A program made the translations under genes and the position numbers. DNA of 64,000 bases, from NCBI GenBank assembly GCA_010094025.1, contig ML991784.1, positions 62,001 to 126,000 on the forward strand, given 5' to 3'. A model generated the notes under the pieces. That model searched no databases, was not told where the DNA came from, and was given only the letters and a program-made list of their open reading frames with translations. Below are positions 1 through 64,000 of this stretch, in pieces; position 1 is the first letter of the stretch, and each line of letters begins with the position of its first letter. The DNA comes from Viridothelium virens. Its lineage: Eukaryota; Ascomycota; Dothideomycetes; Trypetheliales; Trypetheliaceae.

Positions 1-373
1 CTGGTGAAGTGAGTCTTACTGTAGTTACAGTGACCTCTGCGGCGTTGTTTTGTTTATTGATTTGGCTGTGTTTGCCATTTCGATCCCGCACTTTTACCAT
101 CATCACGGTGGAAAGTCCGGGTGAGGCAAAAGCTGCATGACGCAACTCGGATTAACTGTTGATCCGACCGACCGTTCGCCTTCCGCGCGCATAAATAAAC
201 CTTTGCGCGCGATCCGGGTCTCTACAGAGCTCCCTTCGCGTCACTTCATAGCTCGGATCTTCCCGACTCTTCACTTACGCCGATCGCGCATTACGTCGTT
301 TGGCAAGAAGTGACAATTTCGCTACCATTTGCTCTACTATCGGTAGGCAAGCCATTGCGCGCCATCAGCGATC
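1..373. promoter_or_regulatory. Upstream region of the bromodomain gene
   Basis: There is no gene in this stretch. It should hold the promoter and 5' leader of the bromodomain gene that starts at 374. An A/T-rich TATA-like stretch (ATAAATAAA) at about 191-199 is flanked by GCGCGC on both sides and sits about 180 bp before the start codon. No other element was recognised. Confidence 0.4.
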
Positions 374-3226
374 ATGGCTTCTCTTTCTACATCTTCGCCT
401 CACGCGCACAAGGCTCACCCGTTCCCGCCTTCAGACATCATGGCAGTGGAGTCAGATATCAACGGGTGAGTCGCGTTTGTTTGTCACTTGGCCTATCGTT
501 GTCCCTGTGACTCACAATAACTTTTCTCACGCGTCTATATTTTTTGAACCCAACTGAGAATCTTTCAGAAATTCGCACGCAGAATCTTTATCCTTGAACC
601 AATCTGCGTACCAAGATAATACTCTCATTGATTCTTCTGCGCCCACTATGAACACCTCGAGCGCACCAAGTGCCCCTACCGATTCTGTACCAGCGACTGG
701 CGAACAACCTTTAGCTACCGCCGAGTCAGTCGTAAATACGAACTCGACACCCCTCACCGATCTACCAGCCACCTCTACAGTCCCTCCGAACATCGAACCA
801 CCCACGTCTGACGAGCGCGAGCATCCTGCATCCTCTGTGCAGATGGAGGACATAGGCGTAAATACATTTGCCACGCAAACGGGAGCATCAGCAGGAAAAG
901 CGCAGTCAAATACGGCCGACGAAATGGATGTTGTGGGAGCAGATATTAATACTGAGGTCGACAATGGACAAGTAATGGACAATTTGGACTCATCAATACC
1001 CGCTGCGTCACTAGAAGCTCCTACACAAGCCATACCACCTCAGGATGCTACTGAACCCGTGGAAACTACAGAAATTGCATCGCGGCCCAAAGTAGGATCT
1101 GATGCCACTATGACAGAAGCACCCGAGCCAGCAGACCCGGTATCGGCGACTCGTATGATGGCATCAGCTGACTTGGCTGACAATGCGGGCGACAGTGGAT
1201 CCGCGGGTAAAATTCGGCCAAGAGAAGATGATGGAGAGGATGGCAGTCCTGCAAGCAAGCGTACTAAGCTTGAGGAACTCGAGGATTCTACGGCCGAATT
1301 CAAGGTTCCGGAGGTCCCGGCGGTCCCACAACCTGCTATCGCAGCAGAAGAGGAGAAGCTGCGAGGTGCAGTTCCTTCGGAATCGTCCGCATCATCAGCT
1401 CCTTCGACCTTCGCAGGCCCTCAAGCCGATACGGGACCTATAACAACTGCACAGCAAAAGTCATTAGCAGAGATTCTGAAGAATGTCAGGAAAGTGAAGG
1501 ACGCAAAAGCGTTCGTCGATCGTGTCGATCCCGTCAAACTGAACCTACCGACATACTTCGAAATCATACAAACTCCCATGGATCTGAAAACTATAGAATC
1601 AAAGCTGAAGAACTCTGAATACAAATCTGTTGCAGATTTAGCCTCCGATTTCGACTTGATGATTCAAAACTCGCACACCTTTAACGGTGCACAACACCCA
1701 GTTTCTGTGGCCGGTTCAAACCTTCAAGCTTACTTCAGGAAAGCACTGTCTAAAGTACCAGCTCGCGATGCCCCCCAGCCAGCTCCACCCGAGAAGAAAC
1801 CGAAGCGGCCTTCCGTTGGGGCACGTCCGGCTCCGGAAGCTCCCCGTCGACCTTCGAGGATTTCTGGTGGCAACGCGCGTTCGCCGCCGGCAGAGAAATC
1901 GAAGGATGCGTTCGCTCTGGGTCCCGACGGTACACCGGTGATTCGGCGTGACTCAACACTCGGTGATCGGCCCAAACGTGAAATTCACCGTCCAGCCAAG
2001 GACTTACCTTATGCAAGTGCGAAACCAAGGCGCAAGAAGTTCCAGCAAGAACTCCGCTTTGTCGATCACGTCGTTGCTGAGATGAATAAGCAAAAATACC
2101 AAGGAGTGTCTTGGCCGTTTGCGGCGCCGGTGGACCCAGTCGCTCTCAACATCCCCTCCTACTTCAGCGTCATCAAGAAGCCGATGGACTTCGGCACGAT
2201 TACGCAGAAGAGCAAGACCAACCAGTACGAGAATGCCAAGGAGTTCAGGGGTGACGTTGACCTGATGTTCGAGAATTGCTTTAAATTCAACCCGACCGGC
2301 GACAACATTAATACACTTGGCAAGCAGTTTCAAGATGTCTTCAAGAGGTTATGGTCCGAGAAGGATGATTGGATGGCTGACAATGCCCCAACTTCCGGTC
2401 CGCAATCTCCCGGCATGAATTCAGATAGCGACGAGGAGGATGCAGATGACGAGGAAGCCGATGAAGAAGATGAACGAGAGGCCAAGCTTCGTGAAATCCA
2501 GCAACAAATTGCAGCTTTGACCCAACAAGCTGCTGATGTTCTCAAACCTGCTGTTAAGAAGCCGTCGCCGAAGGCCCCCTCGCGTAAGAGCAGCAGCAAG
2601 GCCGCGAAGCCGGCTGGCAAGGGTGGTCGCAAGTCGAGTGGCTTATCGGGTCCAGGTGCTAAGGCCGCTCCGAAACCAGCCAAGAAACCGGCGAAAGTCA
2701 AGCCTCTCACCCAAGACGAAAAGGCAGAAATCCAGGAGAAGGTTGAACGCTTGACTGATCAGCAACCAGATAAGGCTGGGGATCTTGTCCGAATTATCAA
2801 AGAAAATGATCCTAAGTTTGCCGTGAGTATATCAGATGTCCATGCAGTTTTCTTCTCGATTCTAATTACATGCAGAACCTGGCCGAAGACGAGATTGAAT
2901 TGGAGCTCGAGGAGCTCGAAGTTGACGTTGCTCGCATGCTTCTCAAATACGTTCGCAAGTTCTATCCTCAGACTCAAGTGTCTGCTATCGCGGACGATGA
3001 TGACTTCGAACCCGAGCGTCGTGCAGCCAAGAATGCAGCAGCTACAAGTAGCCGTAAGAAGAACAAGCCCATGACCAAGGTCCAGCAGGAGACGGATATG
3101 AGTGCCATTCGCAGCAAGCTTAATCAGTACGGAAATCCGAATGCAGCCGGCGAACAAAGTTCCGACCCACAGCAGCAGGAGTCGAGTGACGACGATGATT
3201 CCGGATCCGAAAGCGAGGAGGAATAG
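374..3226 (+). CDS. bdf1: BET-family double bromodomain protein (Bdf1-like)
   Basis: This protein reads acetyl-lysine on histone tails; in yeast Bdf1 acts with TFIID and SWR1. Exons are 374..465, 569..2822 and 2876..3226, joined in phase, giving 898 residues. After a long Ser/Thr/Pro-rich N-terminus there are two bromodomains. The first is at about residues 325-425, with a PMDLKTIE core and the ligand Asn in TFNG. The second is at about 525-630, with PMDFGTI and the ligand Asn in FKFNP. An acidic stretch and a Lys/Ser/Pro-rich linker follow, then an ET (NET) domain at about 745-820 that is split by the last intron. The end is acidic and Ser-rich. The start at 374 is the first in-frame ATG of exon 1; ATG 440, also in frame, is an alternative. 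The product call is firm; the start is less so. Confidence 0.93.
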
Positions 3227-4071
3227 ACGGGATGTGGAATCGTCGGGAGAGTCGTAGACGCCCAGGCGATCAGCAGGAGTTAGTGCATTGGAATCAGCAC
3301 TTGCTTGCAAACTTGCTTTGCTCCAAGCATGCATTGTCTTTGGTGTCCTTCCTAGAAAACTCTGAGCCCCCTTCTGTGCCGACTTTTCAAGTTGTAAAAT
3401 ATTTGCCTTTCACCACACTCTAAAGAATCAGGCGCGCGAGCGGCTGGGTTCTGCTTTTGCCCTTCACGATCACGATGTTGTTTCGCTGCATTGCGAACAC
3501 GATCTTGCTGGTTAATCAAATACTACCCTTCCAGCCCATTTCATTTGCACTGAGCAGTTACAATCTGGCTTGCAAGATGTCCTCGTGTATGATAGCATTA
3601 GCCACAGAAGGAATGAAAAATGCCTGTACTCTTGGAAATTCCACCTTTTGCTGGATGTGAGGCGGCTCATATACTACAGCCTTTGCCAATTACGTTGAAC
3701 CTCCAATTGGATTTATTTTAATTAAAAGCAGGTATAGAAAAGTATTGCACCTATGTAGACACTCAGGTACTAGTACGAAGTAGCTGCTGTAGACAGGTAA
3801 ACGCCTTGAGCCAGCTAGCGCAGATCATTCCGCGTTCCCTGCGCTGCACCTCCCAAAATTTCCTGATCACCAAATAACCCAGCCTAACGACAGCTCACCG
3901 AGTCTCTCCTTCCCTACCCTCCGCCACCTTCCTCCCTTCGACCCCTACATCAAGTCGCTCGTTCGCTCTCTCAACTTGACCTTTCAACCATCGAACAGCC
4001 AGTTACGATAACGCGTCTGGATCTCTCCCTCTGGTACCTTACCGCGCTTCAAACCCTGATTCACGTCGACA
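3227..4071. other. Intergenic region between the bdf1 and rvb1 genes
   Basis: This 845-bp stretch has no coding signal. It should contain the 3' end of the bromodomain gene and the promoter of the following ATPase gene. An A/T-rich patch (about 3705-3745) is followed by a pyrimidine-rich tract (about 3900-4040) just before the rvb1 start, which is typical of fungal housekeeping promoters. Confidence 0.5.
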
Positions 4072-5775
<1,704 letters not shown>

Positions 5776-8556
5776 TGGGGGGATCGGTGTACGCGTGGGG
5801 AATGGGGTCAGAGGCAGGGGTTTGGGATGTGGTGCGTGGGTGGGCGTTGCTATTTTGGGATGGAATCGGGATTCGTGCCTGGCGTGCGGACAGGGGAGGA
5901 GACAGGGGACTGCGCGAGATGTACGATAGAATGGAGTAATCGAGTAATCGAGATCGGAATTGAGAGATTTGCTCCGTGGGTTGATTTTCTGTCTTGTCAT
6001 TACGGCCTCATCTCCACTTGAGGACTACGTGGCGTGAGGCCCCGTTCTTGCCTCACCTTTCAATACCGCCAGAGATGCCATTCATGATCTACAGAGGTGA
6101 GGCTGAGTCCTGCCCCGCTAGGCAGACGCCACAATAAATGCTCTGCTATTGCATGGACACATTCGGAGTTCTCTCCGGAGCATGGCGAGGGACTCGGTGC
6201 TAGTTTCAACCTCGGCATGTGACATCTGCATCTTGAAAATGTACATAAATGCTTGTCATGATTTCCTCTGCATTTGTTGGAATTGGGTCAGCCAACGTTA
6301 AATCAGGCCACTTCTTCTCCACTGTTCGATCGATGGCGCACCAAGCCCACCTAAGAAATCACGAATGCCCGATGATAGGGGCAGAGGTGACTTGAGATAC
6401 TCTCCTCCAGCAACTAGAGAAAATCATATCACAGTTACACCGATGTTCTCCGCTCTCTCCAGATCTCGTATGTACGCCCCCTTTCCAGACAAAACTCCTG
6501 AGCAGTATGCGAAATGATTCTCGCATCGAAAGATTTCATCCAGTAGGTGGCTGCGTAGTCACAATGCATTTGCCACAGCTTTCTGGGTCCAGATTGTTTG
6601 TGTAGCCATATGCACCACCTGATACCCTCTCGGCCTTGTCTCTTCCTGTTCTGCTTTTCACACGCTTTCCAGTCTTTCAGTTTTGATTTGGTCGCTGTCT
6701 CTCTGCGGGCGTATTTCTCTGTTACGATTCACACTCATAAAGAGCACAGACCAACATGATAAAACGGCGAAGAGCGAGCTAATACAGGATAGGAAGAGCA
6801 AGAACCAAGACGCGCCGCAAGAACCTCCATTCCTCGATGCTGATTTACCCGGCCGTTGATCAATCTGCTACATGAACCAGTCTGACAGTGACGCAGTACT
6901 GCAGCCACGATCAGGCCATTTCTCGGCGCTCTCGCCATGCAGCAACGGGCTGTTAACCCTGAATGCATCCTGCACGACAGCCGTTCCCAGCAACCCGGCT
7001 CTCCAACGGCACTTAAATTGGGCTGATCGAGGATGCATACCCGATCTGCTGGTCTAAAATGGTGACTGCATAAGAGAAGGAGGGTGGGATGAGGCCCGAC
7101 GATCGAAGCCGCATTAAAAGGGAAGCTCGCGTGTCCAGGCTGCATGAGGGGGCCACAGGCCGATCTTTGAGGCTGCACAGGAGAGGTGTAACTCGAGGCT
7201 TACTTTCCCAAATTACATCCATGACGTGCTTCAGAATGATGCAGAGGTCATGCAGGGAGGCTGATGGGTTGGGAGACCGAGTACCTGGGAAGGTATGTAT
7301 TACGGAGCAGCTATAAGTCAGGCTGCTAGTGACAAAGTGGGCCATGGCAGCGAGTACGAGGAGATATGGAGATGCAAACAGCAGCAATGTTCCCCTGTGG
7401 ATATGATATTCATATTCTCCTTTCGCCTTTGCTCGATGGCGGGCTCAGTGTGTGGCTCACTGTCTCTCTCTCTCGTCTTCTGCAATACCTGCCCTCTTGA
7501 GCATTTGCTCGTAGGGGAAGGAGACTTCCACTCGTCCATTAGCCAAGGATATCCTCTACTTTTACAGACTCCTAGATCGGATCGATCCGGAGACACTCTC
7601 AACCCTAAAGCAGGAAAGCATCTATGAAAAAGGCAAAGCGCGAAACGAAAAGGATTCACACCAAGTCTTTTTTGGTTTGGCCGCACAGACTGACGAGCGA
7701 TCTCGCTGCAACGCACCATTGAGCAACTGCAGGCTGAGACTTAAGCGTGCTGGCCAATTTATATTGGTACTCAATCCAGAGATGGGATGAACTCAAAAAG
7801 CTCAGAGCCTGCACATCAATTTCATCAAATCAGAGTTGATAGTGTGAGGTGTTTCAGAAAAGCCTTGAAAACTTGGAAGGTTAAGGTATCGTACTACTTA
7901 ATCCACGTGACTTACTGCGGTGAGTGCACGACCACCCATCAAATATAGTCCTATATGCTTTTTCCAAGTACGATGCTCTTCCGTAGATAACATTATGTTT
8001 GTTCGATTAGTGGTCGCTGAATGAAGTCATTCGCTTACTTTAGCTAAGATGAGATGGCGCGTTCGCATCCTGAAATTAACTGAGGGTGTGCTCGATCTTC
8101 CTGCGGCAGAGCTACGGCTGCAGTAAGGACACCATCAGCTTCTAGGATCTTACAGTGAGGGAATGCACGATTTTTCGTAATGGAAATAAGTCTCCCCAAA
8201 ATTTTATATTTGCTATCTGCTGCCTGCGAAGCTACGAACTTGGTTGCTGTGCGATCTGTCGAAACGAGCGTACAGGTAACCCCCATCCCCCAATCTTCCC
8301 ACCGAACCGAAAGTCAAGAAATCAAAGCCAAGCGAGTGGATATATCCTCACCGCCACCTTAAAGCAATCAAATCCATACAGCTCAAAGGAAATAGAAGTC
8401 CATTGCGTCGCGTGCGTTTCCTCCCAGCGAATTTGGCTAGTGTGGAGGTCCGCTCGCTGAAGCTATCTATCGAATCTTCTGTCAGTCCTACAACTTGATT
8501 TCGAGTCACGTTGAGGAACCACTCACCTTTCAAGCTCTTCGCTCTGAAGGAAGCGC
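5776..8556. other. Gene-free region of 2.8 kb
   Basis: Both strands were read. Short open frames exist, for example at 6735-7178 and 7318-7719 on the minus strand, but they are Cys/Ser/Arg-rich, match no family and show no convincing splice structure. The stretch probably holds the rvb1 3' end and the terminator side of the secreted protein gene that ends at 8557. No tRNA-like fold was found. Confidence 0.45.
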
Positions 8557-9168
8557 TTAGACGACGCCAGTGGGGAGCTGAATCAAGCCCGTAGCGGTAG
8601 CACCAAGACCACCGAGGATACCAGTGGGGAGACCGAGTTCGGCAAGCAGACTGATGACTGCATCGACAGAGATATCGATGGTATCGCCGTTGAGGGCGGC
8701 AACGTTCAAAAGCTGGGCGCAGTCAAGGATGGAGATTCCGATGTTCTTGCACTCGTCGAGGAACTGGTTGCCGTTGTTCACAGCTCCACTGGGAGCAGCG
8801 TTTCCGCCGCCAACGTTAACAGTGTCGCCGTTGAGAAGGGCGATGTTGAGGAGCTCAGCGCAGTCGGCAACAGAGATGCCCAAATTGAGGCACTGATTGG
8901 TGAATTCGTTGCCGTTGTTAGTCGGGGTAGCCGTGGCCGAGGCGCTAGTGGTCGTGGGAGTAGACGACTGCGTGGTGGTAGGTGGAGCAGACGACTTGGA
9001 AGTAGGTGGAGCAGATGACTTGGAAGTAGGCGGAGCAGACGACTTCGAGGTGTAAGTTGGAGCAGGCGCCTTTGAGGTGGTGGTTGGGTATTTCGGGGGA
9101 GAACCACCGGGAGCAGCGACGGCTGCAACGATGATGGAAGCGAAAGCGATGATGGATTGAGCGCGCAT
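8557..9168 (-). CDS. Small secreted Ser/Pro-rich protein with a duplicated Cys module
   Basis: The product has 203 residues from a single exon and belongs to no family I recognise. It begins with a clear signal peptide (MRAQSIIAFASIIVAAVAA). A Ser/Thr/Pro-rich linker follows, containing three near-identical copies of TSKSSAPP, likely O-glycosylated. Two copies of a module of about 35 residues come next, each of the form GN-F-x3-C-x-N-x-GIS-x2-DCA-x-LLN-x-A-x-LNGDT with two cysteines. The C-terminus is hydrophobic, Gly/Leu-rich. A TATA-like box lies about 135 bp upstream. The layout suggests a wall-attached or apoplastic protein. It is not a hydrophobin, because the eight-Cys pattern with a CC pair is absent. 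The gene sits alone between two long gene-free stretches. Confidence 0.8.
   Translation of the reverse strand: MRAQSIIAFASIIVAAVAAPGGSPPKYPTTTSKAPAPTYTSKSSAPPTSKSSAPPTSKSSAPPTTTQSSTPTTTSASATATPTNNGNEFTNQCLNLGISVADCAELLNIALLNGDTVNVGGGNAAPSGAVNNGNQFLDECKNIGISILDCAQLLNVAALNGDTIDISVDAVISLLAELGLPTGILGGLGATATGLIQLPTGVV
8981..9052 (-). repeat. Three tandem 24-bp units in the secreted protein gene
   Basis: Three consecutive 24-bp units start at 8981, 9005 and 9029 and differ at only a few positions. They encode the repeated TSKSSAPP linker of the secreted protein. The repeat keeps the reading frame, so copy number may vary between strains without breaking the gene. Confidence 0.85.
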
Positions 9169-9300
9169 ATTTGCTGATTTATAGTGAAAGACTGAAGAAT
9201 CAATTCAGTGAGTGATTTGAGGGATGGGCTGTACGAAGACTGGATCTCTGAACTCTGGGAAGCTGGTGAGGAATCATGAAAAGGAGGGAATGGAGCGAGG

Positions 9301-9308
9301 TTTATATA
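9301..9308 (-). promoter_or_regulatory. TATA-like box of the small secreted protein gene
   Basis: Read on the minus strand this is TATATAAA, lying about 133-140 bp before the ATG at 9168. Spacing and sequence fit a fungal core promoter. A strong TATA box suggests regulated rather than constitutive expression. Confidence 0.6.
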
Positions 9309-10724
9309 GACGTCGTGGTATGCACGAGATATCACATCTTTTGGAAATCAATAGCGTCTATTGCGGATGAGTGGAAGGGATAGGAGATGTGGTGTAGCTT
9401 CGCACATGAGCTCCCTGTACACTAACAATCCCCTGGAAGAGAGCAACATGGGACTTTACAAGTGGGTCTAGACTTCTAGACCTCTCGATGCATCGTCGAT
9501 TCGAATTCACGATCGATGTTTGTGAGAGCCCTTGGCAAGCGTTCTTTCCAGATGAATGCCGGCAATGGACCGTCCATAGCGTCATTTAGGTCGTACCATG
9601 AACGCCATCTCGACTTAAAGAGACGACTTTCAGCTACTGCACAGAAGTCTCTAGGCCAATGCAAGCCATTTAATCAGCGGCGAGCTATTCTGCGTACGCG
9701 AGTACGCCTTGTTGCCAACTTGTAGAGAGTCCCAGCGAGCCACAGTCGGAACTTGAACGGCCTGACTTTCAAAATCGGGATGCGATATGGCTTGAGCCAG
9801 ACTCTGGATGGGAAAGATATCTGGTTGAACTATCTTCTTGTTGGCTACTTGATCGAAGGTACGATGCAGGACAACGCCGTTCGATGGCATTGTAGTCGCC
9901 TCATGATGGGCGCCAGATGCCGTGTCGCGTTCGATTTCCCCCAGCATGGATAATATCTTGCTCTGTAGTTCCCATCTACTGGACCGATGGGTTGGTAATT
10001 AGGGTCGCGTCGCCGAAATTTTCCACTAGGCCGGTAGCGCCACGAACATCTCTGCTTCAGAAAGCGTGTTGCGGCAGCAGCTCGGTGTAGTGAAGTACTG
10101 GCCGCTTCTAAAATTGTCACAATACTGTATGTACGCGCCCTGAACTTCTTGCCAGTTGCGCACATGGTCCACACCAAGGAGAGCTAAGACTAATGATGGA
10201 AATGCCACTGACCAAAACTTACATTTAGGCTGAAACGTCTCTTCATGTAGTTGAATTCTGTTTGTAATACATTAAGTGAGAACCCCAGTTTGTGAGGCCA
10301 GCGTAAGCCTTCCCAAGATTGAGGAATTCGTCTATCGAGTCATCGACGGTGTTATGAAATGAGATTATAGTTTTGCTAACAAGCAATAATACACGAGACG
10401 TACGTACTGCAGCAGTGAAGGTTTGAAAATTTGTTCTTACAGTAAATAAAGTAGAAGGGCCCGGCAGCTTCCGGTAGTTTTCAAATTCCACCTGTAGACG
10501 GGCCCATCATCGCGGTCACAGGATCACGTGGAGTAAGATTGCCGGTTAGGATCTTGCGATGATTACCACGATCGCCGTGACATTGCAGCAGGGCTACATT
10601 GATGTATTACATGGAACATGCAGATCTGTACCTAAGAATCAGGCGGGAAGAAGAGTTGTGATGGGGACATGCTCACTTGGTGACGTTGATGTCTGGTTTA
10701 GGGGGCGGTGGAGTGTTAGCCGCA

Positions 10725-10774
10725 GTGCTTGGCACGCTAGCCCCCGGAGTTTTCAGGAAGTCGTTGCCAAGCAC
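10725..10774. repeat. Short inverted repeat (10-bp arms, 30-bp loop)
   Basis: GTGCTTGGCA at 10725-10734 is matched exactly by its reverse complement TGCCAAGCAC at 10765-10774. It is isolated in a gene-free stretch, and no element border or transcript can be linked to it. Confidence 0.5.
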
Positions 10775-12462
10775 GTACCTTCCTGGAGCCCACCATTGGC
10801 GTTGGCTCCAGCATACCTAACACCCCTAAGGTACCTAGTCAGATGCGGGTAGAAGGCAGGAGCGGCAGGCCAGGCGCACTTGCCACATCTGGAGGCCGGC
10901 TTAGGTGATGACAGGAACGCGGGCCGTGGCGTGTGGAGTACCGCACCCCGCCATGCCGCAATTGGCAGACATCGCTTCCACTCCACCTCTTTGAGCCGTC
11001 GCTTACCGCCGAGCAAGACTAATCATGCATCGCTTGCAGACTGCCGACTCGCCAACCGTCTCGTGCCTCCTGTCACTGAGGCATCGCGTAGGCTAAATGC
11101 CACGTTAATTCCTTCTCTGGCGCTTCAGGAACACCCCGTCGGCGTTCTGGCTCGGCCCAGAGAAGCTTGGCCGCATCGAAGCTTTCTCTGTGCCCGTCCA
11201 TCTGGCCACGCCGTCCATGCTAGAGCCAATCATTGGGGCCTGAAATCGGTCTGAATGGGTGGAATCGCGCCACAGCTCCTTACAGACAATTTGGGGCGTT
11301 TGGCTGTTGAGCTTGTGGCGGAACGTACGGGACCGGCTGAGCCATTCCATGGCTTAATTGAAAGGCCCACCAGCAACGCCCCATTTCAGACGTCGACTGG
11401 GAATACAAAGCGTATTTCCGACTGCATTTGCAGACCGGAAAGTTGACCGCGTGGAGACGCACCCCACAATCGGAGTTTAGGTTCATCCACAATTGCAACC
11501 TCCTCCAGTCTGGCTGTCGGGCGAGTCTTTCGCTCAGATGGTTGGACAAAGGGAACCACGAAGGTTTCGGGTGGGCCGACGGGTGGGCGGGCGGCCTGGA
11601 CGGAAGCACATGGCCACTAGCCTGAAGGAGTTGTTCAGGCCCGGTAAGAGTAAGGCCTTGAAGATGAGAGGTTGAAAGCAAGAAGAGCACATCAGCGACA
11701 TGTCCGTTGCTGCTTCACCTCTGCGTGTCTGCATCCTCCATCCATCTTACTACCCGCCCTGAATGTCCCAATATCCTGTCTAGGTAGTCCCTGCCCTGGT
11801 GGACGCCTGTGGAACTTCGCTGCTCTGATCGTCCCTAAAATTCAGTGCATGCGTCGGCCTTTTAGTCTCTGGGGCTAAATGTAAATAGTAGGGTTTTCTA
11901 GATGCGCCTGAGGGACGACTAAGGGGCCGTTTAGCGTCCTCGGAGTCGACTCACCGTTTGGATATTAACTTAGCCTTTTGACTTTGACACTATACTCTAC
12001 ACCTGGCCAATTAAGGGCCTACCTCCGTAGACCAAGGTAAGCGAGCCCCAAGTACATGGACGACCCGCCATCGCTGAACTCCCGCATCAGCTGAGGATGT
12101 ACTTAGGAGAGCGGATCTCTGTTCATGGCGTTCTTTGAAATCCCACTCTAACTTCTAGATTCATCATTGCTTCGCAGACCTCGGTTGCTGCAATGTCAGT
12201 CCTGCTTTGAGTCTAGCCTGTGTCAGTTTTCATCCAAGAGTCTAGAGATCAGACTTAGTGCGTGGAGTTTTGGAAACATTTGAGCAAGATAAATATAAAT
12301 CGACAGAGTCATTCTTCATGGGGCAAAGGGGGACATCGGTAATGCAGACTAGGAATAGTCGAAGACGCATAGATTAATAGTAAAACCGATGCCATCGATC
12401 GAAGTGTCATCTCACTCAGCCATCAGCGGGGAGGAATTTGGTGCTATCGGACCCCAGAGATG

Positions 12463-15188
12463 TTAATCTCTGAGCGGATGTTCTATGCCCTGTCCCTCAG
12501 CTTGTGCTGAATTTTGAGTAATGCCTAAATCGCACTTTTGAGCTTCCCAGTAATTTCGCAGTGCCTCAGCCCTCATCAGTTTACGAGGTGCGCGCCTGCC
12601 TGTGAACAACTCAAACTGAGCGAATGCCTGCTCAGGCAGCAGCTCCAGCCCGTCTACAGTTACCCAACCTCGATGAGCCTCGGCGGCGATCTGCTCCAAC
12701 AAGGGGGTTGCAAGCGGCTTGTAAGCCATCTATGTGAATGCAACCCGGTTAGACTCTGCAATAGCGGTTGCTTCAAATAACTTACCTCGACAACCACGCC
12801 TCCTGTTGGGCTTTGGAGCCACTGACGCGGCATGGTGAAGTTTGCTGCAGGATTTCCTGCAATGTCATGGGCGGGTATACAGGAAACGACAATGGTCGGT
12901 TGATGGAAGCTTGCAGGCCAAGGGTCTGCGAGAGACTCGATCACCCGGACTACACTCCTGCCATGCTGGTGTCCCTCATTGCATGACATTCCAGATCCGG
13001 CACTGGGTGCTAAGGCATGGAACCCAGACCCGTTATAATGTGCAGCCAACTTTTCGGCGTTCGTCGTGGATCGGTTATAAAGGAAAATATGTTGGACGCC
13101 GAGCTGGATCATGGCATAGACCGTAGCGCGTGCCATTCCACCTGCTCCAATCACCAAGCCTGTTGTTCTCGGCCCAACGGCATTGATGGGAGAGAGACCA
13201 CGTCTAATGCAGGTCCGCACACCGATCCAATCAGTGTTATCCCCATGAAGGAACTTTACAGTTCCTGCGCGGTTCCGCTCTTCGAAAAGGGAGAGTTCGC
13301 TAAGTTGCCCGTCCACTGGAACGGACTGACGAACAGGAATGAGAGTATTGACAGCACCGATGGCTTTTGCGTGAGGACTCAAACTATGTGTCAGCGCAAT
13401 GACTTCTGTCTTGAAAGGTGGGTTCACTGCTGTTCCCCCAAAATGATCATCATTCACCATCTGCCGAATAACATCCAGCGTTTCTGTCTGCCACACCAGG
13501 AAACTATGAGGCATCCCGCAGCACTTGTAAGCCGCGTTGTGCATTGCAGGAGACAGGGTGTATGCGATTGCAGCCCCAATGATGTAGAATTTCATCGGCT
13601 CTAGGACAAAAGATGCATAGAGTGAACGCGTGCACTCCCTTGCGGTCAGGGCTGGAAACGATGGTATTGCTGGAAGGCCTGTCCCTTCTGGACGAACAGG
13701 CGTCAGAGTCGAATTGAAGCACAACGACATGCGTCCGATAGGACCGGTATTGTACGCGATGAGAGCCACGTCTGGTTGTAATGCATACGTTCGTCGCCTG
13801 AAATTCTGCAACGCGAAGTTGTCCCAAATCTTATCAGCTGGCATGTTGATTCGACATGCATCCAGGCTCAGCTTGCATGCCCGCTCGAAAAGCATGAGAC
13901 ACTGGCCATCTTCCCATCCACTCGAAGGTCGTGAAGCAAACGTGTGGTGCCCCATTAATTTTGAACGACCCTTCCCTTTACTCAGTTGCAAAATGACTTC
14001 ATCGTCCAGAAGGAGATCGACGGTCACATACTCCGGACCAAGCCGTAGGCAATGAGCAACCAGGCTACGATATTGTTGGTGATGTAGGCCGCCGTCGCCG
14101 GGAGCGATGACTTCGCCAAATTGCACATGAAACATTACAGGAACGACGGTATCCCGGCGTACGATTGTCAGCGCACGTCCAAACTCATTCAATCTGCTGG
14201 CGGACGTTACCTCGTGGTCTATAGACGAGGACACGTTGTCGACTGATATTTCGAACAGATCGCAAGCCATTTCCAGATCCTCTATGCTGCAAGAGCCGGA
14301 TAGAATGTCCTTCAGAGGCACTCTAACTGCATATGTGAAGGACTTCGACTGGACCGCTATCCTGGATAGTGGATATGTTGACTCCCGAAATGGGATTGTC
14401 AGTACACCCCCGGTAATTTGACCTAGAAATTTGAGGAATTCCCTTTCCACACGCTTCAGTGTAAGAAAAGGAGTCTTAGGAGAAATCTGACCCGTAGCAA
14501 GCCTGCGAAATTCGGATACTCCTTCCGCGTCTTCCGTCGTCGAGTCGGCAGAAATATCTTCTGTAAGGTTGTAGAACTCGAAATTAGAGCAGGCACGCAA
14601 AGCGGATCCACCTACATCCATTAGATGCTCAATCCTCGCTCGACTCCGGCCTGGGAGACAGCGATGCAAACTTTGGACGTCCCGGACGACGTGGATCACA
14701 GGATGTGACTTCGTGTAGTCTTGTATCATTGCCTGAGCTCCACGTCCCATCGAGACCGGATTGCACACAATCACGCATCCCGTCTGGCACGTCGACAAGA
14801 CGGCTTGAAGGACTTCTAGGAGAGCCTGATGGTGAGCTGCAATACCGAATGCTTTTCGGTGCGTGTTCAACGAGTGACCGGTGACTTTCCGAAAATGCCG
14901 GTCTATTTCAATAAGGCGTAGATTGCAGATTGTCGATACCATCACGGCCAGACTAGATTTACCGGTTCCCTGAAGGCCAACTAGGACAACTGATGCCTTT
15001 GCATCGAAGATCCGCGAAGTACGTGTCGACGCTTCTATCATCGCTTCTGAATCCTTCGGTGGGCCATTCACTCCCTCTGTCGGAACGTGCCTTACTTTCT
15101 CTAAGGAGGCTTCATGAGTTGTCGCATCATCTTCTCTTGCTCGTCCATAGCTCTCGATGTGAAGAGCAGTGGTCAGATTTTCCGTCAT
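12463..15188 (-). CDS. qutR: Quinate pathway repressor QutR / QA-1S
   Basis: This multidomain repressor derives from the last three domains of the AROM protein and in Aspergillus and Neurospora blocks the QutA activator when quinate is absent. Exons on the minus strand are 15188..12786 and 12729..12463, joined in phase 0 to give 889 residues. The P-loop GLQGTGKSS of the shikimate-kinase-like domain is at residues 71-79. A 3-dehydroquinase-like region follows in the middle. A shikimate-dehydrogenase-like region starts at about residue 540 ([37 protein letters not shown]). The final exon supplies the usual MAYKP block. The gene lies divergently from the activator gene with 392 bp between starts. 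The similarity to AROM is ancestral; a separate biosynthetic role is unlikely because the DHQ-synthase and EPSP-synthase domains are absent. Confidence 0.93.
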
Positions 15189-15580
15189 AAGTCACATTCG
15201 CGGGTCCATGCATATCGCGTTCAACATGGGCGCAAGTGTTCAAGGTTTTGATGCCATCTTCGAGTTTGGAGCTGACCAATACACCAGAATAGACGCGATG
15301 TGAACGTCTTTTCGATCACCCAGGGATCTTTAGGTTAGGTAGATCAGACGCGATAGGGCCCTCGGGAAGGGAACAACCTCCTCGGAACGCCTTACCGCAG
15401 AATGTCACGTGGCAGCCGAATTAGGCAGGTGATCCCGGTCGTAGTAAAAGATGCTAATACTGGAGCCATAACACTCGTTTCGGGCGACTTGACATTCTTT
15501 GCTTTCTGATCTCCGCATTCAACCAGGCTGAGTACTGCAGACGCTATGACAATGGAGCCAACGTATTTTACACGACAAGC
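15189..15580. promoter_or_regulatory. Divergent promoter region qutR/qutA
   Basis: This 392-bp stretch separates the start codons of the repressor and activator genes, so both promoters must lie here. I looked for the 16-bp activator palindrome and did not find a good match. That differs from the qutD/qutB and qutG/qutE promoters. Confidence 0.5.
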
Positions 15581-18052
15581 ATGTCAGAGGCGGTCAACCT
15601 CGGTATCTATCAATCCCAGTCGAAACGCAAAATCTCTCGAGCGTCAGATACCGGCGAGCACGGCCTAGAGGCAAACAACCCTACGAAACGCCAGCGAGTC
15701 TCAAGAGCTTGCGATCAATGCCGCAACATAAGAGCTAAATGTGATGGCGGTCAGCCGACCTGCAAGACATGCAGTTCAGCAGGCAGAACTTGCACCTACG
15801 TGACGACGCCCAAGAAGCGCGGTATCCAAGCAGGCTACGTCCGGAGTCTTGAACTGACCCTTGCCTGGTTGTTGACGAACAATACTGGTGCTAGATGTGC
15901 GCTGCAAGCCCTTTTGAGACAGGATGATGGTCAAGGACAGGCTCTTGTGACTGGTAGGAATGTTGCAGGTGCAGATCGACTGTACGATCAATGGAGGCAA
16001 AGTGCAGTCTCGAAAGGATTAGAACTGCTGCTGTCAGACCAGGAAATACCAGATGAATTATGGGAAACACTCGATGACGAGCAAAGTGCCGGCAACGAGA
16101 CATCCGGACTCCAACGTGACTCTGCATTTGCACCTGGCCCTGTCACTCGTCCCTTTGACTCTGCCTTTCGTCCCGATCCATGCAGCCCGACGGACCCAGT
16201 AGAGAGCGAGTCTGGGATATCACCTTTGCATGATGGTGACCCTGGCCCACAGTCTTCGCATTTATCGTCATTGACCAACAATAACAGTCGTGGCCACCGA
16301 TTGTCAAAACTGGATGCCCCAAAGGACTGGCGCTTGCTCGATATCTATTTCTCTTTCACCCACTCTTGGTTTCCAATTGCCGAAAAGTCGTCTCTACTTA
16401 GGACGGCCAACTCATATCCCGAAGACGGTCTGCAAGTAGATCCGAACCTTCCAGGCTCTGGGGATCACGCTGAGTTGTGCGCGGTCCTAGCACTTGCAAG
16501 CTATCAGCAGTTGAAGGCTGCTCAAAAAGATCCGCATGCTGGAAACAATGCGCCGACTGTGGCTGGGGAGAATGCCTCCCAGCCATTGTTCCGCATAGCC
16601 TTAGGGTTGGTAAATCTTGGCAACGGCATGACTGAAGTCGGCCATATTCGAGCTTTACTACTGCTGTCATTACTGCTTCTCTATCAATTACATTATTCAG
16701 AGGCCTGGGTGCTCATTGGCTTCGCTACACGGCTCTTGTTGGTCCTTAAGCCAGATATCGATGCCATGACGGACAGTCTCAAGCGTGCCGCAATGGGATG
16801 CGTAATCCTCGATACCATTCTTTCCGCACGTCTTGGAAAAACGCCATATCTTCGTAAAGGTGATATAGCATGTTCGGGGTTTCGTCTGGCCGACGGATTG
16901 GATGAATGGCAGGCATGGAACAACAGTCAACATGGCAGTGGTGACATTGGTTCTCAGATAGGTCTGCGCTACACACCTGGACACACTCTGAGTATATTTA
17001 GTGCTCTAGCAGAATTGGTGGGTCTCTCTGGCTCAGCCTTGGAGGATAGCCAAACGCATCAATCTCCTGAGACCTCCCAATCGCTTCGTGAGTGGGAAAC
17101 TAGACTTCCACAGGGTGTCAAGCTTGATTCCGCGCGCTTGCCGTCCACTGTCACTCCACAGCTGTTGTTGCTGCACTCTGTTTCATCCTCTATAATCACT
17201 CGATTGGAGCAACCGAATCAACTCGACAACGTCCGGGCCAAACAGAAGTTTGCTAGTTTGTGTGAACTCTACGCCACCCAATTTGGATTTGCCTTCATGC
17301 CACCAATCCACCGACTTCTCTTCAAGGCTGTACAGCTCCCGGACAGTGTGGATACAGAGTTCGAGAGTCGAGTCGCTTCATTAATTTCGAGGTTCGATGC
17401 GTGTCACTCTTCCCTAGACGGGAAAGGGACTGAATTTCCATCCGTTTGCCAAATAAGTGATGGATTGAATCATTCTGCGATTGATCCAGATCCTCTAATA
17501 CCTAGCCCTTTTGGTAATTCTCGATCTGCCTTGTCCGCGAAGGATGATCAACGCGGTGACAGAAACAGCCTCAGAGACATTGGGTCCCACCTTGAACCTC
17601 TGAACACAGCCGAAACCATAGAACACGAGGCTCATGAGCGAGAGCAGACCCTGCGTGACTTAAGGGACAGTGGAAAGGTTTATAGCACAGACTTTGGCGC
17701 AGGCAAAATCCTGAGTACTGATCTATCAACTCCTGCTCGAATAGTGCAAAACCACGACGGACCCAGTTCAAACCTTCCAGATGGAATTGATAGCATTGCC
17801 TATACTGCACTTGCTGGGACCTCGCCAACTGATCTCGATGCACTCTTTGATGACCTCATGGATACTGACAGCATACAGGGACTGGAAATGCAGTCAGACT
17901 TCATGCAAAATCTTGGCTTTGGTCCAAGCTTTACTTCGCCCGATACTTTTTTTGAGCAGTATGATCCTCTGATCTTAGCACACATCCCAGCCAATTGGCA
18001 GTCATCTTCTCTCCCTTCTAGTCAGCCGTTCGACTCCAGTCATCCCAGGTAG
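15581..18052 (+). CDS. qutA: Quinate pathway activator QutA / QA-1F (Zn2Cys6)
   Basis: This is the transcriptional activator of quinate utilisation; it binds a 16-bp palindrome in the pathway promoters. It has 823 residues in a single exon. The Zn2Cys6 cluster has cysteines at residues 44, 47, 54, 61, 64 and 71 with C-x2-C-x6-C-x6-C-x2-C-x6-C spacing. It is followed directly by the PKKRGIQAGYVRSLELTLAW linker typical of QutA/QA-1F. A fungal transcription-factor middle homology region follows (about 240-480). The C-terminus is acidic with many Asp, Ser and Gln residues. Upstream ATGs at 15546 and 15552 are out of frame, so 15581 is the start. The position next to the repressor and upstream of the dehydratase gene supports the call. 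Confidence 0.94.
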   Translation: MSEAVNLGIYQSQSKRKISRASDTGEHGLEANNPTKRQRVSRACDQCRNIRAKCDGGQPTCKTCSSAGRTCTYVTTPKKRGIQAGYVRSLELTLAWLLTNNTGARCALQALLRQDDGQGQALVTGRNVAGADRLYDQWRQSAVSKGLELLLSDQEIPDELWETLDDEQSAGNETSGLQRDSAFAPGPVTRPFDSAFRPDPCSPTDPVESESGISPLHDGDPGPQSSHLSSLTNNNSRGHRLSKLDAPKDWRLLDIYFSFTHSWFPIAEKSSLLRTANSYPEDGLQVDPNLPGSGDHAELCAVLALASYQQLKAAQKDPHAGNNAPTVAGENASQPLFRIALGLVNLGNGMTEVGHIRALLLLSLLLLYQLHYSEAWVLIGFATRLLLVLKPDIDAMTDSLKRAAMGCVILDTILSARLGKTPYLRKGDIACSGFRLADGLDEWQAWNNSQHGSGDIGSQIGLRYTPGHTLSIFSALAELVGLSGSALEDSQTHQSPETSQSLREWETRLPQGVKLDSARLPSTVTPQLLLLHSVSSSIITRLEQPNQLDNVRAKQKFASLCELYATQFGFAFMPPIHRLLFKAVQLPDSVDTEFESRVASLISRFDACHSSLDGKGTEFPSVCQISDGLNHSAIDPDPLIPSPFGNSRSALSAKDDQRGDRNSLRDIGSHLEPLNTAETIEHEAHEREQTLRDLRDSGKVYSTDFGAGKILSTDLSTPARIVQNHDGPSSNLPDGIDSIAYTALAGTSPTDLDALFDDLMDTDSIQGLEMQSDFMQNLGFGPSFTSPDTFFEQYDPLILAHIPANWQSSSLPSSQPFDSSHPR

Positions 18053-18268
18053 TGCTGTGTTGCAGCGACCAGGCTTCGATGCGGGAAGACACGGCGGCTC
18101 TTTCCCCAAGGGGCCCGGAAAAGTCTTTTGCCGGGATCCGACCAATCATGGCCGCGCTTGATTATCGTCTGGACTGCTCTTGCCTCCCATCCATAACAAT
18201 CATCTCGCGGTATGTTTCTCTAAAGAACACCCGCGTCATGCTCCAAGTTAAATCGACTTTCATCCAAA

Positions 18269-19303
18269 ATGGCTTGCAGGCCTGCGATTACGTCCATGTC
18301 CCTTGGCAGAGCCTGGGCCCATGAATTACCAACCAAGTTTGCTGAAGCAAACAGATACGGCATCCAGGGTATCGAACTATTCTACGAGGATCTTGAACAT
18401 CTAGCGAAGTCTCTGCCCGGCGGTGCCTCCGAGGAAAACCTTCACACTGCTGCTCAAGAAGTTCGTTTCTTATGCGATCAGTATTCATTAGCGATCATCT
18501 GCCTCCAACCTTTCATGCTCGACGAGGGGCTCGTTGACCGGATCGAGCACAAAGCGAGAATTAAAAAATTACATTTGTGGCTTGAGCTTGCCCGGATACT
18601 TCGGACCGATCTCATTGCCATCGCTTCCAGCTATCTTCCAGTCGAAAGGATCTCTTCTGATATCAACCTCATCATCTCAGACCTTCAGGAAGTTGCGGAC
18701 CTCGGAGCTCAACGCTGTCCACCTGTTCGTTTTACGTACGAAAGTCTTGCATGGGGAACACGAGTGGATACCTGGGAAGTATGCTGGGATATCGTTCGCC
18801 GCGTCAATCGGCCCAATTTTGGCATCTGTCTGGACACCTTCAACATTGCTGGCAGGGTCTATGCTGATCCAACCGCTGATACGGGCATGACAACGACTGC
18901 AGAGACGGATATCGAAAGTTCCATAGAACGACTCATCCACACCGTCGACGTGTCAAAAATTTTCTACGTACAAGTAGTGGATGCCGAAAAATTGAAAGAG
19001 CCATTACTTCAAGAGCATGAATTCTACAATTCTTCTCAGCCTCCACGCATGAGTTGGTCGAGAAATTGTCGGCTTTTCTATGGTGAAGATTCTCTTGGGG
19101 CATACCTCCCCATTCAAAGACTCGTACGAGCTATATTTCAAGATCTGGGATTTAGGGGCTGGGTAAGCATGGAACTTTTCAACCGGGATATGGCAAGCTC
19201 GGATCCAACGGTACCAGCAGATCACGCGAGGAGAGCTTTCAAGGCGTGGAACAAGATTGTCGAGGACTGCAACTTGAAGCATATACGAGATGCACAGCTC
19301 TAG
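18269..19303 (+). CDS. qutC: 3-dehydroshikimate dehydratase
   Basis: This enzyme dehydrates 3-dehydroshikimate to protocatechuate, the last step of the quinate route before ring cleavage. It has 344 residues in a single exon, close to the usual length of the fungal QutC/QA-4 type. It has a xylose-isomerase-like TIM barrel: the N-terminus contains AITSMSLGRAW and GIQGIELFYEDL, the middle has GICLDTFNIAGR, and the end has GWVSMELFNRD with the metal-binding Glu. It starts 216 bp after the activator gene on the same strand and is convergent with the permease gene. Confidence 0.95.
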   Translation: MACRPAITSMSLGRAWAHELPTKFAEANRYGIQGIELFYEDLEHLAKSLPGGASEENLHTAAQEVRFLCDQYSLAIICLQPFMLDEGLVDRIEHKARIKKLHLWLELARILRTDLIAIASSYLPVERISSDINLIISDLQEVADLGAQRCPPVRFTYESLAWGTRVDTWEVCWDIVRRVNRPNFGICLDTFNIAGRVYADPTADTGMTTTAETDIESSIERLIHTVDVSKIFYVQVVDAEKLKEPLLQEHEFYNSSQPPRMSWSRNCRLFYGEDSLGAYLPIQRLVRAIFQDLGFRGWVSMELFNRDMASSDPTVPADHARRAFKAWNKIVEDCNLKHIRDAQL

Positions 19304-19909
19304 GTACTATGTATTCGGCTTCTTCCTTTTTGTAATGATCACGATGGCGTTGAGATGCATAGCTATTTGTTGGCTTCATCAAAGAGAGCGAGCGCGAACT
19401 CTTCACATCTGTCTTGACTTAACTGGTCTAAAATTGACCTCTACTCAAGCATAGGCTTCGTACAACTTTGTTCCCAAAATTTTCTATCTACAGACTGGAG
19501 CTTGTTTGTGGAAAGACGTTATTTGTAACACATTCTCTATTTAGCTTGATGGGAACTGCTAGAGCATTTCATAGACGAAGGATCTATTGTCCGTCGCTCT
19601 GAATTATGACCGGCAGGCCTTCGGAGTACATTGAGGTTAAAATTTCAGCCAAAATCCATGTTCGTGGTACTCAGACTGGTCGATATCTCATGCCCAAGTG
19701 TTTCGAGCCCCGTTAATATCACTATTTAAGGACTGACAAGAGCTCAACAAGGCGTCAAACAGAAATCGTCAAAGGCCTCCTAAGGAGTCCTATTCTGGCT
19801 TTGCTTAATCGATGTGGGCCCTGACCGGACCCGCACGGGACTTCAAATCTCAGCTTGCCCTGCAAACATTTGCCCTGAGCCCTTGATGGCTGGATAAGGG
19901 TACCGAAAG
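19304..19909. other. Convergent intergenic region qutC/qutD
   Basis: These 606 bp lie between the 3' ends of the dehydratase and permease genes. They are A/T-rich, with no coding frame of interest. The region presumably holds both polyadenylation regions. Confidence 0.5.
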
Positions 19910-21744
19910 CTAGCGCTTCTCGACGTCCTCAACATATTCTGCCTCCTTTGTTTTCTCCACACTCAAGTCTGCACCTTCTGCATCGTGTCGGAAGCTTTCC
20001 TCCTCTGCTCGCACCTCAGCCATAACCGTACTGTGGGCCCTCTGGACGGGTTTTATGTCGAACAATCGATCCATGAACTCGAGAGGGACGCCCTTGGTCT
20101 CAGGAACGAGCAAATAGACAAACACAATTGACACAACCATCATTGACGCAAAGAAAAAATAAACTCCGCAGCCAGACCTACCCATGGTATTAAACATTTG
20201 AGGGGTAAAACGTGAAATGATGAAATTCCAAAACCAGTTATTAGCAGATGCAGAAGCCTGTCCAAGAGATCTAAAGATGGATTTCATTAGATATTTTTTC
20301 AAAAGGTTTGAGCAAGAGCTCTCCTCTAAAACATACCTAGTGTTCGAGTCGAACATTTCTGCGTTGAGAACCCACGGAGTGCCATTCCATGTCGGAGTAT
20401 AGAAGAAGGTCCAGAGATAGAAGAAAAAGACAGCAGCGATGCCTCCCGATGAAAGCTTCGCATTTGGGTCGTCGGCATGGGCGGCGGGATTGCTCTTGTA
20501 GATGTCTAACAGAAAGTAAGTCAACAAGGCTCGCTTGGCACTCAATGCCAGCGAAGTTCAGTAGACACTCACAGGCACCAATGATCCACATGCATATAGA
20601 TCCACCGAGTCCGCCGATCATAAGCAAGTTGCGCCGTCCAAAATTATCGATCAAGCAGAACAGCCAAACCAGCGTAAATACGGTCTTCACTACACCAAAA
20701 AGGCCGGTCGTGAAGAAACTAGTGTTTGTGCCGCGTATGCCAATACTTTTGAACACGGTTGGACCTTCTATATGTAAGCATTGTGATCATACGCGGGAAC
20801 GCCCCAAGGCCGAAGTACTTACTATAGTAGTTGATAGCATTAATACCTGAGCCATTCTGCCACATGAAGAGTAGACCTCCAAGCATGAATCGCCAAAGGA
20901 TCTTTCTGCTGCGGCCAACAGCTCGGAAGGGCTTCCAAAACCCTAGACCAATGCTTGATTGCTGCTCTTCTAGGGTCGCATCGATGAAGGAGACCTCTTC
21001 AATGATGTAAAGGTCTTGAGCGTCGAGGTTGCGAATCCAGCAGAGATTTCGTAAGGCTTCTTGGCGGCGGCCTTTTGACAGCAGCCAGCGAGGTGACTCT
21101 CGTATCCATAGGCTTCCAATTGCCAGTAGGCCGGCCGGGATCAATTGAACAGCGAAAGGGATGAGCCACTGGGAATGATTCGAAGGATGATGCTCGCTTA
21201 AACCGTAGTTGATCCAGAAACCTACAAGGCCTCCAATCTGCCAGCCAAGCTCATAGATACCGACCAATCTTCCTCTTACAGCAGGAGGTGCAATTTCACT
21301 GATGTAGATGGGAGTGCACATGGAAGCACCGCCAACTCCAACACCACCAAGGACCCGGCCAGCATAGATCAAGCCAAGTCCGCGAGCGCCAGTGGCGCCA
21401 AGAGTCAAGCCAGCACCAAGAATGAAAACGAGGGAGAAGACTATCAGCGACTTCTTACGTCCAAGGAAGTGGTTGAATATATAGGCGAAAAGAGCTCCAA
21501 AGAAGGCGCCCGCTTGGTAAACAGAGACAATGTTGGCTTCAACAAGGGCCAGCTTGGACTTGGACAATTCGGCGAATCTGAACTCCTTCTCAAAGGAAGG
21601 TAAAGAAAGCGTGGTCCCAATAAAAGCCGAGTCATATCCGATCATGCAAGAAGCAAAGGAAGCAATAGAGGCGCAGGCCCATACTTTCCAATTGTAGACC
21701 TGGACAGGTGTAGGCCGATCCTCAACCACAGTCAGTAGACCCAT
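19910..21744 (-). CDS. qutD: Quinate permease (MFS sugar-porter family)
   Basis: This plasma-membrane transporter imports quinate. Minus-strand exons are 21744..20823, 20767..20573, 20505..20337 and 20270..19910, all joined in phase, giving 548 residues. It has the sugar-porter layout of 12 membrane segments, with GRVLGGVGVGGAS, PRWLLSKGR, GINAINYY, the FGRRN loop and a PETKG motif near the end. It also carries the NNWFWNFIISRFTPQMF block typical of QutD/QA-Y. The first intron joins INYY to GPTVFKSIG with one Lys codon across the junction. The gene is divergent from the quinate dehydrogenase gene, with which it shares an 861-bp promoter region. Confidence 0.94.
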
Positions 21745-22605
21745 GATGGAAAATGGAAGATCTGGAGGGACGAATCTGGTTCAATATCCTTCCGGACTCG
21801 GAGCAAGCGAATGAAGGCATGATTAAGTATTGTTGCTAGTGTAACCAGCCTGGCAACAAGATGGTCTAGAGTGCAAGAGCGGTTCTGGATCCCGGCATCT
21901 TCGCGTGGAGGGTTTACTTGGCGGAATCCAAGCGCGGTTTCATTAGGGCGGGAGGATGAAAATTTTGCCCCGACCCGAAGTTAGTGTGGAGAAGTTGCGG
22001 AGAAGAAGCCGGGGTAGATTGCTTAGGTAATGCTTGAGGACTTTCAAAGGTGGCCAATGTTTTCGTTGGAGGGCTCTCTCCAGCCACTGACTCCAATTTA
22101 TCCCATACGAAGCAGAAATACGACAACTGCGTTTCATCTATGCCATTTCTTTCAGTTTCCACCTGTATAATCTCACATCAGTCTCCACTGGATACTAAGC
22201 TCCTAGATATCATTTCTAGATCTTCAACCTGGACTGGAACGTGGGAAGCCAGCAAGATCAAAAGGATCAGCCACCCCCAACATCCCTGCACCTTGGCCGC
22301 GTAAATATTTACCCAAGATTCGCAACAGCGTCCTGGGCACGCCTGCAGTCCGAAGATCCCCGTGTGATTGAATTTGGCCCAAACAATGACAACTTCCTCT
22401 CACTGCGTGGCATCATATAGCTGTGGCCGGGTATGCTGTGAATGATCTGCAGAATATTCGTGAGATTCCGTAGCAGACATCTTTCGATAGACTGCCGAAC
22501 GGGATATCAGACACCGGTGAGGCCAGGCTCTGTGAGGACTGCAGATACAACTATCTAAAGCTCAGTCGCTATTGAAAAGCTCGGATCAACCAGATTACTG
22601 AAGCC
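21745..22605. promoter_or_regulatory. Divergent promoter region qutD/qutB
   Basis: This 861-bp stretch between the permease and quinate dehydrogenase start codons has no coding signal of its own. It contains the best match in the window to the quinate activator palindrome (22299-22314). Short purine-rich patches lie nearer the permease side. Confidence 0.6.
22299..22314. promoter_or_regulatory. Putative QutA/QA-1F binding site
   Basis: The sequence GCGTAAATATTTACCC matches the published 16-bp activator consensus GGRTAARYRYTTATCC at 14 of 16 positions, and its centre is a perfect 12-bp palindrome. It lies about 290-305 bp before the quinate dehydrogenase start and about 555-570 bp before the permease start, on the divergent side of both. 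The consensus is recalled from work on the Neurospora qa cluster; binding here is inferred. Confidence 0.65.
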
Positions 22606-23601
22606 ATGGCGTTGACTTCGCATTCCGAGGATTTAGCTCACCTTGAAGGCATCAATTACCTCTTCGGCTATCCCATCTCACACTCCATGTCGCCATTACT
22701 GCATCAGACAATTTACGACGCACTTAATCTACGTTGGACCCAGCAGCTCTTTGAATCAAAAGACATGGCCAAATTCCTGCAACTGACTAGAGACCCGAAA
22801 TTCTTTGGTACGAAACCCTGAATTTCAAGCTCACGGATAATCTGTAGCTAACCAGCCTTCACAGGCGCATCTGTCACGATGCCTCATAAGGTCTCAATCG
22901 TTTCTCATCTTGATGCACTCGAGCCTGCTGCTACTGCTGTCGGCGCTTGCAACACTATCTTCGTCCGCAAAGACCTTAAGACTGGTCAGCGCCGGCTCAT
23001 CGGCACCAACACTGACGTTGTCGGAATTCGCGATGCCTTCTACCAGAATGTTCTCAATCCTAAGGAAGTATTCCAAGAGAGACCAGCTCTGGTCATCGGA
23101 GGAGGTGGTGCTGCACGAAGTGCAGTATATGCGTTACGGAATAGCATGCAAGTAAGCAAGATATATCTCGTCAACCGTGACGATTTTGAAGTCGACGCTG
23201 TCATGGCTCACTGCAAGGCCAATGGTTTTGGTCAGGACCTAATACACGTTAGAGACTTGAAACAGGCTGAAAGCCTAGAAGGGCCCGGAGCCATTGTGGC
23301 ATGTGTCCCGGACTTTCCACCCGTCACCGAAGCAGAAAAGACAGCACGATCCATCTTCCAGTGCTTCATACAGAAAAAACATAAAGGCGCGATCTTGGAA
23401 ATGTGCTATCATCCTCATCCTTGGACTTCCATAGCAGAAATGTCGCAAAGAGCCGGTTGGCAGGTGATACTGGGTACAGAAGCAATGATTTATCAAGGAC
23501 TGGAGCAGGATCGATATTGGACAGGCCGACAGATAAGTGACATGCCAGTCGAACAGGTTAAAAAGGCGATAGCTAGCAAGCTCTCGAAGTCTAAATTATG
23601 A
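22606..23601 (+). CDS. qutB: Quinate/shikimate dehydrogenase (quinate catabolism)
   Basis: This enzyme oxidises quinate to 3-dehydroquinate with NAD, the first catabolic step. Exons are 22606..22807 and 22865..23601, giving 312 residues. The substrate-binding SHSMSP motif is in the first exon. SVTMPHK with the catalytic Lys, GACNTI and GTNTDVVG with the catalytic Asp follow the junction. The NAD-binding GGGGAARSAVYAL Rossmann loop comes after. Length and motifs fit the fungal QutB/QA-3 group rather than the AROM-derived repressor, which lies in the same cluster. It ends 50 bp before the end of the qutG gene, on the opposite strand. Confidence 0.95.
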
Positions 23602-23650
23602 AGTACGCACTCTAACGAATTGACTGCAATACCAAAATTTTCGACCGCAT

Positions 23651-25132
23651 CTACCCTCCCGGTCTCGAGTAATCAAGCGTTCTTACTCTCCGCCATACTT
23701 CCCGAACAGTACGCTCCTGACCCTGTCGAGCTGACTCGTCCGAAGACGGACCGGCAGGCCTATTAGATGATTGTCAATCAGCCACACGGTATACCTACTC
23801 GGTCATCTTTACTCACCGAATCGCGAGATACAGGCGGCTACCAAGTTTTGCAGGCTCGATCGGTGCTTTTAACGGGTCGTCAGGAGGATTTGCCGTCGTT
23901 ACTAGACCTCCAGCTTCTTGCAATATGCATATACCAGCCGCCACGTCCCTAAGGAAGCCTCGTCAATGAAAATTTATATCTATTCGCGTTCTCCACCTAC
24001 TTACCATTCCCAGCACCCTCCTTCCCCTAGTTCTGGATGTCAGTGTCACGAAGCGAAAGGTGCAGACAGAAACAAAGCTTACACCAAATGTCAAAAGCGC
24101 CCATCGCACAATATGCGAGATCCATTGTCGCACTATCTTGTGCTCAGTCTGCGTCAGCAATGATCCAAGATCTTGAACTCACCTGCCCAGACTCCTAACG
24201 CCATGAACCATCCCACCCTTGCCTCCTCTCGACCCAATCTCTGCTGCCATGTTCACAAGGCTCTCTACCTTTCGTTGCATGTTCCCATCGGGACTGTCCC
24301 TCCGATCTTTGCCCCATTCGAAGGAAAAGATACATCCCTTTGGCGCACTTGCAGGCATGGGTGGAATGGGATTACGCACAAGTGGAAGTTGCTGTGTCTC
24401 ATTCATCCATGCGCCTCTGCCTTTACAGGCGGAGAACATTTGATCAACAAACGGAGCATAAACAACGCCAATTGCTGGTTTATGATCGACAATGAAGGCT
24501 ATGCTAACACAAAACATGGGGAAGATGTGTATCATGTTCACAGTACCTAGACGTATTAGTAAAGCATCAGCGGCATGGTCATCAGAGTGCTCTTAAGATC
24601 CATACCGTCCAGAGGATCGACACACCACGTCGGCCTCTCGTCGATCAGATAATTGCGGGAAGCTCCCTTCGAGTAAGTTTCTTCTCCAATGAATCTACAT
24701 CATCAAAAGAATTAGTTGAGCTGGGTGGTCGGGTATGTAGGAAATCAGTGGGTCTCGAATAGGTGTAAAGGAATATTGAAAGAGAAATTTGTGCAATGTA
24801 GATCAAAGACTCACTGGTGGGATGGATATTCTATAGAGACACGATGTTTGATGAAAGCTTCCACTTCTACAGGACAGTGAGTTCAGCTAGATATTTCGCC
24901 ATCGTCTTAGGCATCTATAAGAAAATTATGGCAGAAGAAGAATCCTACCTTCATCTACCTTGGTGACCAGATCGACTGCGTTGTCCTTTTCAACAAACTC
25001 TTGAGAATGGCTTGGTTTGGTATCTGTGCTGCCGTATCGGGATTTTACTGACTGGAGCAGCAGTTGGCCGGCATCTTTGCCTAGTTGAACAGCAAATTGA
25101 TATATGCTCTGCAATTCCTCCGTACTTGCCAT
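23651..25132 (-). CDS. qutG: Inositol-monophosphatase-like protein QutG / QA-X
   Basis: This is the conserved qut-cluster member of the inositol monophosphatase superfamily; its in vivo substrate is not established. Eight minus-strand exons were reconstructed: 25132..24949, 24866..24815, 24694..24606, 24546..24183, 24132..24083, 24026..24005, 23948..23817 and 23759..23651. They total 333 residues and end in a stop at 23651. Metal-site motifs GEETYS, DPLDGT and WDVAAG are all present; the last lies on the seventh exon just after a 22-bp exon encoding WEGGCWEW. Phase is kept at every junction. Seven introns is far more than in its neighbours (none to three). It is divergent from the dehydroquinase gene with 268 bp between starts. 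Confidence 0.88.
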
Positions 25133-25291
25133 ATTAGAACTGAGAAAATCGTATTGAGAAAGATATTAATCTAATCTTTCTCACAACGGCATTCCAGAAG
25201 TTTAAACTTGAGTATTCCACTCGGCTACGTCCGCTGGTAACCGGCAAAACCCGTGATTGGCGTGAAGAGATTTCGTCAGTGCTCCACAGTA

Positions 25292-25307
25292 TGCAAAACA
25301 TTTATCC
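25292..25307. promoter_or_regulatory. Putative QutA/QA-1F binding site (one strong half)
   Basis: TGCAAAACATTTATCC matches the activator consensus GGRTAARYRYTTATCC at 13 of 16 positions. The right half TTATCC is perfect and the left half weaker. It lies in the 268-bp divergent promoter between qutG (start 25132) and the dehydroquinase gene (start 25401), about 94-109 bp before the latter. The position supports co-regulation; binding is inferred. Confidence 0.5.
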
Positions 25308-25400
25308 GAAAGAAGCTATGGGCATAATTGATAAGTTCTGAGGAATTGCGATAATGGACCAGATCACACAGCTGTTCGACATACTAGCCGACCTACCAGA

Positions 25401-25862
25401 ATGGCGAAACACGTGCTCCTGATCAATGGGCCAAATCTAAACCTCTTAGGAACGCGAGAGCCTCATATCTACGGCAGCACCACGCTCTCAGATGTGGTTG
25501 CAAGTGCAGAAAGACAGGCCGATGACCTATCAATCCAGATCTCTCATTTCCAATCGAATCACTCTGGGGCGCTGATCGATCGAGTCCATTCCGCGCGTGG
25601 CGAAAAGGTCGACGCAATCATTATAAATGCCGGCGGCCTCACCCACACCGATGTCTCACTTCGCGATGCTTTGGCTGGTGTTGCAATCCCTTTCATCGAA
25701 GTTCATGTGACGAATGTCCATCGAAGGGAAAGCTTCAGACATCATAGCTTCCTCAGTGACAAAGCCGAGGCCGTCATTGCTGGTCTCGGTGTTTACGGAT
25801 ATACGGCAGCCATCGAATTCGTTGTGAGGCACCTGAGGACTAGCGAGCTCGCAAGACTCTAG
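25401..25862 (+). CDS. qutE: Catabolic type II 3-dehydroquinase
   Basis: This enzyme dehydrates 3-dehydroquinate to 3-dehydroshikimate in the quinate breakdown route. It has 153 residues in a single exon, the normal size of the type II dodecameric enzyme (QutE/QA-2). It carries the active-site lid and tyrosine region [18 protein letters not shown] near the N-terminus, then [17 protein letters not shown], and then [20 protein letters not shown] with the catalytic His and substrate-binding Arg. The mechanism is unrelated to the type I domain of AROM, so the two pathways can run separately in the cell. Confidence 0.97.
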
Positions 25863-26076
25863 ATCTCTTCTGACCATCCTGGCTGACTGAGAAATGGGTT
25901 GTTGGCACCGGATGTTTACACTACAGCACCTTAGCAAGAAGGACCCCCGTCGATCTGTTAAGCCAGTGAACAGGCTCCCAGGATTGTGATATGGATCGAA
26001 AGCTCAAGAAATTCTCTTTGAAAAAGTTGTGTCAAGGACATTAGATGCTCACACGGTTCCAAACAATAGCTGATCT

Positions 26077-27026
26077 TCATTTAAACTGCCACAGCCTCCG
26101 AGGGTTATCCACCCAGATTTGCCGTACCAGCGTCTCATCGCCGTTACACCAGTCTATGCACTGTCTCAAGAATCCAACGTCATCGACTTGCCTGTAATCC
26201 TGATGTTTTGTTCGGTCACCACCGAGAACTCTCTCTACTCCCCCGGAATGCGGCCAATCGGAGGCCCACACAATCTGCGTCGGCGCCAGGCCGATGATAT
26301 CCTTGGCATATTGTTCCAATCCTGGCATATTTGAGAACCGATAGGTCCCGCTAAACTTGGTCCAGACTTTGCGTTCTTTCAACAAGTCCATGAATTCGGA
26401 GTACCCCGCCTGCTTGGACGGTGCAATTGAGGGTTCCGGCTGAGCAAGATGATCCAGTACGACTGGGACTCCTAATTTTGGGATTTCGTCTGCGAAAAGA
26501 GCAAGCTGAGGAAGAGAGATGAAGATTTGTAATACCCAATTCAAATGTCGTATTCTGTCCGCGTATAAATGCAATATATCGGCAAAGGCCTCTTTGCTCA
26601 AGGTCTGCGACCGTGTCCTGAGGTTCATCCTTACGCCACGCACACCTAACTTGTGCATTTTCGAAAGCTCGTCGTTACCAATGGTCTTTGGATCGATGCA
26701 AGCGACAGCTCTTCCCTGGCCTTTCAGTTTCCCAAGAGCATCCAGATTAATAGAATTGTCCGTATCGTAAACAGACATTGCTACGAGACAAACATGATCG
26801 ATACCAAGCGATCTCTCAAACTGTAATAAGTCATCAAGATCCGCTTTCTTTGGTCTATATGGATAATTAGGAGCAAACGGAAATTTTTCCTAGGAATTGA
26901 CGATTGGTCACATCAGCTTTTAATTTTTGTTCGGGTTGAGCAAGCATGGTACCGCACCTCATCCACGACATGAACGTGCGAGTCCCAAGCGCCAGCCGGC
27001 AACTTATACTTATCGGAAGATTCCAT
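26077..27026 (-). CDS. Amidohydrolase-2 family lactonase (COG3618; PDC hydrolase/fuconolactonase-like)
   Basis: This is a TIM-barrel metal-dependent hydrolase. Members of this family open lactones such as 2-pyrone-4,6-dicarboxylate, L-fuconolactone or 4-sulfomuconolactone. Minus-strand exons are 27026..26958 and 26889..26077, giving 293 residues. The first exon supplies the N-terminal HVHVVD metal motif and was recovered from the splice sites; without it the protein would lack its active site. Later motifs are VRGVRMNL, VVLDHLAQP (His), KFSGTYRFS and ASDWPHSGG (Asp). It starts the group of catabolic genes beside the quinate cluster, 214 bp from the end of the dehydroquinase gene (convergent). 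The true substrate cannot be read from sequence. Confidence 0.85.
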
Positions 27027-27959
27027 TTCTATTGCTGAGGAAAAGGAAGAGAGCTAATTATCTTGAGATTATTAAAGCCAGTAGGATGCTTTTCTTTACC
27101 TCACGTGGACAATTTTCCATAGTCAGCCAATCAGTAGGGGTGTACAGACATCGGGAGCGAGAGCAATGTAATCAGAAAGAATTATTGCGTTGCCCCTGGT
27201 TTTTGGAGTAAATTGATCCTTTACTAGAATCTCTGTGACATCACCGATACATCTACGTCATTCGGAAAAATGGCTACTCCAAGACTCTAGTCGTCTTCGA
27301 TATTTGTAATGTGCATTTTATGCACGGAACAAAATCCAGTCCATTACTGGCCCTGAAGGAGGTCTGTTGGATTGTGGTGGACGTTTTGCGGAACGTTGAA
27401 TCTCAGATTTTATCGAGAATATCATTCATACGTTTGAGACCTCCCCACCGAAGAATGCCGAGAGTTCCGGTGGCAGGCAGGTATTTTACTTTACGAATTG
27501 GACAAGGGGTCGGTGCTGAAGGACATACCTGTGTGTCACTCAACATCGGTCAAGACTTTGAACAACCCACTGGTCTTCGTTAGCGTTCCACACAAAATGG
27601 GCATATGGTCGTAGAGTGTCAAAGTAAAGATACCTACTGTATATTGGAAAACACCATCGAGATGCTTCGAGCGGTATTAGCTCCATCCAGTCAACCGAAG
27701 CAGGGGTCTCGGCGCCGCCGAAGTTATCCGCATCATTACCCCACAATCTCATTTCTGCTCGCTGGGTGCTCCGGTGAAGACTTAAGCCGCATAGAGCAGG
27801 CCGACCCGGAGAAGTCGTACTAGAGTAAGGTCTACGATTGCAGCTAAGTAGACTTTCAGCTCCAAACAAAATGTTCTACGTATCCATCACTTCAACCTCT
27901 AATCTGATTGTGACATGGTAGCTCTTGACCTCTTCGAAATAGGTTATGTTGTCTGAGCT
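27027..27959. promoter_or_regulatory. Divergent promoter region of hydrolase and MFS transporter genes
   Basis: These 933 bp separate the start codons of the amidohydrolase and the transporter. No exon could be supported in either direction, and no good match to the quinate activator site was found. The stretch is A/T-rich towards the hydrolase. Confidence 0.45.
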
Positions 27960-29807
27960 ATGTCCTTTACACTTTTCAGTTCCCGCAAGAGCGAGGTGGC
28001 TCAGATTGAGACCGCTGGCTTGGACCATCACGATGATGCTCTGGATGTAGAAGCTAAAGGGTACGCCGACGCTTCGATACAAAAGGAGAATCAGGCGGTC
28101 CTCGACTCCGATGAGGCACAAGTGATCCAGCGCAAATATCTACGAAAACTCGATTTCATCATTTGCCCCACTATCTCGTTCCTCTACTTCTTTGAGTATC
28201 TGGACAGAGGCAACGTTGCTGTACGTGATAATCTCCTGCCTTGCGCTTTGAATATAGCTGAACAACCACTTGATAGAACGCGAAATTGTACGGGCTCGAT
28301 AAAGGCCATGACACCAGTAATGGAGGTGTTGGACCGGGGAAGCAGTCCCTTTCCGCCACTCAGTGGGAGGTCGTTATCATGCTTTTCTACGTTGGCCTCA
28401 TTCTCTTCCAAGTCCCTGGTTGCATAGGATATCGTCTTGTCTCCCCCTCGAAGTGGATCGCCTTTAGCGTTTGTTTCTGGTGTATCACCTCCATGCTTCA
28501 GGATGTTGCGACCAACTACGCCAGCCTGCTCGTCTGTCGAATATTTCTGGGGGCCTTCGAAGGCCTGTTCGGTACCGGTATCGTGTATTATCTGAGTATT
28601 TGGTACCATCGTACTGAGCTCGGCCTCAAAGTTTTCTGGTACCTTGGACCCACAGCCATTGCGGGAGCCTTCGGAGGCCTAATTGCATACGGAGTCGGGC
28701 ACATCAAACGGTCAACGCCACAGTGGAAGTGGCTCTTTCTCATTGAGGCGCTTCCAGGATTCTGCCTCGGTCTTTTTTGTCTGTACTGGCTGCCGGACCG
28801 TCCAATGAAGAACAGTAGGTTCAAGGGAAAGTATCAAGAAGTTGCTGTTGCTCGTTATCACGCAGAGACGGTGGATAGAACCGGCCCAATTCAACAAAAG
28901 CATGTTATATGGGCAATTCAGGACTGGAAATTGTACGCGCAAGGTATGATATCCGAATGATCGACTCTCATGAAATGGTCATCCACTGACCAGTTGATAG
29001 CACTGATATACTTTCCCACGGCTGCTCTCCTCTCCTCCATCTCTGGGTTCTTACCGACGATCGTATCTGGTAGGTAGTTTTATGCGAGCAACGTTCTAGA
29101 TGAAAATATTAACAGCAGTCTAGAACTTGGATACAAGTCTGCAACGAGCGCCAATTTGATGACAGGTAGCTCAACTCCAGGGATTTCTCTATCCATCAGT
29201 ACTGAGCATTCCTATAGTGCCACCATATGCATGTGCTTTCGTGCTCATGTTCGTTACTTCGTGGACTTCTGATCGCTACAGAGATCGAGGCATGCATATT
29301 GTTGGATTGTCGGCAATCTCCGCAATCTGCTTCCTCATTATTGCCAATCTAGCAGAAGATGCATTACATGCCAAATATGCTCTAATCGTAAGTCGCTGGT
29401 AACGATTTGTCCGAGTGGATTGCTTGTAGATCAACTGACCTTCGAAGTGTCTCTCAACCGCTTGCGTCTATTCCACATATCCACCCAGCCATGCATGGGC
29501 CGCCAACAACTTTGGCAACGAAACAAAACGAGCGATCGGCTTGGGCATTTATACCGCGCTTGGCAATATGGGATCCATCGCAGGTTCATTCTTTTATCCT
29601 ACCACGGATGGCCCCATTTATAGGAAAGGTCACTATTTGTCGTTCGGAATGTCACTTGCTGCCCTCGTGTTTTCACTCGTAAACAGCTTGACATTGCGTG
29701 CTGTCAACCGATACCGGGACAAAAAGTATGGAAAGCCAGTGCCTGGCCTGGCCATTGACGTTACAGATAATGCGGACAACCTGCCGATGTTCAGATTCAT
29801 TACGTAG
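27960..29807 (+). CDS. MFS transporter, anion:cation symporter (allantoate permease-like) family
   Basis: This is a membrane transporter of the fungal ACS/Dal5-like group, which carries small organic anions such as allantoate, nicotinate or tartrate. Exons are 27960..28220, 28277..28943, 29001..29069, 29124..29165, 29218..29387 and 29448..29807, giving 522 residues. Family marks are the KYLRKLDFIICP start of the first segment, FEYLDRGNVANAKLYGL, RIFLGAFEGLF, WRW-like PQWKWLFLIEALPG, and the ending DNLPMFRFIT, close to the usual FRYx terminus. Junction phases all agree. The last intron uses an AAG acceptor. It stands divergent from the lactonase-like gene, which suggests it imports the substrate of that module. 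Confidence 0.85.
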
Positions 29808-30076
29808 GTACTTCGAAGTCTTTGGAGAGCGTGCGATAAGAAAGGTTGCTCTCAAAGATAATATGATCGTTTCGAGACCTTGGTTAAGCCCCGCGGAATG
29901 GGTGAAGCTGAAGAAGAGCGTTGAAGGTATCAAACATTGGTTCTTCTTCAATAGTATATTGAGCTCTTATCCACGGTCTTGTTGCTGACGGATTTCGGAA
30001 CAAGCGGATGTCAAAATATTGACTGCTTCTGATAGCGCCCAAAATAAAATTAGTTCGCCGTTCGATGATGCTCTTG

Positions 30077-31150
30077 CTAATTCAATAATCTTGCATCACT
30101 TCCAACGGTCTTAGCAAGCTCGTGGAGACTTTCGATCTCATTTCCCGTAAATGGTATTCCGCCTTCCCGTTGGACCTTCATCTTGGCATCTTCGATTTCT
30201 CCTGGTGTGAAGATTTGTGTGACACCAGCGGCTTTTTCGGAGCTTCTTACTCGTTCGAGCAGCGTATCCATCCTCTCGAGGTACTCTTCTTTCGAATCGA
30301 GGAATACCTCGGGCCGGAACACCATGAACCAGTGGCCGACACCTTGACGCTTGTCAAGAGTCTTGTACTGATCATTGACATCACCACCAAATGACGATCC
30401 CGTTAAGAGGCCTCCAAAAATGTCCATCATCATGGCCAGCCCTGAGCCTTTCGGGCCCCCAATCGGCAACACCACACCTTTCAACGCCTCCACCGGATCA
30501 TTCGTATCCCTCCCCTCCGCATCAAGCGCCCACCCCTCTGGAATCCTCTCCCCTCGCCGCGCCGCCTTCCGGATCTTCCCCCTCGCCACAACCGACGGCG
30601 ACATATCCAAGACAAACCCCCCCTTCTCCCCACCCGGCAGCCCGACAGCAAACGGGCTCGTCCCCAGCAGCGGCTCCCGCGCGCCCCACGCCGGCATCGC
30701 CCGGCTCGCGTTCGTAAACGCAAAAGCTGCATATCCCTTCTCCATCGCGCGCAGCAGATAGCTCGCCGCCATGCCGTAGTGCCCGCTGTTCCTGACGCCT
30801 ACGATGCCGACGCCGAACGTCTCTGCCATGCGCACGCCGTGGTCGATAGCGAGCGCGCCCGCGACGAAGCCGAAGGTATGGTTGGCGTCGAGCAGGGCCA
30901 TCACGGGTGTCTTTTGGGTGAGCGGGAGGGGTGGGTTGGGCGCGAGGACGCCGTGCTGGATCCGCGCAATGTAGCCGGGTAGGCGGTTGAGGCCGTGCGT
31001 GTCGACCCCCCGAAGGTCGGCGAGGACGAGGCAGTCGGCGATGGTGTGGGCGCGGTCGGCGGGCACGCCGCTGTGCGTGAGGATGCTGGTTGCGAAGGCG
31101 TGGGCTTGGGTGGGGGAGATGTTGGTGGTGGGAGGGGGTTCCGTTGCCAT
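30077..31150 (-). CDS. Ldh2-type malate/lactate/ureidoglycolate-like dehydrogenase
   Basis: This NAD(P)-dependent oxidoreductase belongs to the Ldh_2 (type 2 malate/L-lactate dehydrogenase) family, whose members oxidise 2-hydroxy acids, ureidoglycolate or sulfolactate. It has 357 residues in one exon, of normal length. Conserved parts are ADLRGVDTHGLNRLP with the catalytic His, VRNSGHYGMAASYL, LGTSPFAVGLPG, and the GGPKGSGLAMMMD nucleotide-binding block. The middle of the gene is very GC-rich compared with its neighbours. It is convergent with the transporter gene (269 bp between ends). The substrate is unknown; the neighbours suggest a 2-hydroxy acid. Confidence 0.88.
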   Translation of the reverse strand: MATEPPPTTNISPTQAHAFATSILTHSGVPADRAHTIADCLVLADLRGVDTHGLNRLPGYIARIQHGVLAPNPPLPLTQKTPVMALLDANHTFGFVAGALAIDHGVRMAETFGVGIVGVRNSGHYGMAASYLLRAMEKGYAAFAFTNASRAMPAWGAREPLLGTSPFAVGLPGGEKGGFVLDMSPSVVARGKIRKAARRGERIPEGWALDAEGRDTNDPVEALKGVVLPIGGPKGSGLAMMMDIFGGLLTGSSFGGDVNDQYKTLDKRQGVGHWFMVFRPEVFLDSKEEYLERMDTLLERVRSSEKAAGVTQIFTPGEIEDAKMKVQREGGIPFTGNEIESLHELAKTVGSDARLLN

Positions 31151-31977
31151 TCTTTTTTCAATGATTTCAAATCTTACCGTTTTTGATCGAAAGATATAGT
31201 ATCATTCCTCAAGACGAGCATCCAGCCGCTATAGTTTAAGATACGACGCTCTGACACTAAGGAATTGAGGTATGGAAGAACGAATGTGTCGATGCTCGTG
31301 CTGCCCACCTCGGTTGCTTCTTGACCGAAGCGTGAAGATCATCTTGCCGGTTTACCGCATCCTTGTAGTAGAAAGAGGGTTTTCGGATTACCACAACAGA
31401 ACTGAGCCTACCTAGAAGTTACGATAATGACGGTCCCTGCACACGTGGATGCTACGTACCCCATACTGGTGTATCCGTTGTCTTCCACAACCTCCACTAG
31501 GCATTTTCAAGTCTACTCGAAAGAAAGCTTTTGAACCAAACCCAGGGAATCACCATCTAGACGATTCATTTAGATTTCCTTCCTCTGCAACAACAGCCAG
31601 CTCTCAATCTGTACATCACGTGCGCGTTGCAGACAACAGATGTAGGAGGATGCAGTAGTGCTAGAACCTGACGCAGAGTCGATTCCAATTCAGGTAGTGA
31701 GCACAGCTTCAGCGTTGCTATCGTATATCGATCCAGAAAAGGTCACACGCATATCACTACTCAGCATGCAGCTTGCCGTAACATCTCGATAGCGGTACGG
31801 ACGAGAGCGTGGCAGATAAGTTGATGTATAGATTGGCTCTGGCGGATGCGCTTCGACTCTCATATGACTCACATTCGGCATTCCTTCCCACTGGTTCTAT
31901 GTCTCTCAGCTTAAGCCTCGCTTTCCTAGGTATGCTTAGGTATCATTCAGTCAGACCACATTCTGGGAGTTGGAGTC
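31151..31977. other. Intergenic region upstream of the Ldh2-type gene
   Basis: These 827 bp hold the promoter of the Ldh2-type gene and the 3' end of the D-2-hydroxyacid dehydrogenase gene. Only short frames without family signal are present, for example around 31449-31658. Confidence 0.45.
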
Positions 31978-32934
31978 TTAAAAAACTCGGTTGGGAACGT
32001 CTTCGCCTTCGAGGACAGCTATTAACGTTTCGACTACGGCTAGGCCGCTTTTGATCTGGTTCTCCATCGTAGAAGCTCCAATGTGTGGCGTCATTATCAA
32101 ATTTTGATTTTGCAACAGTTCCTCATACGCTTCGATCGTTGGAGGCTCGACATCCATTGCATCCAAGGCGGCCCCATATATCTTTTTGGTTGTGAGCGCA
32201 TCCGTGAGTGCTGCTTCGTCCACAATGCCTCCACGGGCACAGTTGAGGAGAATGGCATTGTTCTTCATTCGTTCAAATTGTGGTTTGCCAATCATGCTGC
32301 GCGTTGAGTCCGTCAATGGGACATGCAATGAAACAACATCAGATACGTCCAAGAGTTCTTCAAGCGCCTGCACGCGTCGATGAGGTATATCTGTCCAGGC
32401 ATCCGGGGCCGCAAAGGGGTCATAGGCCACAATTCGCCCATCCATTGCTCCTATCCATTTCCGCGCAACGACCTTGCCAATATTTCCCATGCCAATTATG
32501 CCGATAGCCTTTTGATAGAGAGATTGTCCTAGCGTTTGCGAGCGTACTACCATCTCTCCTCTTCTCACCCTGCGATCGACCTCCGAAATTCTTCTAGCAA
32601 TCGACAAAGCAAGGGTCAGTGTAAGTTCAGCAACCGATTCGCTATTTAGCGCAGGAGTGTTGCAGACAACAACACCATGGTCTTTTGCGCTCGAGAGATC
32701 GATGTTATCCACGCCGACGCCTTGCTTCACAATAACTTTCAGCTTCTTGGCTTGGGCAAGATCTGTGGGAGTGATCCTAGTCTCGGAACGGATCATGAGA
32801 CCCGTAGCATCTGCATGCCAGTTATCGCGACGAGGGTCATTCTTGAGGACGACATCGATGGATGGATTGTTTTGAAGAGCAGTGACGGCGTCAGGGTGGT
32901 AAGGATCGAGGATGTAAACGATCGGCTTTGGCAT
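31978..32934 (-). CDS. D-isomer-specific 2-hydroxyacid dehydrogenase (phosphoglycerate dehydrogenase-like)
   Basis: This NAD-dependent reductase/oxidase of D-2-hydroxy acids has 318 residues from the chosen ATG (MPKPIVYILD), which has a purine at -3 and matches the usual start of the fold. An in-frame ATG at 32982 would add 16 residues. Motifs are VKQGVGVDNIDL, the Rossmann GIIGMGNIGKVVARK, CARGGIVDEAAL with the catalytic Arg, ALDAMDVEPP with Glu nearby, and TPHIGAST with the catalytic His. There is no ACT or other regulatory C-terminal domain, so serine biosynthesis is a less likely role than catabolism. It is divergent from the RraA-type aldolase gene. Confidence 0.86.
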   Translation of the reverse strand: MPKPIVYILDPYHPDAVTALQNNPSIDVVLKNDPRRDNWHADATGLMIRSETRITPTDLAQAKKLKVIVKQGVGVDNIDLSSAKDHGVVVCNTPALNSESVAELTLTLALSIARRISEVDRRVRRGEMVVRSQTLGQSLYQKAIGIIGMGNIGKVVARKWIGAMDGRIVAYDPFAAPDAWTDIPHRRVQALEELLDVSDVVSLHVPLTDSTRSMIGKPQFERMKNNAILLNCARGGIVDEAALTDALTTKKIYGAALDAMDVEPPTIEAYEELLQNQNLIMTPHIGASTMENQIKSGLAVVETLIAVLEGEDVPNRVF

Positions 32935-33415
32935 GTCGTGTGTATCGAATGGAGCGAGTGACCGCCAGACTTGAGCATTCATCCATGGCGACAAAGAAGA
33001 TCAAGAAAGCTATCACGATTTGGAAGGATTTGACGAGGACTGTGGTATGACGATATCCCGTTATCGGATGATCAGAGCAATTAAGGTTACAGCTGCGGAG
33101 ACGTGGGATGAGGCCTCGGCCAAGGAGTCCGCCGGCCTTCTCCGCCTTGCCGTCTCTTCAAAACTTCAGCATGCGGAGCAGATCGGCATATGGTCAAGGG
33201 AAATGATGAAGAGACTGTGGATACTGCAGTCTTGACACGGGCTTGCCAAGTGTGGTTTATTGAATGAAGGTCGAAAACCAATAGTCTGCATTCATAGCAT
33301 TTTTAATCTCCTCTCTTCAAAGACCACCCACCAGCTCACTGGGTAGGTAACAAGAAATACTAGTAAATTTTTATTTGACACTTTGTGCATTTTGACGATA
33401 CTGTTACGGCACAAT
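32935..33415. promoter_or_regulatory. Divergent promoter region, hydroxyacid dehydrogenase / aldolase
   Basis: This stretch of about 480 bp separates the two start codons, so both promoters share it. No coding frame with family signal was seen and no quinate activator site was found. The part next to the aldolase start is A/T-rich. Confidence 0.45.
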
Positions 33416-34329
33416 ATGGCTTCCAAAACAGCCGTCAAAGCTCTAGAATCATTCACTACGTGAGCGTTCTATCATGCTCTAAATATGACCCTGTATTTTC
33501 GTTCTGACCCAATGCAGGTGCGATGTTTCTGATGCACTTCTGAAGCTCAAGATTCCGCATGGAGGCTTCCTTGCTGGTCTGACGATGTGGTCTCCCAAGA
33601 GGCAAGAAGGTCCTGCCAAGATCATTGGTCCAGCATACACGGTAAAATATGTCCGCAAGAACTACGATAACGAACCTAAGCCTCCTGGTCACTACGTCAG
33701 TTTCAGCAGAAATCATGCCCGATACAACAACCCTACTAAGACCAGGTAGATCGATACCATTCCAGCTGGATCTGTGGTATTTATTTCATGTCCGCCTCGG
33801 ATGATTAATGCTGCATATGGTGGTTTAATGAGCACGCGAGCCCAGTACTCAGGAGCTGTAGGGACAATCGTTGATGGGCGCGTCCGAGACTTACAGGAAC
33901 ATCGTGATCTGAATTTTCCGGTGTGTCGAAATGTGATGAGTCGTGCCTCGGCCTTCAATGGTACTAATAAATGGGTGAAGGTTTTCGCAAGAGATATCGG
34001 TACCGCATCTCCATACGAACAAGCGCGCGTGAGCGAGGTCGGTAGCTCCCTTTCCAAGAATCTCTCGATATACTGATGATTTGATACAATAGGTCAATTC
34101 ACCAGTGCGACTTCAGAGTGAGGACCAGGAAGCAGTCATCAACCCAGGGGACTACTTGATCGGTGATTTGAACGGGGTAGTTTGCCTACCTCAAGGGCTT
34201 GCGGAGAAGGCTCTGGAGCTCATGAAGTCTCAAGTAGAAGCAGACGAGAAGATTGGTGCTGACATCAAGAAAGGAAGGACATTTACAGAGGCATCAAAAG
34301 AACATAGAGCTGGTGTCAAGCAGCCTTAA
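33416..34329 (+). CDS. RraA-like aldolase (HMG/CHA aldolase family)
   Basis: The family cleaves 4-hydroxy-4-methyl- or 4-carboxy-4-hydroxy-2-oxo acids to pyruvate plus a second oxo acid; some members act as RNase E regulators in bacteria. Exons are 33416..33459, 33518..33695, 33750..34037 and 34093..34329, giving 248 residues. The active-site region GTIVDGRVRDL (Arg and Asp) and the metal-site block PGDYLIGDLNGVVCLP are present, as is the early CDVSDALLK. The third donor is ambiguous: GTCGGT after 34037 keeps VSEVN, which looks right for the family, while GTGAGC after 34028 fits the donor consensus better; both keep frame. Its place beside a lactonase-like hydrolase and two hydroxyacid dehydrogenases suggests a catabolic aldolase. 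Confidence 0.87.
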
Positions 34330-34773
34330 GATTCTTCTTGCTTGTGAATGCCTTCTTCCACAAATTTAAACGGCACCAGAATAGGCATTTTCTTTCTATC
34401 GCAGCTTCAACTTACCTTGATTTTTTCTTTCTGGAAAACGTGAGCAGAATAGATCTCCCCTTTGAAAAAGACTTTCAGGATGGTACATTGGTTAAGTCAC
34501 GTAGGTTCGGCTGCGCTTACTTGATAATCAAGACAGGTAAGCAGTAGGTAGGAATATTGTCTCATACATTAGGCAGTGAGAAGGAGGGGATAGACTGAGA
34601 AAGTCTCGAAGTGATATGATCAAGGAGCGCCTTTCACAAGCGGCAGTACGGCGGTGGCGGATGCGGGAAACTAGGAAATGCGGAGTTTTCTCGGTCTCTT
34701 CGCAACTATAAACCCCGTCAGAGAAATGATATCAACCGATTTTTCTCTCAGTCTACAACCCATCGTCTCCAAA
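34330..34773. other. Intergenic region before the Sdh8-like gene
   Basis: These 444 bp hold the 3' end of the aldolase gene and the promoter of the mitochondrial assembly factor. The open frame continues upstream of 34774 to about 34678, but the targeting-peptide start at 34774 is preferred, so this part is treated as leader. Confidence 0.4.
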
Positions 34774-35226
34774 ATGCTGTCCAGGACGGTCACCACTATC
34801 TCGCGACGCGCCTTCAGTACGTCCTCTCGCCCTCTCGCCGCCTTCTCCTCTGGTCCGTCACCACCACGTCTTCCTAAGGAGGAGCAAGAAATTTTCGACC
34901 GTCTTCAACGGCAATCCACAGGAGCCTTTAGCACACCACGAACGAACACTTCAGCCACTGGACCCGCTCCATCAACAGGCGGATCTCCTTCCTCATCCAG
35001 ACCACAGATCAATCAATCGCCAGCAACCGAAACCCAGCTCAAGGCTGAAATCGAAGCCCGTGGCGAGGGCCAAGAGCTACATCCCGATGTGAGACGGGGC
35101 GCTGCGCCAGAGTTTCAAGGCGATGTCAATCCAAAGACTGGAGAAGTAGGCGGACCAAAGAATGAGCCGCTGAGGTGGGGCAATGGTGGAGACTGGAGCT
35201 ACAATGGGCGAGTCACGGACTTCTAA
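34774..35226 (+). CDS. sdh8: Succinate dehydrogenase assembly factor 4 (Sdh8/SDHAF4)
   Basis: This mitochondrial matrix chaperone binds flavinylated Sdh1 during complex II assembly. It has 150 residues from the ATG at 34774, in one exon. The N-terminus (MLSRTVTTISRRAFSTSSRP) is a typical mitochondrial presequence. A low-complexity Ser/Pro/Thr stretch follows. The C-terminal hallmark is the DUF1674 block with TGEVGGPKNEPLRWG and the ending YNGRVTDF. A longer version from 34678 would put 32 extra residues before the presequence and is less likely. Confidence 0.9.
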   Translation: MLSRTVTTISRRAFSTSSRPLAAFSSGPSPPRLPKEEQEIFDRLQRQSTGAFSTPRTNTSATGPAPSTGGSPSSSRPQINQSPATETQLKAEIEARGEGQELHPDVRRGAAPEFQGDVNPKTGEVGGPKNEPLRWGNGGDWSYNGRVTDF

Positions 35227-35274
35227 AACGAGAATCGTGGTCCATGAAGAATAGGAGGTGTTTTGACTGTCTTA

Positions 35275-36670
35275 TTAGCGACTGTCTAATCTCCGCATCT
35301 CTCCTTGGACCTTCTCAATCTCCGCCTTCACCTCTGCAAACCGACGTGCAATATCCCTCATCCCATCACCGGCTTCCTCATACGCCTCAAGCTCGTCTTC
35401 GGCGGTGCCTTCCCGGCGTTTCAGGCGCGCAGTCGTGCTCTCAAGATGTGAAGTATAGTTTTGCAGTGCGCTGATAAGCTCAGGTGTATAAAGACTCGAT
35501 TGAGCCTGGTATGCCGCAATTCTATCAGACTATGTAAGCTCGATCAAGGAAAAGAAATGCATTCCAATTCAGCAGTATTTGATCTGGACGTACACGCTCT
35601 TTCCACAAATGCCCTCCGCAACTGTACTCAGATGCTCGGTTTGGGCTCGAGTTCCTCGTGCCACGCTGCCGTGGATTGTCTGTTCCAGGGTACGAATGCC
35701 GATATCAAGGCAGGCGGTGTGGGCATTGAGGACCTCGCACGCAAGTGATGCTATCCGCTCACGAGATTTTAGAAGATCTTGACGGTCATTTTTTATTGCG
35801 ACTCGGCGTTGCACTATTGCTTTGGCGATACTAAGATTTCGTTGACCTCCTAGCAATGAGTCGCTAGTACCATCAGACTGATTGATTTTCCACGGACCGG
35901 TCATGTTTATGATGCATAGCATTTGTTTCAATGTTTTCGAAAGATCTTTTGATATCGCGGAAGCCACATCGTCTGCATTGTCCTAGATAGTCCCGCTTTA
36001 GCCAGATATCCTGAAACACAATTCATCCGTACCTTTAGATATTCAAAATCAACTTCAAGTAATTCGATATCAACATCAGGCAGTTGACCATCTGAATGAG
36101 CAGCAACAAGCTCGATCACCTGCAGTAACTTTGGGGCTATCAATAACGGTGTACATCATTTCGAGTCCCATGAATTGAGCTTCACCTCAATTGGTAAATA
36201 CGCTGCATTTTGAGCGACGCGCTGTAAGCCGTCGATAACAAGCTGCCTTTTCGACAACTCTATTCTGATATTGTTGAGTTCCTAGGGTGAAACAATGAGA
36301 CGCTGTCAGACACATATCTCTTGCAAAAAGGGTAGGGCGTCGCGCCCCTTCTATTCAGTGAGGCTTACATTTTCTGAGCTCAATTTTGAGCCCAGAAAGT
36401 CAAAACATTGCAACTCACCTTCTCTGTGCCTTCGTTGCTTGTTGACACTCTTGAAGAGCCATTGGGGTTAAGCTTAGACGTTGCAAGATTCTCGTATAGC
36501 ACTTGGAAACGAGGATTTTGATCAAGGACTTTTGAGGGAACGGCAGGAAGCATATTTGTAAAAGTAAGGTGATTGTTCAAGTAGGCTTTTTTTGGTGTGC
36601 TGGCGAGGCCACTTATTTTGGAGCACAGCGCGAGGTGCAAATTATCCGCAGCCACGCGACTTGCAGACAA
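35275..36670 (-). CDS. Uncharacterised coiled-coil protein, 5' end unresolved
   Basis: I do not recognise a named family, though the splice structure is clear. Minus-strand exons are (about 36670)..36419, 36281..36186, 36119..36033, 35982..35596 and 35529..35275, phase 0 at every junction, about 280 residues. The protein is mainly helical. It contains the block LPDVDIELLEVDFEYLK, then TLEQTIHGSVARGTRA, and a charged coiled coil near the C-terminus (EVKAEIEKVQGEMRRLD). No ATG opens the first exon: a stop lies just upstream in frame. One possible fix is a 17-bp exon at 36793..36777 spliced to 36659, giving a start MYSRCG, but the evidence is weak. A role in spindle or kinetochore coiled-coil complexes is only a guess. 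Confidence 0.7.
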
Positions 36671-36891
36671 GCTCTAATTGGAAGCGTGTGAGAAATGACT
36701 ACGCGAGCGCGAGGTCGTCGTCTGACGAGCGAAAGGCTTAAATACCGTAATATTCAATTGACCCGCCACGTCGTACCCACAACGAGAATACATCACTGGC
36801 ACAGCATAGGACTCCACAGCCAAATGGTATTGCCCCTAGATAATACTACATGATGAAAAACCGTACGTGCCCAGATTTCAATGATATCGCG

Positions 36892-37998
36892 TCAATACCC
36901 ACGTCTATCTCTTATTTCACGCCATCTTGTAATCATAGGAGTCATCTCTTCCTCGCAATTCCGATCTCCAGCCAAATCGCAACCAAAGAAGTTCACCACG
37001 AAGTCTCCCTCAGCATATACTCCCTCAGTGCCGCCGGAAGGATCCCTAAGATAAGAGTTGAGTATTCGCTGAGGGACGAGTGCTAGCTTTGCAAGGATTG
37101 TGCCATGCCACCTGGAAAGAGAGGATCAGGGAATAATTCTCCAGGGAGATCTGTTGACCTGTAATCTCTGGATAGGGGTGCTTACTGTACGATGTGTTCC
37201 AATGCATGCCTTTCTGCCTTCTGAAAGTTGTAGCTCCTATATAATGGATCAAACCAGGCATCCAAAAAGTACTTGGCCCACTCTCCTCTTCTTATCACAA
37301 AGCTATCTTGGCTTAATCCCTCCCTATCCTGTGTAAGCACAAAGTCAATCTTGTCCCCTCGTATATTGGGAAATGTCTTGATTATTGAATCTGGAGGAAC
37401 GACAGGCTTCTCAACCAACATCGTTGTCTCTAGCCTCTCTCGATCCATGATGTGCGCCTCAATGGAAATCGATGGATTCATGATCAGAGCGAAGGAGGTG
37501 AGGTAGAAAAAGTAGGTAGAGTACGGGAAGAGAGTCATTGCATGGCGCATCGCAGGTACCTTAGACCAGGTGAAAGGAGCATCGTCAAGGTTGTAATCTG
37601 TGACATTGGGGAAGAAAGTGCCATAACCTAGACAGTAAGAGAAGGTTAGCCTAGCGTCCTCGAGCAAAGACGGTCACAGGCGTGAAGCGCAGCGCGGAAA
37701 ACTTACCATGTCTAGCGGCATAGTCATTCCTATTATCTTTTATAGCACGTATGAAAGCTGATGGAGCTTCTTGATCGATAATGGTCACAATGACGCATGG
37801 TGGTGTTCCTGAAGGTATCTTCTCAGAGCCGCCCGTGCCAGAATATCTTGAGAGCAGAAAGATGGTAAAGACCGCTAGTGTCGCAAGGAGACCCCAATTT
37901 CGTAATCTTTGCCTTCTGAGTAAAGGGGACGACCTGGAAGAACGAACGGCATATGGTGGCGGATGAGATGACTTCCGTGGAGGAAAGGCGAAATGCAT
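36892..37998 (-). CDS. mnn11: Mnn11/Mnn10-like GT34 mannosyltransferase subunit, DxD motif absent
   Basis: This type II Golgi membrane protein is of the GMA12/MNN10 (GT34) family, which forms part of the mannan polymerase II complex for N-glycan outer chains. Minus-strand exons are 37998..37707, 37627..37186 and 37111..36892, in phase, giving 317 residues. A short basic cytosolic tail is followed by one membrane anchor (WGLLATLAVFTIFLL). Family blocks are PFTWSKVPAMRHAM, VVPPDSIIKTF, RRGEWAKYFLDAWFDPLYR, NFQKAERHALEHIVQWH and LALVPQRILNSY. Where the family normally has a DxD-type motif before LIMNP, this protein reads YLTSFALIMNP with no acidic residue. It may therefore be a non-catalytic complex subunit. 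Everything else is intact. Confidence 0.88.
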
Positions 37999-38581
37999 TG
38001 CCGCTGGATCTCACTTTATCATGGCTGCAGTCGCCAGGATGGTCACTCCTAGGGTTTAGAGATGCGCAACCGTCGACAAGCGATTAACAACAGTTGATGG
38101 CGGAGTCCAGGGCGGCACCGTGGGTTGGTGGTCAAAGGCGGGCGTGGAGTTCTCGACGCCATGTCTACCAAATTGGCTGTAGCACAGAAGAGCGGGCCAA
38201 ACGGAGCACAAAAGACAGCCAGCGCTACGCCATCAACCTTACATCCGAACTATATCCATGGGACGTTCTCCGCGGCTACGCCAAACCGTCTTCGATAGTA
38301 TGTGTACGAAGCAATATGGGATTTCCAAATATCGATGTTGAGGCACATGGGATTTTGGAGGGATTCTGCTAAAATGCCCATCGTCGATCAACTGCGCATC
38401 GCTAAGGGTCCCACTGGTGCATGAAGCCGCCATGACGTTCATTGCAGGTAATATGGGGCAAACAGTAGCTTAAAAAGCCGGTGGTTCTAGGGAACTTACC
38501 AAGGATATCACTCTCTCGATATCTCCTTCAACCGATCAACGTTCCAGTGAATTTTCTGTTCACTTTCCCTGCACCTGCAAC
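37999..38581. promoter_or_regulatory. Divergent promoter region, GT34 subunit / phosphomannose isomerase
   Basis: These 583 bp lie between two divergent genes that both serve mannose metabolism, one making mannose-6-phosphate and one using mannose in glycans. No exon could be supported inside. Confidence 0.45.
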
Positions 38582-39888
38582 ATGCCTGAAGCTGTATTCC
38601 AATTAAAGTGCAGCTGCAATCAATATGAATGGGGAAACCAAGGATCAAAGTCTATATCTGCTCGACTGTGTTCCAAGACCCCAGGATGGGACAAGGACGA
38701 GCAAGGCAAGCTTACAGATTTCGAGATTGATGAGAACAAAGTCTATGCTGAGATGTACTATCTGCCCATGTCCCGGTCTCCTTCTCATATACTAATTCGG
38801 TAAACAGGTGGTTCGGGACTTATCCTGTGCTCCCCACATACGTCAAATCCACGGGTGAAGATCTCCAAGACCTTCTCGACAAGCATCCGGAGGAATTAGT
38901 CGGAAAGTCTCTCCAGAAAAAGTTCGGCCACACCAAGCTTCCCTATCTCCCCAAAGTCTTGTCTATTTCCAAGGCACTTCCCCTCCAACTCCACCCAAAT
39001 AAGAACAAGGCTGCCGAGCTCCACAAGCGCGACCCAGAGCAATTTGGCGACTCCAATCACAAACCCGAAATTGCCATCGCTCTATCCAAATTCGAAGCCT
39101 TCTGCGGCTTCAAACCGCTCGAGAAGATCCACTCCCTCCTCCAGCTCGAACCGCTCCAGTCTTTCCTCCCCCAGCCCAAGCCCACCACCTTCACCAATGC
39201 CACTCTCAAGCACGTCGTCCACACCATTCTCTCCGCCTCCAAGTCCGCCATCTACGATGCCTTCACAGGGCTCAGCGCTCTCTCCCGCTCCTCCTTCGGC
39301 TCCGACACCTACATCAAAGACCTCATCCCGCGCCTCGCCGCACAATATCCAACCACCGACCCCGGCATCGTCGTCGCCCTCATCACCATGAACTACCTCG
39401 TCCTCTCCCCCGGCGAAGCGCTGTACATCCCCGCCGACGGCATCCACGCCTACCTCGCCGGCGACATCATCGAGTGCATGGCGCGCAGCGACAACGTGCT
39501 GAACACGGGGTTCTGTCCTCGGCCCTCCCGCAACTCGGTGGACGAATTCGTCGAGGTGCTCACGTTCGATCCGCACGACCCGCAGGGGGCGATGTTGACG
39601 CCCAAGCCGCATGAGAAGGCGAAGTTGGGGAAGACGATGGTGTATCGCCCGCCGTTGAGCGAGTTCGATGTCGCGGCGACGGAGTTAGCGAAGGGCGAGC
39701 AGGAGGGCTTGGCGGCGATGGAGGGGCCGGGGATTTTTGTCGTGGTGAAGGGAGAGGGCAAGATGAAGGCGGCGGGGAGGGAGGAGCATGTCGGAGAGGG
39801 GAGTGTGTGGTTTGTCGCACCTGGGGTGGAGACGGAGTTCGAGGCGGGGAACGGAGGTTTGCAGATGTTCACGGCGTACGCGGAATGA
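38582..39888 (+). CDS. pmi40: Mannose-6-phosphate isomerase (type I)
   Basis: This enzyme interconverts fructose-6-phosphate and mannose-6-phosphate, feeding GDP-mannose for glycan and wall synthesis; it is cytosolic and zinc-dependent. Exons are 38582..38754 and 38808..39888, giving 417 residues. Zinc-site motifs are QLHPNKN and KPEIAIAL. The active-site block around IPADGIHAYLAGDIIECMA carries the third zinc ligand, followed by SDNVLNTGF and an Arg. The N-terminal NQYEWG and WFGTYP motifs flank the intron. The gene is divergent from the Mnn11-like gene. The second half is GC-rich with strong C-ending codon preference, as in highly expressed fungal genes. Confidence 0.96.
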
Positions 39889-40032
39889 ATGGATTTGGCG
39901 GTCGTGGATGCCGTCGCGATTGGTGAGCGGTTTGAAGAAAGGAATTAGTGAAGGTTGATGAACCACCATGCCATTGATAGCGTGCATGTACTGACGATAG
40001 ATGATACAATCTCCTTGAAATTTCTGGAAATC

Positions 40033-41334
40033 CTATGGTAGTCGTATGCTGGCAACCTCGGTATACTTCTCTTCTACAACTTTCCCGTCGTGGTCGTACA
40101 TCGTCTTGGCTCCCATTTCGCAGATTGCTAGACGGTCAAGGTGAACGTCTTCAGCCCATACGAAGTCTTTATATTTTTCAATCAGCGTCGTAGCATTGAA
40201 ACGCTGTTGGAACCTGGGTTTCTCTTCTTGCTTGGTAGTTTGTGAAGAATTATCGTTGGTTTCGCCCTTGTGGTGGATCCCATCCTCACTCTTCCCATCT
40301 TCTTCACCTTGTTCGCCGCCTTCATCGAGCTCGTCTTCAAACTCATGCTTTGTTGACCCCGTTTCATCATGTTCATCACGCTTATCGTTCGCAGGAGTCT
40401 GCTCGGGCGCCCCCGCAGCCTTCTTTGCTTTACGCCTTCTTGCCCGCGGGTGCCCCTGTTTGGCATAAATGGTATTCACGATAGTAGCATGGAGCTTCAG
40501 TGGCCTATCATCGTGGACCAGAAAGCCAGCATCAGTAAAAGATGTCCTCAGCGAGGTTGCGAACGTTAATAACCGCGAAGTAGGATCTTCCACCGAGGCA
40601 AACAGGACGGAGGTCTTGGACGGGGATTTCATAGCATGGAGAGCTGAGATCTTAAGCCGCAGCGGCGAACCAGGCGAAGAAGTGTCTTCACTCAATACTG
40701 GTATCTTTTGCGACGCGGGCCGCGGCCAAGGAGGTGGAGACACTGGCCTCATGAGGGAGGATAAGGGCGGGCTCGAGAGCGGTTCCATCGTCCATTCCCC
40801 TTCTTTTGCCGAGTTAGGACCCTCGAGGACTGCATCACGGTCTCCAGTTGCTGAGGTTCTTCCAGACGTGATTATTGTGTCATCTGATTTTGCTTCATCA
40901 TCCAGTGGCACTAATGATGGCTCCGTCTGTTCGGACAGACTATCCCCTTCAAACTTCATAGGTCCAGTTGTAGCCGTGGCTGTCATGCCCTGTGGCTTGC
41001 TTCCTTGAGAATGCCTCAACGTGTCAAGAAGGTCGAGATTCTGTAGCATGTCGATCGCTCCATCTACATGTTCTTTATCCGTCAAACTCATCACGCCAAT
41101 TGTCAGATGCAAAGCTCCCAAAGGTCGGACTGCTTTCTCATGAAAAACATTCCCCGCCCCAGCATCATCCTGAGAAAATTTGACGAGCGACTTTTCCAAA
41201 TCTGGGCGAGAAGATTCGTTGACGAGTGGGAGACAGAGGAAATGCGTCAAAGGGGGTTTCTTTGGTTTCGTTCCACTCTCTTTCTCGTCAAGCTTCGCTC
41301 GATCTTGAGTTCGATAGCCTCTTTTTCTCGGCAT
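40033..41334 (-). CDS. AKAP7/ASCC1-like 2H phosphoesterase domain protein
   Basis: This protein has the 2H (2'-5' RNA ligase-like) fold of the AKAP7 nuclear-localisation-domain group. It has 433 residues from the ATG at 41334 (MPRKRGYRTQ); a longer in-frame ATG at 41502 would add 56 residues that do not resemble the family. The two HxT signature motifs are GALHLTIGV and LKLHATIVNT, about 206 residues apart. The gap is filled by a Ser/Pro-rich disordered insert. After the second motif a basic patch and a Glu/Asp-rich stretch are followed by the conserved ending DRLAICEMGAK. A role in RNA end processing is known for relatives but untested here. Confidence 0.82.
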   Translation of the reverse strand: MPRKRGYRTQDRAKLDEKESGTKPKKPPLTHFLCLPLVNESSRPDLEKSLVKFSQDDAGAGNVFHEKAVRPLGALHLTIGVMSLTDKEHVDGAIDMLQNLDLLDTLRHSQGSKPQGMTATATTGPMKFEGDSLSEQTEPSLVPLDDEAKSDDTIITSGRTSATGDRDAVLEGPNSAKEGEWTMEPLSSPPLSSLMRPVSPPPWPRPASQKIPVLSEDTSSPGSPLRLKISALHAMKSPSKTSVLFASVEDPTSRLLTFATSLRTSFTDAGFLVHDDRPLKLHATIVNTIYAKQGHPRARRRKAKKAAGAPEQTPANDKRDEHDETGSTKHEFEDELDEGGEQGEEDGKSEDGIHHKGETNDNSSQTTKQEEKPRFQQRFNATTLIEKYKDFVWAEDVHLDRLAICEMGAKTMYDHDGKVVEEKYTEVASIRLP

Positions 41335-41502
41335 CGAAGTTGTTTGATATGCAGAGAGTCTGTATCTGGACGGAACTTGGAAAGAAAGGCGATGGCCAAA
41401 ACAGAGTTGGCTTACTAGATGAAGTTGGGTACTCTCCCAAAAAGGGGCAGTGCAACTCCTACCAATGCCAGGAATACTTGTACACTTTGCGCGATGAGTC
41501 AT

Positions 41503-42127
41503 CAGTCTCCAAAATTGCCTACAAGACTCATAATGCTGGATGGTAAGCTATAACCAAAGAATGGAATGCTCGATACGCAGTCAGGGTCCAGTGAACGAAT
41601 TTCAATGGCTCGGAATGCTCTCCGATTCCCAAAATAGCACGAATATCCGGATGTACTCCGTGTAGGTTATAGGCAAACAAATTCAAGTTTGTCGAGCATA
41701 GATATACTAGTATTTTTAGACGATGTCATGAATTTCCGCATCAACATCGATCAAATCAGGATCTCTAAGAAGCAGACGAGGATCGTTCCCTTTAGTGCCA
41801 GCTATGTGCAATTTTCATGACAACGACACCGAAACTCATTTGAGCAAGGGTCAACAATATAGTTCAGCAGGGAGGTGCCGTGGAAAAATCACGTTTAATT
41901 CGAGTGATTACGCAGAACGAGGATCACTGCAAAATGACGAACGGTGGAAAAGCTTTGTTGGTAGGTGATCTTAGGCGACTAGTCTATGAGTTTGTATCTC
42001 AGCATGTCGACCTCACGCGTAGTTGGCGCAGAGGTGCCTGGGCAGATTATCAAAGTTGAAGGATTCTGAGGTTATCCTACTGATCCATCTCACCACACAA
42101 GCTACCTGTCATTCAGACGAAGCGGGC
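41503..42127. other. Intergenic region upstream of the 2H phosphoesterase gene
   Basis: These 625 bp hold the promoter of the phosphoesterase gene (with 41335-41502 as leader) and the 3' end of the Ypd1-like gene. One copy of the recurring motif GTACTCCGT is at 41653-41661. Nothing codes. Confidence 0.4.
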
Positions 42128-42754
42128 TCATTCTGGGTCATGATAGAAATTCTTCAGCTTCCTCTCCGCCTCTTGAAACTCAGCCTTTGCTTGTGCAATG
42201 GTCTTCTCCAACCGCTTCAAGCAAACCTCGGCATCAGGCTCATCTTTTGTGCCTGTCTCGTCCTTGTGCGCGCCGAAGTGTTGAATCTTTTCGCAGCTAT
42301 CCTTGACTTTAGTAAGACCGAGAGTGGCGGAACTTCCTTTCAAGAAATGGCCGAGTGATGAAAGCTGGGCGAGGTCTCTTCGCGCTCTGTGTTGAATCGT
42401 CAGCATGGTCCCTTGTATGCATATATCATCCCCTGGGCAATGGAAGAGAGCCGTGGCACGCAGGTACCGGCGAGGCTGGGGTACTGACAAATTCGAATCC
42501 ATCTTTTGAAATGTGCTGTCGGCCTGCTGGAAAAAGTCATAGACAATTCCCTTGCTGAAATCCCGTTCCTCCTCGTCATCATCCATTTCGAGAATCTGTT
42601 CGAAGGTGTTCGGGTCGATACTATCGCCGAACTCAGCGAATCCAGTGGATCCTTCCTCGCTCTGTAGATGATATCACAGTCGTCAGCTAGGCGGTCAAAG
42701 CTCTCACGAAACAGGCAAGTCACTCACGCGATCCTCGGACGTGGCACCAGGCAT
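42128..42754 (-). CDS. ypd1: Histidine phosphotransfer protein Ypd1
   Basis: This phosphorelay carrier passes phosphate from hybrid sensor kinases to the response regulators Ssk1 and Skn7 (osmotic and oxidative stress). Minus-strand exons are 42754..42728, 42661..42489 and 42386..42128, in phase, giving 152 residues. The HPt core is present: the helix DFSKGIVYDFFQQAD, then LGHFLKGSSATLGL with the phospho-accepting His and the neighbouring Lys-Gly-Ser-Ser, then VKDSCEKIQHFG. The short first exon (MPGATSEDR) was recovered from splice signals. Fungi usually have one such protein, so it is probably essential or central to signalling. Confidence 0.93.
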
Positions 42755-43722
42755 ATTGGTTAAAGATTGAAAGATTAGGAGGTAAATATGTAAGATAGGG
42801 TTGCCGAGAAGTGGTAAATGCAGGTTCGCGACTCGGGTGGCCCAGTAGAATTTAGGAATTGGAGGGTAAGTACAAGAGCACAGGAGCACAAGAGCACCGG
42901 AGTTTTGGAGATGGTTCAACTTTAGGTTGGAGGGGCCCAGTTTCAGTATTACTTGAGGGGTTTCCGATTTGATATCCAAATCAGAGACAAGAAGGCACCT
43001 GGAATGGTTTGGAGGCCCTTAATTGGCGGATAGTGCAGGAAGGGGCTGGGGTTGTCCACGTTGCTGTTCTCGAGACGCATACCAGTCACTTTTTTGCGAT
43101 TGTGCTTACAATGACCCAGGGCGGGGAGCTAACACCCTAAGCTATTCCGTGGTATCTCGGCTAAAGTTCTGACGAGATTGTGCTTTGTGCGCGCTGGAGC
43201 CCAGCTGCGTGCTAAAGGACGGGTATCACCTGTCGACACCGCCAACGTACGACAAATGACCTCACTCGACGTCACCAGCAAGCCCATCGAAGCCCGCAGT
43301 CGTTGTCGCCGCATGGGCCCGCGTTCTAGAAGCTTGACCCGCCGGCGCCCCCCACGAGCCCAATCGGACCCGGACTCTGCGCCGCCCACCGACTTGGCTA
43401 CTTCGTCCACCAGCTCTATCTCTCTTGCTCAAAATGGCAGGCTTGCCCTTCTACATGGGTCAAACATCCGCTGAGCAGGGGCGCCACGAGTCGCCTCGCT
43501 AAACCTACATGGTAATTCGCTGCGCAGTGTCGTAGCTGCCGGATTGGGTAACGGACATAAACGGCGATTTGCCCGGCAGGGGCCGAGAGAAAGATCTGCA
43601 TCCTGCAGGTCCCTCATTTCAGGCAGCCCCTGCCAACAGACAAAGTACGGAATATGTGGGGTGTGTGGTGCCACCGTGCTATAACTGAGTCCATCTAGGT
43701 AATAATTACATGGTAATACACT
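42755..43722. other. Intergenic region upstream of ypd1
   Basis: These 968 bp contain the ypd1 promoter and the 3' end of the Gep3-like gene. A short imperfect run of AGAGCAC/AGGAGCAC units is seen at about 42870-42898. The GC-rich frame at 43178-43474 is Arg/Ser-rich and has no family signal. Confidence 0.4.
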
Positions 43723-45768
43723 TTATGGAGTTGACATTCGAGCCGCTTTCATTGATCTCATGCTCCGTCTCGGCCTCTTCTTTCGGGCATGGGCTGGATC
43801 TGGCTTCTTGTTTAACAACCAGCCATTCATGGGTGGCCTGATGCCAATAAACTTGCCCTCGGGACTGAATACTTCAATCTCGGGGTATATCGAATTCAAT
43901 TCTCCTACGGGCTCAGATGTGCTGAGAGGGCGATACGTGCCAGCTTCTTCACTTGTTTCGGCAGATGGCCGGACAGCGGTACATCTGCGTTTCCGGACCT
44001 GCGCAACGATTTCCACCCATCCGCATCCCTCAATCAATATATCCGCCGCGTAAACGATAAAAGGAAGTTGTTCTGGGTTGAGTCTCGCTGCAGATGAAGA
44101 GGTTAGTGGTCCTGTGCGGCGCCGGGTCACATCCCATTTCAATTGGAATATCCCTGCTGAAGAGGTACTGCTCGCGGCAAAGTCTTCTCCAACTGTGGGT
44201 ACTCCGGAAGCCCGTTCACCGGTCTGGATTGCGGCAGCCTTCTCTGTAGAGGTGAGGTGAGGGGACAATGGCACGAAAGCGTAGGCCAGAAAGACGAGAT
44301 CGGGCGTTTTAGGAGTGATCCTAATCAATCCACCAAGGAGAAGTGACTGTCCTGGTTTGATACTTTGCTGATCCGGTGCAATCCGATGGGTCATGACGAG
44401 CTCCTTCCTGTGTTCATGCTTAACGTATCTTTCGAGCGAGCTCCGCTCAAGCCCCGGAAGGTCGATCAGTTCGCCTTTGCCTTTGCCAAAAGGAACGCGT
44501 ATTGGAGATGCTGTCGTTCCAGGCAGGGGGGATATGATCGGCATTACAGGATAAGGCGTCTCTGCTTGTGCAGGGGGTAAGAGTTCCCCGCCCGCATCAT
44601 CCTGGTCTAGACCCTCTGAACGTTCCACTGCTCCAATCAGAGATTGAGGTCCAGCAACGTCGTCCGAGTGCATACGTGCAGGATATAAACTTGCGTGCAA
44701 GGAATCCTCATGATGGGCCTCAAGTCGCAGTCGTTCAGCGTCGCCATCAGAAGACCTCCCCTTTGGAAACACCACTTCGAAAAGATTGCTCTTCCCGACA
44801 TTGACCTTTCCAACCATCCATCCGGCGCCCCCTCGATCCCAAATAGCTTCTTTGACATGTTTTGTCCACCAGCCCCTCTTCGCGCTGACACAGCGAACAT
44901 TGCCCATTCTCAGATTTGCCCCAGTCCTGCCCAGTGCACTTCGTAAAACCTCGATCAGGTACGGCATCAAGGTATCGACCTGCTCTTTCTGTGGTGCCAG
45001 TAGATCCGCCCGAGTAATAATGAAGCTGACCTCAGCTATTCGCCCTCGGTGCCATTGTCGATGTTTGGAGCGGCGATTTTGGGTCCGCATAGGAGTCAAA
45101 GATAGACTATGCTGAAGATTCGGAATGAGAGACATTGGAAAGTCTGCTGCATCGAGAACATGATAGATATGATTGTGCGTATGCGGAGATTCAGAGATGA
45201 TCTGTTGGATTGATTCAATTGAAGGATGCACTATTGACGTTCCCAGTGAGTGATGCAAAAGGTTATGACATCTATCGCACACCGGGACCGGCTTTGCATT
45301 TTTCTGCTGAGTATGTAGATTGTTGCTCTCAAAGCCGAGACCTTGTACCAGACTTCCATCGGCTTGAGAGATAGCGGACTTGAATATCATGTCCTCATCC
45401 TTGACCTCATCTTCTGTCTCATCGCATAAATAGGCCTTCACGGCGGCTCTATTTTCCGTATAGAACCCGGCTTCGTCTGGTGAAATCGTCTGAGAGAAAG
45501 CGCCACATCCTGGACAAGAAAGTGGTAGCGTGTTCCTTGATCGGACGATAGCCGTCTCATGACCTGCTCCCGCCTGGCCGATTTGTTGGACTGAGGTCGT
45601 TCGCCGTCTTGATGTGGAAAAACGCTTGGACGTTGGGGTTGGTTTTGCGAGGCGGCGTTGAAACGGAGCTTTGAGTAGAATAGGGCAGAGAAATTCTGGG
45701 ACTGCCCAGGGATAGGAGTTGAGCTGGGGTAAAATGGATCGCTTGGCAGCAGTCAAGACTGCTCTCAT
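43723..45768 (-). CDS. gep3: Mitochondrial circularly permuted GTPase, Gep3/YqeH-like
   Basis: This is a YqeH-type GTPase; yeast Gep3 is mitochondrial, interacts genetically with prohibitins and is linked to small-ribosomal-subunit assembly. It has 681 residues in one exon. The N-terminus is basic and Ser/Arg-rich, fitting a mitochondrial presequence. A zinc-ribbon pair follows: CPGC at residues 85-88 and CDRC at 164-167. The G motifs come in permuted order: the G4-type TRAD at 252-255, the G5-type SAK at 295-297, then the P-loop GKVNVGKSN at 320-328, and later IDLPG. That order is diagnostic. The C-terminal half is long and ends in a basic stretch, as in fungal orthologues. Confidence 0.9.
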   Translation of the reverse strand: MRAVLTAAKRSILPQLNSYPWAVPEFLCPILLKAPFQRRLAKPTPTSKRFSTSRRRTTSVQQIGQAGAGHETAIVRSRNTLPLSCPGCGAFSQTISPDEAGFYTENRAAVKAYLCDETEDEVKDEDMIFKSAISQADGSLVQGLGFESNNLHTQQKNAKPVPVCDRCHNLLHHSLGTSIVHPSIESIQQIISESPHTHNHIYHVLDAADFPMSLIPNLQHSLSLTPMRTQNRRSKHRQWHRGRIAEVSFIITRADLLAPQKEQVDTLMPYLIEVLRSALGRTGANLRMGNVRCVSAKRGWWTKHVKEAIWDRGGAGWMVGKVNVGKSNLFEVVFPKGRSSDGDAERLRLEAHHEDSLHASLYPARMHSDDVAGPQSLIGAVERSEGLDQDDAGGELLPPAQAETPYPVMPIISPLPGTTASPIRVPFGKGKGELIDLPGLERSSLERYVKHEHRKELVMTHRIAPDQQSIKPGQSLLLGGLIRITPKTPDLVFLAYAFVPLSPHLTSTEKAAAIQTGERASGVPTVGEDFAASSTSSAGIFQLKWDVTRRRTGPLTSSSAARLNPEQLPFIVYAADILIEGCGWVEIVAQVRKRRCTAVRPSAETSEEAGTYRPLSTSEPVGELNSIYPEIEVFSPEGKFIGIRPPMNGWLLNKKPDPAHARKKRPRRSMRSMKAARMSTP

Positions 45769-46504
45769 TATCCGATGGATGTGAGGGAATGACTATTCGC
45801 GTCAAGGAAAGAAATGCTGAGTCCAAAGTTTTTGGACGGGGCAAATTTCCGCGCTATCGTACAATCCGGAATAGCACCGATGTCAGGAGCATCATACCCT
45901 GAGACTCCTTTCGTCCACCGGTGCACCTTCGGCTTCCCTGTTGTACTCCGTACACCCTACTGCGATCTGCTCCGTACGCTACCAATCCATGCAGGACTGC
46001 GCGAATATGTACATTTTTACGAATGTCTAATCGGCAGTGCCCAAGTAGCTCTCGAGAGTTGAGTGAGCCTTCTCGTATGGGCGAGAAATTTCATCCGGGA
46101 CCCTCGTAAACCCATTGTTGGCCGGTGTACCATTCTCTGGATACAAAGCTCTACGTTCCTCTGCGCTACGCCTAATGAAAGAATCTGATATCATTGTCAT
46201 CTAGTCCCCACCATGGTCTGTCGGGTCTCTTCTAAAGTCTCATTATTTTGTCTTCTCGGAGTAGCAACCCTCTGAACCTCGATCAGCAACGCAGTCACAT
46301 TCAGATCCCACGTGGCTTGCGCAGGAAAGGGAGTAGATCACCAAATTTTTCAAGGAATGGGAGCCAGAGACCTTTCCAAAACAATAGAAGTCCGCAGCAT
46401 GCAGGATTTGCACTGCACATGAGTGTGAAGAATTTGCTAGACATGTTCTACAGGTTGCGGATGTCAAGCCTGTGAAAAACTAGGGCTCCATTAGCTACAT
46501 CCTC
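45769..46504. other. Intergenic region between the GTPase gene and a kinase-like relic
   Basis: These 736 bp include the promoter of the GTPase gene. One copy of the motif GTACTCCGTAC is at 45943-45953. No exon that would extend the kinase-like relic upstream could be supported. Confidence 0.4.
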
Positions 46505-47023
46505 ATGACTCCTAGCCGAGCTAAGATGCCTCAATTCAGACTCCAAAGGCTCTACGAAGAGATCTTGAAACTCGCCTATCAAATCCATGCGGACTTGGTG
46601 CCCTCCGTCACGTTCTTTGATGGCTTTCTACTGCTTGTTTATGGCACACCGGTGATACCAGGGCAACTACATATATCCCAAGTATTCTCACTGAGGGCAC
46701 CTCCCTCTTGGTCCGTCAGCTCGTTTCTGTCAGACCTAGCAAAATTTGTGGCAAAGTCGGCTGATCGGCCGCAGCCGGAATCTTCGTACTTCTCTTTGTC
46801 TTATACGCAGACCGCAAGAAACACTCTTCTGAAACTGTCCCGGAATGAAGCTTTCGAGCGGATAGAGCCGCTTTGCCGTGAGAAGGTGCTTGGCCTTCTA
46901 AGCAAGGTATCACTGCTTAATGAAATGTCGCCTGTACTATCGTATACAGACTTTGCTAAGGTCAATATTGTTGCCATTGACCTCGTAAACGTAACAGGAG
47001 TGATCGACTTCGACGACGCTTAA
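46505..47023 (+). pseudogene. Truncated APH/choline-kinase-fold gene
   Basis: This frame of 172 codons resembles the C-lobe of fungal aminoglycoside-phosphotransferase/choline-kinase-like proteins. The catalytic-loop region reads VLSYTDFAKVN, where the usual HxD has Tyr for His but keeps Asp and Asn. It is followed by TGVIDFDDA, the metal-binding Asp block. The frame then stops, leaving out the roughly 60-100 residues that normally follow, and the N-lobe ATP-binding part is not recognisable upstream. No splice donor near the end offers a clear continuation. It may be a decaying gene. The alternative is a real gene with exons I failed to see. Confidence 0.5.
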
Positions 47024-47461
47024 ATAAAAGTGTTGGAAAGTCTTGAGGACGAAGATCATACAATTTCAATAGAAGTCGCTGAAGTAGGTATATTCCTGGA
47101 AAGATGAGAAGATGAAAGATGAGATTTGCTCCTCTGTGATCTTAATCATGTTAGATATCCCACCGATGTAGGTTACATTGGAATTGTGAAAGCGAATTGG
47201 AGCTGAGGCGAGGCCTGAAAGCGCTTCTTCGCGATGACCCGGTTGAGGTTGAGGGCAAGGGTCAGGGTCTTCTTGGCAGATTGACATCGGTCCCAATACC
47301 GAAGAAAAATTGGCGCTAGCGGGAGAGACTGCTTGACCTTGACCAAAAAAGCTCTCAACGGTCCCGAACAGGGAGACAGAACTCTATAAATTCTGACCCT
47401 TTGTCACTTCGCTCCTTTGCTGACTTTATATAACACTTCATCCAATTCATTAATCGCCATC
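47024..47461. other. Intergenic region before the aspartate aminotransferase gene
   Basis: These 438 bp hold the aminotransferase promoter. A TATA-like TATATAA lies at about 47427-47433, some 30 bp before the start codon. Nothing codes. Confidence 0.4.
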
Positions 47462-48911
47462 ATGATTGCATCATCAGCCACTAAGCTCCGCCCTGCGGTC
47501 GCTCGTCAACTCCAAGCTCGCGGAGCTGTCTCAATTCGGACAGCTTCAGCATGGGCTCAAGTTCCTCAGGGTCCTCCAGATGCAATTCTTGGTATCACGG
47601 AAGCTTTCAAGGCGGATGGTCACCCAGAGAAAATAAATCTAGGTCTGTCTGCAGCCCTCGAATTCTAGCGTTGCCGTTCGATTCCTCCTGACCGCATCAG
47701 GTGTCGGCGCATACCGCGATGATCAAGGCAAACCCTATGTCCTCCCATCCGTCAAATCGGCCGAGCAAAAAGTCGTACAACAGAATCTTGATAAAGAATA
47801 TGCGGGCATCACCGGCGTTCCGAACTTTACAAAAGCTGCCGCCCTTCTGGCCTACGGCCCCGATTCGGCACCCCTGAAAGAAGATAGAATTGCCATTACA
47901 CAATCCATCTCTGGAACGGGAGCTTTACGAATTGGTGGAGCGTTTCTTCAGCGCTTCTATCCGGGGGCTAAAACTATCTACATTCCTACGCCTAGTTGGG
48001 CAAACCACACTGCTGTGTTCAAGGACTCCGGGCTGAAGGTCGAGAAATATCGCTACTACGATGCCAACTCCATCGGCCTCGATTTTGATGGTATGCTTGC
48101 AGATATTAAGGCACTACCTAAAGGTAGCATTGTCCTCCTCCACGCATGCGCCCACAACCCTACCGGCGTCGACCCGACTCAGGATCAATGGCGAGCAATC
48201 AGTGATGCGGTGAAAGAAGGGGGTCACTACCCATTCTTCGACATGGCGTACCAGGGATTCGCAAGTGGAGATACGGACCGCGATGCATTTGCTTTGAGGC
48301 ATTTCATCAAGGAGGGACATGAGCTCTGCCTTGCCCAAAGTTTCGCCAAGAACATGGGTCTGTACGGTGAACGTGTCGGCGCGTTTTCCATCGTCAGCGC
48401 ATCTGCTGAGGAGAAGAAGCGCGTCGACTCCCAGGTTAAGATCCTTGTGCGCCCTCTCTACTCAAATCCCCCTGTACACGGCGCAAGAATAGCTTCCGAG
48501 ATCTTGAATGATGCATCCTTGAATAAGCAATGGTTGGGTGAGGTCAAGGGCATGGCAGACCGTATCATCCAGATGCGGGCATTGCTAAAAGAAAACTTGG
48601 AAAAGTTGGGGAGCAAGCATGATTGGAGTCATATCACGTCACAGGTGGGTACAATATTGTATTGTCAGGGATCAGACTGATCCTTTTGTAGATTGGCATG
48701 TTTGCCTACACAGGTTTGAAAGCCGATCAGATGGACAAGCTTGCCAAAGAGGTATGTGCTCAACGGTCCTTGCACTTTTTAATGCTCTTTCGCTAACCTT
48801 CGAGCTCAGCACTCTGTATACGCTACAAAGGACGGACGGATATCGGTTGCTGGCATCACAAGCGGCAACGTTAAGCGTCTAGCCGAGTCTATCTATAAAG
48901 TGACGGGCTAA
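47462..48911 (+). CDS. Aspartate aminotransferase, mitochondrial
   Basis: This PLP enzyme interconverts aspartate and oxaloacetate with glutamate and 2-oxoglutarate, part of the malate-aspartate shuttle. Exons are 47462..47642, 47701..48644, 48692..48751 and 48810..48911, in phase, giving 428 residues. The N-terminus is a mitochondrial presequence rich in Ala, Arg and Ser. Family blocks are [58 protein letters not shown] and [16 protein letters not shown] with the PLP-binding Lys. The last two short exons complete the small domain (IGMFAYTGL and GRISVAGI). Length is normal. Confidence 0.96.
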
Positions 48912-49643
48912 ATGAAATTTGGCTTTCCAAAGATTTTCTCCATCATTTCCCCCATAGATAGCGTGTAGTTTACCTTTGTAACAAATATTTAGAAAGCATT
49001 AATGGTCGTCTGCTGTGGAACAGTCGTTGTCAAGGCCTGAAGCTGGACATGCTAGGCAATCTTAATAAACAAGATAGCCTCTGACCAGGGAGGTTCTATG
49101 TTGATCTCTGGGCAAGTAAGGATTAAGACCAATGGATTGGGTGCGAGAAGTTTGAGGATCGGAGATGATGCGCAAGCTCCTCGCCCTAGCCTACCGTCAT
49201 GCCCCCGGTGCCCCGCTGAACCTCAAATCATCCTCGTCTTGTCCGGTCGAGGACACCATCAACCCGCTTGAAAGGGTTGCGATATCCGTTTAGTAGTACG
49301 GGCGAGGCTGTAAAAGGCCTCCGCAGGCGGCCTGCATCTTTTCTACCCCGCATATGTCTCGTGTGCCAATCTACCAACTAGAGACGTAGCTTTCTGGGAG
49401 CTGAGACCTGCCTGGTAGTCACACCTGGGCCTTCACATGTAGACACTGTTTATTACCTTCCCGTCTCCTCAGGAAGGCTTCGCTAAGCTTTTGGACACTG
49501 CGGTAGAATACAGAGCAGCTTCATTTCCTTTCTCTTCACTGCGCGATCTCAGGTTTCCTTTGCTCTTCTTCATTGCAAGCTTACTGCGCTGTCACTCTCC
49601 ACTTTTTTGAGCTGAGAGCAGGCTTGCGTGTCATTTCGTCACG
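48912..49643. other. Intergenic region between aminotransferase and tetraspanin-like genes
   Basis: These 732 bp hold the 3' end of the aminotransferase gene and the promoter of the tetraspanin-like gene. Only short random frames were seen. Confidence 0.4.
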
Positions 49644-50731
49644 ATGGCCATCACTATGAGGCAGGTCGTCCTCGCCTTGAGCACCGTCGTACGCCATCCC
49701 AAATTCTAGACCCTCGTCTCGCTCAAACTTACGGGCATCACAGTACCTTCTCTTCCTGACTGGCCTGGCCGCGTAAGTGCTATCTTCTCCACCCCTCCCC
49801 TCCTCTCCCACTATTACATTTTGTAATACTAATCACCTCTCCCAGTTATGCCATGCACGCCACGCAGACATACCATCTCCCCATCCCAACCAACCTCACC
49901 GCCTTCGCCCTCGCCCTCCCACCTCTGAGCGGCCTCGCCATCGAAGCCGCCACCACCCTCACCCGCAAGGGCGCACCCCGCCGCGATGCCCTCACCCTCC
50001 GTAGCAACTCGACCACTGTCTCCTCTCTGCCTCTCATCCTCACCCTCGGCGTGCTCGCTGTTTACGAGACTGTCGTGGCTACGCTCGCCGGGACGTACAT
50101 TGCACCTCAGGGCTCGCTGGAGTGCGGATTGCGGGATGGTTGGTATGCACTGTGGAATAGAGACGGGGAGGCGATTCGGAGGATTCAGGATGCGTTCAAC
50201 TGCTGCGGATTTAAGACTTTGAAGGATAGAGCGTGGCCGAAGGCTCAGAACGGGGGCCCGGCGCTCGAGGCTTGCAGGGAGATGTATGGAAGGGACCAGG
50301 CGTGCTTTGGGTCGTTGCGGGGAGAGGAGCAGAAGGTGGCAGGAATGTTGATTGCGGTTGCGGTAGGAGTGTTTTTGTGGAAGGTAGGTTGCTTGTTTCG
50401 TTTGCTTTATGTGCTGAGAGTGGGAACTGATGAGATTTTGAAGGTGCTCATTGTGTCGATTCCAACCAGTCAACCATCTTGGTTTAGCCAGATGTTTGAT
50501 GATGATACCTCTGTGCGTGCTGGGCAGCGAGCCCTGGAGTATCAGACAACGCCGGTAGCAGACGAATACGAGCCGTACTCTGATCGTGCTCCTTCGCAGG
50601 AGGAGATCCGGGACGAAGTGAATCAAGGAACGCAGCGAGCGATTGAGGATATTAGGGAAGGCAGACAGAATGGGAGAAATGTTGTGCCCTCAGCTCTAAT
50701 TCCAAACGGCAACGAGTGGTCTCGTGACTAA
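49644..50731 (+). CDS. Tetraspanin-like four-pass membrane protein
   Basis: This protein has four membrane segments and a large outer loop carrying the tetraspanin CCG motif in FNCCGF, with further cysteines before and after it (LEC, EAC, QACFG). Exons are 49644..49688, 49744..49772, 49846..50383 and 50444..50731. The first two small exons supply membrane segment one (VVLALSTVYLLFLTGLAAY). The proposed last intron is exactly 60 bp, has no stop and uses an AAG acceptor, so unspliced transcripts would add 20 residues inside the last segment. The cytosolic tail is polar and acidic. Fungal tetraspanins act in appressorium and polarity functions; which type this is cannot be told. Confidence 0.8.
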
Positions 50732-51236
50732 GGAACATGGAAATCGGGAGGGCCTCTGCGAACGTTTCCTGTTTAAACTTTGAGCTGCGAGAATATAATA
50801 TCTCATGAGGTTTGACAGCTCTTCTTTGTTCTTTCGAGTTTGCCGTTCTTCTGAATATGTTTTGTGACATGGAAACGCACAGGCTGGGTGTTTGGTGCAG
50901 GCAACTTTTGTTCTTTCACGCAACATGACATATATGTTCATAGCCGGTTCATGGGGATTTTGAGACCGATTGTGGCTTGCCAAACGAAGTGTATACTGTT
51001 TGCAAACCGTTCGTTCTTTTTTAATTCGAACGTTTGCGGTATTTTCTCAAACTTCCGTACACGTTCTGCGAAATAAACCCCAATTTCGGCGTATATGTTT
51101 CTCACCACTGTCTCTGTCACTTCCAGAAAGTTTGTCAAACTTTAAAAACGATTTTTCAGATCCTAACTCTTTCCTCCGATTGTTGGATCCAATTTCAGAA
51201 ATATTCATCCTCAGCACCCCTCAGTGACCGTCCGAA
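50732..51236. other. Intergenic region before the BTB protein gene
   Basis: These 505 A/T-rich bp hold the 3' end of the tetraspanin-like gene and the promoter of the next gene. No coding signal was seen. Confidence 0.4.
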
Positions 51237-51857
51237 ATGGATGCATCAAATCAGCCAATCCAGCTCCAAGTGGGCGAGCGACGCTTTACCACAACTAGAA
51301 CCACCTTAGACAAAGTCGCCTGGTTCGCCGCTTTTCTCAAGCCCGAGTGGGACTCCAAACAACCTGACGGCTCTTATTTCCTCGACGCTGACCCCGACAC
51401 CTTCGAGCACATCCTGCGCTACCTGCGGCATGAGACTTTTCCACTCTTCTACAACCAAAGAACCGGTTTCGACTATTGGAAGTACAATGCGCTTGTCGCA
51501 CAAGCCGACTACTTCTGCATTGAGGAACTTGTCAAGTGGATTAAAGAGCAAAAATATGTGGGCGCGGTGCAAACCACCGTGAGTATGGCTACCTATGATC
51601 GGGATATTTACCCCCAGCACCAACTAGATGGGAATTCTGAGACAGAGCACCATTTTACGCTGAAGACGATGAAGGTGTACGTATGCCCTAGGGGGATATC
51701 AAGTCATGAGGGTGACCGGAGGAGGTGTGGACGGCAGTGTGAGAATGCAAATACAGAGCAAGGTGGTGCGAGATTCGAGGAGCAGCAGGTTCTTAGGACG
51801 ACGGAAATCATCAAGACTACAAACATTCGATTTGATAAATGCCAATTTGAGTCTTGA
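51237..51857 (+). CDS. KCTD-like BTB/POZ (K-tetramerisation) domain protein
   Basis: This protein of 206 residues, in one exon, has an N-terminal BTB/T1 domain at about residues 8-100, with the QLQVGERRFTTTRTTL start, YFLDADPDTFEHILRYLR and the closing helix ADYFCIEELVKWI. The second half carries KVYVCPRGI followed by HEGD and CGRQC, a motif I associate with fungal proteins of this kind. KCTD proteins often serve as Cullin-3 adaptors or assembly modules. A GTGAGT at about 51579 could act as a donor, but the frame stays open and the C-terminal motif is downstream, so no intron is called. Confidence 0.82.
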   Translation: MDASNQPIQLQVGERRFTTTRTTLDKVAWFAAFLKPEWDSKQPDGSYFLDADPDTFEHILRYLRHETFPLFYNQRTGFDYWKYNALVAQADYFCIEELVKWIKEQKYVGAVQTTVSMATYDRDIYPQHQLDGNSETEHHFTLKTMKVYVCPRGISSHEGDRRRCGRQCENANTEQGGARFEEQQVLRTTEIIKTTNIRFDKCQFES

Positions 51858-53936
51858 ATGCAATACGGAATATCGAGAAGATGAGGAGTGTCTGCTCGCT
51901 GGCGCGAGAAAAATGCTGGAGGTTGCCCGAGCATTTTTGTCCTAGTACTCCGTACTGTCACTCATACTAGAACCCCTCTCATCCCGACACTCTTTCATCT
52001 TGTACTTTAGCTTCATGCAGACACACTACAGTCAATAAGACATATCCTTTCACCACTTTGAGCTCCTACAGAATGTGTCTCAACTCCGTCTGTCATTAGA
52101 CGCAGCACAATCGATCCTGGGGTATGCTATGGACTGTGGTGTGTATATCAGATATTTCCATCGAGGCCTCATTGACTAATTAGATGAAGGTGCCTTGGAA
52201 TGATGAGATTCAGCTTGAGATCAGTCAACCCAGTGTCACGGATATGGCTATGAAGTGCCATACTGCAATGAGCTGATGGATAGATGACTACGTACCCACA
52301 GTCTACGTATATTTCAATGCGTAACGGGTCGATCAGTAATAATGATGATGAGGCCATCCCCAGAGTTTACGCAGTCGGTTAGGCTTGCGTGCCGTTACCA
52401 TTTACAAATGAGCCTGACCCACTTTTGAACATTGATGGACGAGTCGAGACGCGGGTGTGTATAGCACCCAATTTCCACAGCTTTGTCGATCAACTATACC
52501 CATGCATTTCGCCCGCCCGTAGAAATTCTGCTTGAACTTATCGAGCTATACGGAGTACTCCGTACCGACCAGTGCATGCGCTTGGGTCGAGGTCTTTAGT
52601 GGTCGATAGCCGGTGAGTCCGACAATGAGCTGAAGCTTCGGAGAAATAGATGCGAGGGCGAAGTGCAAGGGGTGAGAGTGAAGATATTCAGGGCTGCGAC
52701 AGGGGAGTTCATGCATAACTAACGAGTAGTGGAATTGGATGGCAACCGAGCATCCAACCACCACTGATTGTTCATGAAATGCTCTCGACCCCAAAAGACT
52801 TCACAACTGGAAATAGTAAGGTGACAACTCATTTACCCTGGCGTCAGCGTGCGCCTGATTGTGGGAACTCTTTTGCCATATTGAACCTTTGTACTGTACT
52901 GTACTCCGTATTCGGCCCCCGGTTCTCAAAAGAAGTGCTTGCTAACAAATGGGCGCATCATCATGACCAGCCAGGCTTGGTGTGATAAGTGCTGTGATAT
53001 AAGGTAAGCACCATGAACTGCAATCTGCTGACTTGGTCTCGAGCTGGCAACGGGAAACCTGAGTCAAGCAGACGGTTTGTGGTTGAGCAGTGGCGTGGCT
53101 GCACCGCTGCATTAGCATTAAGGCGCTACTCTCGTTTTGTGGGGGCCAACAAGATGGCATAGCCTGTTTCAGTTTGACTATCGAGCACCATCATTCGAGC
53201 AACGTCCCGATCAGGCCCAGGCAGTGCTTGGACCTGCGGCTCTGTCGCGTGGACATGCTTTCGGATCGCCAGCCGAGCGCATTGTTCGACAATGTGCCTG
53301 ACCAATGGGTGCGGTCCGCAGCCTGAGAACTCGACCGCCTGGGTCGCGCTACTCTGCCCTTCCGCGTCATCCCAACTCCAACTTTCGCATCGCTTCGGTC
53401 CCTTTCATGGCCTATCGCCTGACAAATGAGTCTGATACGAGGAGAAATCCCTGTTAGCGTCTGGTGCGTTTCAAGCTCAGCGTTGTCGTAAGGTGGTTAG
53501 TAAGGCGTGCCAACCGTGAGTGGTGAGGTGGTGAGTTGATTTCCTGCCGAGCCCGATGGCGTCTCCTATTCGCTTCGATGATTGCCAACATGTGGAGGAC
53601 ATGAGTCTTTCACGTTTTGTGCCTGCTAGCCTTACCGTCTGCACCGTCTGCGTGGCTTTGCTTAGTGACCCGGTAGCCTTGGAGCTTATCCGGGATGCAG
53701 GTCCAGCTGTTTCCGATCTTTGATGGTAATTAGCGCAGCAGTCGAGCCCAACGCTGTTCCGAACAGGCGGGACGGATCTGCTTAAACGTCTGGCTGCCCG
53801 GAATCGCCTCCTTTCAGAGAAAGAGCTCCGTTCCTATTCCCTCGATATGTTTCATACGTAGATAAACTTTAGCCTTTCGTTCTGCTGTACTGTACACTAG
53901 GTCTTCGAGACCCTAGAAGTCCCTCGTTTATTTTCA
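51858..53936. other. Gene-free region of 2.1 kb
   Basis: No exon can be supported on either strand; frames present are short and Cys/Arg-rich. The stretch has three copies of the motif GTACTCCGTA(C) at 51945, 52555 and 52901, one of them inside a perfect 16-bp palindrome. The right part should hold the promoter of the large surface protein gene. Confidence 0.45.
52549..52564. repeat. Perfect 16-bp palindrome TACGGAGTACTCCGTA
   Basis: The sequence is identical to its own reverse complement over 16 bases. Its right half, GTACTCCGTA, recurs elsewhere in this window only outside genes. It could be a protein-binding site or a dispersed short repeat. Confidence 0.7.
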
Positions 53937-54024
53937 ATGATGTTGTTTTTTGCTTCTGTCGCAGCATGGGTTTCTCTCGTGGGTGTAATACAAAATGCAC
54001 AAGCAGCGTGGAGTAAGATTTCTG

Positions 54025-54056
<32 letters not shown>

Positions 54057-57000
54057 CCAACACCAAGTATCGCTAATTTTCGTCAGTAAACAACCATCCC
54101 ACTCGGCAGTCTGCTTTTATCATTCCCTCTGTTTCCTCCGTATCAGCATCCACCAATAATGATCAGGCAATATCTATCTCTCATTACCACAATGGAAGAA
54201 AAATCATGAGAAGATCTTCTGGCGGGGATGACGCTGCGGCACCCGGCGAATCGACAGCAGGAGTTGGTGACTATGTCATGTCTGGATTGGATGCTGGAAG
54301 TGGAACTGCCTCCGGTACTGGATCTACTGGCTCCAGCACGTTAAACACGACTACCAGCTCCTCTTCAACGAGCACAACAACCTCATTAGAACTTCCCTCG
54401 GTTCCATCCAGAAATGGTACGTCCCGTGCCAGTAGCCCTCCCCAAACCAAAACCATACCTTCCTCGGCGAGCTCAGCCAAGGCAACCAGCCAGACAGGAA
54501 CATCCAGCTTCCTGAGCCAAGAATTGAACAGAACGACCACCGCTATGGTATCTCCCATACCACTGTCTCGCTTTAATGCAAGCTCTTCCCGGCTCTCCGC
54601 CTTGCCCTCTGTACGCAACACGTCCTTCACCTATGGATCTAGTGCCAATGGAAGCGTCGAATCATGCTGGAACCAGTGGCAGAGTTATTGGTCATCATAC
54701 GATTTACGGTTTGTTCCAATGGGCCTCAGTACGCCAACATCAAGTTCTACGGGCACAACGACGGAAACCGGAGCCTTCGAGTTCACTTTTGACTCTCCTT
54801 CTGGAACCAGTACCACCACTGATATTTATACACAAACTCAGGGTGTTGATGGCTTTGCAATAACTACCATCACTTCAACGCTGATTCAGACTTATACGAT
54901 TTCTTCAGCTATCGCATCCACCAGCACAGAGTCATTTACGCGTACCGTGGAATCGACGTCCTTGTTTTATTCTCCTGTGCCGACCAACCTGAAAACCCCA
55001 GCATGTTCACTACCGAGCTATCTCCCACAATGTCAGTCTCAGTGGAATAGCTATCTATCAGCCCAATCCGCTTCAACGGATCCGTTCGGAGTGGCGCCTC
55101 ATTGTTCTCAAGCGACTACTCAGCCCGGTCAGTGTGCATCACTGCGATCCAATTACCTTGCCACCTGGAATGACGGTGCTGCATCAGCTCTGAACTGGGG
55201 CTACGGTGAGCAAACAATTGGGGCTGCCGAGACTGAGGTCACATCTATCAACGGGACCCAAACGAACTTTGGAGTCTCCACATGGTGGCCCACTCATTCG
55301 ACGCTCTTCCCTGGTTGTACCATTGGCTGCATGTCCTGTGCAATCACTGGTGGCAAAGTCCAGTTGATCTACTGGCCTGAAGGCACGACGTTGGCGTCTA
55401 ACATGAGTACTACCTCTCGGTTGAGTGCTCCAATGTCTGCGGTTCCCAGGAACATAACATCAGAGATAGACCCAGAGGCTAATGCTGCTAGTATACGAGT
55501 TGCTACAGGTTTTGGAACGACTTTCACTTCACCCACAGTCTATATATCATATGCCAAGCTCTATGCCTCAGACTCATGCAGCGGTGTTGGGGGTACTTAT
55601 TTCAATACGATTGTTCCGATTACCAACTCTGCAGATCTCTCATCCCTTTGGGCCACTATGGATTACGGTGCTGCTGGACTGAACTCAGCATCCTTCAATT
55701 TTACTGATCTCAACTCCCCAGTATGTCCAATACTTATTTCTATGTAAAATTGCCGTTGACAAGAATCGCAGGTACCCGATAGCATTTATGACAGGCAGCC
55801 TCGGTGCGCTCAATACTCAAATGCCAAGGCAACCTGGATGATGCATGATGGGCCAGACACTGGGCCGAGTACTTGTCCCCACACTTTACCATACGAGCCG
55901 ATCATTATTGTACCTCCAAGCGTTTTGCGATCCATTGACCCTTCATGGGCATCTTGCTCAGGAGACATCAGGGGTGTCTACGACCCCCCGTATGCCTTGA
56001 CACACTATTCCGTCGCTGCCGCTCCTGCCGTGCCAACTACGGTCTCTCCAGCAGCCGCTTCGGCTGAGCCTGCGTCGGTCACTCCAGCACCGACGCCAGC
56101 ACCGACCTCTCAGCCAAACGATCCTGCCAATGGTTTGATGAGTATCATCGGCGGTCAGAAGTCATCTGATCCACAGTCTCCAGCAGCCGCTTCCCTATCG
56201 CAGGAATCTCCAACACCTGCAGCCAGTCCGACAAACAATATTGGAGGCATCATCCCCTCTGTGGTAGCGGGTGGTGACCAGTCTCCAACACAACAGGATC
56301 CAGCAACGCAGCAAGCAGATCCAACGACTTCCTCAGCTGGAGCTGCCGCTGGTGGAAACATCATATCTGCTGTNNNNNNNNNNNNNNNNNNNNNNNNNNN
56401 NNNNNNNNNNNNNNNNNNNNNNNNNNNNNNNNNNNNNNNNNNNNNNNNNNNNNNNNNNNNNNNNNNNNNNNNNNNNNNNNNNNTGGAGCTGCCGCTGGTG
56501 GAAACATCATATCTGCTGTGAATGGAGCTGGAGATCTTAGTGCTGGACAACAAAATGCAGAAACACCTGCCCCGGCATCACAGCAAGCGGATCCAACCAC
56601 TCCCTCAACTGGAGCTGCCGCTGGTGGAAATATCGTATCTGCTGAAAATGGAGCCGGAGCTCCTAGTGCTGGACAACCTAATGCACAAGCACCCGCCCCA
56701 GCTACTCAACAAGCCGCCACGCCCGCTTTGTCTCCCGCCCCAGGGGACAATGGAAACAACGATCCTTCAATTCCGCAGGATGGGGATCCCGCGGTCTCGT
56801 CTGCTCAGCAAGCAGGCGCGCCGAATCCTGTAGCCGCTGCCCCAAATACTCCTGCTGCAGCAGCAGCAGCTCCAGCGCAGACTGTCGTTGGTGGACAGAC
56901 AATTTCTGCCGACCCAGCGAATTCCGGGGGAGCCGTAGTAGGCAGCCAAACTCTCCAGCCCGGTGCGCAGACCACCATTGATTCGACGCCTGTGTCTGTT

Positions 57001-59091
57001 GGCCAGCAAGGATCTGTGGCTATCGGGACCAGCTCAACTGTCAACGTCGCATCTGCCCCTCAGCAGATTGACGGCCAGACCATTGCCGCAGACCCTTCAA
57101 ACTCAGGTGGAGTCGTCGTCGCTGGCCAAACCCTTCAGCCAGGAGCTCAGACGACTATCAACAATACCCCGGTGTCCGTCGGGCAAGCTGGGACGATTGC
57201 CGTTGGAGGCAGTACCACAGTCAATGCTGCATCTGCACCTCAGGTACTTGGAGGACAGACTGTCGCGGCGGATCCCTCTAATTCAGGTGGAGTGGTCATT
57301 GCCGGCCAAACCCTAGCTCCTGGTGCTCAAACGACGATCAATCAAACTCCAGTATCTGTCGGTCAAGGTGGTACAGTTGCTATTGGCAGTAGCACCGTGA
57401 ACGTTGCACCTGCTGGAGTACCCGCGGCAGTTACTCCTGCACCTGCTGCTGCGACGATCGGCTCTCAAGTCGTGTCTGCAGACCCTGTCGATCCAGGTGC
57501 TCTTGTCGTCGGTGGAAGCCAGACTCTGCAACAAGGTCAGGTGACGACAATCGGTAACACTCCAGTCTCTGTCGCTCCTGGGGGTGTAGTGGTTGCTGGT
57601 GGTGCAGGAGGAAGCTCGACTATTCCTCTGCAAGCAGCACAATCTCCTGCGCCTGTTGCAGTTGCTACCATAGGCGGACAGGCTATTTCCGCTACTTCAG
57701 GACAGCCAGTTGCAGTGGGTGGTACGACGCTGACACCAGGCGGAGCACCTGCCACAGTCGGTGGTCAAGTAGTCAGTCTGGGATCCCAGGGTCTGATAGT
57801 TGGATCCAGCACGGCGGCATACTCTGGTCCAGGGGCAGCGACGACTCCCGCGGCCGCTGCTGTCACGCTTGGCGATATTACATATACAGCATCTTCTGGA
57901 AGTCCCTTTATCATCGGCTCAAATACCTTATCAGTTGGCGGCCCAGCTGCGACCGTATCAGGGCAGATTGTTAGTTTAGGATCCCAGGGTGTGGTTGTGG
58001 GCTCCAGTACAGTTGGGTATTCAGCTGCGTCTACTGGAGGCGAAGGTGCTGTTGTCATCATCGGAGGAAACCTCTACTCAGCATCGTCTGGTGCTCCTCT
58101 TATCATCGGATCTACTACCCTGTCCGCTGGGGGGCCTGCCGTGACTATTGACGGACAGAGAATTAGTGTCGGATCTCAAGGTGTGGTGATTGGGTCGACT
58201 GTAGAACCATATTCAACTATCAGTCCACAGTCAGAATCGCCGGAGGCTGCTGTCACCTTAGGTCTACAAGTCTACACCGCATTGGAGTCCAGCGGAAAGG
58301 TGGTGCTTGGCTCAATTACTCTCATGCCTGGTGGTCCCGCGCAAACATTATCTGGCAAGGTTGTTAGCGCTGCATCGTCTGGAATTGTGATCGATGGAAC
58401 GACACAATCTTTTTCAACCCCAGCTCCGGTGATCGATGGCATCACAGCTGCGTCTGAAGCGTCATTTACCATTGCAGGCCACTCTTATACCGCACTGGAG
58501 GTCGCTGGTCGTCAGGGCGAGATCGTTGTTCCTGGTGCAAACCCAGGCTCTTCTATCACTTTGAGTGTTGGCGGCCCAGCGGCAACAATTTCAGGCCAAG
58601 TCATTAGTGCTGCGTCCACTGGCCTCGTGGTTGGCTCGCAAACAGTCCCCTATGTATCCGCAATCCCAACATCGGATCCTCTCGAGGTTGAGGCCCCATT
58701 CAGTGTTGGGGGTTCTTCCTTTACAGCATTTGAAGTGTCGGGTCACAGTGGAGAACTCGTCATTCCAGGCGCTTCAGTCACGCTGTCAGTTGGTGGAGCG
58801 GCTACCATCATCAATGGAGAAACCATTAGCGCTGCTTCGAATGGTGTCGTTGTTGATGGTAGTACCGAGGCTTTCGAGACAGTCACTGCAGCGACATTAC
58901 CAACCATTTCCGGTGCTACGATTGGACCATGGGATAGATCAAGTCTCACAAACTCGCCAAGCTTCTCTTCGCCAACCTCGTCTCCATCTGGATCTCCAAT
59001 TTCCTCCTCCGGAACATCGAGGTTATTCTTACCATGGCAATGGATTGCTGTTGCTACTGTCCTAAGTTCTATTCTTTGTCTATTTTCCTGA
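53937..59091 (+). CDS. Very large repeat-rich GPI-type cell-surface protein (gap inside)
   Basis: I recognise no named family; the architecture is that of an adhesin-like wall protein. Exons are 53937..54012, 54087..55720 and 55772..59091, the last containing an assembly gap at 56374-56483. Exon 1 encodes a signal peptide (MMLFFASVAAWVSLVG). The first intron keeps the frame and contains a run of 31 T before its acceptor. A Ser/Thr-rich domain follows with several Cys and Trp residues (CWNQWQSYW, CSQATTQPGQC, TWMMHDGPDTG). A Pro/Ala/Thr linker leads to 42-residue repeats around the gap. Then come about ten beta-rich repeats of 55-70 residues (VVGGQTISADP, SLGSQGVVVGSSTV types). The end is Ser-rich with a hydrophobic tail (WIAVATVLSSILCLFS), fitting a GPI signal. 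The frame differs across the gap as drawn, because the gap length is not real. Confidence 0.75.
54026..54056 (+). repeat. Run of 31 T inside the first intron of the surface protein gene
   Basis: This uninterrupted T tract lies between the donor at 54013 and the acceptor at 54086, before a GCTAAT branch-like site. It acts as an extreme polypyrimidine tract. Its length is likely variable and open to sequencing error. Confidence 0.85.
56338..56735 (+). repeat. 126-bp tandem repeat in the surface protein gene
   Basis: Units starting TGGAGCTGCC begin at 56338, 56484 and 56610. The last two are exactly 126 bp apart, equal to 42 codons, and encode a GAAAGGNI, NGAG, SAGQ, PAPA, QQADPTT pattern. The first unit runs into the gap of N. 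The distance across the gap (146 bp) is not a multiple of 126, so the gap length is artificial. Confidence 0.85.
56374..56483. other. Assembly gap (110 N)
   Basis: Unknown bases lie inside a tandem repeat, with the same 35 or so bases on both sides. If exactly one unit is interrupted the true gap would be 90 bases; more units would add 126 each. Confidence 0.95.
56887..58890 (+). repeat. Beta-rich protein repeats of about 180-200 bp
   Basis: Within the third exon, three units are 180 bp apart (about 56887, 57067 and 57247), each with a GGQT, ADPxNSGG, QTLxPGAQTTI, TPVSVG order. A diverged fourth starts at about 57460. From about 57670 a second class with period close to 200 bp follows (GGPAxTxxGQ, SxGSQGxVxGS). 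Both classes look like one ancestral module. Confidence 0.75.
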
Positions 59092-60222
59092 GCGTTTGCA
59101 CTTATTTGCACGTGGGCACGACTGCCTGGAATTTTCCGACTTCGTACCAAAGTACTTACAAGCATCACGAATCGGCTGAATGCATCGGACAAACTTGGAG
59201 TCACGCTGTCAAGCTCCGAAACCCTAAAGGGTCTTTCTGGAGACCAAGCAAGGCCAATTGTTTCACCGAATCACGGCAATTAGTTGCATTGGGTGGCCAT
59301 TTGGGAGTTTCCTAGAATTATCGGCCAAGAGCCGCAGGGTGGTTAAAGTGATCAGAAGACCGACATGGATACCCACTGATGCCTTTCTTCAAACGGAGCT
59401 TTTATGAGATTGATGGAACATTTATGCCACTTCCCTTAAACACTATATACGTTTTAATAGCGTCCTCAAAATTTAGATTCATAGAATGTAATTTGAAGCA
59501 ATTCATTTCATGTGAGAAGGCAAATAGCTTGCTCGAACGGTATCATCGCGTCTTAGTAGTGACGATCAAGAGTGCGGGGCCCCGCGACCCAATTTGAGAG
59601 TGAAGTTTGCACGTGAGCATACTGGGTGGAAAGCCGATCATTTACACAGCTTTTGACTGAGCTTCAGGAAACGAGTATGTGCTAGGATCTGAAACGCGTT
59701 CATCAAATCTGCTTTTATAAGCTCTATAAGGACCATACTTGGTGTTTTCTAATACTTTCGACTCGAAGGAATCCTTCTGAAAGCCTGGCCCATACCCGAT
59801 TTGGAGTCGTCTCTACCTCAAACGCCAAGACTTCGCTACCTCGTGAGAACTCATGACTAGGATCGCGCCAGGACTGCCTTTAGAGCTTCCGTTTGATAGG
59901 CACAATAATCAAGGACGTCCTGTATCCCTGCGATGCCGGTACTTTTCATGCACGGGATTGGTTGTTTCATCTATTGAGGACGGCGCTAACCCCAACGGAG
60001 ATCGATGTCCAACAACGGTAGATTCGCTTTCCTCTGACCCGAAACCCTGCAGATGAGTGACTTGCGAGCAGGAGTTCGTGAGCCTCTTGGTTCATCCACC
60101 AATGACTTTTTAGGCTGTATGTTGTTGCGGAGAGAATAAGATATAATGTAGGTCCCGTCCACTTTAGTTTTCTACACTCGAGGGCTTGAATCGTTTTGCT
60201 TTTCATCGGAAAAGTTTGCACT
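59092..60222. other. Gene-free region of 1.1 kb
   Basis: Short frames at 59379-59597 and 59853-60056 show no family signal. The right end should hold the promoter of the acetylesterase gene. A TATA-like ATAAGATATAATGT patch lies at about 60136-60149. Confidence 0.4.
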
Positions 60223-61056
60223 ATGGGTCTCCGGAATCTTGTCGCTTTGTCTGCTTTGCTAGAGGCCGCCTTAGCCGGGCCTACAGTATATCTAGCAGGA
60301 GACTCAACAATGGCCAAGGGAGGTGATGGTGCCGGAACCAACACTGATGGTAGGGAGTTCCTATTCCCAGGGTGAGAACCTGGGCTCACAATCTTAATAG
60401 GCTGGGGTCAATATCTTGGATACTCTCTCGACATCCCCGTCGTCAACAACGCCATCGCCGGCCGATCTGCTCGGTCGTTCTGGGAAGAAGGCCGCTTCCA
60501 ATCCATCGCGAACAACGTCGTATCCGGCGACTTCGTCGTCATCGAGTTCGGCCACAACGATGGTGGCTCCCTGACTCCCACTGACAATGGACGGTCTGAC
60601 TGCCCCGGCGAGGCAGCCCAAACGTGCACGAGCACCTACAATGGCAAGACCGACACCGTCTACACCTTCAACCACTATCTCGAGGAGGCATCGCAGCTCT
60701 ATTCCGCAAAGGGAGCGCACGTCATTATTTCGTCCCAAACACCAGACAACCCTTGGGAAACAGGGACCTTCAATGGCGCCGCATCTCGCTTCGTTCAGTA
60801 TGCGAATGACACCGCGGCAACGCTAGGAACTTCTGTGGCGAGCTATGTGAACCATTTCGGGTACGTTAGTGCGAGGTTCAAGAGCCTGGGTGCCACAGTC
60901 GTGGATGGCTACTATCCTGTGGATCATACGCACACTAGCACCGCGGGAGCGAACACTGTCAGCCAAGCATTTGTTAAAGGCGTGGTGTGTGGAGGAAGCT
61001 ATCTGTCGGCTCATGTGAAGAATGCGACGAGTACGATACCCGGGTCTTGTCTGTAG
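60223..61056 (+). CDS. Secreted rhamnogalacturonan acetylesterase (CE12, SGNH hydrolase)
   Basis: This enzyme removes acetyl groups from the rhamnogalacturonan-I backbone of pectin, acting outside the cell. Exons are 60223..60349 and 60401..61056, giving 260 residues. A signal peptide (MGLRNLVALSALLEAALAG) leads into VYLAGDSTMAKGG with the nucleophile Ser. GRSARSF (block II), VVIEFGHNDGG (block III Asn) and the final DHTHTS with the catalytic Asp and His follow. All four SGNH blocks are intact and the length is normal for the family. The intron lies just after the first block. It implies growth on plant material. Confidence 0.94.
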
Positions 61057-61552
61057 TGATGAGGGCTACGCTTGACGATAATGTTCTTGTACATAGTAAA
61101 ATAAGAAATATCTCAATCTCAAGTTCTTTGAGCTGCTCCCGTCTTATCCCTGTGTTAATCACGGGACACGTAGCGCGTTTCCAAACTCCGTGACATGCAC
61201 AAGCCTGCGTGGGTTTCACGTCCGAAACCTCTGGTAAGAATCTGGAGTGAGTGTCATTAGACCGAAGACTTCCTCACATTTGCACGCCCTTGGACATAAT
61301 CACAAAATCGTCCGTCTTAACAAATTGGAGGTCTCGGGGGATGAGACGGAGCTGGCTGCGTCTCGGCCCGTTGCGCTAGTTCCTTCTGCTCGCGTTTGTT
61401 TGCGATGATCAACATTACCTCCCGCGAAATGTAAACGCTCGCGCGATAAGCATTTGACGTTCAACTTCGATGTTATTTCGCGCTTCAATCAACGGTCTCC
61501 AAATGCGCGATCACCTCATCCAGAGCCTCTATTCCAGTGGGAGCTCTCCCGG
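61057..61552. other. Intergenic region before the WD40 gene
   Basis: These 496 bp hold the 3' end of the esterase gene and the promoter of the WD40 gene. The frame of the WD40 gene is open back to about 61454 but has no ATG there. Confidence 0.4.
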
Positions 61553-64000
61553 ATGATGAACGCCGGTTTTGGTGTGCGATTAACCCCGAACAATTCACCT
61601 TCAGTCCGATATCCCGCATCCCTGCGATCTCCCATCAAGTCCCACCATGATGAGCTATCCCTCTCACTTGATCGCGTCATTGGCAGCACCACTGTCTCAC
61701 CCAACGGCTTCGATTGTCAGAACTCCAAGCGCAGGTTTGCTTATACCGCTGGCGCTGCAGCGGTGATAGCCGATGTCGATGATGACCTCCATATTACGCA
61801 ACGTTTCTATCGCGCACGCCCTACCGTTACTTCCTCTTTCAGTCCCATATCCCATCTAGGACCCGGAACTCCGACGAGGACAGCCAATGAGCAGGAACCA
61901 AAGAATAAAACCGTATCATCATTACGTGAGGCCGGGGTGGGAAGGGATCCTGCAGATTCACCAACGCGCAGCTGGGCAGATTCGCCGGGTTCAAAGCCAT
62001 GGGCAGCAAAGGAACGTGTCAAAGCTGCCACAGCGGTGAGTCTCAGTCCGGATGGAAGGTTTCTGGCGGTTGGAGAGACAGGATATAAACCGAGGGTCCT
62101 GGTGTTTGCAGCGGATGATGGTCGGTCCAACGATTCACCCCTGGCGAGCATGGCTGAGCATTCATACGGTGTGCAATGCGTAGCATTCTCCCCCGACTCC
62201 CAATTCCTGGCCTCCCTTGGGAATATAAATGACGGGTTTCTTCATATCTGGCGCATCGGGCATCGGGGAAATGCGTCATTACATGCGAGTGCAAAGTGCA
62301 CAAGCAATGTTCGCCAGATTGCATGGACCAGCTCTGCATTAATTGCAGTCGGCGTGAGATATACCAAAGTATGGCGCCTTGAAACTCCTTCTGAGCCCGC
62401 GTCACCGAGAAAAGCACGCCCTTCCGAATTTGGAAGTCCAATGCTGATGAGCCCGTCCGCGAGGTCGTTACCTGGGCGAAATGTTATTCTAGGAGACCTA
62501 CTGGAATCTACATTCACCGCTGTGGTTGCGATGGCAGCAAATGCTGCGGCTGTCTGCTCAGATAGAGGTGATATCTGCATCTTAGATGTTGCAAATGGCC
62601 AGCAGACTCTTCGTAAGGTTGCGAATATCGGTTTCCCGGTATTCTCGATGGCATTTGATGGAGAGAACCTCATTATGGCAGGAGAGAAGCACAACATTCG
62701 GGTTCTCAGCTCAACACAAATCAACAGCGGCTACAGCGATGCTGCAGAAGCAGCGACTCCAAAATCATCACAGACTAAACGTTCGGAAAATATACCTTAT
62801 ACCGCAGCGATTTCGTACATTGGAAAGCACATCATTACCATAGATTCTCATAACGGGGTAGAGATCTTCAGAGAAATTCGCTCCGAGACAAAACTAAAAT
62901 CTGATGACGCTGTCGAACTCGCCATGGCTCCATGCGGAGGACCACAGTCTCCGCAAGAAGCACAACATTTACCGGAAAATGAGCATCTGTCCATACCCGT
63001 CCAGAGACTACCAGGTCATGGCTCTCCTGTCCTCGGCGTCCAATCAATTACATTACCCCATCCTCTAGATTCATCCTTCTATACCTGGTCCTCCGATGGG
63101 GTTGTCCACTTCTGGAACTTAGATGGCGTACTGAGAGACTCGATGCATGTACCAATAAGGAGCGGAACACCTCCCTCGGACGAGCTCAACGAACTCAAGG
63201 TTGTTAGAGCATTCCCAAACATCAATACATTCGCCACAGGTGATAAGTATGGAGCTTTACGGTAAGCAGGATTTAGAGTTTCCTTGTGAATTTTGAGCTC
63301 ACAGATGTTAGTGTCATGGATCGTGACACTAAAAAGGTTATATTTGAGGCTCAGGCGCACTCTGGCGAGATCCTAGACATCGCCATCCTTGACGTAGATG
63401 AAGCAACACTACTTTGCAGTGCTGGACGAGATCGAATTGTGCAGGTCTTCCAACACAAAGGAGGGAATACAGTACTTACTCAAACACTGGATGAGCATGT
63501 TTCCGTAGTGAATGGCTTGCTCTTCACCCCACGAGATGCTAATCTGTTATCGTGCTCATTCGATCGAACCATTGTTATACGAGACAGATATATCCAAGAA
63601 GACGATGGTGCTATCAATTCGGCTTTTGTTATCTCGAAGACAATCAACCTCAAAGCCGCCCCCGTTGCTATGAAGTTAATGCATAATGAAAGCTCCTTAA
63701 TGGTCTCTAGTACTGACAGAAGTATAATGATATATGACATGGAATTACGAAAAGCAACTTGCACATTCAAAGCTTCTGACATCGAAAAGGGAGATCCGGT
63801 AGTCTTGTCGGCACTGGCTCAGTGGCGAACCTCGAACAACACGTCTCTGATTGCAGGAATATCCAGCACAGACAAGTCGATTAGGCTTTATCAAGAGGAC
63901 GGCACTCTTGTGGGCCGTGATTGGGGTCATACCGAGGGAGTCACCGACATTGCTGTGGTGTACGAGGATGAGAGCCATGAAAAGGCTTCCATTGTCACTG
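61553..64000 (+). CDS. WD40 protein, WDR62/MAPKBP1-like (cut by window end)
   Basis: This is a WD40-repeat scaffold resembling the animal MAPK-binding protein 1/WDR62 group. Exons are 61553..63261 and 63312..beyond 64000, so the 3' part is missing. The N-terminal region holds VIGSTTVSPNGFDC and FAYTAGAAAVIADV, matching the first blade of this group. Repeats follow: AVSLSPDGRFLAVGE, GVQCVAFSPDSQFLASLG, DGFLHIWRI, then FYTWSSDGVVHFWNLDG and after the intron LLCSAGRDRIVQVFQ and LLSCSFDRTIVIRD. ATG 61553 is the first in-frame start; upstream ATGs run into stops. Fungal members are little studied; a role at spindle poles or in MAPK signalling would be by analogy only. Confidence 0.85.

Follow-up and report, generated by a model that had tools for sequence, protein, structure and literature searches.

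Five genes adjoining the quinate cluster of Viridothelium virens: a possible fungal cluster for the catabolism of a carboxylated lactone

Directly beside the quinate (qut) cluster of V. virens, a lichen-forming fungus, lies what may, with a likelihood that we place just short of even, be a cluster conserved among fungi for the catabolism of a carboxylated lactone or its corresponding hydroxy acid. The substrate class taken up and broken down is probably an acidic lactone. By their co-localization in other fungi, the genes for the hydrolase, Ldh2 and RraA are a conserved unit, and at least three genes of the module travel together in many fungi. The five genes occupy 26077..34329 of the window (the whole stretch of DNA analyzed, 64 kb), and the gene models and Pfam matches confirm five intact genes at the place given in the preliminary description. 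The features are listed below.

26077..27026, minus strand: COG3618/Amidohydro_2 lactone hydrolase, 293 aa; exons 27026-26958 and 26889-26077; PF04909, 105.5 bits
27960..29807, plus strand: ACS-type MFS transporter, 526 aa; six exons; PF07690
30077..31150, minus strand: Ldh2-family malate/L-lactate-type dehydrogenase (Ldh2), 357 aa; one exon; PF02615, 397 bits
31978..32934, minus strand: D-isomer-specific 2-hydroxyacid dehydrogenase (D2HDH), 318 aa; one exon; PF00389 and PF02826
33416..34329, plus strand: RraA-like class II pyruvate aldolase (RraA), 228 aa; five exons; PF03737, 101.8 bits
27027..27959, no strand: upstream region common to the divergent hydrolase and transporter genes, from the gene models
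32935..33415, no strand: upstream region common to the divergent D2HDH and RraA genes, from the gene models
12660..25862, no strand: adjoining qut cluster (qutR, A, C, D, B, G, E), a neighbor not claimed for the module

All five proteins passed their Pfam cut-offs, and the gene models contain 10 introns of 42-68 bases, every one with GT-AG borders. Relative to the first ATG in the listed open reading frame, the hydrolase model starts 248 bases further upstream, and the RraA model matches a V. virens database protein with 100% identity from end to end. The three divergent or convergent pairs described earlier were found again: the hydrolase/transporter and D2HDH/RraA pairs are divergent and the transporter/Ldh2 pair is convergent. 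The module is bounded on the left by qutE, which converges on the hydrolase gene across a gap of 214 bases, and on the right by a housekeeping DUF1674 gene at 34678. The seven qut genes were named by family and order; the single exon of qutB that was scored gave 26.1 against a cut-off of 27, slightly below it. No tRNA was found in a scan of the 64-kb window.

The grouping exceeds what chance would give, because the sole matches in the 30.7-Mb genome to PF03737 and to PF02615 are both module genes, as determined by a six-frame search in which divergent split genes may be missed, and because homologues of three module genes lie on common contigs in other fungi. Among the matches listed, the proportion of comparable named species with both homologues on one contig was 11 of 11 for hydrolase and Ldh2, 10 of 10 for Ldh2 and RraA, and 7 of 8 for hydrolase and RraA; on megabase contigs this co-occurrence denotes linkage rather than adjacency. 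The proposed co-occurrence of the module genes, examined for these three pairs, was thus not refuted. The three homologue lists comprised the best 120 of 541, 4715, and 532 matches, and a partner missing from them is uninformative. A shared contig was recognized by contigs of equal size across the three homologue tables, in which one Ldh2 row carries no size. Species overlaps were counted by eye, and Zasmidium cellare, represented by two assemblies, was excluded. The hydrolase and RraA homologues of Dothideomycetes sp. NU457 are on separate contigs, and a second Ldh2 of Talaromyces proteolyticus lies on a separate contig. RraA and Ldh2 are separated by one gene number, belonging to a gene known by number only, in three of four tagged fungi; in Bogoriella the two tags are consecutive (M1820_008832 and 008833), so D2HDH does not lie between them there. 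Many RraA homologues among the matches listed come from fungi without a listed hydrolase or Ldh2, and RraA is therefore not necessarily dedicated to it.

Comparisons of sequence and of structure models identify the hydrolase as a COG3618-type TIM barrel. LigI, the 2-pyrone-4,6-dicarboxylate (PDC) hydrolase (COG3618; PDB 4d8l and 4di8), ranked first in a Foldseek search with the hydrolase model. The model fits LigI and Agrobacterium Atu3138 (PDB 4mup), which we take to be a galactarolactone isomerase, equally well, although the sequence match to Atu3138 is weaker than that to LigI. Eight of the nine LigI positions examined are kept. These include the HxH motif, H180, and D248, presumably the catalytic residues of LigI, together with R124, R130, and R217; of the four residues that we assume to lie on the carboxylate side, only Y156 is replaced, by F. 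Among the matches listed, H180 and D248 are present in 120 of 120 hydrolase homologues, H31 in 81 and H33 in 84 of them (the remainder being mostly gaps), and R124 and R217 are near-invariant in the fungal homologues. R130 is variable in the fungal family, being kept in 50 of the 120 listed homologues and in 11 of 20 that are co-localized. A profile for 4-sulfomuconolactone hydrolase (NF042924) gave 133.1 bits, below its cut-off of 500. Identification as a PDC hydrolase was set aside: the LigI-like residues are suggestive, but Atu3138 is equally close in fold. The fungal module has no ring-cleavage, tautomerase, or hydratase gene, a difference from LigI, and no uronate or aldarate genes, a difference from Atu3138.

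The match of Ldh2 to PF02615 covers profile positions 1-332 of 333 and exceeds the cut-off. Its closest solved relative is ComC; the L-sulfolactate dehydrogenase profile (NF040650) gave 258.4 bits, short of the cut-off of 500. We take ComC (Ldh2) and SlcC (D2HDH) to be a known dehydrogenase pair for sulfolactate, and the module resembles it in the adjacency of two 2-hydroxyacid dehydrogenases, one L- and one D-specific, but a sulfo-lyase gene was not seen in the fungal module. D2HDH surpassed the cut-offs of PF00389 (98.9 bits) and PF02826 (178.3 bits), the latter family having 14 matched places in the genome; the profile for phosphoglycerate dehydrogenase (TIGR01327) gave 303 bits over positions 2-309 of 525, below the cut-off of 454. 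RraA exceeds the PF03737 cut-off of 24.5 and carries a G-x20-R-D-x2-E motif, a form of the G-x20-R-D-x2-E/D motif that presumably marks the RraA-like/HMG-CHA aldolase superfamily. The domain and the motif are common to the HMG/CHA aldolase and RraA-like proteins of known structure (3noj, 2c5q), of which yeast YER010C (2c5q) is the closest solved relative at 137.7 bits. The CHA aldolase profile LigK/PcmE (TIGR02798) gave 66.9 bits against a cut-off of 304.5. For the transporter, the best NCBIfam subfamily was the D-galactonate transporter at 129.1 bits, far below the cut-off of 395.

Overlapping gene sets were found on bacterial plasmids: Ldh2-D2HDH-RraA in Shinella, and a COG3618 hydrolase, Ldh2, and SerA in Roseomonas and Microvirga. 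These sets are often accompanied by an isocitrate-dehydrogenase-like enzyme (IsoDH) and tricarboxylate transporters, and the closest bacterial relatives of the fungal Ldh2 adjoin tricarboxylate genes. The sugar-acid genes otnK/otnC adjoin bacterial hydrolase or IsoDH genes. The tally of neighbors was made from product names in regions chosen among the best matches and from three loci scanned directly, and it contains near-duplicates (Shinella WSC3-e/HZN7 and P. versutus/Aminobacter). The Shinella operon holds three of the four enzyme kinds of the module contiguously, with an Ldh2 that is 48% identical. However, no COG3618 hydrolase is named in the stretch examined, its RraA is a short form with no match to the fungal RraA at E 1e-3, and its D2HDH is 33% identical to the fungal D2HDH over 257 residues. 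Its additions are IsoDH, a TTT transporter, and a tautomerase-like protein, which exceeds the 4-oxalomesaconate tautomerase cut-off and stands beside the Ldh2-D2HDH-RraA genes. The Roseomonas/Microvirga loci place a hydrolase, an Ldh2, and a D-2-hydroxyacid-dehydrogenase-family protein (SerA) within 12 kb, as in the module, but they include IsoDH, whose counterpart was not seen among the fungal module genes; in the Roseomonas stretch RraA is not named, and TTT uptake replaces the MFS transporter. Transfer of the whole module from bacteria is unsupported: a genome scan of 25 bacterial hydrolase loci gave Ldh2 in 1 and IsoDH in 6 of the 25 stretches, and the fungal hydrolase is 33-37% identical to four bacterial cluster members. 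The bacterial D2HDHs compared are 33-35% identical to their fungal counterpart, and the bacterial RraAs compared are 28-31% identical or give no match.

The enzyme families suggest the following route. The ACS-type symporter would import an acid or lactone, and the LigI-like hydrolase, whose fold and catalytic residues are those described above, would open a lactone predicted to bear at least one free carboxylate. Ldh2 and D2HDH may then oxidize the 2-hydroxy group, one acting on each epimer (L and D), or may jointly invert it by way of the 2-oxo acid. Lastly, the RraA-type enzyme would split a 4-hydroxy-2-oxo acid to pyruvate and a carbonyl compound, or would decarboxylate the product were it a 3-carboxy-2-oxo acid; both proposals draw on the motif and on the known chemistry of HMG/CHA aldolases and oxaloacetate decarboxylases. 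For a γ-lactone of a 2,4-dihydroxy acid, the four enzyme types could follow one another with no step missing. These assignments support the preliminary description of a catabolic module that imports a compound, opens a lactone, oxidizes or reduces a hydroxy acid, and ends in cleavage by RraA. By analogy with the bacterial neighborhoods, we consider a polycarboxylate resembling citrate or homocitrate more likely than a plain sugar acid. A more specific and rather doubtful proposal is a eukaryotic route for a homocitrate- or PDC-like lactone, in which a LigI-type hydrolase would open the lactone and an Ldh2/D2HDH pair, in place of a hydratase, would supply the 4-hydroxy-2-oxo acid to be split by RraA, the final aldolase.

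In a sugar-acid route, only slightly less credible than that proposal, the lactone opened by the hydrolase would be of the aldonate, aldarate, or ascorbate-derived kind, the sugar acid would be the substrate of the dehydrogenases, and RraA would split a 2-keto-3-deoxy acid into pyruvate plus an aldehyde. The fold of Atu3138, the otnK/otnC neighborhoods, and the D-galactonate subfamily of the transporter, despite its low score, are consistent with such a route, but the LigI-type R124 and R217, the tricarboxylate genes next to the nearest bacterial Ldh2s, and the lack, among the module genes, of a sugar dehydrogenase or a dehydratase for sugar acids argue against it. The LRA pathway for L-rhamnose includes both of the latter enzymes, according to the available part of PMC7532622, and was rejected on that ground. 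The preliminary description had offered a sugar-acid or hydroxy-acid route as an equal alternative to protocatechuate 4,5-cleavage; of the two, this alternative fits better. It is improbable that the transporter takes up PDC from lignin-degrading bacteria for conversion by the hydrolase to 4-oxalomesaconate, with RraA as terminal CHA aldolase. The LigI ranking, the eight retained LigI positions, and the tautomerase-like neighbor in Shinella would agree with this scavenging; the variable R130, the RraA score against LigK/PcmE, and the absence of tautomerase and hydratase genes would not, and the known PDC route has no place for two 2-hydroxyacid dehydrogenases. Slightly less probable still is a partly accidental grouping, in which D2HDH, as a chance neighbor or a species-specific addition, stands outside a unit made up of the hydrolase, transporter, Ldh2, and RraA. 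The consecutive Bogoriella tags and the large size of the D2HDH family suit this explanation, against which stand the contiguous Shinella genes and the single gene number between RraA and Ldh2 in three of four tagged fungi, as here.

The least likely explanation, and a very improbable one, is an extension of the quinate regulon that feeds protocatechuate into a route resembling 4,5-cleavage. The module does adjoin the qut cluster directly, and LigB-family genes are present in the genome, but only on contigs other than that of the module. The preliminary description had noted that no ring-cleaving dioxygenase, tautomerase, or hydratase is present, and this holds for the five module genes and 10 neighboring open reading frames. 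With a QUTA/QA-1F-type consensus, no site with three or fewer mismatches was found in the module, in a low-power scan whose 7 matches across the window compare with an expectation of 5.3. The three module promoters share no 8-mer. The two divergent promoters have five types of spaced CGG/CCG dyad in common, a number reached by 126 of 1000 random pairs, and their sharing is thus not above expectation. Intradiol-type genes are present in the V. virens genome, and in the accessible text of PMC10406623 deletion of prcA or cmcA of the intradiol route impairs or abolishes growth of Aspergillus niger on quinate. The suggested links to quinate and to protocatechuate 4,5-cleavage are unsupported, that to quinate being weak; the module looks like a pathway of its own rather than an extension of quinate breakdown.

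The five-gene set was not found described in the open PMC literature, outside of which most subscription journals lie. Literature listings on hydroxycitrate, isocitrate lactone, and tricarballylate yielded nothing on it, and none of the amidohydrolase or aldolase terms looked for occurs in the accessible portions of PMC12388069, PMC10512348, and PMC12610400. Excerpts of PMC8222616 and PMC12746152 link COG3618 with regulators of aromatic catabolism and report riboflavin breakdown by a pyrone hydrolase, a hydratase, and a retro-aldolase; the latter is an analogue of the module in logic.

RraA-like class II pyruvate aldolases are found in every kingdom, and the available part of PMC5065237 states that the role of RraA-like proteins is unknown in bacteria and plants that lack genes for the 4,5-cleavage of protocatechuate or gallate. 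A conserved cluster that joins RraA to a lactonase and hydroxy-acid dehydrogenases turns this role into a testable fungal pathway. If true, the route for a homocitrate- or PDC-like lactone would give RraA-like proteins a cellular role in fungi without 4,5-ring cleavage. Many Pezizomycotina, lichen fungi among them, may use the carbon source to which the module points.

All reading frames were read and exons were joined at GT-AG introns of 42–68 bases each. The resulting models form a module of five intact genes, encoding a COG3618/Amidohydro_2 hydrolase, an ACS-type MFS transporter, Ldh2, a D-2-hydroxyacid dehydrogenase (D2HDH), and RraA, and all five proteins pass their Pfam cut-offs. The hydrolase gene was located as follows:

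27026–26077, minus strand, hydrolase gene with one intron

Because of this intron, the hydrolase ORF in the preliminary description lacked the N-terminal part. The transporter gene has six exons and the RraA gene five, and those for Ldh2 and D2HDH have one each. The assembled RraA protein is 100% identical to a database protein of Viridothelium virens, a lichen-forming fungus. To the left, the module is flanked by seven qut genes (for qutB, the single exon examined scores slightly under the cut-offs), with 214 bases between the end of qutE and the end of the hydrolase gene. On the right lies a DUF1674 gene at 34678. Elsewhere in the window, an ORF at 55838–56521 includes a stretch of N bases, translated as unknown residues, and adjoins long repetitive frames rich in proline and alanine.

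Pfam families were searched in the 30.7 Mb genome (175 contigs). PF03737 (RraA) and PF02615 (Ldh2) each gave one match in this search, within the module; PF04909 was found at 8 places and PF02826 at 14, some places being exons of one gene. For co-localization, the hydrolase, Ldh2, and RraA were searched against a large protein set, and contigs were paired by equal size across the 120 matches listed per gene; contig sizes are unique inside each list. Among the matches listed, hydrolase and Ldh2 share at least 18 contigs, Ldh2 and RraA at least 11 (V. virens itself included), and hydrolase and RraA at least 7; all three occur together on at least 5 (Rhizodiscina, Mollisia, Cladophialophora psammophila, Thozetella, and Bogoriella). 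Zasmidium cellare, represented by two assemblies, was left out of the contig comparison. The sole hydrolase/RraA exception among the named species in two lists is Dothideomycetes sp. NU457 (hydrolase MBLNU457_4184, RraA MBLNU457_6490). Where two module genes carry tags of one series, these are close in five of the six species among the matches listed, NU457 again being the exception:

Close locus tags of module genes
Bogoriella: M1820_008830/008832/008833
Penicillium psychrofluorescens: 9360/9358
C. psammophila: A1O5_06468/06464/06462
C. immunda: CLAIMM_08124/08122
Pseudogymnoascus: V490_06249/06247

One gene number separates RraA from Ldh2 in three of the four species tagged for both among these matches, and none in Bogoriella; the intervening number would suit D2HDH, as in the window. 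The proposed five-gene module is real, the hydrolase, Ldh2, and RraA genes sharing contigs across fungi (hydrolase/Ldh2 in 11/11, Ldh2/RraA in 10/10, and hydrolase/RraA in 7/8 named species among the matches listed), and it is conserved for at least these three of the five genes.

The module had also been regarded as a possible extension of the quinate cluster. With the QA-1F/QUTA consensus, 7 matches with up to 3 mismatches were found in the window versus 5.3 expected, and 7 was reached in 30 of 100 shuffles; none of the matches in this weak scan lies in the module. The best, at 22299–22314, is the near-palindrome GGGTAAATATTTACGC in the qutD–qutB interval. Ahead of qutE, at 25292–25307, stands a weaker copy; both are possible QutA sites of V. 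virens. Growth of Aspergillus niger on quinate requires intradiol-route genes, according to PMC10406623, and the available portion of a second A. niger quinate paper mentions no amidohydrolase, aldolase, hydroxyacid, or lactonase (PMC12610400). LigB-family and intradiol genes are present in V. virens on contigs other than that of the module. Membership of the module in quinate breakdown is not supported.

By sequence, the family membership of RraA, Ldh2, and D2HDH is clear. The G-x20-R-D-x2-E motif of RraA-like proteins is present in RraA and in 120 of the 120 homologues listed. RraA is closest to yeast YER010C and scores far below the cut-off of LigK/PcmE, the CHA aldolase model. The nearest solved structure to Ldh2 is L-sulfolactate dehydrogenase, and Ldh2 falls below that curated cut-off; D2HDH is PGDH-like, yet under the PGDH cut-off. 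A further RraA protein (P0300, 65% identical to the fungal RraA) is recorded for a Terriglobus roseus MAG. Its contig, 6,275 bases long, may be fungal DNA that was placed in the bacterial MAG by binning.

The same enzyme kinds are grouped in bacterial plasmid records. In two near-identical Shinella loci, contiguous Ldh2, D2HDH, and RraA genes face an isocitrate-dehydrogenase-like protein (IsoDH), a tautomerase-like protein, and a tripartite tricarboxylate transporter. The Shinella WSC3-e protein passes the 4-oxalomesaconate tautomerase cut-off (500.9 versus 440); a PrpF-domain gene lies near both loci, and an aconitase within the examined stretch of one. The order in Roseomonas is COG3618 hydrolase, IsoDH, Ldh2, SSADH, cupin, small monooxygenase, and SerA (a D2HDH-family protein), and in Microvirga SerA, hydrolase, IsoDH, and Ldh2 lie inside 12 kb. 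Neighbors were tallied by annotated product name in regions hand-picked from the best matches. The 17 Ldh2-anchored regions contain IsoDH (7), RraA (6), D2HDH or SerA (4), tautomerase (5), "lactonase family protein" (4), and COG3618 (1); IsoDH occurs in 4 of 5 hydrolase-anchored regions, and the 5 IsoDH-anchored regions hold hydrolase in 3 and tetronate kinase in 4. A genome scan of 25 bacterial hydrolases gave a thinner link than the plasmid records, with IsoDH near 6 and Ldh2 near 1. Six IsoDH proteins compared form one family (49–68% identity); the best scores of the IsoDH-like partner are to homoisocitrate, isopropylmalate, and isocitrate dehydrogenase models, with all cut-offs missed. In a tree, the 21 fungal Ldh2s form one clade (100/100) next to those of Paracoccus and Shinella (85/73). 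Bacterial D2HDH is 33–35% identical to the fungal protein, and bacterial RraA 28–31% or without a match; the bacterial–fungal likeness is therefore one of sets, not proof of common cluster descent.

Other rows were seen in bacteria, in the coordinates of each stretch. Burkholderia arboris (L020, 5466–8956) and a Marinimicrobia MAG (L021, 7538–10852), of different phyla, have the row IsoDH, MFS transporter, COG3618 hydrolase in common, and their IsoDH proteins are 68% identical. The bacterium Lichenicola cladoniae, whose source was a Cladonia lichen, has the row Ldh2, SSADH, cupin on a plasmid (L072, 2450–8850); close to this row are a lactonase-family gene and an MFS transporter.

The individual enzyme families and the style of fungal catabolic cluster are known, and their combination was not found described in the open-access literature. 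From the observed gene content, families, residues, and three-gene linkage, a pathway may be proposed whose substrate, step order, stereochemistry, and products we infer. The hydrolase would open the gamma-lactone of a 2,4-dihydroxy acid, and Ldh2 or D2HDH, depending on configuration, would oxidize C2. The product for RraA would then be a 4-hydroxy-2-oxo acid, which is the kind of compound that HMG/CHA aldolases cleave (reactions described in PMC5065237). Alternatively, the oxidized acid could be a 3-carboxy-2-oxo acid, for which the oxaloacetate decarboxylase activity of the HMG/CHA aldolase family would serve. A sugar acid, previously given equal weight, is a possible substrate in view of the likeness of the hydrolase to Atu3138 of Agrobacterium and of the otnK/otnC neighbors in bacteria. 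In Agrobacterium pusense (L077, 7001–15056) and Cupriavidus taiwanensis (L060, 4437–14829), otnK and otnC (tetronate kinase and decarboxylase) and rraA stand in rows with an IsoDH-like gene, and such rows are a second, sugar-acid context for the bacterial IsoDH network. Tricarballylate genes were also found among the bacterial neighbors; together with the tricarboxylate transporters, the aconitase, and the IsoDH-like partner, they suggest that the substrate of the module has a skeleton like that of citrate or homocitrate.
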